Below, piece after piece: positions 1 through 38,922 of a DNA stretch of 38,922 nt. The stretch covers positions 1-38,922 of the forward strand of contig CACZJZ010000022.1 of the NCBI GenBank assembly GCA_902781655.1, in the 5' to 3' direction. The position numbers and the translations under genes were made by a program. The DNA comes from an uncultured Lachnospiraceae bacterium. Its GTDB lineage: Bacteria > Bacillota > Clostridia > Lachnospirales > Lachnospiraceae. The first letter of the stretch is position 1, and every line of letters begins with the position of its first letter. The notes beneath the pieces were generated by a model that had not been told where the DNA came from, did not search any database, and saw nothing but the letters and a program-made list of their open reading frames with translations.

Positions 1-1
1 T

Positions 2-100
2 GTGGTTGTGAGGGATTATCTTAAACCATGGCAGGATGAAAATGGGATCGTCTATCTTGGAATAGAACAGTTCCTTTTGAATGAAGATATATTAAAATAG
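2..100 (+). CDS. C-terminal fragment of an unidentified protein
   Basis: An open frame enters from the left edge and ends at a TAG at 98-100. The visible 32 residues read VVVRDYLKPWQDENG and then IVYLGIEQFLLNEDILK. The composition looks like a real protein end, but the fragment is too short to name a family. The start lies outside the window. Bases 101-197, between this stop and the LysR gene, hold only a short inverted repeat (TGTCAG and CTGACA around GAATT) and no gene that I can support. Confidence 0.45.
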   Translation: MVVRDYLKPWQDENGIVYLGIEQFLLNEDILK

Positions 101-197
101 AATTACGTTTCCGTAGAAATAACCTGAAGCATCGATGATCTATGAAAAACTGAATGTCAGGAATTCTGACACGAAAGCATTTGATTATTCCGGGCGA

Positions 198-1175
198 TTA
201 GCCCATGCCTGCTATTTCAGCCTGCCCGAACCCAGCCTTGACGGTTTCCACAAAGTCCTCCATCCCCGGCGAGAAAATTTTGTCGCGATGCCTGACGATG
301 TAGAAGTTCTGCGTCAGTTCCAGCTCCGGGACATTGACGCACATCACTCTGCCCTGAGACAGAGAAGCTTCCGCCGCGATTCTCGGCACGACGGAAAAAC
401 CGGCGCCCTGCGCTACCGCCTGCAGTATCGTTTCCGTATTTCCACACTCCCACACTGGATCCACGGTGTATCCCTGTTTCGCAAGTGCATCATCAAAGAT
501 CTTCCGTGTACCGCTGCCTTTTTCGCGAAGCAGAAATGGATGCCTGACGAGTTCCTCCAGGCTCATTGTTGGGATGTTATCATCTCTCTTCCCCTGGTCA
601 GGTAAAGAGGGGACACTTCCGCGGTCAGGCAGCGAGGGCTCCCGATGCCCCGCTGTGGTATGCTGCAGGGGTGCGATAACAGCCAGGGTATCCTTCATGA
701 AGATATCCGCCCTCAGCGCACTTTCGTGAACAGGGATCTCTACCAGCGCAAGGTCGAGGTCGTTCACAAGAAGATCCTTCTCAAGCTCCCGGGAGACGGC
801 AGTTTTGACAAAAAGGCGAGCCTGTGGACGGCGATCATGAAATACAGAAGCGATCGCAGGCATCAGATACGCTCCGATCGTGGAGCTTGCTCCGACGCGG
901 ATCATTCCGGCGCTGTTCCAGCTTTTCATGCTCTCATCGCAGTCGTCGCTGAGAGAAAGAATTCTGCGTGCATAAACAAGGCACTGGCGGCCCGCCTCCG
1001 TCAGATACAGGCGTCTGCCGAGCCGGTCAAACAGTCTTACTCCGTAATACTCCTCCATTTCGTGAATGGCGAGCGATACCGCTGGCTGTGATGTATAAAG
1101 CGCCTTCGCGCTCTTCGTAAGATTATTGTCATTCTCAACGACGGTAGCAAAAATGCGCAGATGCCGAAGCGTCAT
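198..1175 (-). CDS. LysR-family transcriptional regulator
   Basis: This is a 325-residue DNA-binding regulator of normal LysR length. Residues 1-60 form the winged helix-turn-helix: MTLRHLRIFATVVEN, then SAKALYTSQPAVSLAIHEME and LFDRLGRRLYLTEAG. Residues 91-310 are the effector-binding domain, opening with IRVGASSTIGAYLMP. It is transcribed away from the chromate-type transporter pair that starts about 210 bp away, so by the usual LysR arrangement it probably controls that pair and itself (inference). Residues about 171-200 form an insert with an internal repeat (PSLPDRGS / PSLPDQGK) that is not typical of the family. The ligand is not predictable from sequence. Confidence 0.85.
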   Translation of the reverse strand: MTLRHLRIFATVVENDNNLTKSAKALYTSQPAVSLAIHEMEEYYGVRLFDRLGRRLYLTEAGRQCLVYARRILSLSDDCDESMKSWNSAGMIRVGASSTIGAYLMPAIASVFHDRRPQARLFVKTAVSRELEKDLLVNDLDLALVEIPVHESALRADIFMKDTLAVIAPLQHTTAGHREPSLPDRGSVPSLPDQGKRDDNIPTMSLEELVRHPFLLREKGSGTRKIFDDALAKQGYTVDPVWECGNTETILQAVAQGAGFSVVPRIAAEASLSQGRVMCVNVPELELTQNFYIVRHRDKIFSPGMEDFVETVKAGFGQAEIAGMG

Positions 1176-1386
1176 GTGACCTCTCTCCTGTTTTCCCGTA
1201 TTTTACAGATATATATATCGAGCGAATATCGGTACTCAAAATATCCGGATCATCTGAATCAAATCATTTTTATTATATCATTATCAATATTGATTCAATA
1301 AATTTATATTATTTTTAATATAAATCAAAATGTGCTACTCTTCGCTGTGGAACCAATGGAAAAGAGAGAATCAAAAGAAAAATCAG
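1176..1386. promoter_or_regulatory. Divergent promoter region between LysR gene and transporter genes
   Basis: This region is far more AT-rich than its surroundings. It holds a perfect 12-bp palindrome, ATCAATATTGAT, at 1283-1294, set in AT-rich flanks that fit the loose T-N11-A pattern of LysR sites. It is a plausible operator for the divergent LysR regulator. I could not place -35 and -10 boxes with confidence. Confidence 0.5.
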
Positions 1387-2067
1387 ATGAATAAGAAAAA
1401 ATCAGATGAGAAAACAGCATGCATGTATGCAATGAATCAGAATGTGCCCTCCGAAGAGAGCGTGCAGCAGAAAATTACTAACCAGCTCGCCGGTGGAAAA
1501 CATAACAGGGGGCAGATACTCCGACAACTGTTCTTCTCCACGCTCTATCTTTCCGCGTTTACATTCGGCGGCGGTTATGTCATCGTGACGCTGCTCAAGA
1601 AAAAATTTGTGGATGATCTTCACTGGATCGACGAAGATGAAATGCTCGACCTTGTCGCAATTGCGCAGTCGTCGCCGGGCGCCATTGCTGTAAACGGAGC
1701 CATCGTGGTGGGATACAAGCTGGCCGGCATTCCGGGCGTTCTGGTCTCCGTCCTGGGCGCTATTCTCCCTCCCTTTATCATCATTACGGCGATTTCCTTC
1801 TTCTACAATGCGTTCAAAAGCAACTTCATTGTCCAGGCTGTGCTCACCGGCATGAAGGCCGGCGTCTCCGCCGTCATTATTTCTGTCGTATTCGACATGG
1901 CCTCCGGCATTGTGAAATCGAAGGATATGATCAATCTCCTGATCATGGTCATCGTATTTATCGCGAATTATTTTCTCGGCGTCAATGTCATCTGGTGTAT
2001 CCTCGGTGCCGCTGCCGTCGGTGCCATCCGGACCGCAATCAGGTTCCACGGAGGAGCTGCGTCATGA
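1387..2067 (+). CDS. Chromate transporter family protein, first half-subunit
   Basis: A short-chain CHR-family membrane protein, 226 residues from this start, with one CHR domain. After a charged N-terminus it has the motif FTFGGGYVIV, then LDLVAIAQSSPGAIAVNG and about five or six hydrophobic segments. The family exports chromate in proton-coupled fashion in some bacteria; the natural substrate here may differ. Its stop overlaps the start of a second CHR gene by ATGA, so the two halves probably form a heterodimer. The start is uncertain. The frame stays open upstream to an ATG at 1330, and the start region holds a 19-bp-offset repeat (TCAGATGA at 1383 and 1402). Joined without that extra 19 bp, an ATG at 1356 would instead read into this frame. 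Confidence 0.8.
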   Translation: MNKKKSDEKTACMYAMNQNVPSEESVQQKITNQLAGGKHNRGQILRQLFFSTLYLSAFTFGGGYVIVTLLKKKFVDDLHWIDEDEMLDLVAIAQSSPGAIAVNGAIVVGYKLAGIPGVLVSVLGAILPPFIIITAISFFYNAFKSNFIVQAVLTGMKAGVSAVIISVVFDMASGIVKSKDMINLLIMVIVFIANYFLGVNVIWCILGAAAVGAIRTAIRFHGGAAS

Positions 2068-2639
2068 GCGTATATGTCGAATTATTCCTCGCTTTCCTTC
2101 AGATCGGCGCCTTCTCCTTTGGCGGCGGTTATGCAGCCATGCCGCTGATTCAGGAGCAGGTAGTTGGAAAATACGGCTGGCTCTCGCTTTCAGATTTCAC
2201 GGATCTGGTCACCATCTCCCAGATGACGCCCGGGCCGATTGCAGTGAATGCCGCAACCTTCGTCGGTGAGAATATTGCCGGCATCCCGGGAGCTGTCATC
2301 GCAACGCTGGGGTGCATACTCCCCTCCTGCATCTTCGTGACTGTCCTCGCCCATTTCTATCTGAAATACCAGAAAATGGCGATGCTGCAGGGAATCCTCG
2401 GATCCCTGCGCCCAGCCGTCGTCGCGATGATCTTCTCCGCAGGCCTTCTCATTCTCGTTCCTGCGCTTTTTCGAAGCGGCGCTGTCTCGTTTCTTGCCGG
2501 CAACTTTCATATACGCATGGCCGTCTGGTTTGCCGTCGCGCTCTTTCTTCTGATGAAACTGAAGTGGGATCCGATTCTCGTCATGGTCCTGACAGGTGCC
2601 ATGGAACTCGTCGCTCAGACGTGGATCCGGTTCTGCTGA
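2064..2639 (+). CDS. Chromate transporter family protein, second half-subunit
   Basis: The second short CHR protein, 191 residues, homologous to its upstream neighbour. It shares the FSFGGGYAAMPLI motif near residue 20 and SQMTPGPIAVNAATFVG near residue 50, followed by hydrophobic helices. The start at 2064 is chosen because GGAGGA lies 8 bases upstream and ATG overlaps the previous stop in ATGA, which implies translational coupling. In paired short CHR systems both proteins are needed for transport. The frame remains open upstream, but that part is antisense-like and lacks CHR sequence. No clear terminator follows in the 42 bp before the convergent glycosidase gene. Confidence 0.82.
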   Translation: MSVYVELFLAFLQIGAFSFGGGYAAMPLIQEQVVGKYGWLSLSDFTDLVTISQMTPGPIAVNAATFVGENIAGIPGAVIATLGCILPSCIFVTVLAHFYLKYQKMAMLQGILGSLRPAVVAMIFSAGLLILVPALFRSGAVSFLAGNFHIRMAVWFAVALFLLMKLKWDPILVMVLTGAMELVAQTWIRFC

Positions 2640-2681
2640 ATTTGTATTTTGTTCGGCAATTCATAAATAGCTGTTGCTGGA

Positions 2682-3725
2682 TTACCGATAATACTTCTGA
2701 AGCGCCTCCTTAACAGCATAAAATGCCGGCTTCGGCTTCAAATCTTTTGTAACAATGCCCCAGAAATCCTCCGAAGGACAATCATCGGCACCACAATGGT
2801 AACAATGATATGCATCCCGCCAGCAGAATATAAACGAACCGATGCACCTTGGATTTTCTGCAAAAATTTGTAATCCTCTTCGGAGGTATTCCGCCTGCAC
2901 CTCTGGTGTGTGTCCACCAGAAACCTGATGGAACCATTTCTTAAGATAACACACCGCAGGAATTCCCTTCGGCAACATGGAAGGATCTGGTTCATTCTTT
3001 TGGTATTCGCCAGCGGAAGAATAGCCCCACTCATTCGCAAGAACAGGAAGGCCGAATTGTCTATATGCAGCATCTATCACGCGGTTCCAGTCTTCTACAG
3101 TGCCCGCCTGCCAGGATCCGAAATACTGATCGATTCCATAATAGTAAAAATGATGTCCGTCGGCATAGATCAGTTGCGATAGCTGAATGGCACGTTCATT
3201 ATATGAGGATACGTTGACACCGCACCTTGCATCTGGTCTTGCCCTCACAACTCCGTCAGCTATAGCTCGAATAGTACCTGCAACTACATCATCCGGATAC
3301 TCTCCCGAAAACGTCTCAATATCCGGTTCATTTCCACACTGATAATATATTCCTGCTATATCTCCAATATCATTTACAACAAATGCCATACTACGCCGGA
3401 CATTTTCATAATATTCTTCTGAGCCCTTGATTCCTACAAACTCTGGGTATTCATCCTTATAAACTGTGGTGTCCAAATCTTTGTCATAGATATATCCACC
3501 CAGCCCGGGGAGCGACAGCATAACCTTAAACCCCGCCTGATGAATGCGGGCAATTTCTTGCTTATTTTCAATATATTGCTTGCTCAGGGTTCCAAACATC
3601 TTATCTGTCCAGGGAAAAGACACATTATATCGTAGCCATTCGATGCCAAGATTTCTTACCATGTCATATTCACCTGACGTATTGTAAGCGAATACAATTC
3701 CTTTGATTTTTTCTGAAGGCTTCAT
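2682..3725 (-). CDS. Cytosolic clan GH-A glycoside hydrolase
   Basis: A 347-residue protein without a signal peptide that looks like a single (beta/alpha)8 barrel of clan GH-A. The strand-4 motif YYQCGNEPDIE carries the likely acid/base Glu133, and the strand-7 motif VLANEWGYSS carries the likely nucleophile Glu232. I cannot assign a GH family number or substrate; GH5, GH39 and GH53 relatives share this layout. Residues 301-316 read CWRDAYHCYHCGADDC, with four Cys and two His in 16 residues, which suggests a bound metal or a redox pair. It stands alone on its strand beside a wrecked transposon and solute-binding protein gene, so it may be left over from a second sugar locus. The base composition of this gene is visibly more AT-rich than most of the window. 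Confidence 0.7.
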   Translation of the reverse strand: MKPSEKIKGIVFAYNTSGEYDMVRNLGIEWLRYNVSFPWTDKMFGTLSKQYIENKQEIARIHQAGFKVMLSLPGLGGYIYDKDLDTTVYKDEYPEFVGIKGSEEYYENVRRSMAFVVNDIGDIAGIYYQCGNEPDIETFSGEYPDDVVAGTIRAIADGVVRARPDARCGVNVSSYNERAIQLSQLIYADGHHFYYYGIDQYFGSWQAGTVEDWNRVIDAAYRQFGLPVLANEWGYSSAGEYQKNEPDPSMLPKGIPAVCYLKKWFHQVSGGHTPEVQAEYLRRGLQIFAENPRCIGSFIFCWRDAYHCYHCGADDCPSEDFWGIVTKDLKPKPAFYAVKEALQKYYR

Positions 3726-3816
3726 AGCTTTACCTCATTTTATAAAACAGGAGGACGATACCCACTCAGAGAAGTATTGTCCTACCAGTCAATTCCGCTA
3801 TCGTTGATACATTAAA

Positions 3817-4287
3817 TCACTGAATGTTCTTGCTCATATCAACAAGTGTTGCGACATCATCAGCTTGCGAAAGCGCATCCTGATAGAAGTAATCGAACAC
3901 TTTATCCACATGGTACTTATCCTGAAGGTCTTTGATCATCGCGTCACGCGCTTCATTAAACTCTTCATCTGACTTCGCTGCAACGCAATTAAAGACGTTT
4001 GTTCCCATATATGCATTGATCTTATACTTGCTTTCCATACTTCCTCTGCCGCAATAAAACTGGATAACCTTATACGGCTCCATCTCCATCGTAGTGACAA
4101 CGAATGTATGAAGAATCATCTGGCCATACGGCTTCTCGACCTTGAAGACCACCCTTCTGGAATGCGTCCAGTTGCTGGCCCGATACGGGAATTCACCGCA
4201 TTTGACGTCATAGTCGGTCTGGTTGTTCCGGGTCGCCCGGTAAAGGGCTGCATCTGCATCAGATGCATAGCCATTACTGCAGTACAT
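3817..4287 (-). pseudogene. Chimeric remnant: IS1380-like transposase joined to the end of a solute-binding protein
   Basis: The open frame of 156 residues is a fusion of two unrelated pieces. Residues 1-86 look like the DDE-transposase of IS1380-type elements: ALYRATRNNQTDYDVK, GEFPYRASNWTHSRRVVF, TMEMEPYKVIQFYCGRGSME. From about residue 87 (base 4029 downwards) the sequence changes to KYKINAYMGTNVFN, KSDEEFNEARDAMIKDL and DYFYQDALSQADDVATL. That part resembles the C-terminus of an extracellular sugar-binding ABC protein. The simplest reading is an IS insertion into a binding-protein gene followed by deletions. A working product is unlikely. The solute-binding assignment rests on memory of related tails and is less certain than the transposase part. 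Confidence 0.6.
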
Positions 4288-4490
4288 CGTTCCATCCCTG
4301 AGCTCCGCCTTCAGCAGGTCGCCGGTCAGACCGTCTAGTAGAGACGTGGATGATAGTCATGAGCCTGATAATTTATGATTTGCTTATTGCTTTCAAGTGA
4401 AATGAAATTTAAATTGCCAAAGAGTACCTCTTTCTTGTGGTAGTTGATGGTTTCGACACCTTGATTTTATCCAGGATCAGGTTCTTTTTC
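4288..4490 (-). mobile_element. Further decayed IS1380-like transposase sequence
   Basis: Reading the minus strand upstream of the chimeric frame gives DGLTGDLLKAELRDGT directly before its ATG, a typical IS1380-family segment. A shift of two bases near 4337 separates this from NYQAHDYHPRL. Still further up, NYHKKEVLFGNLNF is open, up to a stop near 4460. The element is therefore both deleted internally and frameshifted. I could not find terminal inverted repeats or target-site duplications. Bases 4491-4602, before the end of the phosphorylase gene, show nothing beyond a weak five-base-pair stem. Confidence 0.55.
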
Positions 4491-4602
4491 TATTCACTTG
4501 ATGAGTGAAAGCAATCAAATCTGTAGCCAGAGCAGCTATGTGGCTCTTAGACGCCATCCCTGTATTCCGCTGAATAATTCAGGTTTATGCTTTCCTCCCT
4601 GC

Positions 4603-6042
4603 TCACTCCGCGAAAACCGCCGCTCCGTTATGCGTGATCGTAAAAGACCTTGTGGCAAAATCCGCGCGAAGCTCCGCCACGTCCTCTCCGTTCGCTCTCC
4701 GGATGACAAGCTCGTGTTCTCTGCAGTTTACCAGTTCGAACGTTCCTCCAAAGGCCGGGACCGTATTGCGGAACCGCATCAGTTCGAGCAGCTTCCGGAC
4801 GACCGGGCGCCGGACCTCGGCCCCGATCTCCTCCTCCGTATAATAGTGACGGTTGATATTCCGTCCCTCTTTTGTCTCCTCGAGCAGCTTCAGATCATTC
4901 CTGCCGGCGAGCATGCCGACATAGTACACCTGCGGAATGCCCGGCGCGAAGAACTGCACCGCGCGGGCGAGCAGATACGCCCTGTCGTCCTCTCCGACTG
5001 CCGAATAGTAAGTGCAGTTGACCTGATAAATGTCGAGATTGTTGTAAGCGGCGGTGTTGTATACCTTCTTTACATTCGCACCGAACCGGAAGATGTCTTC
5101 CTTCGTCCGGTCAATTTCCTCGTCCGGCAGCAGATCCCGCACATCCACCACGCCGATGCCGTCGTGCGTGTCGAGCGTCGTGAACTGATGCCGCGGGCAG
5201 ATCGTGAACCAATGCTTCAGATACTTTGTCTGTCCGTAGTAGAGCGCGTTCAGCAGAAGCATCGGGAGGGCAAAATCGTAGACGTAGTATCCCTTCTTCT
5301 CAATCTTTACCGGCATGGAATAATGCTCGTGCACCTCCGGCAGAATCCGGCTGCCATAGGGCGAGACCGTATCCTGCGCCCCGGCAAGAATCTCCCAGAT
5401 GTCCGGTTCCACAAAGAAGCAGGATGTCCCGGCCTTCTTCGTCACATACCCGACCGCGTCGAGACGAAGCAGGGAGATGCCATGTCTGCAGAGCGCCTCC
5501 ATATTTTCCCGGACGAATTTCTTTCCGGTTTTGCTCTCAAGATTGAGATCGATCTGCTCCTCGCCGAAGGTACACCAGACCTTCTCCTGCGTCCCGTCAG
5601 CAAAATTCGCGACGACATAAGGGGCGCGCGGCTTTCGCTTATAAATGGCGTCCACCTGCGCCTGCGTCGGTTCTCCGCCCTCCCAGAAGTCCTTGTACCG
5701 GATAAACAGATCCCTGTACGGCGAGGCGTCCTTCTTCTTCAGAAAATCCTGATAATAGGGACTTTGCGCGGAGATATGGTTGATCATGAAATCGCACATC
5801 AGGTAGTATTTTGCCGCGATCCTCTCCACATCCTCCCAGGTGCCGAACCGGGGATCCACCTTCTCATAGCCCAGCGGCGCGAAGCCGCGGTCCGACGAGG
5901 ACGGAAAGAACGGCAGAATATGGACGCCGCCGACCGCACCGGCAAAATACCGGTTCAGAATGCGGTCCAGGTCCTTCAGATTGTGTCCCATGGAATCGGG
6001 ATAGGTGATCAGCATTATCTCGTTGCTCAGTTCCTTTTTCAT
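4603..6042 (-). CDS. Sucrose phosphorylase, GH13
   Basis: A 479-residue cytosolic enzyme that matches known sucrose phosphorylases along its length. It is expected to convert sucrose and phosphate to alpha-D-glucose 1-phosphate and D-fructose. The GH13 catalytic residues are visible: nucleophile Asp195 in LLRLDAVGY, acid/base Glu236 in ILPEVHEHYS and Asp294 in TLDTHDGIG. Family markers include GGVHILPFFPSSSDRGFAP, FMINHIS and FAPGIPQVYYVG. Close relatives act on sucrose 6'-phosphate or glucosylglycerate, so acceptor specificity is not certain. It is the last gene of the sugar operon and its start overlaps the esterase stop by ATGA. In this position it would take the sugar left after de-esterification, and it saves one ATP per sucrose compared with hydrolysis. 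Confidence 0.9.
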   Translation of the reverse strand: MKKELSNEIMLITYPDSMGHNLKDLDRILNRYFAGAVGGVHILPFFPSSSDRGFAPLGYEKVDPRFGTWEDVERIAAKYYLMCDFMINHISAQSPYYQDFLKKKDASPYRDLFIRYKDFWEGGEPTQAQVDAIYKRKPRAPYVVANFADGTQEKVWCTFGEEQIDLNLESKTGKKFVRENMEALCRHGISLLRLDAVGYVTKKAGTSCFFVEPDIWEILAGAQDTVSPYGSRILPEVHEHYSMPVKIEKKGYYVYDFALPMLLLNALYYGQTKYLKHWFTICPRHQFTTLDTHDGIGVVDVRDLLPDEEIDRTKEDIFRFGANVKKVYNTAAYNNLDIYQVNCTYYSAVGEDDRAYLLARAVQFFAPGIPQVYYVGMLAGRNDLKLLEETKEGRNINRHYYTEEEIGAEVRRPVVRKLLELMRFRNTVPAFGGTFELVNCREHELVIRRANGEDVAELRADFATRSFTITHNGAAVFAE

Positions 6043-6875
6043 TTTACGATGGCCCCTTTGCGTGTGATGTCGTCAGGAATAGCGAGACTGTTCCGGGTTC
6101 CCTCCGGGATCCCGGCGAGGAAGGAGAACGCCGGATCGAGCATTCTCTCCCAAGTGTCAATATCGTGGTTTCCCTTCTGATGCCAGTAATGATACGGGAT
6201 CGCCGCCGCGTCCAGCGTCCTGCGGAAGGCAGCGACCTGTCCGGATACCGCGATATCTCCGTCCCCGCAGCCGAGGAACAGCTCCGGAATGTCCTCCCGC
6301 TCTGCCGCCGCATACGTCTTCAGGATGTCCCACGGGCCGTGCTCATAGTCCCCGCGGCTTCCGAACATGTTTCTGAACTCATCGGTCCCGAATCCGCCGC
6401 GCTCCGGATGGTCAAAGAGCTCCATCGGATCCGCCGCGGGAGAAAGCGCCGCCACTTTGGAAAAGGTATCATGATAGAGAAGGCCGTTTGCCAGAGCGCC
6501 GTATCCGCCCATGGAGATGCCGGCGAGGTAGGTATCCTCCCGGCGGTCCGAGAGTCGGAACATCTCCCTCGTCCGCTGCACCAGCTCCTCCCCCACAAAG
6601 CGGCTGTACGAGGCATTCCGCTCCGGATGATCCACATAGAAGGAATTCTGCCCGTCCGGAATCACCACCGCGAGACCTTTTCGTTCCGCCTGTTTCCGGA
6701 TACTCAGCATCGTGTAAATACTGGTGTAATCCCCGCTGTAGCCCGGCAGAAGATACACGGTGCGGTAAGGCGGCTCCGCGTCCGAGCCGAACGGGCCCTT
6801 TTCCGGAAGGAAAACTGCCGCAGAAACATTCTGTGACGTCGTCATCGACAGAAAATGAATCTCCGCAAAGGACAT
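6039..6875 (-). CDS. CE1-type esterase, tributyrin-esterase-like (esterase 1)
   Basis: A 278-residue alpha/beta hydrolase without a signal peptide, so cytosolic. The nucleophile elbow is GISMGGYGA with Ser121. The segment RTVYLLPGYSGDYTS supplies the oxyanion region, and KGNHDIDTWE near the C-terminus carries the likely catalytic His. The family splits short-chain acyl or phenolic esters from sugars and other alcohols. The start ATG at 6875 overlaps the upstream stop as TGATG and has GGTGGA just upstream. The frame is open further upstream, but that part covers the preceding gene. It is a paralogue of its upstream neighbour, with which it shares LSDRREDT followed by the Ser motif. Confidence 0.85.
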   Translation of the reverse strand: MSFAEIHFLSMTTSQNVSAAVFLPEKGPFGSDAEPPYRTVYLLPGYSGDYTSIYTMLSIRKQAERKGLAVVIPDGQNSFYVDHPERNASYSRFVGEELVQRTREMFRLSDRREDTYLAGISMGGYGALANGLLYHDTFSKVAALSPAADPMELFDHPERGGFGTDEFRNMFGSRGDYEHGPWDILKTYAAAEREDIPELFLGCGDGDIAVSGQVAAFRRTLDAAAIPYHYWHQKGNHDIDTWERMLDPAFSFLAGIPEGTRNSLAIPDDITRKGAIVK

Positions 6876-7689
6876 CAGATTCCACCGTTCCTTTCCAGCA
6901 GCCACTCCACACCGTTTCTGACATAGTGGTTCCAGAACTTCCAGTCGTGGATGCCCGGTCCCTCCTCATACTTCATATCGGCCTGATGCTGCTCCAGGAA
7001 ACCTCTCAGCTCCTGGTTGTTGGCGTAGAGCATATCCTCCGTGCCGACCGCCATATAGATCGACGGAATGTTCCGCTTTTCCTTCGTGAGTCTCTCGTAC
7101 AGCACCTCCGGATTCGCGTCCGAGGCCTCCAGCTTGTCCAGATCCCCGAACACCTCCCGGTAATACGCATAATTGCCGAGGGCTCCCTCTTTCACATCCT
7201 CCGGCTTCATCCCGGCAATCGAGTGAATGATATAGGCGGAGGACAGTGCCAGAATTCCTCCGAATGTGTCCGGATAAGCAAGCCCGGTGTGGAGCGCGCC
7301 GAAACCGCCCATCGACAGGCCGCCGATCAGCGTGTCCTCTCTCCGGTCTGAGAGGCCGAACAGCTTTCTTGTAAAGGCAACGATCTCTTCGCCTGCAAAC
7401 GCCGCAAACTGACACCCGGTCGGCTCCCGGTCCAGGTAGAAACTGTTTCGGCACTGACCATAAACACATTCAGGTTATACTCAACGGCGATATCCTCGGC
7501 GACTCCGTTGTATTCCCAGTCGTCCTCGTTTCCGGAGAAGCCGTGCAGCAGATACAGATTCTTGGCCGGCCGGTTAAAGTGCCGGTTTCCCTGCACCATT
7601 TCCTGCGGAACATCACAGGGCAGGACGTATCGGAAATTCGTCTGTCCAGCCTGAGCCAGTGAATAATAACGCATTTTTCCAGTTGCCAT
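6875..7689 (-). pseudogene. CE1-type esterase with a single-base frameshift (esterase 2)
   Basis: The N-terminal part runs from the ATG at 7689, which has GGAGGAGAGG upstream, through KNLYLLHGFSGNEDDWEYNG to NVFMVSAE. There the frame breaks. The expected reading is AENSFYLDRE, and one A missing from the run at 7446-7448 restores it. After the break, LSDRREDT, GGLSMGGFGAL with the nucleophile Ser, and the C-terminal GPGIHDWKFW with the likely catalytic His follow normally to the stop at 6875. The intact protein would be about 271 residues, cytosolic and closely related to esterase 1. A one-base change in an A run is the usual form of a sequencing error, so the gene may be intact in the organism. 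Confidence 0.8.
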
Positions 7690-7735
7690 GATCTTCCTCT
7701 CCTCCTTCACCACCCGCGTGAAAGGCTTTCAGAAA

Positions 7736-8836
7736 TTATAATCTGAAAATCTCCTGTGCAAAATCTAAGAAGCACCGCCGCCAGACATTCCAGTCATGCG
7801 TGCCAGGATAAATTTTGCGTTCCGTTTCGACGCCGCATTGTTCCAGCAGCTGATCGTCCTCCAGGAAATACCGGAGGAAGGGATCCTGATCGCCGATGCC
7901 GCGGAAAAAGATGTGAAACTGCCTCCGGAATGCTTCTCCCTGCCGGAGCACCTCCAGATGCTCGTTCCGGCTCGGCGCGTGATGCGAGGCATCCAGCTCG
8001 CCGCCGCTGATCCAATCGTGCAGAAATCCGCTGAAAATCCCGACCTCAGAGAACATCTCCGGATGTCTGCATGCAAGCATCGAAGCCTGCATAGAACCCA
8101 TGGACAGACCGGCAATGCCGCGTCTTGACTTGTCCCCGCCGGCGCGGTACCGCTGCTCCACAAACGGAATCACATCCCTCAGCAGCATCGCTTCGAACAG
8201 AAGATGATCCACCACATGGCCTTCCGGCGCAGCAGGGTCCTTTCGCTGGACCATCCCGTTATTCATGACAATCACAAATGGGACAGCCTTTCCCTCTGCA
8301 AGCAGGTTATCGAGAATCAGATTTGCTCTGCCTGCCGCCGTCCATCCGATCTCGTTCTCTCCGTGTCCGTGCTGCAGATACAATACCGGATACTGCATTT
8401 CCGGATGCGCTTCATAGCCCGGCGGCGTATAAACCATGCACCGTTCCCACTCGCCGGTCACGGAAGAGAAGAAAATTTCGCTCCGGATCACGCCGTGCGG
8501 CACATTCTCCAGGGCGCAGAACGCAGTACCGGGACCCTCGAGGTCAAAATAATTATACGGCCTGCTGTATCCATAGCCGATTGGAAGATATGGACTCAGC
8601 TGCTCCTGCCCGTCCACCAGGATCTGCACATAATAAATTCCTTCCTGAAAGGGAAGTTCCGCCTCGAAGAGCTCCTCTTCCACCTTCTGCAGTCTGATGG
8701 TTTGATCCTCAATGGTGATCTCGACCTTCTCCGCATTTTTCTCTGCCAAATGAAGATAGAATTTTCCATTCCTCCTGGTCAATACCTGCGGCTGATTTCC
8801 CGCAGGCAGGACCGGATTAAATGCCAGTGGTGTCAT
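7736..8836 (-). CDS. CE1-type esterase with N-terminal beta-sandwich domain (esterase 3)
   Basis: A 366-residue protein of two parts. Residues 1-100 look like an immunoglobulin-like or CBM48-like domain of the kind found in front of Fes and CE1 esterases (KFYLHLAEKNAEKVEI, EGIYYVQILVDG). Residues 110-366 are the alpha/beta hydrolase: YPVLYLQHGHGENEIGW, nucleophile Ser245 in GIAGLSMGSMQAS, and YPGTHDWNVW with the likely His. There is no signal peptide. The ATG at 8836 is preceded by AAGGAGAG and lies 13 bp after the stop of the hydrolase gene. An in-frame upstream start at 8881 would overlap that gene and lacks conservation. Its place in the operon suggests removal of acyl groups from an imported sugar. 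Confidence 0.85.
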   Translation of the reverse strand: MTPLAFNPVLPAGNQPQVLTRRNGKFYLHLAEKNAEKVEITIEDQTIRLQKVEEELFEAELPFQEGIYYVQILVDGQEQLSPYLPIGYGYSRPYNYFDLEGPGTAFCALENVPHGVIRSEIFFSSVTGEWERCMVYTPPGYEAHPEMQYPVLYLQHGHGENEIGWTAAGRANLILDNLLAEGKAVPFVIVMNNGMVQRKDPAAPEGHVVDHLLFEAMLLRDVIPFVEQRYRAGGDKSRRGIAGLSMGSMQASMLACRHPEMFSEVGIFSGFLHDWISGGELDASHHAPSRNEHLEVLRQGEAFRRQFHIFFRGIGDQDPFLRYFLEDDQLLEQCGVETERKIYPGTHDWNVWRRCFLDFAQEIFRL

Positions 8837-8849
8837 TGATATTCTCTCC

Positions 8850-9593
8850 TTATGCCGGATACACAATCCCGATCTCCCCATAGGATAACCGTCTTGCCAT
8901 CCCCCAGGGGCCCTCTGTCAGCTCACCGGATGCATGATTCTCCAGCAGCCGGTCACATGCACCCAGGAATTGATCCACAATCGAAACTGTCAGAGGATAG
9001 TCATGATGCCCCGGCCAGATTGTCATCTCCGGGTCCTTTCCCAGTTCCCTGCGCAGAACCAGCAGAGCCGCCTGATAAGTACGGACATCCCTGCTGCATG
9101 GAAGATTCAGCAGCACATCTCCCTTGCAGCACACATCTCCCGTAAACACCATGTGATGCGCCGGGTCCAGGAAACATCTGCAGCCCGCACTATGGCCCGG
9201 CGTCAGAAAAGACCGGATGACCCTTCCTCCCAGATCGATCGATACTGATCCATCGACCGGAATCAGTTTACTTTTCCCGTCTTCTTCCCGCAGATTCTCC
9301 GTCATTCTCCAGTTGCACTCCCAGACCGAGAGCTCTTCTCTCGACACAGAGACTGCCTGAAACTGCCGGCAGCCTCCGATATGATCAAAATGTGCGTGGG
9401 TCAGCCAGACCCTGAGAGGGAGCTTCGTCAGGGATTCCGCCAGGCCCTTCAGATCCCCTGACCCATAGCCCGTGTCAATCAGCATGGCCTCTTTATCCCC
9501 TTCCAGCAGATACATATACACCGGGCAGAGCGGAGACTCCTCGCGGATCATCCAGGTGTGCTCCCGGATTTGTTCTACCTGATATCCCATCAC
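8850..9593 (-). CDS. Metallo-beta-lactamase-fold hydrolase
   Basis: A 247-residue protein of the glyoxalase-II-like superfamily. The metal site motif THAHFDHIGG places His66, His68, Asp70 and His71. TPGHSAGC and VFTGDVCC supply further ligands, and IWPGHHDYP supplies the last His. Such enzymes open thioesters, lactones or other esters; the substrate is unknown. The ATG overlaps the stop of the Nif3-like gene by four bases and the next gene follows after 13 bp, so it is translationally embedded in the sugar operon. It may hydrolyse a product released by the esterases, such as a lactone or an acyl thioester (inference). Confidence 0.82.
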   Translation of the reverse strand: MMGYQVEQIREHTWMIREESPLCPVYMYLLEGDKEAMLIDTGYGSGDLKGLAESLTKLPLRVWLTHAHFDHIGGCRQFQAVSVSREELSVWECNWRMTENLREEDGKSKLIPVDGSVSIDLGGRVIRSFLTPGHSAGCRCFLDPAHHMVFTGDVCCKGDVLLNLPCSRDVRTYQAALLVLRRELGKDPEMTIWPGHHDYPLTVSIVDQFLGACDRLLENHASGELTEGPWGMARRLSYGEIGIVYPA

Positions 9594-10465
9594 AGTCCCT
9601 TCATCTGATAATTCCAGATATCACCCGTCGGGACAAAATGAACCGCAAGCTGCCCCCCGGTCAGATCGCGGAGCCACTCCGCGGCATATTTTGCTCCGAG
9701 CTGCTCCCAGTTAAAATGTCCGATGCGGAAGCAGACCTTATTCTCTCCGAAGGATGCCGCGTCCCGGATGTAGGACAGCACGTTCCATTCCACGATCTCG
9801 CCCGGCGCGATCGCGTCGATATGCTGCTCCTCCATCGCCCGGATGATCTCCGTGGGATAATCGTCATAGACACCGTGCTCCAGCTTTTCCGGAACGAATG
9901 CACCGGGATAGATATGCCCGACCAGCGCCAGCCTCGTGATCTCCACGTCCGGCCGGCCGATATAGCTGATCCCGTTCATGCCGATTTTATCCATAAACTC
10001 CGTGCAGAGCGCCGCCGCCGTGCGTGGCTTTGGAAATTGAAATACATAGCCGAACGGAACACTGTGGTCCTCTTTCAGATAAAACGACTCCCAGCCAAGG
10101 CCCCTGATGACCCCGGTGAAGATCGAGTCAGGGCGATGCGCATGCGCGTGATCGTGATCCCGGTACACCACGATCCCCGTCTTCTCCAGAAGCGCCCGCT
10201 TCTCCTCATATACATGGCAGGTGAAATCCGCCTTCCAGTCCGGGAAGTCCGGCGTCAGGTACGATGTCGGTTCATGCACGAAGAGCAGGTTGCACCCCAG
10301 CTCCGCCGTCTTCCGGATCACATCCACCGTGGGAACCAGTGCCGAAACAATACCGGTGCACTCCTTGTCCGGATTCCCCGCCTTGATTCCGTCGCAGCCT
10401 GCATAATCCGATCCAAGATCCGGATGATAAGCCGCGACCCGCTCCAACACCTCAGAAATTTTCAT
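9590..10465 (-). CDS. Nif3-like (DUF34) dinuclear-metal protein
   Basis: A 291-residue protein that fits the Nif3/YqfO family. The metal-binding features are NLLFVHEPTSYL, DHDHAHAHRPD and, near the C-terminus, RIGHFNWEQLG. The family binds two metal ions. Proposed roles include GTP cyclohydrolase I type activity and metabolite repair, and none is settled. The start at 10465 is chosen because GGGAGGAC lies just upstream and the family domain begins there; an open frame continues upstream but covers repeats and the next gene. It lies 167 bp after the permease gene and overlaps the next gene, which places it in a sugar operon where Nif3 proteins are not standard members. Confidence 0.75.
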   Translation of the reverse strand: MKISEVLERVAAYHPDLGSDYAGCDGIKAGNPDKECTGIVSALVPTVDVIRKTAELGCNLLFVHEPTSYLTPDFPDWKADFTCHVYEEKRALLEKTGIVVYRDHDHAHAHRPDSIFTGVIRGLGWESFYLKEDHSVPFGYVFQFPKPRTAAALCTEFMDKIGMNGISYIGRPDVEITRLALVGHIYPGAFVPEKLEHGVYDDYPTEIIRAMEEQHIDAIAPGEIVEWNVLSYIRDAASFGENKVCFRIGHFNWEQLGAKYAAEWLRDLTGGQLAVHFVPTGDIWNYQMKGL

Positions 10466-10489
10466 GCTGTCCTCCCTGTCACATTGTGC

Positions 10490-10651
10490 ATTCAGCCAAC
10501 CCTTCACGGCGCCGGCTGACGCTCTTGCAGCTTCCGTCTCCGGCATCACCGACTCAGCCATTCGCCGCGTCGGCTGTCTCTCTGGCCGCTTACACCTGTT
10601 GCCTGCGCGCCTTCGCCGCAGGCATTCTCCAGTCAGCCCTTCACGGCGCCG
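10490..10651. repeat. Direct repeat of the 3' end of the permease gene
   Basis: The last codons and stop region of the downstream permease gene (10624-10651) recur at 10490-10515. Both copies contain CCCTTCACGGCGCCG preceded by CAGCC or CAGTCAG, so the gap between permease and Nif3-like gene is flanked by near-identical ends. The sequence between the copies (about 110 bp) holds no gene that I can support. Confidence 0.6.
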
Positions 10652-11556
10652 ACCACAACGCCCTTGACAAAATACTTCTGTACAAACGGATAAATAATCA
10701 CAATCGGCAGAATGCCGATGACTGCCATGGACATACGGACCGCGTTGCTCGGCAGGGTGATTGCCCCGGCGCCGACGGCCACGCTCGCCGCGCCGCTCTT
10801 CAGAAACTGAATATTGTTCATGATGCGGATCAGCAGGTTCTGAATGCCGTAATACTGCGGTTTTTGAATATAATACAGCGCATTCACCCAGTCGTTCCAG
10901 TACGTGAGAGCGGTAAACAGGGAAATGGTTGCGATGGTCGGCACCGCGAGCGGCATAATGATCTTGAAGAAAATTGTCAGCTCGCCTGCTCCGTCGATCT
11001 GCGCGGCCTCGATCAGCGCGTCCGGAATGCTGTTGCTGTAATAGTTCCGCACCAGAAAGATATTGAAGGCGGTGCAGAGATAATTCGGCAGAATCAGCGC
11101 CCAGATCGTATTCTTGATATGGAAGATCTGCGTCCACATCATATAGGAAGGCACCACGCCGCCGTTGAACAGCATCGTAAAAAATACGAAGAACGCAAGC
11201 ACGTTCCGATACCGGAAATTCTTCCGGCTCATCGGGTAGGCGATCATGGCCGTAATCAGCACACTGACCACCGTTCCGACGCAGGTGACAAGAAGAGAAA
11301 TGCCATATGCCCTGAAAATGATTTTGCCCTGCTGCACCATGTAAATGTAGGCAGCCAGTGAGAATTTTGCCGGCAGGAACGAATATCCGTCCCGCAGCAG
11401 CGCTGTTTCGTCCGTGAAGGACGCGATCACGATGAGAATCAGCGGAATCAGCGCGATCGCCGCGAGAATGCCGAGCATCACCGTAGCAAAGATGCGGAAA
11501 TGGCCCGCGTCGTTGGATGCCTTCTTTATTTTGACTGCATTTTGATTCGCATTCAT
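10633..11556 (-). CDS. Sugar ABC transporter permease, YtcP/LplC type
   Basis: A 307-residue inner-membrane subunit with six hydrophobic segments. The EAA loop for contact with the ATPase is visible as EAAQIDGAGELTIFFKIIMP near residue 210. The ending FVKGVVVGAVKG is typical of the YtcP/LplC branch of carbohydrate permeases, which takes up oligosaccharides or modified sugars. It pairs with the LplB-type permease 147 bp upstream on the same transcript. No ATPase gene is present in the locus, so a shared MsmX-type ATPase encoded elsewhere is likely, as is usual for this family. Confidence 0.88.
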   Translation of the reverse strand: MNANQNAVKIKKASNDAGHFRIFATVMLGILAAIALIPLILIVIASFTDETALLRDGYSFLPAKFSLAAYIYMVQQGKIIFRAYGISLLVTCVGTVVSVLITAMIAYPMSRKNFRYRNVLAFFVFFTMLFNGGVVPSYMMWTQIFHIKNTIWALILPNYLCTAFNIFLVRNYYSNSIPDALIEAAQIDGAGELTIFFKIIMPLAVPTIATISLFTALTYWNDWVNALYYIQKPQYYGIQNLLIRIMNNIQFLKSGAASVAVGAGAITLPSNAVRMSMAVIGILPIVIIYPFVQKYFVKGVVVGAVKG

Positions 11557-11639
11557 AGAAACCTCCTGCGCGTCTTTTGCCAGCCGTTTTCGCGGCGGAA
11601 CTCAGACGCGCTCCGTTCAAAATACATGCGGCGCACTGG

Positions 11640-11700
11640 CCGATTGCCGTCAGGCTCCCGGACCAGGGCACCGGGGTGTGTCGTCCGATTGCCGTCAGGC
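11640..11700. repeat. Direct repeat directly after the LplB-type permease gene
   Basis: The 16-base sequence CCGATTGCCGTCAGGC occurs at 11640-11655 and again at 11685-11700, an offset of 45 bp. The second copy starts just after the stop codon of the permease gene when read on the minus strand. No open frame of note lies in this 147-bp gap. Confidence 0.65.
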
Positions 11701-11703
11701 CGC

Positions 11704-12633
11704 TCAGAACAGGGCATTGTCCGAATCCACATGCCTGACGATCGCGTTGGCAGTGATGACAATGATGAACCCGAGAATGGACTGGAACAGGCCGGCCGCT
11801 GACGACATGCCCACATCGTTGAGCTTCATCAGTCCGCGGTAGACATAGGTATCAATCGTCTGCGTCGTCTCATAGATCGCGCCGGAATCCATGGGAACCT
11901 GATAGAACAGGCCAAAATCCGAGAAGAAGATTCTGCCGACCGCCATGAGCGTCATGATGACGACCGTAGGCTTCAGCATGGGCAGGGTGATCCGGAATAC
12001 CTGCTGCGCCTTGGTTGCGCCGTCGAGGCTTGCGGATTCATAGACAGATTTGTCGATGCCCGCGATCGCAGCAAGATAAATGATGGACATATATCCCGCG
12101 TTTTTCCACAGATAGACAAAGATCAGAATGAAGGGCCAGTACTTTTTCTCCATGTACCAAGCGACGGGAGAAGCACCGAGCGCTTTCAGGATTGTTTTAT
12201 CGACAAACCCGCTGTCAGAATTCAGGAACGCATAAACCATGTAGGCGATGATGACCCAGCTCATCAGATTCGGGAGCAGCAGGGAGGACTGGAAGAATTT
12301 TGTCCGGATCGACTCGCCCAGCGTGTTCAGCAGCACCGCGATGAAAATGGCGAGCACTGTACCCAGCACAATGAAGGCGAGATTATAGAGAAGCGTGTTT
12401 CTCGTCATGATGAAGGCATCCTTCGTCTTGAAGAGAAATTCAAAGTTCTTGAACCCGCACCAGGGGCTCTGGAAAATGCCCTTCTTATAGCTGAAGCTCT
12501 TGAACGCAATAAAGATACCGAACATCGGAATATAATTGTTGATCAGAAGATAGATCAGCCCCGGCGCCGCGATCAGAAGAAGCGGCCCGGATTTGGCATA
12601 CTTGATTTTTGCTTTTCCTTTTCTCTTTGTCAT
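11704..12633 (-). CDS. Sugar ABC transporter permease, LplB type
   Basis: A 309-residue membrane protein with six hydrophobic segments, starting MTKRKGKAKIKYAKSGPLLL. The N-terminal NNYIPMFGIFIAFKSFSY and the EAA loop ESASLDGATKAQQVFRITLP identify the LplB branch. It should form a heterodimer with the YtcP-type permease downstream. It is the first gene after a promoter with a putative tandem AraC-type site (12711-12764) and therefore heads the operon that ends with sucrose phosphorylase. The binding-protein gene lies about 500 bp upstream, beyond a terminator, which allows separate expression levels. Confidence 0.88.
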   Translation of the reverse strand: MTKRKGKAKIKYAKSGPLLLIAAPGLIYLLINNYIPMFGIFIAFKSFSYKKGIFQSPWCGFKNFEFLFKTKDAFIMTRNTLLYNLAFIVLGTVLAIFIAVLLNTLGESIRTKFFQSSLLLPNLMSWVIIAYMVYAFLNSDSGFVDKTILKALGASPVAWYMEKKYWPFILIFVYLWKNAGYMSIIYLAAIAGIDKSVYESASLDGATKAQQVFRITLPMLKPTVVIMTLMAVGRIFFSDFGLFYQVPMDSGAIYETTQTIDTYVYRGLMKLNDVGMSSAAGLFQSILGFIIVITANAIVRHVDSDNALF

Positions 12634-12710
12634 GATTTCCTCTCTTCTTTCTCCGTCATCAGTTCCGATCCCGCGCCGTCTCGCGGCATCGCCGATTTCG
12701 AACTATACCC

Positions 12711-12764
12711 AGTATAGAAAATGCGGCGTCCCCTTTCTTTTAAAAACAAGCGCGGGACTTTCAA
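12711..12764 (-). promoter_or_regulatory. Promoter of the permease-esterase-phosphorylase operon with tandem activator site
   Basis: Read on the minus strand: TTGAAA (12764-12759), 12 bases, TTTTTAAAAG (12746-12737), 20 bases, TATACT (12716-12711). The -35 position has no consensus box, so activation is likely. The same arrangement with identical spacings stands before the binding-protein gene at 14894-14947. The half-sites TTGAAAG and TTAAAAG are 21 bp apart, as expected for an AraC-type regulator bound to two adjacent turns. The -10 box also sits inside the inverted repeat CTATAC-CCA-GTATAG at 12703-12717. The leader is about 70 bases. Confidence 0.65.
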
Positions 12765-12765
12765 A

Positions 12766-12826
12766 ATCGGGCTATTGAATCGGGCAGGGCAGATGAAAGC
12801 TGTCCTGCCCGATTCAATAGCCCGAT
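12766..12826. terminator. Very long perfect hairpin next to the operator
   Basis: Two arms of 27 bases (12766-12792 and 12800-12826) pair at all but one position around a 7-base loop; the 23 outer pairs are perfect. On the minus strand the stem is followed by TTTTG, so it could be a second, weak intrinsic terminator behind the binding-protein gene, or an mRNA-stabilising stem. It directly abuts the upstream half-site of the permease promoter. Confidence 0.6.
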
Positions 12827-12884
12827 CCGGAGGCTCCGCCGTTATCTCGTGCCTCACACCAGGTGATGCACAATCACCGGGAAC

Positions 12885-12929
12885 CATGATCTGCAGGCAG
12901 GCCTGCACCACAGCTTCCGGCTCGTCGGC
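12885..12929. repeat. Interspersed palindromic element, copy 1
   Basis: The core is TGCAGGCAGGCCTGCA at 12892-12907, followed by a tail that ends CTTCCGGCTCGTCGGC. Two more copies in the same orientation lie at 23137-23186 and 31818-31860. This copy sits just beyond the T tract of the binding-protein terminator. Confidence 0.6.
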
Positions 12930-12931
12930 AT

Positions 12932-12971
12932 AAAAAACAGGCCAGGTTTCTGAAAATCAGAAACCTGACCT
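12932..12971 (-). terminator. Intrinsic terminator of the binding-protein gene
   Basis: On the minus strand the arms CAGGTCAGGTTTCTGA and TCAGAAACCTGGCCTG pair around a short loop and are followed by TTTTTT. It lies about 160 bp after the stop of the binding-protein gene and should separate most of its transcript from the permease operon. Confidence 0.8.
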
Positions 12972-13130
12972 GTCCTGTCAGTCTGTATGCGGCCTTTCCG
13001 GAAGTCCGTTCTACCGATCAACCTGGGCACGCATGAAAACAGCCTGTCTCTTCATCGAACGGGGAACGCTTCAGTCTTCTTTTTCAGTCCGCTCTGCCTC
13101 CCGCTGCTCTGTACAGCCGGCGCCGATGGT

Positions 13131-14735
13131 TCATTCCGCCGTGGATGCCGCGGTGCTGTCTGCGGAGGCGGCGCCGCCGTTGCTCTGCAGCCATGCATCG
13201 AGCTGTTCCTGCTTCGCGCTCAGGATGTCGTCGTACCCTGCGTCCTTCAGTGCCTTGCGGAACTCCGGCAGCGTCTCCTTCGGATCGACAGAGCCGCAGG
13301 AAAGTCCCGGCAGATACTGCTTGATCACGTTGCTGACCGCCGTGTACTGCGTCTGTACACCGGACGGATCAAAGGAGAAGCCCATGGCCGGCGACGACGC
13401 GGCGCTGTGGTTCTGCTCATCCTCCCACTTGAGAGACTCCTCCGAGCCGGAGCCCTCGAGCGGCCACTGAATGAAGAAGTTTCCGAGCACGCCGCAGGAA
13501 AGCTGTGCGGTGTAGGAAACCGTGGACGCGTCCTGTCCCTCCGGATAGGACACCGTGCCGTCATCGTTCTTCACATAATCCTCGCCTTCAATGCCGTACA
13601 GCATGGTGTTGATGACATCCGGATCCGTGTAGGTCAGGTTCAGGAACTTCAGCGCCGCATCCGGATGCTCCGACGTGGAAGCCACAACCTGCGCAACCGC
13701 GTTGATCGAGGAGGTGTCGAGATACGCACTGCCCAGCGCGATGGCACCGACATCATAGCCGGACGGCGCGGACAGAGCCGCAGCCGTATCCTCCAGCGGA
13801 TAGCTGTAGGACGCGCTGTACGCAAAATAATTTCCGGAGGACATCAGCTCCGCCGCCGCAGAAGTAGTGGTCGCCGCATCCTGCATGATATAGCCCTGGT
13901 TGTACCAGTCACGGACAAGATCTGCGTATTTCTCAAAATCCGGCAGATCATAGTAGCTTGTGACGGTCATGTTATCGCCCTGCAGCACGCCGGTCGGGCT
14001 GGAGAAGGAGTCCCCGAGCCAGTCAATCTCCGGGATCCAGCGCGTCAGGCCGCTGTCGCCCTGCGAAACCGGTGCGAGCGGCGTCATCTCAGGATGTGCT
14101 TCCTTGACCTTGGCGAAAATCGCAGTGAGATCATCCACGGATTTTACCGAATCCATGTCAAGATTCAGCTCTTTCGCAATATCCTTGCGGTAAATCAGCA
14201 TCGGCTGCAGCGCGAACGGCTTGAGGGTCGGAATGGCATAGAGTTTTCCGTCCCTGCTGGTGGTATCGAGCCAGCCCTCTTCCATCAGTGCCTTTGTCTC
14301 CGGTGCGTCCTTGTCAATCAGGTCCGTGATGTCGTAGCACATATCGCTTGCGATATCATTGCCGAGATCGCCCAGTGTGTGGAACAGATCGATCTCCCCG
14401 TTCTGAACCGCCAGGCTGACCTGCTGCTGATAGTCCGAAATGGACATCGGCATCAGATGCACCTCAACACCGATTTTGCTGCGGGTGATCTGGTTGATCG
14501 CCTCCTCGACCGCGGAGGTATCGTCCGGCACATTGTTGAATGTGACAAACGCATAGGTGATCTCCGTGACATCTCCGTCCGCAGGTGCCGCGCTCTCAGC
14601 CGTCTCTCCGGATGCTGCGGAGGATGCCGCCGGCGACGCGGAATTCCCTTGATCCGCGGAACCGGAAGAACCGCACGCTGCAAGGGAAAGTGCCATTGCC
14701 CCTGTCAGTACAATGCTAACAAGCCTTTTCTTCAT
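13131..14735 (-). CDS. Lipoprotein sugar-binding protein of the ABC transporter
   Basis: A 534-residue extracellular solute-binding protein anchored as a lipoprotein. The signal peptide MKKRLVSIVLTGAMALSLAA is followed by the lipid-modified Cys21. A Ser/Ala linker of about 30 residues leads to the binding domain, which starts near TEITYAFVTFNN. Size and pattern match the LipO/YtcQ-type proteins that pair with LplB and YtcP permeases. The C-terminus ends in an Ala/Ser-rich tail, NGGAASADSTAASTAE, not needed for the fold. It has its own promoter, with a predicted regulator site, and its own terminator, so it can be made in excess over the permeases. The ligand cannot be read from sequence; the operon suggests a substituted oligosaccharide. 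Confidence 0.88.
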   Translation of the reverse strand: MKKRLVSIVLTGAMALSLAACGSSGSADQGNSASPAASSAASGETAESAAPADGDVTEITYAFVTFNNVPDDTSAVEEAINQITRSKIGVEVHLMPMSISDYQQQVSLAVQNGEIDLFHTLGDLGNDIASDMCYDITDLIDKDAPETKALMEEGWLDTTSRDGKLYAIPTLKPFALQPMLIYRKDIAKELNLDMDSVKSVDDLTAIFAKVKEAHPEMTPLAPVSQGDSGLTRWIPEIDWLGDSFSSPTGVLQGDNMTVTSYYDLPDFEKYADLVRDWYNQGYIMQDAATTTSAAAELMSSGNYFAYSASYSYPLEDTAAALSAPSGYDVGAIALGSAYLDTSSINAVAQVVASTSEHPDAALKFLNLTYTDPDVINTMLYGIEGEDYVKNDDGTVSYPEGQDASTVSYTAQLSCGVLGNFFIQWPLEGSGSEESLKWEDEQNHSAASSPAMGFSFDPSGVQTQYTAVSNVIKQYLPGLSCGSVDPKETLPEFRKALKDAGYDDILSAKQEQLDAWLQSNGGAASADSTAASTAE

Positions 14736-14893
14736 CGTTGCCTCCCTGATTCTGCAGCAGACTGCCTGCTGCTCTCATGACTATACCCGGTGCCGCACAC
14801 ACTGCGGCGCCCGCTCGGGAAATGCCAGAATCAATTTTCCCGCAGAGGGCCTGTGCATGACAAATGAATGTCTCTTTCAGGCCTTCTGCTTTG

Positions 14894-14947
14894 ATTATAG
14901 AGAGCGGCTGTCCCGGCCTCTTTTAAAAACGGGAGATTCCTTTTCAA
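14894..14947 (-). promoter_or_regulatory. Promoter of the binding-protein gene with tandem activator site
   Basis: Read on the minus strand: TTGAAA (14947-14942), 12 bases, TTTTTAAAAG (14929-14920), 20 bases, TATAAT (14899-14894). The spacings equal those at 12711-12764. The -10 box is perfect while the -35 position (AAGAGG) is poor, which fits dependence on an activator. The leader is about 150 bases. The remaining gap to the response-regulator gene holds a tandem repeat array. Confidence 0.68.
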
Positions 14948-14960
14948 TTTTGAGAGGTTA

Positions 14961-15124
14961 CAGCGTGATTTCCTTCCGATGCCCGGTTATGATATTCATT
15001 CGGCGATATTTCCTTCCAATGCCCGGTTATGATATTCATTCGGCGATATTTCCTTCCAACGCCCGATTATGATATTCATTCGGTGATATTTCCTGCCGAT
15101 GCCTGGTTATGATATTCATTCGGC
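14961..15124. repeat. 40-bp tandem repeat array over the end of the response-regulator gene
   Basis: About 4.1 copies of a 40-bp unit occur, marked by GATATTCATT at 14991, 15031, 15071 and 15111. Copies differ by a few bases (for example GCCCGGTTAT, GCCCGATTAT, GCCTGGTTAT), so the array is old enough to have diverged and is not an assembly stutter. The copy at the right-hand end codes for the last residues of the regulator, and its stop codon falls in the next copy. Confidence 0.85.
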
Positions 15125-16839
15125 GTCATGCCGGCCGCCTTGCGGAACACCGTGGAAAAATAGGAAAAATTGTCGAATCCCACCTCCTGTGCGACATCAC
15201 TGATCCTGACGTCCCGTCTCGCAAGCAATTCCTTCGCCACGCGAATGCGGTAATCGCTCAGATACTGCTTCAGGCTGATGCCGGTCTCCTTCTTGAACAG
15301 CTTTGCCATATATTCCGGCGCCAGATACATGCTCGCGGCGATTTCCGTCCGGCTGATGTTTTCGCGGTAGTGGTCATGAATGAACGCCTTCGCCCGGTTC
15401 ACCACGGAATCCGACTGGCGGATCTGCGTCACACTGTCAATTGTCTGCGTGATCAGATAAATCTGCCACCGCATCATATCCATCACCGAATCCGTTGCAC
15501 GCCGCTCCAGCGTCTCCGCCGCTTCATTGGCAAAGAGCCTGGTTGCCTGGATCTGACAGCTGTACAGATAGACATACACTATCTGCAGCAGCTCCTGGCG
15601 GATTTTGCTGAGGGCCGCCGCATCCAGTTTCTTTTCAGCCGCAAGACTCTCCATGCTGAATTTAAGAAGGTTGAGCAGCTCCCTTGTCCGCCCTCCGGCG
15701 AGCAGCTCCTTTATCCGCTCCTGATTCAAAATATGTCCGTCTGCCATGTGGAGTACGATCTCATCGTCCTCCTCGAAGCAATGCCCCTTGGAGGCCACAT
15801 TGTTCCGATCCAGCTCCTCCAGATGCCGGACCGTCTGCGCCGCCTCGGTCACCGCGCCCGGTTTCCCGAGATATACCGTCAGCGTGCAGCCCAGATAATT
15901 GTGTGCAAAATCTATGAGCTTCTGCGCCTTGTTATGGAGCGCGCTGTCTCCCTGCGAAACAGCGTAATCGCTGCCGCTGCGCCTCCCGTCCGGCGCCTGG
16001 TCTCGCAGTGCGCTGTCTCCCTGCGGGCCGGCGTAGCCGCTGCTGCCCCGGCCCGGCTCCGCGGATGCGGTGGAGACAGCGGATGACAGCGCCGCCGTGT
16101 CCTCCGCATCCAGAATCACCGTGATCAGCAGGATGTCCTTTCTCCGGATGCTGACCACGCGGCCCGTCTCTGTCCGGCCTGTCAGCATCTCCGCGGAAAG
16201 CTTCCCCACGGCATATTCGAAGGTTCCCTCTCCATCCTTTCCCCACAGTGCCGGATCCGCATCCGACAGAGAGGTGCTGACCAGCACCGGCCGATACTGC
16301 GCATCGCTCCGGACCGGAATGCGCCGATGCTGTATTTCCGCCTCCGCCACCTCCGGTTTTGACGGAATATAGCCGAGAATCAGGTCGGACCAGAAGGAAG
16401 CCTCGACATAGGACAGATTGCCCGAAAACCACTTCTCGTACTTCTGCCCGACCTTGTACTGCTCCTCGTGGCGGATTTTCCGCACGGCTGCTGCCAGCTC
16501 CGCTTCCATCCGTTCCGCCTGAAACGGCTTGACCACGTATCCTGATGCCCGGTATTGAATTGCCGTCTGGGCAAAATCGAAGCGCTCATGGTTGGTCAGG
16601 AAGATGAACTGGGTTTCCAGGTTCCGGTCCCGCACCCACTTCAGCAGATCAAGCCCGCTCCCCATCGGCATTTCGATATCGCAGACCGCCAGATCTATAT
16701 CCGTGCTCTGAAAGATTTGCTCCGCCTCCTGGATGTTATAGGCCCGGAGCACCCGGTCAATATGAAATTTGCTCCAGTGGACCTTCTCGACAATCACATC
16801 CACGGTGGATCTGTCGTCGTCTACCACAATTGCGTTCAT
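15076..16839 (-). CDS. YesN-type response regulator with AraC DNA-binding domain
   Basis: A 587-residue regulator. Residues 1-120 form the receiver domain, with VVDDD near the start, phospho-acceptor Asp54 in AVCDIEMP and a Lys in GYVVKPFQ. A long middle region follows, and residues about 480-580 hold two AraC-type helix-turn-helix motifs (ISRTEIAASMYLAPEYMAKL and ISDVAQEVGFDNFSYFSTVF). Its partner kinase is 25 bp upstream. It is the likely activator of the two matching promoters at 12711-12764 and 14894-14947 (inference). Residues of the middle region contain an insert with an in-frame 69-bp repeat (YAGPQGDSAL / YAVSQGDSAL). The gene end lies in a 40-bp tandem array. Confidence 0.88.
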   Translation of the reverse strand: MNAIVVDDDRSTVDVIVEKVHWSKFHIDRVLRAYNIQEAEQIFQSTDIDLAVCDIEMPMGSGLDLLKWVRDRNLETQFIFLTNHERFDFAQTAIQYRASGYVVKPFQAERMEAELAAAVRKIRHEEQYKVGQKYEKWFSGNLSYVEASFWSDLILGYIPSKPEVAEAEIQHRRIPVRSDAQYRPVLVSTSLSDADPALWGKDGEGTFEYAVGKLSAEMLTGRTETGRVVSIRRKDILLITVILDAEDTAALSSAVSTASAEPGRGSSGYAGPQGDSALRDQAPDGRRSGSDYAVSQGDSALHNKAQKLIDFAHNYLGCTLTVYLGKPGAVTEAAQTVRHLEELDRNNVASKGHCFEEDDEIVLHMADGHILNQERIKELLAGGRTRELLNLLKFSMESLAAEKKLDAAALSKIRQELLQIVYVYLYSCQIQATRLFANEAAETLERRATDSVMDMMRWQIYLITQTIDSVTQIRQSDSVVNRAKAFIHDHYRENISRTEIAASMYLAPEYMAKLFKKETGISLKQYLSDYRIRVAKELLARRDVRISDVAQEVGFDNFSYFSTVFRKAAGMTPNEYHNQASAGNITE

Positions 16840-16864
16840 ATCTGCACCCCGTGCCGCAGCACTC

Positions 16865-18721
16865 TCACAATTTCCACACCGTGCTCTGCCGCTTTGCCCG
16901 TTTGGGCAGCCAGATATCCACCCTGCTGCCGTGCGGCTCCTTATTGCTGAAGGAAATCAGGTCATCTCTCCGATACATCAGGGACAGTGTTTTCCTGAGA
17001 TTCCAGAGTCCCAGGCCATGTCCGTCCGGTCTGACTGTAACCGTTCCTTCCTGCATCTGCTGCAGAAACTCCTGCGGATAGCCTTCTCCGTCATCCTCCG
17101 TCACGATATGGCACATATTTTGCCCGTCATGCATCTCCTCCCGCGCTGAGATCAGCACAGAGGTCAGCCTGTCAATCGACACGGCATGCTTGTAGATGTT
17201 CTCAACCAGGGTGTGAATCAGAAGCTGCGGGACCGGATACTCGGCCACCTGATCGTCCACGTCGATAAAATCAAAGACATTGCCCGGATAAAGGAAATCC
17301 TGCATCGCGATATAATCCTTCACATGCGCAATCTCCTCGGACAGCGGCACCGTGTGCAGGCCTCCCTTGAAGAGGTAGCGGATATTGCTCGACAGCCGCT
17401 CGATATAATTCCGGATATCTTCATTCCGGTTCTGATAGGACATGGAATGGATGGTGGTGAGCGCGTTCAGGAAAAAGTGCGGGCGTATCTGCAGCTGCAC
17501 ATACTTCAGCGTGGCCTCATCGAACTGAATCCGCTCCTCATACGATTTCAGCCGCAGATTCTCAATCGTGTCCATCATCTGATTGAAGCTGGTATTGATT
17601 TTCCGGAATTCTACCGACTTCGCCATATCCGGCAGACGCAGATTCTTCTCCCCGTTTTCGATTTTGCCCATCGCGGTGAGCAGCTCCTCCATCGGGCGAT
17701 AAACAGCGCGCCGCAGATACCAGGCAATCGCTGAAATCATCAGAATCGCCGTCACGATCAGGCCCAGAATGAGGGCCTGCCTGAGCTGCCAGCTGCCCAT
17801 CACTTCCTGACGGGGCATCACAGTGTAAAGCCGAAAAGCCCCCTTCCGGGTCCTGGTCTGGTACAGATAGAAGCGGCTGTCCCCGGACCAGGCCGCGGTC
17901 TCCAGCGGGACAGAACCAAGCTCCGTTTCGGAAACCAGACTTTCACCGGATGAGCTCTGCCAGAGCAGATGTCCGTTCTGATCCGCCAGGACTGACGCCT
18001 GTCCGTCCGGCCCGGTGAGCACATCCGCACAGGCCGAGACAGGAATCAGCGCGCCGATGATCCTTTCTCTGTTGGCATAAATTCTGGCAAGATACCCTTT
18101 TCCGCCGATGGTCACCCAGTGCCACCTGGGGATCGATTCCGACGCCTCTTTTTCTGCGGAGTTCTGGATATAAGAGCGTATGGCTTCCCCATCCGCATAC
18201 GATATCGTACTGCCTGTCGTATACTCTGAAAGAAACAGCTCCGAGCTCCGGTCATAGATCAGGAGAAAACTGGTGTCAAAAGAATCGGATACCGTGCGCA
18301 TTTCCGCGAGGACCTTCTGGGCATAGACGTTTCGTCTGGTGATATTCCGGGACGCCAGTCCCTGTATCTCCTCCGCATCCCGCAGCAGCGTCGCCAGCGC
18401 TTCCTCGTTGGATTTGAACATCTGATTCAGGTCGCGCACCTGAATTTCCGCGGCCTGCCGGAGCGCCAGACCCGCGTTCCGCTCCAGTGTGTCCTGCGTA
18501 TCCCGGAAGAGAACGATAAGGATGCCCGCCAGAAGAATAAAATAAAAGAGAAGGAGAACCGTGACCGTCCGGATGAACGAATTCCCGGTTTCCTTCCTAC
18601 CGTTTATCTGTCCCCTGCCCTTTTCCTGTCCCTGATTCCTAATGGTCTGGCCGTCCGAAAGCTGATTTCCCTCCTTCGGATGTCCCGGCCGTTCCGGGCA
18701 TCTGTGAAATAATCCGGTCAC
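16865..18721 (-). CDS. YesM-type sensor histidine kinase
   Basis: A 618-residue membrane kinase. Transmembrane segments lie at about 50-72 and 316-336 and flank an extracellular Cache-like sensor domain. A HAMP region follows. The His_kinase motif IRPHFFLNALTTIHSM has phospho-acceptor His415, and the ATPase domain shows ENIYKHA, DDGEGYP and GHGLGLWNL. The GTG start at 18721 is chosen because GGAGGAGA lies directly upstream and the open sequence before it covers the dusB end. It should sense an extracellular sugar, possibly through the binding protein, and phosphorylate the neighbouring regulator. The first 45 residues are a polar tail of unknown use. Only 29 bp separate it from dusB, so it may be read from the housekeeping transcript. 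Confidence 0.87.
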   Translation of the reverse strand: MTGLFHRCPERPGHPKEGNQLSDGQTIRNQGQEKGRGQINGRKETGNSFIRTVTVLLLFYFILLAGILIVLFRDTQDTLERNAGLALRQAAEIQVRDLNQMFKSNEEALATLLRDAEEIQGLASRNITRRNVYAQKVLAEMRTVSDSFDTSFLLIYDRSSELFLSEYTTGSTISYADGEAIRSYIQNSAEKEASESIPRWHWVTIGGKGYLARIYANRERIIGALIPVSACADVLTGPDGQASVLADQNGHLLWQSSSGESLVSETELGSVPLETAAWSGDSRFYLYQTRTRKGAFRLYTVMPRQEVMGSWQLRQALILGLIVTAILMISAIAWYLRRAVYRPMEELLTAMGKIENGEKNLRLPDMAKSVEFRKINTSFNQMMDTIENLRLKSYEERIQFDEATLKYVQLQIRPHFFLNALTTIHSMSYQNRNEDIRNYIERLSSNIRYLFKGGLHTVPLSEEIAHVKDYIAMQDFLYPGNVFDFIDVDDQVAEYPVPQLLIHTLVENIYKHAVSIDRLTSVLISAREEMHDGQNMCHIVTEDDGEGYPQEFLQQMQEGTVTVRPDGHGLGLWNLRKTLSLMYRRDDLISFSNKEPHGSRVDIWLPKRAKRQSTVWKL

Positions 18722-18750
18722 AGTCTCCTCCCTGTCCTGTCTTATCTTAT

Positions 18751-19860
18751 CTATTTCTCCGGCATCTCCCAGTCCAGCAGCTCCGCCAGCTCCTGCCTGG
18801 TGGTCACCTGCATCACCCTGCTGCGGATCCGGCTGGCGCCCGGAAATCCGGCGATATACCAGGCGACATGCTTGCGCATCTCCTGCATCACCACCTGCTC
18901 GGGCCCATACCGGAGGCACAGATCGGTCTGCCGCAAAATCATGGCCTTCCGCTCCTGCGGCGTCACCTGCGAGACGGTGAATGGCACCCGGCCATTTCCT
19001 GATGAAAAAACGCCTTCCTCCGCCCGGATCCCTTCCGCAGAGGCTCCGTCCCCCACGCTGCCGGCGCTCTCTCCAGCCGGCAATCTCCTTAAATACTCCA
19101 GAATCTCACGGAAAATCCACGGATTTCCCTCCGCGGCGCGCCCGACCAGCACCGCATCGCAGCCGGTCTCCTGAAACATCCGGAGCGCGGAGGGACCGTC
19201 CACGATATCTCCGTTTCCAAAGACCGGAATGGTCAGCGCTTGCTTTACCGCCGCGATGCCGGGCAGATCCGCTCTTCCCGAATACATCTGCGGCCTGGTG
19301 CGGCCATGCACCGCCACCGCCGAGGCGCCGCCGGCCTCCGCAGCCAATGCGCAGTCCACCGCATTCCGGTGCTCCTCATCAAAGCCCAGACGGATTTTGA
19401 CCGTGACCGGGTGCGGCGTGTGGGCGACTGCGGCGCGCACGAGCTGTTCAATGAGATGCGGATCCTTCATCAGCGCGGACCCGTCGCCGTTGCCCGTGAT
19501 TTTGGGGACGGGGCAGCCCATGTTGATGTCAAGAACGTCAAAATCCAGCCCGTCTGCAATCTCTCCGGAGTTGATCATATCCAGTGCCCGCGCCAGCACC
19601 TCCGGTTCATGGGTGAACAGCTGAAGAGACACGGGATGCTCGTCCGGGTGTGTCCGGAGCAGACGCGCCGTGGCGCGGTTATGGTAGGTGATCGCTTTCG
19701 CGCTCACCATTTCCATGGCGACAAGGCCCGCTCCCTGCTCGTGGCAGAGCAGCCGGAACGGCAGATCGGAGACGCCCGCCATCGGCGCAAGAAAGACCCT
19801 GTTCGGAATGGTCACCGACCGATTCGCGCCGGTAAGAGTGAGTGGTGAAGTATATGGCAT
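18751..19860 (-). CDS. dusB: tRNA-dihydrouridine synthase
   Basis: A 369-residue flavoenzyme that reduces uridine to dihydrouridine in the tRNA D-loop, using NADPH. The FMN-binding TIM barrel is clear: NRVFLAPMAGVSDLPFR near the start, DINMGCPVPKITGNGDGS with the catalytic Cys, KIRLGF, VAVHGRTRPQMYSG, and VFGNGDI with VLVGRAAEGNPWIF. Between the barrel and the helical C-terminal domain (RYGPEQVVMQEMRKH) there is an insert of about 30 residues, AGSVGDGASAEG and following, which most relatives lack. I chose the ATG at 19860 because the conserved part begins soon after; a start at 19902 (MMKATEGR) inside the previous gene is also possible. Confidence 0.86.
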   Translation of the reverse strand: MPYTSPLTLTGANRSVTIPNRVFLAPMAGVSDLPFRLLCHEQGAGLVAMEMVSAKAITYHNRATARLLRTHPDEHPVSLQLFTHEPEVLARALDMINSGEIADGLDFDVLDINMGCPVPKITGNGDGSALMKDPHLIEQLVRAAVAHTPHPVTVKIRLGFDEEHRNAVDCALAAEAGGASAVAVHGRTRPQMYSGRADLPGIAAVKQALTIPVFGNGDIVDGPSALRMFQETGCDAVLVGRAAEGNPWIFREILEYLRRLPAGESAGSVGDGASAEGIRAEEGVFSSGNGRVPFTVSQVTPQERKAMILRQTDLCLRYGPEQVVMQEMRKHVAWYIAGFPGASRIRSRVMQVTTRQELAELLDWEMPEK

Positions 19861-19873
19861 CGCTGTCCCAGGA

Positions 19874-20479
19874 TTACTCCTGCCCTCCGTCGCTTTCATC
19901 ATCCCATCCGGAATCCAGCACGTCGCCGGGATTCTGATGCAGAATTTTGATCTTATAATATGCGGAGAGTGACTGAAACAGTTCCTGCTTCCTGCGCCGG
20001 ATCTCCCTGATCATGAGGCCGCAGCTGATCTCGTCGTACAGCAGATCGCCCTCCTCCGCCTGCGTCTCCATCTCGACATCGCCCCCGGGCGTAAACACGA
20101 TCGTGAATATGCCGCCGACCTCCTCCGTGAACAGCACACACAAAATATGCAGCTCTTCCTTCACGTTCTCCGGCAGCCCGTCGAACGTCCGGTTGAAATA
20201 ATATTTCTGATCATACTTGCTGGCACCGCAGAGCACCACCTTGATGTGCTCGCGCTGTCCGTCGGCCGCAAAGCCATCCCGCGCGGTCAAATCTTCCCCA
20301 GCGCCGGGCATCCCGCATACACTGTCTGCCGCGTATCCGGCCTGCGGTTCGCTGGACGTACCGCAGGCTTCCTGTCCTGTTTTGTCAGACGCAGCGCCAG
20401 TGCTGATATCATCGCCTGCCGCAGCAGCGTTTCTGATCCCGCCTGCCGCAGCAGCGTTGCTCTGCCTCTCTTCTGTCAT
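19874..20479 (-). CDS. Small conserved protein of unknown function (DUF6145-like)
   Basis: A 201-residue protein with no signal peptide. Residues about 80-180 resemble a family of small uncharacterised proteins found beside birA and dusB in Lachnospiraceae, which I recall as DUF6145: VVLCGASKYDQKYYFN, LPENVKEELHILCVLFTEEV and LLYDEISCGLMIREI. The first 75 residues are low in complexity, with a short repeat RNAAAAGDD / SNAAAAGGI and scattered Cys, and look like an added tail. The ATG overlaps the birA stop by ATGA. Function is unknown. The gene order suggests coupled translation with the biotin ligase. Confidence 0.6.
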   Translation of the reverse strand: MTEERQSNAAAAGGIRNAAAAGDDISTGAASDKTGQEACGTSSEPQAGYAADSVCGMPGAGEDLTARDGFAADGQREHIKVVLCGASKYDQKYYFNRTFDGLPENVKEELHILCVLFTEEVGGIFTIVFTPGGDVEMETQAEEGDLLYDEISCGLMIREIRRRKQELFQSLSAYYKIKILHQNPGDVLDSGWDDESDGGQE

Positions 20480-21693
20480 ACATATCCCTCCACGCCGCGG
20501 ACCGAAACCTCCCCGGCGGAAACAGCCCGGATCACCGGTCTGCCCGGCACCTGTCCCTCTGATGCAGGCGTCACTTCCACCAGCAGCTCGCCCAGGTCAC
20601 TGATCCCGATGGCTCTGCCCGTGAACGGCGCCTGCGGGTCGAGCACGCGCACCGTCCTGCCCTTGTTCACAAGAACCTGTTCATACGCCGCCCGGAGCGG
20701 CGCCAGAGAGCCGGCCCTCACAAACAGCCCGTAGTCCTCTTCAAAATGCTTCCAGACCGCCGCCACCAGATCAGCCCGGTTGGTCTTCTTCCCCGTGGCC
20801 AGATATATGCTGGACGCCGTCGCCGCGATCTCCTCCGGAATGGAAGACGTATTCACATTGAAGCCGATACCGATCGTCACATCGCGGATATCCCGCTCCT
20901 CGAGGCGCATCTCCGTCAGAATTCCCGTCATCTTCTTCCATGCCGGGTCCTTTGCCGAGGAAACCACGATATCGTTCGGCCATTTGATCCCGAAACGGGC
21001 CGGATAGACACACTGGTCTCCGGAACCCGCCGCTGCAGCGCAGACACCTTTTTCCAGACAGATATTTTCCCCGGATCCGGCTGCCGCGCCAGCTTCTGCC
21101 TCCGCGCCCGCGGCCTGACCTCGTTCCTGGCGCTCGATATCATCCACCACAGCTCCGCCGGCAATCTCCTGACACGCCTTGCACGCCGCGAGCGCCATCA
21201 CAATCGTCACCATCGGCGCGATATTCGTCGGCATCTTTGGGCGCACCAGCAGGCTCATGTACACATTACCCCCGTCCGGTGAAATCCACCTGCGTCCCCT
21301 GCGGCCCTTGCCCTTATTTTGCAGGGATGTCACACACAGCGTTCCCTCCGGTGCACCCTGATCTGCGAGCGCCATGATATCGTCATTGGTCGATCCGGTT
21401 TCCTCCGCATAATAGCAGGGATGACCGGCCCACCGCGTTGCGGCCGACAGCCGCGCGTTCAGCTCAGCCTCATTGAGCAGATCGCTCGACTCCGCCCGCG
21501 CCTCATCCAGCCGGTACCCGCGGTTCTGCACCGCCTCAATCGGATACCCCTCCTCCCGGAGACGGCCTACCGCCTTCCATACCGCCGTGCGCGATACCCC
21601 GAGCGCCTCACACAGCTCCTGCCCGCTGATATATTCCCCTGCTCCGGCCTCCCGGAGCCGCTCCAAAATCCTGTCCTTCACCATAATCTTCAT
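20476..21693 (-). CDS. birA: Bifunctional biotin ligase / repressor
   Basis: A 405-residue protein of the two-domain BirA type. Residues 1-65 are a helix-turn-helix (ISGQELCEALGVSRTAVWKA), as in the biotin-operon repressor. The ligase domain shows ETGSTNDDIM, the biotinyl-AMP loop GKGRRGRRWISPDGGN, and FGIKWPNDIVV. The small C-terminal domain contains ISDLGELLVEV. It attaches biotin to carboxylase carrier proteins. Between VVDDIERQ and YPARFGIKWPND there is an Ala/Gly-rich insert of about 40 residues with a repeated pattern (AAAGSGENICLE, AAAAGSGDQCVY). The start at 21693 is preceded by AGGGAC. The gene follows the ornithine carbamoyltransferase gene after 49 bp. Confidence 0.85.
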   Translation of the reverse strand: MKIMVKDRILERLREAGAGEYISGQELCEALGVSRTAVWKAVGRLREEGYPIEAVQNRGYRLDEARAESSDLLNEAELNARLSAATRWAGHPCYYAEETGSTNDDIMALADQGAPEGTLCVTSLQNKGKGRRGRRWISPDGGNVYMSLLVRPKMPTNIAPMVTIVMALAACKACQEIAGGAVVDDIERQERGQAAGAEAEAGAAAGSGENICLEKGVCAAAAGSGDQCVYPARFGIKWPNDIVVSSAKDPAWKKMTGILTEMRLEERDIRDVTIGIGFNVNTSSIPEEIAATASSIYLATGKKTNRADLVAAVWKHFEEDYGLFVRAGSLAPLRAAYEQVLVNKGRTVRVLDPQAPFTGRAIGISDLGELLVEVTPASEGQVPGRPVIRAVSAGEVSVRGVEGYV

Positions 21694-21742
21694 TTTTGTC
21701 CCTGACGAGTTTAGCTTGTTTGGGACAATTTCCATCCCGTCC

Positions 21743-22813
21743 TTACTCCAGTGTCGCCGCCATGACTGCCTTGATGGTGTGCATGCGGTTTTCCGCCTCG
21801 TCGAATACGACACTGTCGTGAGATTCGAATACCTCGTCGGTCACTTCCATCTCGTTGATGCCGTACTTCTCCCGGATCTTGCGGCCGGTCGATGTGCCGA
21901 GGTCGTGGAAAGCCGGCAGGCAGTGCATGAAAACTGCTCCGTGCGGCGCCTGCGGGTGGGTGTCCGGATCCTGGATGGGTCCGGAGGTGATCCGTCCGTT
22001 CGCAGCGGTCTCATCTGCGCGCGCCATGATCTGGGAAGTTACGCGATATGGCGTAAGGTCTGCAAGCCGCTTCTGCCAGACCTCGTCCGGTTCCCCCATG
22101 GAGACCCAAACATCGGTATAAATGACATCGGCGCCGGCCGCGGCCTTCATCGGGTCCGTCTCCAGCGTGATCGACCCACCGGTCTCCTCCGCAATCCGGC
22201 GGCACCTTGCGGTCAGCTCCACATCCGGGAAGTATTCCGCCGTCGAGCACAGTGTGACATGCATCCCGAGCTTTGCGCCGAGCACCATCCAGGAATCAGC
22301 CATGTTGTAGCGGCAGTCGCCATAGAACGTGACATGAATCCCCTTCTCGCTGCCAAAATGCTCGCGGATGGTGAGTGCGTCGGCCAGCATCTGGGTCGGG
22401 TGAAACTCGTTGGTAAGCCCGTTCCAGACCGGGACGCGGGAATATTTTGCCAGCTCCTCCACGATATTCTGCCCGAAGCCGCGATACTCGATTCCATCGT
22501 ACATCCCGGACAAAACCCGTGCTGTGTCGGCGATGGACTCCTTCTTGCCGATCTGGCTTCCGGTCGGATCGAGGTAGGTCGTCCCCATGCCAAGATCATG
22601 CGCCGCCACTTCAAAGGAGCATCTGGTCCGCGTGCTCGTCTTCTCAAAGATCAGAGCCACGTTTCTGCCCTCAAAATAGCGGACAGACTCGCCGGCCTTC
22701 TTCTTCGCCTTGAATTCCGCGGAAAGATCCAGCAGATATCGGATCTCCTCCGGCGTATAGTCAAGCAGCGTTAAGAAATCCCTTCCCTTCAGCGGAGAAT
22801 GTTTCAGATCCAT
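21743..22813 (-). CDS. argF: Ornithine carbamoyltransferase
   Basis: A 356-residue enzyme joining carbamoyl phosphate and ornithine to citrulline, or the reverse in arginine catabolism. The carbamoyl-phosphate motif is [24 protein letters not shown] and [11 protein letters not shown] supply further active-site residues, with the catalytic Cys in HCLP. The length and the segment [15 protein letters not shown] before the HCLP motif resemble catabolic-type or long-form enzymes, so arcB is an alternative name. No other arginine genes are nearby. GGAGG lies just before the ATG. It may be the first gene of a transcript that continues into birA. Confidence 0.9.
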
Positions 22814-22965
22814 AGGGAGCCTCCTTCTGACAAAATTCGTTCAAACTGATGCCACAGTATCGCGATCCTGGCGCCACCCGCGCGGGAAACGCCCGAATGG
22901 GCTTTTCCCGATATCGGGAAACTGGTGCCGCGTATCACGAATGCCCTCAGTTTACCACATTTTGC
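22814..22965 (-). promoter_or_regulatory. Leader of the ornithine carbamoyltransferase gene, dense in palindromes
   Basis: Five short palindromes follow one another: TTTCCCGATATCGGGAAA at 22904-22921, GCCCGAATGGGC, CCCGCGCGGG, TGGCGCCA and an ATCGCGAT. TAAACT near 22958 could be a -10 box on the minus strand, without a convincing -35. The role is unknown; repressor sites or a folded leader are both possible. Confidence 0.35.
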
Positions 22966-23030
22966 ACTGCTTCGCAGAAATCCGCCCGGCCGCCCGTAGA
23001 AAAGAACAGGCCAGTCAGGATCTTATATCC

Positions 23031-23125
23031 CGCACCCGATGATGAACGCCGCCTTTCATCTCGTGCTCCGCACCCGATGATGAACATCGCCTTTCATCTC
23101 GCGCCCCGCGCTCGATGATGAGCGG
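23031..23125. repeat. 38-bp tandem repeat between argF and the SleB-type gene
   Basis: About 2.5 copies of a 38-bp unit marked by CGATGATGA at 23037, 23075 and 23113. The first two copies share GCCTTTCATCTCG; the third is shorter and more diverged. It lies in a stretch without a gene (22966-23350) that also holds the palindromic element and a terminator. Confidence 0.7.
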
Positions 23126-23136
23126 TCGCCAGGAGG

Positions 23137-23186
23137 CATGATTTGCAGGCAGGCTTGCATCATGGCATGGCTTCTGCCCCGTCGCC
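23137..23186. repeat. Interspersed palindromic element, copy 2
   Basis: The core TGCAGGCAGGCTTGCA is at 23144-23159, flanked by CATGAT on the left and ATCATG on the right, then CTTCTGCCCCGTCGCC. As in copy 1, it stands just past the T tract of a minus-strand terminator. Confidence 0.6.
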
Positions 23187-23193
23187 TTCACAT

Positions 23194-23220
23194 AAAAAAA
23201 CCGGCAGGATATCCTGCCGG
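23194..23220 (-). terminator. Intrinsic terminator of the SleB-type gene
   Basis: The perfect stem CCGGCAGGAT/ATCCTGCCGG (23201-23220) is followed on the minus strand by seven T. It lies about 130 bp after the stop of the hydrolase gene. Confidence 0.85.
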
Positions 23221-23350
23221 TAGATTCATGACTATGTTTGTAGCATTCGTGTAAAAATGGCCGAACGGTTTTCCGCTTCTATCCTGCCTTGTGTCATCTG
23301 CGAAAGGACGATGCGAACATCTCACTGTTCTATACTGTCCCATCCCCCAA

Positions 23351-24937
23351 TCACCAGAATGCGTGGTGCGCAATCACGATTCCGCTGTGAAGCTCCCTGC
23401 GCATGAAGTGCAGCGCATTTCCTACCGGCTTGTCTCCGGAGAGCGCTGCGTCCACCGCGTCATAGCAGGACTGCGGCGCGCTCTTGGCCGACGCCATGGA
23501 GGCACAGCGGCGGGCAGGTGTAAACTGGCTGCGCTGGTAGATGACGCCCTCCAGCGTGTCCGGGTACGCGGCGGACTGCATACGGTTTAAAACAACACTT
23601 GCCACCGCCACCTTGCCGCTTGCCGGCTCTGTATTCGCTTCATAGAAGACCAGTGCCGCGAGAAGATCGCGCTCATAGTCGGTAAGAAGGCTCGTGCCCG
23701 AGCTTGTTCCGCTCTTTTTCGTCTCACTCTTTGCACCGGATGTCGTCTCTGCCGCTGCACTGTCTGCGGTATCAGAGGATTCCCCGCTGACTGCTGCCTT
23801 GCTCTGCTCCGCGGCCGCTTTTCCGGCTTCGCTGCCAGCAGTGGCTGCAGAAGCTGCTGTTTCCGCGCCAGATGCTGCGGTTTCATTCTTTGTCCCGCTC
23901 TCGGCCGCAGCACTGCTCCCCGTCCTCGCTGCGGAAGACGCTGCCGTGCTGCTCTCCGCTGCCTCACTGCTCTCCGTCCCCGCCGCGGAAGACGCTGCCG
24001 TGCTGCTCTCCGCTGCTGTGGACTCAGCCGCTGCCTCCGTCGTGCCGGAGGCAGCCGTGTCACCGGCGTCAGCAGACTCACTGGAAGCATCCGCAACGCT
24101 GGAGGAAGCTGCATCGCTGGAAGAACCTTCCCCTACAGCAGTCACCTCGTCTGACTCCGACGCACCGTCTGTACCGATCACAGCCTCCGCAACCGGTCCG
24201 CTGACACTGATCGCGGCATTGTATTTCTGAGAGGCAATCGCCATCTTGCTCTGCAGATCATTGTATGCCGCATCCGCCGCTGCCTGCTTATCCGCTACAT
24301 CTGCTGCCGCCGCGTCGCGCTGCGATGCCGCGTCGCTGGACTGCTGATAAAGCGCCTTCAGCTGATCTTCCGTGATTTTGGTCTGGCTGCCGTCAGCCGG
24401 AAGCTCATCCCCATCCAGAACGCCACTTCCGTCGCTGTCCTGCTGCTGTGCGTCATACATCTTCTGCGCAGACACAACCATATTGGCCGCATCCTGCGCG
24501 GTGGCTGTCAGACTCTCCAGATTGCTCTGCGCATCCGCAAGTGCCTGCTCTGCCGCATTGTAGGCATCAGCCGCTGCCGCGGAATCTCTCTGTGCCTCTG
24601 CCGCATCGTCGATCGTGACGGAAATGCTTGCACTCGTAATCTGCCCCAGCGCCGCGGCTGCCGCATTGGCGCTTGCCAGATTATCCGATGCGGACGGTGC
24701 CGGCGTGACCGCCGCTGCCTGTGCCGCTGCCGCGGCGTCGTCTGTCTGCGCCGCGACAACCGCCGCCTGTGCACTCGCGGCAGTATCTGCGATACTCTGC
24801 TTTGCGGATGCCTCGACCTCCGCGGCAAACGTGCGCGACGCACTCATTCTCGATACGGAAAAAACACAGGTGACCGCCAGCGCGGAAGCGACAACTCTGA
24901 CTGCCTTCGTATTTTTCCTACTCTTCTTAGCCTTCAT
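23351..24937 (-). CDS. Secreted SleB-type cell-wall hydrolase with coiled-coil and Ser/Ala linker
   Basis: A 528-residue exported protein. Residues 1-40 are a signal peptide (KKSRKNTKAVRVVASALAV, ending near RTFAAEVEA). Residues 50-270 are Ala-rich with coiled-coil character. About 150 residues of Ser/Ala/Glu linker follow, containing an 18-residue repeat encoded by a 54-bp in-frame duplication. The last 110 residues are a Hydrolase_2 (SleB/CwlJ) domain: LAALVFYEANTEPASGKVAVASVVLNRM with the likely catalytic Glu, QFTPARR and ALHFMRRELHSGIVI. SleB-type enzymes are lytic transglycosylases of spore cortex or cell wall. The layout suggests a vegetative wall hydrolase as much as a germination enzyme. 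GAGGTAATT precedes the ATG at 24937. Confidence 0.8.
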   Translation of the reverse strand: MKAKKSRKNTKAVRVVASALAVTCVFSVSRMSASRTFAAEVEASAKQSIADTAASAQAAVVAAQTDDAAAAAQAAAVTPAPSASDNLASANAAAAALGQITSASISVTIDDAAEAQRDSAAAADAYNAAEQALADAQSNLESLTATAQDAANMVVSAQKMYDAQQQDSDGSGVLDGDELPADGSQTKITEDQLKALYQQSSDAASQRDAAAADVADKQAAADAAYNDLQSKMAIASQKYNAAISVSGPVAEAVIGTDGASESDEVTAVGEGSSSDAASSSVADASSESADAGDTAASGTTEAAAESTAAESSTAASSAAGTESSEAAESSTAASSAARTGSSAAAESGTKNETAASGAETAASAATAGSEAGKAAAEQSKAAVSGESSDTADSAAAETTSGAKSETKKSGTSSGTSLLTDYERDLLAALVFYEANTEPASGKVAVASVVLNRMQSAAYPDTLEGVIYQRSQFTPARRCASMASAKSAPQSCYDAVDAALSGDKPVGNALHFMRRELHSGIVIAHHAFW

Positions 24938-25143
24938 AATTACCTCTCGATTTCTGTGCTCTGTTCTGCCGGCTCCTGCGGCGCCCCGCCGCTGCCCTTT
25001 CCATCCGGGTATAACTGCCGCCGACGTTCCCAAGTCTCAATCTCGGGACTGGCAACTGATGTTACATTCGTCACGAACTCATTACATTGTTGCGAATTAT
25101 TTACATCAATTGTTACGTAATTATTACGTCAAGATAGGAAAAA

Positions 25144-25172
25144 TTGTATTGTTCTGTAATATTTTTGTCAAG
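25144..25172 (-). promoter_or_regulatory. Vegetative-type promoter of the SleB-type gene
   Basis: On the minus strand TTGACA (25172-25167) is followed after exactly 17 bases by TACAAT (25149-25144), close to consensus for the main sigma factor. The leader is long, about 200 bases, and contains the palindrome ACGTAATTATTACGT at 25115-25129, which could be a regulator site. Confidence 0.65.
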
Positions 25173-25286
25173 TTTCCTCCGCCTCTTCAGCGGCTTTCCG
25201 TCAAAATCCGCGCAGATACGCCGTTTGCAAGGTACTGATTCACCACCATCCCCCTGCTTCTCCGCCATGCCGCGAGAGACATAAAA

Positions 25287-25324
25287 AGAACCGGATTGTA
25301 TTAATTTCAATACAATCCGGTTCT
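25287..25324 (-). terminator. Intrinsic terminator after proC
   Basis: A stem of about 16 pairs, AGAACCGGATTGTATT with AATACAATCCGGTTCT, closes a short loop and is followed on the minus strand by TTTTTAT. It ends the transcript that includes proC. Apart from this and the promoter above, 24938-25405 holds nothing that I can support. Confidence 0.85.
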
Positions 25325-25405
25325 ATCTCTCTAATTCAGCTGCTTTCTGCGCAGTCTCAGCCTCGTACCGCATAAGGCCTGCAGTTTCTTCGACTCGCAT
25401 CCGAT

Positions 25406-26206
25406 CTACAGTTCCTTCGACCTCTCGATCGCGGCCTCCACCGCGTCCATGACAATGCCTCGGAACGCGCCCTCCTCCAGAACCTGCACGCCCGCAATCG
25501 TCGTGCCGGACGGAGATGTCACCATATCCTTCAGCTCCGCGGGGATTTTGCCGGTATCCAGCATCAGCTTTGCAGAACCGTACACCGTCTGCGCCGCGAA
25601 CTGATACGCCTGTCTCCGCGTCATGCCGCCCTTCACCGCGGCGTCCGCCAGCGCGTCGATAAACAGAAAGACGAAGGCCGGCGCACTGCCCGAGACGCCG
25701 CAAACCGCATCCATCAGCGTCTCCGGCACCGCCTCCGCCATGCCGCAGCACTCCATCAGCTTCTTCGCCGAGGCGAACTCCTCGTCCGTGACGTTTTCAT
25801 TCCGGCAAAGCGCCGAGCAGCCCGCCCCCACCAGGGCCGGCGTGTTGGGCATCACCCGGACGATCTTCACCGGCCGGTCAAATTTCGACGCGATCCACTT
25901 TGTCGTCTTCCCTGCCGCAATGCTGATCAGCAGCTTGCCCGGCGCTGCCTCCACCGCCTCGCGGATGTCCTCGAGCACGACCGATATATACTGCGGCTTG
26001 ACCGCAAGCAGGATGATATCCGCGTCTCTGGCCACCTGCGCATTCGACTCGCTCGTGTTAATGCCGTATTTTGCCGCCACCGCCTCGCGCGTGGCCTGCG
26101 TCGCCGCCGAACCGATGATATCCTCCGGCGCCACCAGTCCGTTGCCGAGAATCCCCCCGATCAGCGCCTTTGCCATGTTGCCAAGCCCTATGAAGCCAAG
26201 AACCAT
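25406..26206 (-). CDS. proC: Pyrroline-5-carboxylate reductase
   Basis: A 266-residue cytosolic enzyme for the last step of proline synthesis, reducing pyrroline-5-carboxylate with NAD(P)H. The Rossmann motif GFIGLGNMAKALIGG is at the start, LLAVKPQY and RVMPNTPALVGAG follow. The C-terminal dimer domain contains GVSGSAPAFVFLFIDAL and the signature DMVTSPSGTTIAGV. The ATG at 26206 (MVLGFIG) is favoured over 26212 because GGAGG then sits 9 bases before the start. It lies 107 bp after the methyltransferase gene; that gap holds a 12-bp palindrome, CTGCGGCCGCAG, and no gene. Confidence 0.92.
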   Translation of the reverse strand: MVLGFIGLGNMAKALIGGILGNGLVAPEDIIGSAATQATREAVAAKYGINTSESNAQVARDADIILLAVKPQYISVVLEDIREAVEAAPGKLLISIAAGKTTKWIASKFDRPVKIVRVMPNTPALVGAGCSALCRNENVTDEEFASAKKLMECCGMAEAVPETLMDAVCGVSGSAPAFVFLFIDALADAAVKGGMTRRQAYQFAAQTVYGSAKLMLDTGKIPAELKDMVTSPSGTTIAGVQVLEEGAFRGIVMDAVEAAIERSKEL

Positions 26207-26313
26207 ATCCATCCGCCTCCCTGCGTCTGTTAAAAATCACCTGCGCCGCTGCCGCGCTCCCTTCTGAACACTGCGGCCGCAGCCAAATTCCGTCTGAGAC
26301 TTCATGATCTCCG

Positions 26314-27237
26314 TCACGTCAGCCGCCGCTGCCGCGCCGCCTCAAACAGCAAAATGCCCGCTGCCATGGCTGCATTCAGCGACTCGATCTGTCCGCACAT
26401 CGGAATTTTCACCAGATCGTCCGCCAGCGCGACCGTCTCCGGCGTCAGACCGTTCCCCTCGTTTCCGATCAGAAATCCACATCCTTCTATATAAGAGAAT
26501 CTGTCATACGCCGCCGTGCCGTCAAGATGCGCCGCATACAGCCGCACCCCCTCCGCCTTCAGCCTGACAAGGGTACCGGCAAAATCCGCGCTCTCTTCGA
26601 CGAGAAACGGCACCCGGAAGATCGCGCTCATCGTAGCCCGGACCGTCTTCGGATTCGTCACATCCACCGTCCCCCGGTTCATCAGAATCCCGCTGACGCC
26701 GGCCGCCTCCGCAGTCCGAAACATCGTCCCCAGATTGCCCGGATCCTGCACATTTTCCAGAATCAGCAGCAGGGGAGAAGGCGCCGCGCCGCCGTCGTTC
26801 CTCTCTGTTCCCGGCCGCCCGGATACCGAAACTTCCGCTGCATCCGCCCGCAATCCCGCCTGGCTGCCCGGCATCCGCATTCCGCCGCTGCCAAGCAGAT
26901 CCCCGAACGTCCACTGCGGCCTGCGCACAACCGCCAGAATACCCTGCGGCGCGGCCGTGTCGGACACCTTCGCCATCAGCCCGTCCGGAATCTGGTAAAG
27001 GACAGCGCCCTGCGCCGCCAGAGCCTCCAGCCGCTTTGCCAGACGTCCGCCGTCCCGGCCCATCTGCGCCGCGGCGCTTCTGTCCACAAACACCGCTTCG
27101 ATCAGATTTTGCGGCGTGTCCATAAAAAGGCGCAGACCCTCGATGACAAAGGCCTGCTCCTCCCTGCGTGCTTTTGATCTGGCCAGCAGGGCCGCCGCGC
27201 GTCTGATCTGCGCGTTGGAAGCTGACGAAATTTCCAC
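26314..27237 (-). CDS. SpoU-family RNA 2'-O-methyltransferase
   Basis: A 307-residue member of the TrmH/RlmB group, which methylate ribose in rRNA or tRNA using S-adenosylmethionine. The N-terminal substrate-binding part contains ARREEQAFVIEGLRLF. The knotted SPOUT domain shows the three signature motifs: LILENVQDPGNLGTMFRTAE, FLIGNEGNGL and IPMCGQIESLNAAMAAGILL. Between the domains, about residues 121-155, there is a low-complexity insert (GSQAGLRADAAEVSVSGR and following) which relatives usually lack. The start is a GTG at 27237, 12 bp after the pfkA stop. The target nucleotide is unknown. Confidence 0.86.
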   Translation of the reverse strand: MEISSASNAQIRRAAALLARSKARREEQAFVIEGLRLFMDTPQNLIEAVFVDRSAAAQMGRDGGRLAKRLEALAAQGAVLYQIPDGLMAKVSDTAAPQGILAVVRRPQWTFGDLLGSGGMRMPGSQAGLRADAAEVSVSGRPGTERNDGGAAPSPLLLILENVQDPGNLGTMFRTAEAAGVSGILMNRGTVDVTNPKTVRATMSAIFRVPFLVEESADFAGTLVRLKAEGVRLYAAHLDGTAAYDRFSYIEGCGFLIGNEGNGLTPETVALADDLVKIPMCGQIESLNAAMAAGILLFEAARQRRLT

Positions 27238-27249
27238 ACCAGTGCCCTG

Positions 27250-28141
27250 TCATCTGCTCAGCGCCTGGCTGATCTCATACTGATACTCCGGAATCGTCTT
27301 CGTCATCTGAAGCGCTTCCTCGATGTCAAAATCCTGGAATCTCCCATCCCGGTATCCCACGACACGGTTTGTCTTGCCTGCCGCGATAATGTCTGCCGCA
27401 TAGGCGCCCATAATGGATGCATAATAGCGGTCCTTGCAGGTCGGCGAGCCGCCGCGCTGCATGTAGCCCAGAATCGTCGCGCGCGTCTCAATGCCGGTCG
27501 CCGCTTCGATCCGGCGCGCCATGGACGTGGAATGCCCGATTCCCTCGGCATTGATGATAATATGATGCTTCTTCCCGTGCTTACGGTTTGAGATAATATT
27601 GTCAATAATCCGCTGCTCGTTATAATCGTACTTCTCCGGCAGCAGAATGTCCTCCGCGCCGTTCGCGATGCCGCACCAGAGCGCGATATAACCGGCGTTC
27701 CGCCCCATCACCTCGATGATCGAGCATCTCTCGTGAGACGAGGACGTGTCGCGGACCTTGTCGATCGCCTGCATCGCCGTATTGATTGCCGTATCGAAGC
27801 CGATCGTGTAATCCGTGCAGGCGATATCCAGATCAATCGTGCCCGGCAGCCCGATCGTATTGATGCCATGCCGCGACAGCGCCTGCGCGCCGCGGTACGA
27901 TCCGTCGCCGCCGATCACGACGATGCCGTCAATTCCGAACTTGTGGCAGACCTCGACCGCCCGCTGCTGCCCTTCCTCCGTCTTGAACTCGGCGCACCGC
28001 GCAGTGCCGAGAATCGTGCCGCCCCGCTGAATAATATCGGACACGCTGTGCTTGTCCATATCGATGATCTCCTCATTCAGCAGGCCCATATATCCGCGCA
28101 GAATTCCCTTGACCGTCGATCGTTTTGATCTCCTTCTCCAT
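27250..28141 (-). pseudogene. pfkA: 6-phosphofructokinase with an N-terminal deletion
   Basis: From MGLLNEEIIDMDKHSVSDII to the end this is a normal PfkA: RGGTILGTARCAEF, VVIGGDGSYRGAQAL, GLPGTIDLDIACTDYTIG with the catalytic Asp, MGRNAGYIALWCGIA and YMQRGGSPT. The N-terminus is broken. The ATG at 28141, correctly spaced behind GGAGGTG, reads MEKEIKTI and then leaves the frame. The real frame resumes at VKGILRGY. The nucleotide-binding loop normally found here (LTSGGDAPGMN type) and about 28 codons are missing, and the remaining joint at 28114-28120 is out of frame. A product could start only at an ATG at 28149 with an unnatural leader and no ATP loop. This is either an assembly error or a dead gene. 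Confidence 0.85.
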
Positions 28142-28234
28142 GATTCCATTCACCTCCGATGTCCGATATCGATTTCCCGTCAAAATCCTGCCGATACCCT
28201 GTTCCGTATCTACTGTTCCTCTGGAGTCGGCTCC

Positions 28235-28263
28235 ATTTTATCGCAAATCGCGCCTCATGTCTC
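28235..28263 (-). promoter_or_regulatory. Possible promoter of pfkA
   Basis: On the minus strand GAGACA (28263-28258), 17 bases, TAAAAT (28240-28235), about 95 bp before the pfkA start. The -35 match is only four of six. A palindrome TATACC-G-GGTATA lies just upstream at about 28264-28276. Confidence 0.3.
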
Positions 28264-28286
28264 TATACCGGGTATATCTATAAAAA

Positions 28287-31200
28287 TCACTGCAGCACCA
28301 CGTTCTTCTCGCCGAACCGGCTCCGCAGTCCGCGCAGCAGCTCCTCCGTCACCCGGACGCCGTATCCCGCGCCGAAATCCCGCCTCTGCCTCGGATTCTC
28401 GATGTAAATCGTCACATGATCCCGTCCTCCGTGCTGCTCGATCATCGCCAGGATCTCCTGCTCTGCCCTGTCATACGATCCGCGGTCCGGAAAGCGCAGC
28501 CACAGGCGCCGCGGCACCGAGGCAAAATCCGTGACCTTCTGGCAGATCAGTCTGCCGTCCTTCTCCTCCTCGAGCGAAACCTTGCCGGAGATGAAAATTT
28601 TACTCTCCGGCGCCAGCAGGGCCGAGCTTGTCTCATAATCCCGCGGGAACACAATGACCTCGACCGAGCCGGTCAGATCCTCCAGCGTCACATATGCCAT
28701 AACCTTGTCATTCTTCGTATATTTGATCTTCCGGTCAGCCACCATCCCGCCGATCGTGGCCGTCTCGCCGTCCTCCACACCGCAGGCGCCGGTTTCGTCG
28801 TCCCGGTAGAAATCCGATGCCCGTCTGGTCACATGCGCCCGCCACAGGCCCTCGTAATCCTCCAGCGGATGCCCGCTGACATAAATGCCGAGCACCTCCT
28901 TCTCGAATCCCAGCTTCATCTCCTTCGGGTACTCCCCGACGTCGGGCATCGTGATCGCGTACTGCGCCTTCGTCTCCTCCGGGGCGAAGTCAAACAGGCT
29001 CATCTGCCCCTCCATGTCGTTCTTGCGCGACGCCTCGAGACTGTCGAGAATCCGCCCGTAGACCTGCAGCAGCTGCTTCCTCGTATTCCCCATGCTGTCG
29101 AAGGCACCGGCCTTAATCAGATTCTCGATCACCCGCTTGTTGACCTCCGTCCCGAGCCGCGATATTCTCTCGCAGAAATCCTGGAAATTCCGGAACCGCC
29201 CGTATTTTGTCCGGTCCTCCACCATCGCGTGCACGGCGCTCATGCCGACGCCCTTGACCGCCCCGAGCGCATAGCGGATGGCAGCTCCGCCGCCCTCGTA
29301 GGTCACCGAGAACCCGGCCTCCCCCTCGTTGATATCGGGAGGCATCAGCCGAATGCCCATCGTGCGTGCCGTCAAAATATACCCGGTCAGCTTGATTGTG
29401 TTGTCGACTACGCTGGTCATCAGCGCCGCCATATACTCCGCCGGGAAATAATCGCAATGCAGCCGGGAACGCCCTGCTCCGCATTGCCGTATATGAAATT
29501 CCGGCGCTCCTCCTCCATGACCGCCTGCTTCTTCTTACTCATGGCGCGGCGCACCAGATCCGACCTGCCCATCGTATATCCGCCGAGATCGCGGACGATC
29601 TGCATAACCTGCTCCTGATACACGATACATCCGTAGGTCGACCGCAGAATCGGCTCGAGCTCCGGCGTCTCATACGTGATGGAGGCGCGGTTCTTCTTGC
29701 CCTCTATATATTTTGGAATAAATTCCATCGGTCCCGGGCGGTACAGCGCAATACCGGCGATGATATCTTCAAAATTCTCCGGTTGCAGCTGTTTCATGAA
29801 GTTCTGCATGCCGCCCGACTCCAGCTGGAACACGCCGTCCGTGCGCCCCGAGGCGATCGAGGCGTACACCTCCGCATCATCGTCGCCGATTTTCTCGATG
29901 TCAATGTGCTCCACGTCCGGGTATTTCCGGAGAAACCGGAGCACCGTCGGCCGGATCCGCCGATCGCCGGCCGGGTCCACGCCTTTGTTTGTGTCCTCCG
30001 CGGCAAGTTGTCTCGCCCGGTCAATCGCTTTGTCGGCCGAAATCACCGCATTCTGAATCACCGTCAGGGTCCGAAGGCCCAGAAAGTCCATCTTCAGCAG
30101 ACCCAGCCGCTCGATGGTCGTCATGGTGAACTGCGTGGTGGTGGACCCGTCGGCCGCCCGCGAGAGCGGCACCAGATCCTCCGCCGGCTTCGAACAGATG
30201 ACGACGCCGGCCGCGTGTACAGAGGTGTGCCGCGGCAGACCCTCGAGCCTGCGGCTCATGTCGATCACCTGTTTTACCCGCTCGTCGCCCTCGTACGCCT
30301 TCCGCAGATCCGGGTTCATCCCCAGCGCCTTGTCGAGCGTCATTCCCAGCTCGTTCGGAATCATCCGCGCGATGGAATCAACAAAGCTGTACGGCAGGTC
30401 CATGACGCGCCCCACGTCCCGAATCACACCCTTCGCCTGCAGGGTGCCGAACGTGATGATCTGCACAACACGGTCCGACCCGTACTTCCGGGTCACATAG
30501 TCAATGACCTCGCCTCTCCGCTCGTATGCAAAATCCACGTCGATATCCGGCATGGAGACGCGCTCCGGATTGAGAAACCGCTCGAAGATGAGGTCGTACT
30601 TCATCGGGTCGAGATTCGTGATATGAAGGCAGTAGGAGACGACCGACCCCGCGGCGGATCCACGGCCGGGCCGTGCTCCCTCGCATAGTTGATGTAATCC
30701 CATACAATAAGGAAGTAATCGACATACCCCATCTTTCGGATCACGCCGAGCTCATACTCGAGCCGCTTCCGCACCCTGCCGCCCTGCGCGGCATCGTCCG
30801 GGTACCGCTCCGCCATGCCCTTCTCGCAGAGACTGTTCAGATATGTCCAGGAATCATACCCCTCCGGCACGTCAAACCGCGGCAGCTTTGTTTTGCCGAA
30901 CTCAATCGTCACATGGCAGCGGTCCGCGATCTTCTGCGTGTTTTCAATGGCCTCCGGCGCATAGGAGAACAGCCCGGCCATCTCCTCCCCGCTCTTGACA
31001 TAGAACTGCCCGCCCGGATAGCGCATCCGGTCCTCGTCGGACAGCTTCTTCCCGGTCTGAATGCATAGAAGCACATCATGCGCTGCCGCATCCTCCGCAT
31101 AGGTGTAGTGACAGTCATTCGTCGCAATCAGCGGAATCCCCAGCTTGCGCGACATCTCCAGCAGCGCTGTGTTCACCCGCCGCTGGTCCTCATATCCGTG

Positions 31201-31731
31201 ATCCTGCAGTTCCAGATAGAAATTCCCCTGACCAAAGCAGTCATTGTACTTCAGAGCAGCCTTCTCCGCTGCCGCGATGTCTCCCCTGACGATGTCCCTC
31301 GCCACCTCGCCGGCGAGACACGCGGAGCTTGCGATCAGTCCCTCGTGGTACTGCCGCAGCAGGTCCATATCCACGCGCGGCTTGTAATAATATCCCTCTG
31401 TGAAGGAATGGCTCACGATCTTCGAGAGGTTCTCATACCCCTGATTATTCTCTGCCAGCAGGATCAGATGGTAATACCGGTCGTCACCGCCGGACAGTTC
31501 CCGGTCAAACCGGGACCCCGGCGCCACATAGACCTCACAGCCCAGAATCGGATTGATGCCCTCGGCTTGGCATGCCTCATAGAAATCAATCACGCCATAC
31601 ATCACACCGTGATCCGTGATGGCCGCCGCGTTCATCCCGAGCTCCTTCACCCGCTTCACATATTCCCTGACCTTGTTCGACCCGTCGAGCAGCGACCACT
31701 CTGTGTGCGCGTGCAGATGCACAAATCCCAT
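28287..31731 (-). pseudogene. dnaE: DNA polymerase III alpha subunit, broken by two deletions
   Basis: Three consecutive frames together give nearly all of DnaE, the replicative polymerase subunit. Part 1 (31731 to about 30670) holds the PHP domain, MGFVHLHAHTEWSLLDG. Part 2 (about 30670 to 29450) holds the polymerase core, with GRGSAAGSVVSYC and the catalytic MPDIDVDFAYERR. Part 3 (about 29450 to 28287) holds the finger, helix-hairpin-helix and OB domains. Joint 1, at 30656-30672, reads HGPAV straight into GRGSAAG; about 13 bp appear lost between two GGCCGTGG copies (the second copy is inferred). Joint 2, at 29448-29462, jumps from NAEQGVPGC to DYFPAEYMAAL and lacks about 43 codons, including the conserved region around NKSHAA. 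Both shift the frame. DnaE should be essential, so errors in the sequence are the first explanation. Confidence 0.88.
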
Positions 31732-31817
31732 GTTCAGGATTCCTTTCTTATAAATATCTTACAAATATAAGTAACGATCCAGGACCGCATGCCGAAACCG
31801 CTTCGTGAGTTCAGGGT

Positions 31818-31860
31818 CATGGTGCAGGCAAGCCTGCATCCATGCTTCCGGCTCGTCGCC
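31818..31860. repeat. Interspersed palindromic element, copy 3
   Basis: The core TGCAGGCAAGCCTGCA is at 31823-31838, framed by CATGG and CCATG, and is followed by CTTCCGGCTCGTCGCC. It lies in the gap between ispD and dnaE, in the same orientation as the other two copies. No terminator adjoins this copy. Confidence 0.6.
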
Positions 31861-31896
31861 CTCTCGAATGGCAGCGCCTGAAATCTATTTCCGGTT

Positions 31897-32751
31897 TCAT
31901 CCGCGCAGAAACAGCTCCGCGGTCAGCAGATCCTCCGGCGTCGTGATCTTGATATTCCGGTACCCGGTGTCCACCAGCCGGATCGGGTGTCCCGTGGCGT
32001 ATTCCACTACCATCGCATCGTCCGTGATCTTTGGCTTTTCGTTCTGCTGCGGTGCCGTCCCGTGCGTCTGCTCTCCGATCACCGTTTCGTACGCCTGCTT
32101 CACCAGTGAATATTCAAAGCACTGCGGTGTCTGAATATTCCACACCCTCGCCCGGTCAGGCGTGCTGGCGACAAACCCGCGGTCATCCGCGATTTTGACC
32201 GTATCCTTGGATGGGCAGGCCGCCACGGCTGCGCCGTACTGCTCCACCGCGGCAAGCAGCTTCTCCAGCATCTCCTCTGTCAGCAGCGGCCGCGCGCCGT
32301 CGTGAATGAACACATAATCGCAGGGCCAGCGGATCGCCTCTATTCCATTGAAAACCGAATTGTATCGCTCCGCCCCGCCTGCCACGACGCAGGCATGGTC
32401 AAACGAGTCCGAAGCAGCACCGTCGCATCCGTCCTTCTCCGCCAAGGGCTTTCCCTCTCTGTCCTTAGCGGAACTCTCATCCTCAGAGAGTCCTTTGCAT
32501 GCGACGCACGCCTCTTCCGCTGCTCCATTTTCCGTCAGATACCGGTTCCGGACTTTCTCCGTCTCCTCCGGCGGCGCAACCAGAACCAGATCCGTTATGA
32601 TCGCGCTTTTCTTCAGCGTGTCGAAGGACCACTGCAGCACCGTCTTGCCTCCAAGCTCCATAAACTGCTTCCGCCGGCTGCTCTGCATCCTCGTTCCCTT
32701 TCCGGCTGCGAGCAGAATCGCGGTCACCCTTGCACCGTTCTTTTCTGACAT
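31897..32751 (-). CDS. ispD: 2-C-methyl-D-erythritol 4-phosphate cytidylyltransferase
   Basis: A 284-residue enzyme of the MEP pathway to isoprenoids. It transfers CMP from CTP to methylerythritol phosphate. The nucleotide motif is AILLAAGKGTRMQSSRRKQF. GAERYNSVFNGIEA, FIHDGARPLL and DTVKIAD follow, then the C-terminal NIKITTPEDLLTAE. An acidic, Cys-containing insert of about 40 residues (KGLSEDESSAKDREGK and following) stands between the first and second conserved blocks, where typical IspD is short. The ATG at 32751 has GGGAG upstream; the longer open frame from 32781 lacks conservation. The gap 32752-33050 between this gene and the divergent membrane-protein gene holds a small GCCGC/GCGGC hairpin and likely weak promoters for both, such as TAGAAT at about 32991 on the plus strand. 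Confidence 0.87.
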   Translation of the reverse strand: MSEKNGARVTAILLAAGKGTRMQSSRRKQFMELGGKTVLQWSFDTLKKSAIITDLVLVAPPEETEKVRNRYLTENGAAEEACVACKGLSEDESSAKDREGKPLAEKDGCDGAASDSFDHACVVAGGAERYNSVFNGIEAIRWPCDYVFIHDGARPLLTEEMLEKLLAAVEQYGAAVAACPSKDTVKIADDRGFVASTPDRARVWNIQTPQCFEYSLVKQAYETVIGEQTHGTAPQQNEKPKITDDAMVVEYATGHPIRLVDTGYRNIKITTPEDLLTAELFLRG

Positions 32752-33050
32752 CTTATTCTCCCACGCCGCACGAAGCGGCATTCACACGCCTTTACCTGGC
32801 GATTCCCGTGCCGGGCGGCGCCAGCGCCCGTCTGCCCGGGCGTCTACCCCTGCGGCCTTGAAAGAGCGGCTTCATTATGCCGGTCAGACCTCGCCTTACC
32901 GGCTCCTCTTCTGTCTCCCGTCCACATCGCCTGTAAGTACTATAGCACATGGCTGTCAGGAAGGGCATGGTCCGGAATACGCCATGATGGTAGAATGAAT
33001 GCAGTCATCGGCGCCCGCCACGGCGCAGAGCGTCCACAGGAGGAATGATC

Positions 33051-34835
33051 ATGGTTGAGATACTGATTCTCTGGACATATATGCTGCTCGTCTGTCTCGC
33101 GGCGGGCACAGTCACACTCACGCTCCTTGCCAAAATTCTCCCCACGCCGCGCCCTTCCCAGCTCGGCCCCGCCGCCTGCGTGATGACCGGTATATTCTCC
33201 CTCACCGTATATGCGGAGACCTTCAGTCTGTTTGCGGGCGTCGGCGCAGCCGCGCACCTTCTGATGCTCGCCCTGCTCGCCGCGGGCTGCTGGTTCTGCC
33301 GCGGAGAAGTCCGCGTGATCGGCGCGCGCTTCCGCACAATTCTCCGCTCCCGCGAATGGCTCATGATCCTTCTCTTTGCTGTGGCAGTCGCCTTCTTCAC
33401 CTCCCGCGGCAAATTTCACACCGACACCGGCATCTACCATGCGCAGGCGATCCGCCTGATCGAGGAATATGGCACCGTTCTCGGGAGCGGCAACCTGCAG
33501 CAGCACTTCGCCTACAACAGCAGCTCCCTCTGCTTCGCGGCGCTGTTCACCTTCTCCTGGATCCTACCGGGCGCCTTTCACGGAACCACCGGCTTTCTCA
33601 TGACCGTGCTCGGGATCTATGCCGTCCATGGCCTCCTGCAGCTGCGCCGCACGCATGCGTATGGCGCAGCCGCCTGCCAGACCGGCATTCTGATCTACAT
33701 CCTCACCGATGTCTACTACGCGCAGTCGCCGGCAACTGATTATTTTGCCATGCTGTGCGTCCTCTTTCTCTTCTCCGAGTGGCTGAAGGGTTCATCCCGG
33801 CGCGGTGAGTTTTCTCTGTCCGGTTACTACGGCCTGCTCAGTATCGCAGCGATCTTTCTCGTCAGTCTCAAACTATCCGCCGCAGCCGTGGTTCTCCTTG
33901 CGGTCTATCCGCTGGTATTGCTGCTGAAGGAAAGAAAACCGGTACAGATCCTGCGCTTTCTGCTCGTCGGCTTTCTCTCAATTCTGCCTTTTCTCATTCG
34001 GAATATTCTGATCTCGGGGTGGCTGCTCTATCCGGTGGACAGTCTGGACCTCTTCTCCGTCGATTGGAAGGTGCCCGCGGCATACCTCGAGCACGATGCG
34101 GCCCAGATCTCTGTCTGGGCGAAATGTCTCTATGATGTGAATAAAAAGGACTGGACAGTCCGTCAGTGGCTTCCTGTCTGGCTGTCCGGGCAGCAGCACT
34201 ATGAACTCATGCTGATCTATGCCCAGTTTGCCGCTGTTCTGCTCCTGGTCATAGATCTGATCTTCCGGCTCCTCCGCCGAATTCGAATCGGCTGGGACCG
34301 GGTGTTCTATTACCTCGCCGTGGCCGCCTCCCTCGCCGTCTGGTTCCTGGAAGCCCCCTTCATCCGCTATGGACTCGCCTTCCTCTTCGCGCTTCCGCTC
34401 ACAGCAGCCTTCGAATTTTTTGGCATGACCTTCCACGAACTGGTTCCGTCAAACCACGCGGCCAAAATCTCCTCCGCCGCGGTTCCGACAAGGCACCGCG
34501 CCACCGTGTCCCTGACTCTCGGCGCCTCGCTCTGCCTTGCCATCTTTCTCTGCTTCACCAGCTGGCTCGACCACTACATGATGGATGACCTCGTCTTCAC
34601 GAAGCACCATCTGACTGAGCCATATTATCTGACGCAGATTCCCTTCGACACCGTGCGGGAGTCCTCTGTGGACTGGAACGGCATCACCATCTACTACTCC
34701 GAAGAGACGGACCGGAACAGCTACTGGCTCACTCCCTCCGTCTGCTACCGCTCCATGCTCGACCGCACCGAACCCCGCGGCAAAACCATCCGCGACGGCT
34801 TCCGGCCGAAGGATACCACAGCAGACGAAAAGTAA
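33051..34835 (+). CDS. Polytopic membrane protein, GT-C/LIC_10190-like
   Basis: A 594-residue protein with about 11 to 13 hydrophobic segments. After the third helix comes the motif FHTDTGIYHAQAIRLIEEYG, then GSGNLQQHFAYNSSSL. The pairing of an Asp near the first long loop with this pattern recalls GT-C glycosyltransferases and the LIC_10190 family of membrane proteins (from memory). Such proteins may transfer sugars from lipid carriers outside the membrane. The start at 33051 is chosen because AGGAGG lies 9 bases before it; an ATG at 33045 is too close to that site. It is the only long plus-strand gene in the right half of the window, divergent from ispD and convergent with tsaD. Confidence 0.65.
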   Translation: MVEILILWTYMLLVCLAAGTVTLTLLAKILPTPRPSQLGPAACVMTGIFSLTVYAETFSLFAGVGAAAHLLMLALLAAGCWFCRGEVRVIGARFRTILRSREWLMILLFAVAVAFFTSRGKFHTDTGIYHAQAIRLIEEYGTVLGSGNLQQHFAYNSSSLCFAALFTFSWILPGAFHGTTGFLMTVLGIYAVHGLLQLRRTHAYGAAACQTGILIYILTDVYYAQSPATDYFAMLCVLFLFSEWLKGSSRRGEFSLSGYYGLLSIAAIFLVSLKLSAAAVVLLAVYPLVLLLKERKPVQILRFLLVGFLSILPFLIRNILISGWLLYPVDSLDLFSVDWKVPAAYLEHDAAQISVWAKCLYDVNKKDWTVRQWLPVWLSGQQHYELMLIYAQFAAVLLLVIDLIFRLLRRIRIGWDRVFYYLAVAASLAVWFLEAPFIRYGLAFLFALPLTAAFEFFGMTFHELVPSNHAAKISSAAVPTRHRATVSLTLGASLCLAIFLCFTSWLDHYMMDDLVFTKHHLTEPYYLTQIPFDTVRESSVDWNGITIYYSEETDRNSYWLTPSVCYRSMLDRTEPRGKTIRDGFRPKDTTADEK

Positions 34836-34840
34836 CCCCA

Positions 34841-34881
34841 CCCGTGCCGGTTTACGGATTTACGGCACGGGAACCGGCACA
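34841..34881. terminator. Hairpin between convergent genes, two alternative stems
   Basis: CCCGTGCCG (34841-34849) can pair with CGGCACGGG (34863-34871). Alternatively GTGCCGGTT can pair with AACCGGCAC ending near 34881. The two stems exclude each other. Neither is followed by a T run, so this is at best a factor-assisted or bidirectional terminator between the membrane-protein gene and tsaD. Confidence 0.4.
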
Positions 34882-34918
34882 CAGTCAAAAGTCCGCGGCG
34901 GGAAGTTCCACGTAACCC

Positions 34919-35974
34919 TTACCGTTCGTACACGCTCTCTCCCAGCTTCAGATTCGGCATGGCGTTGAGGTCGTACCCGCTCCTTCTGCCGCGCCGGTAT
35001 TCATAATATGCCGCACAGCCGATCATCGCCGCGTTGTCGGTACACAAAATCGGCGGCGGGCAGCAGAACGCAAGGCCATGCTCCGCGCAGGCCTCCTCCA
35101 TCTGACTGCGCAGCGCGGAATTGGACGCCACACCGCCCGCGATTGCAAACTTGCGGATGGTCATGCCCTCCCGACGCAGATTCTCCACGGCCTCCATGGA
35201 ATGTCCGACCAGAACATCCACCACAGCCTGCTGGAACGAGGCCGCGACATCCGGCACAACAATGTGCTCTCCCTTCATATCCTTCTGGTTCAGATAATTC
35301 AGCACTGCCGACTTGATTCCGCTGAACGTGAAATCATACTCCGATCCCGCAACGCGGCCTCTGGGGAATTCGATCGCATGCGGATTCCCCTTCTTCGCCT
35401 CTTTGTCAATCTTCGGCCCGCCGGGATATCCAAGGCCAATGGCGCGTGCCACCTTGTCAAACGCCTCTCCCGCGGCATCGTCCCTCGTCCTGCCCAGAAT
35501 CTGATATTCTCCGTAATCCTTCACCAGCACCAGATGCGTGTGCCCTCCGCTGACCACCAGACAGAGAAAAGGCGGCTCGAGCGACGGATCCGCGATAAAA
35601 TTCGCGCTGATGTGCCCCTCGATGTGATGCACGCCGATCAGCGGCTTCCCGGTCCCAAACGCGATACCCTTCGCCGCGGAGACGCCGATCAGCAGAGCAC
35701 CGACCAGACCCGGGCCGCAGGTCACCGCGATCGCATCCATGTCGTCCAGCGTCCTGCCGGCTGTCTGAAGTGCCGTCCGCACCACCTGATTGATCCGTTC
35801 CGTATGCTTGCGCGACGCGATCTCCGGAACCACTCCGCCATACAGCGTGTGAATGTCAATCTGCGAACTGATTTCATTTGACAGAACCGTCCGCCCGTTC
35901 ACCACCACCGATGCCGCTGTCTCGTCACAGCTTGACTCGATGGCAAGAATGGTAACCTCTTTCTCCGTCTGCAC
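34919..35974 (-). CDS. tsaD: tRNA N6-threonylcarbamoyladenosine transferase subunit
   Basis: A 351-residue ASKHA-fold protein that moves the threonylcarbamoyl group to A37 of ANN-decoding tRNAs, together with TsaB and TsaE. Visible motifs are [27 protein letters not shown], the metal site [19 protein letters not shown] and [13 protein letters not shown]. The GTG at 35974 (reading [13 protein letters not shown]) is taken as start because GAGGAGG lies 7 bases upstream and the rnz stop ends two bases before it. The longer frame upstream covers rnz. It is the last gene of the t6A cluster. Confidence 0.92.
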
Positions 35975-35976
35975 CG

Positions 35977-37165
35977 TCAATCCTCCTCGAATATCAAATC
36001 CACGGAACGCCCGTCCCGCGCGGCGACCGCATGCGGAAAGATCCTCCGCACCTCGTCCATCCCGGTCTCCGGCTTGATCAGCGACGGACTGTAATGCGTC
36101 AGCCACAGCTCCTTCACCGCCGCATCGCGCGCGAGCGCGGCTGCCTCCGAAAACATCATGTGCCGGTGCTCCCTGGCCTTGGCAAGCTTGTCCTCTTCCG
36201 CATACATGCCCTCGCAGATGAACAGATCCGATCCCTGCGCATGTCGCACGATTGACTGGCATGGTCTCGTGTCCGTCGTATATGTCACCTTCAGCCCCCG
36301 CCTCGCCGGCCCCAGGACCATATCCGGTGTCAAAATCCGTGCTTCCTTTCCTTCCGCATTTTCTCCGGAAGAAGCAGCATTTGCGGCTGCCGCCGGAACC
36401 TCCTCCCCCGTCGCGGCGTCAATGCAGGCGCCCTTCTGCAGGCGGTTCCAGTACTTCCGCGGAATGCCGAGCGCCGTGGCGCGCTCCACATCGAACCGCC
36501 CCGTCCGGTCCAGCAGGATCGTGTATCCGTAACAGGTCACATTGTGATTCACCCGGAACGCCTCGATATGAAGATCCTTCAGCAGCGGCGCATCCGGAAT
36601 ATCAACCCAGACCTCAGCACCCGCCGCAATCCTCTGCTTTCCCCGATCCGCGCTGACTGCCGCGCTCTCCTGCTTTCCCCGGTCCGCGCCGGCCGCGCAC
36701 TGCAGGTCCTCCCTGCCAGTTTGTTCGCTGCAGCCCTCCTCCGGCCGGCCGAAGTGAATCGACTCCTCCGCGCTCCCGATCTCATGAAACCGGATCTCGA
36801 AAGGCAGGTCCGGCGCGATCACCCGGAGCGAATTGACCACCCGCTCCAGCCCCTTCGGGCCGATCAGCAGAAGCGGCTCCGTCCGCTCCGCGTTTCCCAT
36901 AGAAAGAAGAAGCCCGGGAAGGCTCCGCGTTTCCCATAGAAAGAAGAAGCCCGGGAAGCCCGCTGATGTGATCCGCATGAAAATGGGTGAAACAGATCAC
37001 ATCGATCGGCTTCGGGCTCCATCCCTTCTTTTTCATCGCCACCTGCGTGCCCTCACCGCAGTCGATGAGAATACTCATTCCATTGTAACGGACCATCAGC
37101 GACGTCAGCCACCGATAGGGCAGCGGCATCATACCTCCGGTTCCGAGAAGTCCGACTTCCAACAT
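35977..37165 (-). pseudogene. rnz: Ribonuclease Z interrupted by a 37-bp tandem duplication
   Basis: The enzyme trims tRNA 3' ends. The start at 37165 ([18 protein letters not shown]) is preceded by GGAG. The metal site [16 protein letters not shown] is intact. After LSMGNAE the frame is lost because bases 36885-36921 are repeated exactly at 36922-36958. With one copy removed, the sequence runs on as [20 protein letters not shown] to the expected end: [33 protein letters not shown] and LTHYSPS. Two inserts rich in Ala, Gly and Glu are present, one with a repeat (ADRGKQESAAVS, ADRGKQRIAAG). In most bacteria that need it rnz is essential, so the duplication is either an error, a minority variant or a very recent mutation. 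Confidence 0.88.
36885..36958. repeat. Exact 37-bp tandem duplication inside rnz
   Basis: The unit GCTCCGCGTTTCCCATAG...GGGAAG occurs twice without a difference, at 36885-36921 and 36922-36958. It adds 37 bp, not a multiple of three, and so shifts the reading frame of rnz. Confidence 0.97.
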
Positions 37166-37216
37166 ATTGATACTCCATGCCGGCGATTGCGGCATCTGTT
37201 CCTTTCACATTGTCAC

Positions 37217-37657
37217 TCAAAATCTAAGCCACTGGATCAGCGCGTCCTCATCCGGCTTTGTATAAAAGTGCGGACGAACGCCCTCCGTCCGGAACCCAAG
37301 TCCCTCATACAGCGCGATCGCCCGCGCGTTGCCGGACCGCACCTCCAGTGTGAAGGCCTGGACGCCCTCCCGCCTGCTGTCAGAAAGCAGCGCCGACAGG
37401 AGCCGCCTCGCGATCCCCTGCCCCTGAAAGGCCGGCTTCACTGCCACATTCGAGATCTGCCCCTCGCCGCAGATTTTGCGTACACCGCACATGCCGAGAA
37501 TGACATTGCCCGACACGGCGACATAATACGCCGCGTACGGCAGCAGCAGCGATTCGTTGTAGTCGGCCGCTGTCCACGGCTCCGAGAAACACAGCTGCTC
37601 AATTTCCACCACGCCCGGAATATCCTCTTTCGACATCCGGCGAATCTGAATATCCAT
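37217..37657 (-). CDS. rimI: Ribosomal-protein-S18-type alanine N-acetyltransferase
   Basis: A 146-residue GNAT-fold acetyltransferase. The acetyl-CoA motif A is visible as ISNVAVKPAFQGQGIARRLL (Q/R-x-x-G-x-A/G), followed by LEVRSGNARAIALYEGLGF, which is characteristic of RimI. The N-terminus IRRMSKEDIPGVVEIEQLCF is typical too. RimI acetylates the N-terminal Ala of ribosomal protein S18, although related enzymes in this gene position may have other targets. It starts three bases after the tsaB stop and belongs to the t6A operon. Confidence 0.9.
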   Translation of the reverse strand: MDIQIRRMSKEDIPGVVEIEQLCFSEPWTAADYNESLLLPYAAYYVAVSGNVILGMCGVRKICGEGQISNVAVKPAFQGQGIARRLLSALLSDSRREGVQAFTLEVRSGNARAIALYEGLGFRTEGVRPHFYTKPDEDALIQWLRF

Positions 37658-37660
37658 CCG

Positions 37661-38434
37661 TTAATCCCTGTGCACCGTCCGGGACGTATCCACTCCGGCC
37701 GCCCGGTCGCGCTCCGCCTGAGAAAGTCTCAGATAATCCGGGCGGAAATCATCCGCATTCACGAGACAGGCATCGCCCTTTTCTCTCCAGAACTGCATCG
37801 CAAGCGCCGCCGTTGAACCGGCGCGCTGCTTTGAAAGATGCGCCGGTGCAAAGGAATACGGTACGCGCATCAGATCGGCAATTTTCTCCCGATAAACCGG
37901 GACGCCGTCTCCGAGAAAAATCACGCTGCTCCCGATGCAATTCAGAATCGAGCAGATTTCCTCGATCGAAATCACGCACTGATCCTTCAGCGTGAGCATC
38001 TGCCACGCGGTCTGACGTCCGCATCCGGCTGTCGCGCACTGGTTGGACTCGTATACCCCGGTGTAAACCTGGCTGCGGCGCGCGTCCATGATCGGACAGA
38101 TCACCTGTTCACTGCCTGTTCCGCAGAGATTCCATGCGATGGACTCCACCGTGGGAACCGGAATGATCGGCCGGTTCAGCGCAAGGGCAAGCCCCTTGGC
38201 TGTCGCCGCGCCAATCCGGATCCCGGTGAAGGAACCAGGCCCCTTCGTCACCGCGATGGCATCCACTGTCTCAAGATCGAGATCGATCATCCGCTTCACC
38301 TCGTCCATCATCGGCACGAGACTCTGCGAGTGTGTCTTCTTATATAAAATGTTGTAATCCGCTACAAGGGTGTCGTCCTCCAGAACCGCCGTGCCGCACA
38401 CCTGCCCGGATGCTTCAATCGCCAGTATTTTCAT
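37661..38434 (-). CDS. tsaB: t6A synthesis protein TsaB
   Basis: A 257-residue ASKHA-fold partner of TsaD. Conserved parts are LAIEASGQVCGTAVLEDD, the THSQSLVPMMDEV segment, AIAVTKGPGSFTGIRIGAAT, and PIMDARRSQVYTGVYE. It forms the TsaB-TsaD core with TsaE and has no transferase activity of its own. Residues about 130-165 (QCATAGCGRQTAWQ and following) diverge and are rich in Cys. The gene follows tsaE after seven bases and precedes rimI by three. Confidence 0.9.
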   Translation of the reverse strand: MKILAIEASGQVCGTAVLEDDTLVADYNILYKKTHSQSLVPMMDEVKRMIDLDLETVDAIAVTKGPGSFTGIRIGAATAKGLALALNRPIIPVPTVESIAWNLCGTGSEQVICPIMDARRSQVYTGVYESNQCATAGCGRQTAWQMLTLKDQCVISIEEICSILNCIGSSVIFLGDGVPVYREKIADLMRVPYSFAPAHLSKQRAGSTAALAMQFWREKGDACLVNADDFRPDYLRLSQAERDRAAGVDTSRTVHRD

Positions 38435-38441
38435 GATTCCT

Positions 38442-38891
38442 TCATTCCTGTATTCCTGTTCCCTGTGCCTCGCTCACGGTGATCCGCCGGACATCCATGC
38501 CCTTCTTCAATTCCTTCTCAATCCGGACCGTTTGCACCTTCGGCGGCAGATCCTCTGCCACCAGGTCCGCCCACTCCACAAGACACACTCCCTGCCCATA
38601 AAGGTATTCGTCAAACCCGACCTCAAACATCTCCTCCGGGTCCTCGATCCGGTACACGTCAAAATGATACAGCGGAAGCCTTCCGCCCTCATAGATCTGC
38701 AGGATCGTAAAAGTAGGTGAATTCACCGGCTCTGTAATGCCAAGCCCTGCTGCAAACCCCTGCGTGAATACCGTTTTCCCCACGCCGAGATCTCCGATCA
38801 GGGCATATACCTCCCCTGCCGCTGCCGCCTGTCCAAACTGCTTTCCCAGCGCGAAGGTCTCTTCCGCGCTGTTCGTCTCATAGACTGCCAT
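38442..38891 (-). CDS. tsaE: t6A synthesis ATPase TsaE
   Basis: A 149-residue P-loop ATPase, the third member of the t6A machinery. The Walker A motif is GDLGVGKTVF. NSPTFTILQIYEG and YHFDVYRIEDPEEM follow, and VCLVEWADLV holds the Walker-B-like region. The ATG at 38891 is preceded by GGGGAGAGG; the frame stays open to the window edge, but without conserved sequence. It is probably the first gene of the tsaE-tsaB-rimI-rnz-tsaD transcript. Confidence 0.91.
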   Translation of the reverse strand: MAVYETNSAEETFALGKQFGQAAAAGEVYALIGDLGVGKTVFTQGFAAGLGITEPVNSPTFTILQIYEGGRLPLYHFDVYRIEDPEEMFEVGFDEYLYGQGVCLVEWADLVAEDLPPKVQTVRIEKELKKGMDVRRITVSEAQGTGIQE

Positions 38892-38922
38892 CGTCCTCTC
38901 TCCCCGCGCTCTGCGCCTCATT

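Follow-up and report, generated by a model that had tools for sequence, protein, structure and literature searches.

Two promoters of a Lachnospiraceae sugar-transport locus share a tandem operator, the predicted target of a neighbouring AraC-type response regulator

The locus and the question it raises

Why should two promoters of one sugar-transport locus, one before the binding-protein gene and one before the permeases, carry the same spaced sequence, and which protein would read it? The question arises in a contig of 38,922 nt from an uncultured Lachnospiraceae bacterium (GenBank assembly GCA_902781655.1, contig CACZJZ010000022.1), the whole of which we refer to as the window. A first-pass annotation of this DNA had proposed that both promoters share one operator design and that the AraC-type response regulator encoded beside them is the natural regulator. 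The minus strand carries, in order, genes for the kinase, the response regulator, the binding protein, permease 1, permease 2, a NIF3-like protein, esterases and other enzymes. One operator copy lies 5' of the binding-protein gene and the second between that gene and the permeases. The features (all on the minus strand) are as follows:

16865-18919, minus: sensor kinase, YesM-type (HAMP, PF06580 His_kinase and HATPase domains matched in Pfam)
15076-16839, minus: response regulator, YesN-type (receiver and AraC-type HTH matched in Pfam), the proposed binder
14941-14954, minus: distal half-site of the binding-protein operator (CTCAAAATTGAAAA), letter-identical in the close relative G006
14918-14933, minus: proximal half-site of the binding-protein operator (CCCGTTTTTAAAAGAG), at the -35 position; consensus part 14933-14920
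14894-14899, minus: -10 hexamer TATAAT of the binding-protein promoter, read from the sequence
13131-14735, minus: solute-binding protein (SBP_bac_1 and DUF3502 domain matches)
12932-12973, minus: intrinsic-terminator-like hairpin and T-run, 3' of the binding-protein gene; none of 25 gap shuffles reaches the hairpin; retained in G006
12766-12826, minus: 27-nt inverted repeat adjoining the permease operator, then TTTT; absent from G006
12758-12771, minus: distal half-site of the permease operator (CCCGATTTTGAAAG), overlapping an arm of the 12766-12826 repeat
12735-12750, minus: proximal half-site of the permease operator (CTTGTTTTTAAAAGAA); consensus part 12750-12737
12711-12716, minus: -10 hexamer TATACT of the permease promoter, read from the sequence
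11704-12633, minus: ABC permease 1
10633-11556, minus: ABC permease 2

One operator design at two promoters

The pattern TTGAAA-N12-TTTTTAAAAG matches the window exactly twice, both times on the minus strand (12764-12737 and 14947-14920). Each match is followed by 20 nt and then by the -10 hexamer (TATACT or TATAAT), so the identical spacings read in the first-pass annotation are indeed there. No match occurs in 100 dinucleotide-preserving shuffles of the window. Within the 2.76-Mb assembly to which the window belongs, TTGAAA-N15-TTAAAAG is found at these two places only (none in the reversed control), and a looser search allowing up to two mismatches returns 15 sites (two exact, one with one mismatch, 12 with two) and four in the reversed control. 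The shared operator design of the two promoters is real and far above chance.

As had been claimed, the half-sites are 21 bp apart (start to start, in both operators), and neither promoter has a good -35 box, the best match at a spacing of 16-18 nt being 3/6 for the permease promoter and 2/6 for the binding-protein promoter. The half-sites themselves had been given as TTGAAA(A/G)G and TTAAAAG. Their place and spacing stand, but their extent does not: each is larger, with the consensus CTYnnnnTTRAAAR, present twice per operator. In two of the four window half-sites, C is the second base, where the consensus has T. Across 27 promoters, the half-site columns average 1.6 bits versus 0.33 in the spacer, figures that are partly circular (as are the spacing and the -10 letters in this set) because the promoters were picked by the motif, the 16 from Butyrivibrio by the pattern together with a -10 of TATAAT or TATACT only.

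For 17 of these motif-chosen promoters, direct-repeat identity peaks at offset 21 (57%, next 45%, over 13 direct offsets), as expected for a tandem AraC-type operator, whose direct half-sites are separated by roughly two turns of the helix. The best inverted alignment reaches 50% identity, and three G+C letters (C at columns 0 and 21, G at column 34) are conserved in 17/17 sites. All 27 motif-chosen promoters, with a -10 at 20 or 21 nt, match the -35 consensus at 3/6 or fewer positions. If the -10 hexamer is numbered -12 to -7, the proximal half-site falls at about -46 to -31 and the distal one at about -67 to -54. The proximal half-site thus lies over the -35 position of promoters that have no good -35 box, except at the binding-protein promoter of G006, which has no -10.

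The -10 letters differ between the two kinds of promoter. With the circularity of the set in mind, TATAAT occurs in 15/19 binding-protein promoters (13 of the 15 from Butyrivibrio; outside that genus, 2/6) and in 0/8 permease promoters. Where a locus has both promoters, the binding-protein -10 is closer to consensus in five of eight cases and equal in number of matches in three. By eye, the permease -10s of G006 and L091-L094, which are outside the 27-promoter set, also include no TATAAT.

Conservation in related systems

A single scan of named genomes with four aligned regulator sequences gave 35 loci, of which 17 encode the orthologous system (binding protein 69-83% identical), mostly in Butyrivibrio. 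Together with the window, L070 from a family genome and L109 from G006 (binding protein 99% identical), this makes 20 systems; L019, L028 and L020 come from the same genomes as L007, L008 and L009 and are counted once. In 20/20 systems the regulator orthologue or its end adjoins the binding-protein gene. The motif, whose absence before the orthologous genes would have told against the proposal, is kept before the binding-protein gene in 20/20 and before the permeases in 13 of the 19 assessable systems (the gap is masked in L014). The operators of the 17 named loci overlap the regulator stop codon or begin at most 35 nt from it. A -10 hexamer follows the operator at 20 or 21 nt in 19/20 binding-protein promoters. 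The exception is G006, the closest relative, in which the binding-protein operator is letter-identical and the permease promoter is intact, but about 85 nt including the -10 are missing; its binding-protein promoter may be broken, or this may be an assembly fault.

As an independent test for operators, we scanned with a matrix built from 13 Butyrivibrio binding-protein operators, using half-site columns only (the -10 was left out), and judged it on sites outside the training set. The two window operators rank first and second, at 41.5 (binding-protein) and 29.4 (permease), with the next match at 13.3 and the best of 20 shuffled windows at 8.5. In 5/5 other held-out loci the top match is the binding-protein promoter, joined by the permease promoter in the four that contain one (L019, 39.1 and 31.8; L028, 41.1 and 38.2; L018, 37.2 and 23.7; L070, 45.2 and 18.2; L020, 31.3, on a contig that does not reach the permeases). 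Scores of 40.0-42.6 go to the permease sites of L010, L015 and L021, likewise outside training; L015 belongs to Butyrivibrio sp. WCD3002 and L021 to Butyrivibrio sp. LB2008.

Specificity across genomes

Twelve relatives' genomes contain 12 exact matches, distributed over 10 of the 12, and 11 of these lie at promoters of the histidine kinase-response regulator (HK-RR) system (control, 0). With a wider pattern allowing up to one mismatch, 61 same-genus genomes yield eight matches in four genomes, 8/8 at the HK-RR system (control, 0); the system is also present in one more genome, G039, from which L019 comes, with diverged sites that the pattern misses and the matrix finds. Among 397 family genomes there are four matches in three genomes (two own, one in that of L070, one in G355), 3/4 of them at the system, and the reversed control gives one match in each of four genomes. 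A search of the genome and its relatives for the spaced motif, as the first-pass annotation had recommended, therefore leads to promoters of this sugar system (own genome 2/2, same genus 8/8), and this near-restriction argues that the site is a local operator and no general promoter feature. The stray match among the relatives (L057, in G066) resembles coding sequence by eye; the remaining family match, L101 in G355, has one mismatch.

More divergent systems were reached through the binding protein, which is found at E<=1e-150 in eight of the 397 family genomes: own, that of L070, and six others at 50-59% identity. The 397-genome scan found no pattern match in these six; regulator identity, measured in five of them, is 25-37%. 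In 6/6 the upstream site beats 500/500 shuffles. A -10-like hexamer follows after 20 nt in five of the six by eye (L072 is without one). The site is also present in L074, whose kinase gene sits on the opposite strand and diverges from the binding-protein gene. Still further away, 0/15 stretches upstream of more distant binding proteins are significant (Neobacillus, Paenibacillus, L029-L034, of which L031-L033 are Lachnospiraceae or Lachnoclostridium, and other phylum genomes; L087 and L090 of eight loci were left out). At least five of the 15 (L024's second, L029, L086, L088, L089) are weak controls, because no regulator gene directly precedes them. In L024, TTTAAAGAG can be seen by eye about 21 nt before TATAAT; 74/500 shuffles reach its score.

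The regulator and its kinase

The protein encoded at 15076-16839 is what the first-pass annotation took it to be: Pfam places a receiver (PF00072) at residues 4-114 and an AraC-type HTH at 501-578 (PF12833) and 543-576 (PF00165), all over cut-off. Residues D7, D8, D9, D54 and K104 are invariant in an alignment of four regulator orthologues; we take D7/D8/D9 to be the conserved acidic pocket, D54 the phospho-acceptor Asp and K104 the conserved Lys of the receiver, which is, judged by its residues, intact. Among solved domains, the DNA-binding domain is best matched by 6swi ("two-component response regulator") and 2k9s (AraC). The true start of the kinase is probably about 75-115 codons inside the annotated ORF, since the alignment to uncut relatives mostly begins at residue 76-114 (for the L018 kinase, at residue 164). 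Five further PF06580 kinases are encoded in the same genome.

We also considered an acyl-sucrose substrate, suggested by a sucrose phosphorylase (4603-6042) and the esterases. The idea is unsupported, because the phosphorylase occurs in just 1/11 relatives' genomes.

The second operator and the terminator-like hairpins

A second operator precedes permease 1 in the window, L109, L070, L019, L028, L018, L010, L015, L021 and L091-L094 (13/19), and is missing from L011, L012, L016, L017, L022 and L025 (6/19). Four of the positives come from a blind search for permease 1 in the genomes of L013, L020, L026 and L027, which returned four orthologues (80-84% identical), each with an operator in front (L091, 39.7; L092, 43.2; L093, 32.0; L094, 43.2). 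L091 and L094 have the operator but no binding-protein gene upstream of the permeases; in the L091 genome, coordinates place the permeases roughly 11 kb past the binding-protein gene on one contig. The operator copy therefore accompanies the permease unit even when this lies elsewhere. Paralogous permeases (54-58% identical) showed no site in the four examined of 12 matched, the best upstream score being 8.9.

In the window, the gap between binding-protein gene and second operator holds a predicted G+C-rich stem (12937-12973) followed by six T, the form of an intrinsic terminator. An 18-nt stretch of the arm of the other inverted repeat, at 12766-12826, is unique in the genome. A hairpin with a T-rich tail is present in the gap of 10/10 loci whose second operator follows the binding-protein gene, and longer gaps alone do not explain this, because each hairpin is more stable than any in 25/25 shuffles of its own gap (25 shuffles per gap; L014, L022 and the divergent loci were left out of this test). 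The L019 hairpin overlaps its permease operator, and that of L018 is 33 nt behind the stop codon, seen within the first 150 nt of a 3.5-kb gap. Our first survey extended 400 nt into each gap and gave raw counts of 8/8 with operator versus 1/12 without; L109 and L093 are the two loci added to the first eight. By the measure of that survey, eleven of the 12 loci without a second operator are also without a T-tailed hairpin, the exception being L017, with a stable stem and then TATATATG; this group takes in the partly masked L014 and the divergent L071-L075, and in three of the latter the gap (1 to 19 nt, or overlap) leaves no room for a hairpin. The gap in the six orthologous systems without a second operator is 4-105 nt. 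On the binding-protein tree, the second-operator state changes about three times, with at least two changes on well-supported branches, so the tie between second operator and terminator rests on few events.

A hairpin embedded in the operator was rejected as a general feature: the stem around the proximal half-site has p>0.05 in 32/37 sites. The other 5/37 (p<=0.05) include the L019 permease site, L075, L092 and L094, which have at least four T in the next eight bases.

Weighing the explanations

The simplest account would be class II activation by the neighbouring regulator, with which the 21-bp tandem over a poor -35 position fits. It has to be set against three others. The sites might be bound by some other regulator, AraC-type or palindrome-binding and encoded elsewhere, with the neighbouring one a bystander; the five other PF06580 kinases and the 50% identity of the inverted half-site alignment leave room for this. 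However, the sites co-occur with the HK-RR pair across genomes, overlap the regulator stop or lie within 35 nt of it in 17 named loci, and persist in L074 despite the divergent kinase on the other strand, and we regard this as very unlikely. Slightly less credence goes to the idea that no specific regulator is involved and that A+T-rich UP elements or curved DNA simply aid RNA polymerase. TTTTTAAAAG is A+T-rich, good -35 boxes are lacking, and the position of TTTTTAAAAG is presumably where UP elements lie. General promoter aid should recur, though, and this disfavours it: the exact pattern occurs twice in the genome and only at this system in 61 same-genus genomes, with G+C letters (columns 0, 21, 34) conserved in 17/17 sites and a constant 21-bp spacing.

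The lowest probability of all, amounting to near dismissal, we give to the second operator being a passive duplicate without its own function, with the permeases expressed by read-through. It is true that the permease operator scores below the binding-protein operator in the window and in the other seven two-operator loci of the matrix test (with a matrix trained on binding-protein operators). Against this, 13/19 assessable systems retain the second operator over a changing spacer, it also precedes permeases that are separated from the binding-protein gene, and the gap holds terminator-like hairpins.

Proposed mechanism

We thus consider it highly probable that the neighbouring AraC-type response regulator uses both sites as its operators, acting by class II activation, with transcription restarted behind a terminator. 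The sensor kinase would switch on the regulator by phosphorylation, and the phosphorylated protein would contact both direct half-sites, spaced by 21 bp, from one helical face. Of the two, the proximal one would replace the missing -35 box and help RNA polymerase to a good -10, in class II fashion, as at araI1-I2. Transcription of the binding-protein gene would begin from the first operator copy and end at the terminator-like hairpin, and the permease operon would be restarted from the second copy with its weaker -10. Under such a shared operator, one signal would induce both units, the binding protein more than the permeases; a lower permease level would fit the -10 letters and the hairpin between the units. 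Within this scheme we infer the identity of the binder, the direction of its effect, control by phosphorylation, termination and the expression ratio. As a prediction, the operator interpretation is supported by the sequence tests, with the G006 promoter and the L017 gap as exceptions. In the window, neither pattern nor matrix found a copy of the motif ahead of the genes for kinase and regulator, so this unit is probably not autoregulated through it.

We lean, with some reserve, toward a broader reading in which the operator is a portable relay unit. One regulator would drive separate promoters, a terminator-like element would insulate the binding-protein unit, and the second copy would persist wherever a terminator or a separate location cuts the permeases off, and disappear where they share a transcript with the binding-protein gene. 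If true, the excess of binding protein would be set by promoter architecture and not by RNA decay.

Relation to known systems

The layout is nearly that of araI1-I2 of E. coli AraC, which we take to have direct half-sites 21 bp apart with the proximal one over the -35. AraC, however, binds arabinose directly, whereas the regulator here has a receiver domain and a sensor kinase.

Similar in kind are the AraC-type two-component regulators of Caldicellulosiruptor bescii (AviRS, MosSQ, BxgRS and others), in which a histidine kinase and an AraC-type response regulator are likewise encoded next to genes for CUT1 sugar transporters; for three of five systems the sites described are tandem repeats separated by large spacers, upstream of promoter elements and inferred to activate, and two conserved tandem-repeat sites are stated for BxgRS (PMC8579813). 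The organism is different, the likeness is one of description and not letter by letter, and the passages concerned say nothing of a second operator copy with a terminator next to it (PMC8579813). In Ruminiclostridium cellulolyticum, CuaDSR-CuaABC has an AraC/XylS-type regulator, encoded, as here, just upstream of a binding-protein/permease operon, that activates this adjacent operon in an E. coli reporter; its regulator unit is reported to be constitutive, and unlike the locus here CuaABC is one inducible operon with cellobiose phosphorylase (PMC5663094). The main text of that paper does not contain "motif", "consensus" or "direct repeat" (PMC5663094). XydS/R of Clostridium cellulolyticum resembles our system in having an AraC-type response regulator with two target promoters, studied by gel shifts with truncated regulator, but the account of these promoters gives predicted -35 boxes and several candidate repeats, with no consensus site (PMC3572039). 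The targets that CuaR and XydR activate are sugar genes, neighbouring or remote (PMC5663094, PMC3572039).

In the open-access literature, no title or abstract start that we found names this motif or locus, and few such YesN-type sites have been fixed in the papers found. It is well-founded to call the operator new and its design known in kind, the pairing of second operator and terminator being the most interesting part. The motif offers a sharp, testable predicted binding site for a YesN-type regulator group in Lachnospiraceae (Butyrivibrio and kin), and suggests control of binding protein and permeases by one signal despite separate transcription. It can also serve to predict where targets lie in other genomes, and did so here for the permease operons of four.

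Operator placement and promoter variants

In the 17 named orthologous loci, the predicted operator either overlaps the regulator stop codon or begins no more than 35 nt away from it, compared with ~120 nt from this stop codon to the start of the predicted binding-protein operator in the window. About four copies of a 40-bp unit are found at 14963-15122, running from the last part of the regulator gene into the stretch behind it; these copies seem more diverged in the closest relative (G006) than in the window. In the Butyrivibrio from which L027 (9721-17608) and L091 derive, ~11 kb separate the binding-protein gene from the permease operon beyond. A second ABC system lies in this interval, and the distant operon has its own predicted operator.

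The predicted operator upstream of the binding-protein gene is intact in G006 (locus L109, 425-480), and ~85 nt holding the -10 of the window are absent from the promoter. Either the promoter was lost naturally or the assembly is faulty here.

The predicted permease operator of the window adjoins an inverted repeat:

12766-12826, 27-nt inverted repeat

Its T-run forms part of the distal half-site. The repeat is missing in G006, and an 18-nt piece of its arm has no second occurrence in its own genome. At 4 of 37 sites, the proximal half-site lies within a terminator-like hairpin:

L019 8500-8555
L075 1349-1410
L092 82-140
L094 near 2523

Because the half-site is enclosed in this way and the T-rich tails of all four hairpins fall inside or just ahead of the -10 region, these promoters might be insulated from read-through.

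Gene content and gene starts

The gene run behind the permeases includes:

6039-10462, NIF3/DUF34 protein and CE1-like esterases
4603-6042, sucrose phosphorylase (TIGR03852), last in the gene run

The NIF3 protein has relatives in 14 of the 15 stretches compared and the 288-aa esterase in 11, several of these stretches being incomplete; this recurrence hints at an esterified oligosaccharide as substrate. The sucrose phosphorylase is probably a local addition, given its presence in only one of 11 relatives' genomes.

In the region 18580-18919, the sensor kinase gene as annotated from its GTG start runs into the gene for dihydrouridine synthase (18751-19902). Orthologues of the kinase mostly begin aligning at residue 76-114, so the true start probably lies further in.
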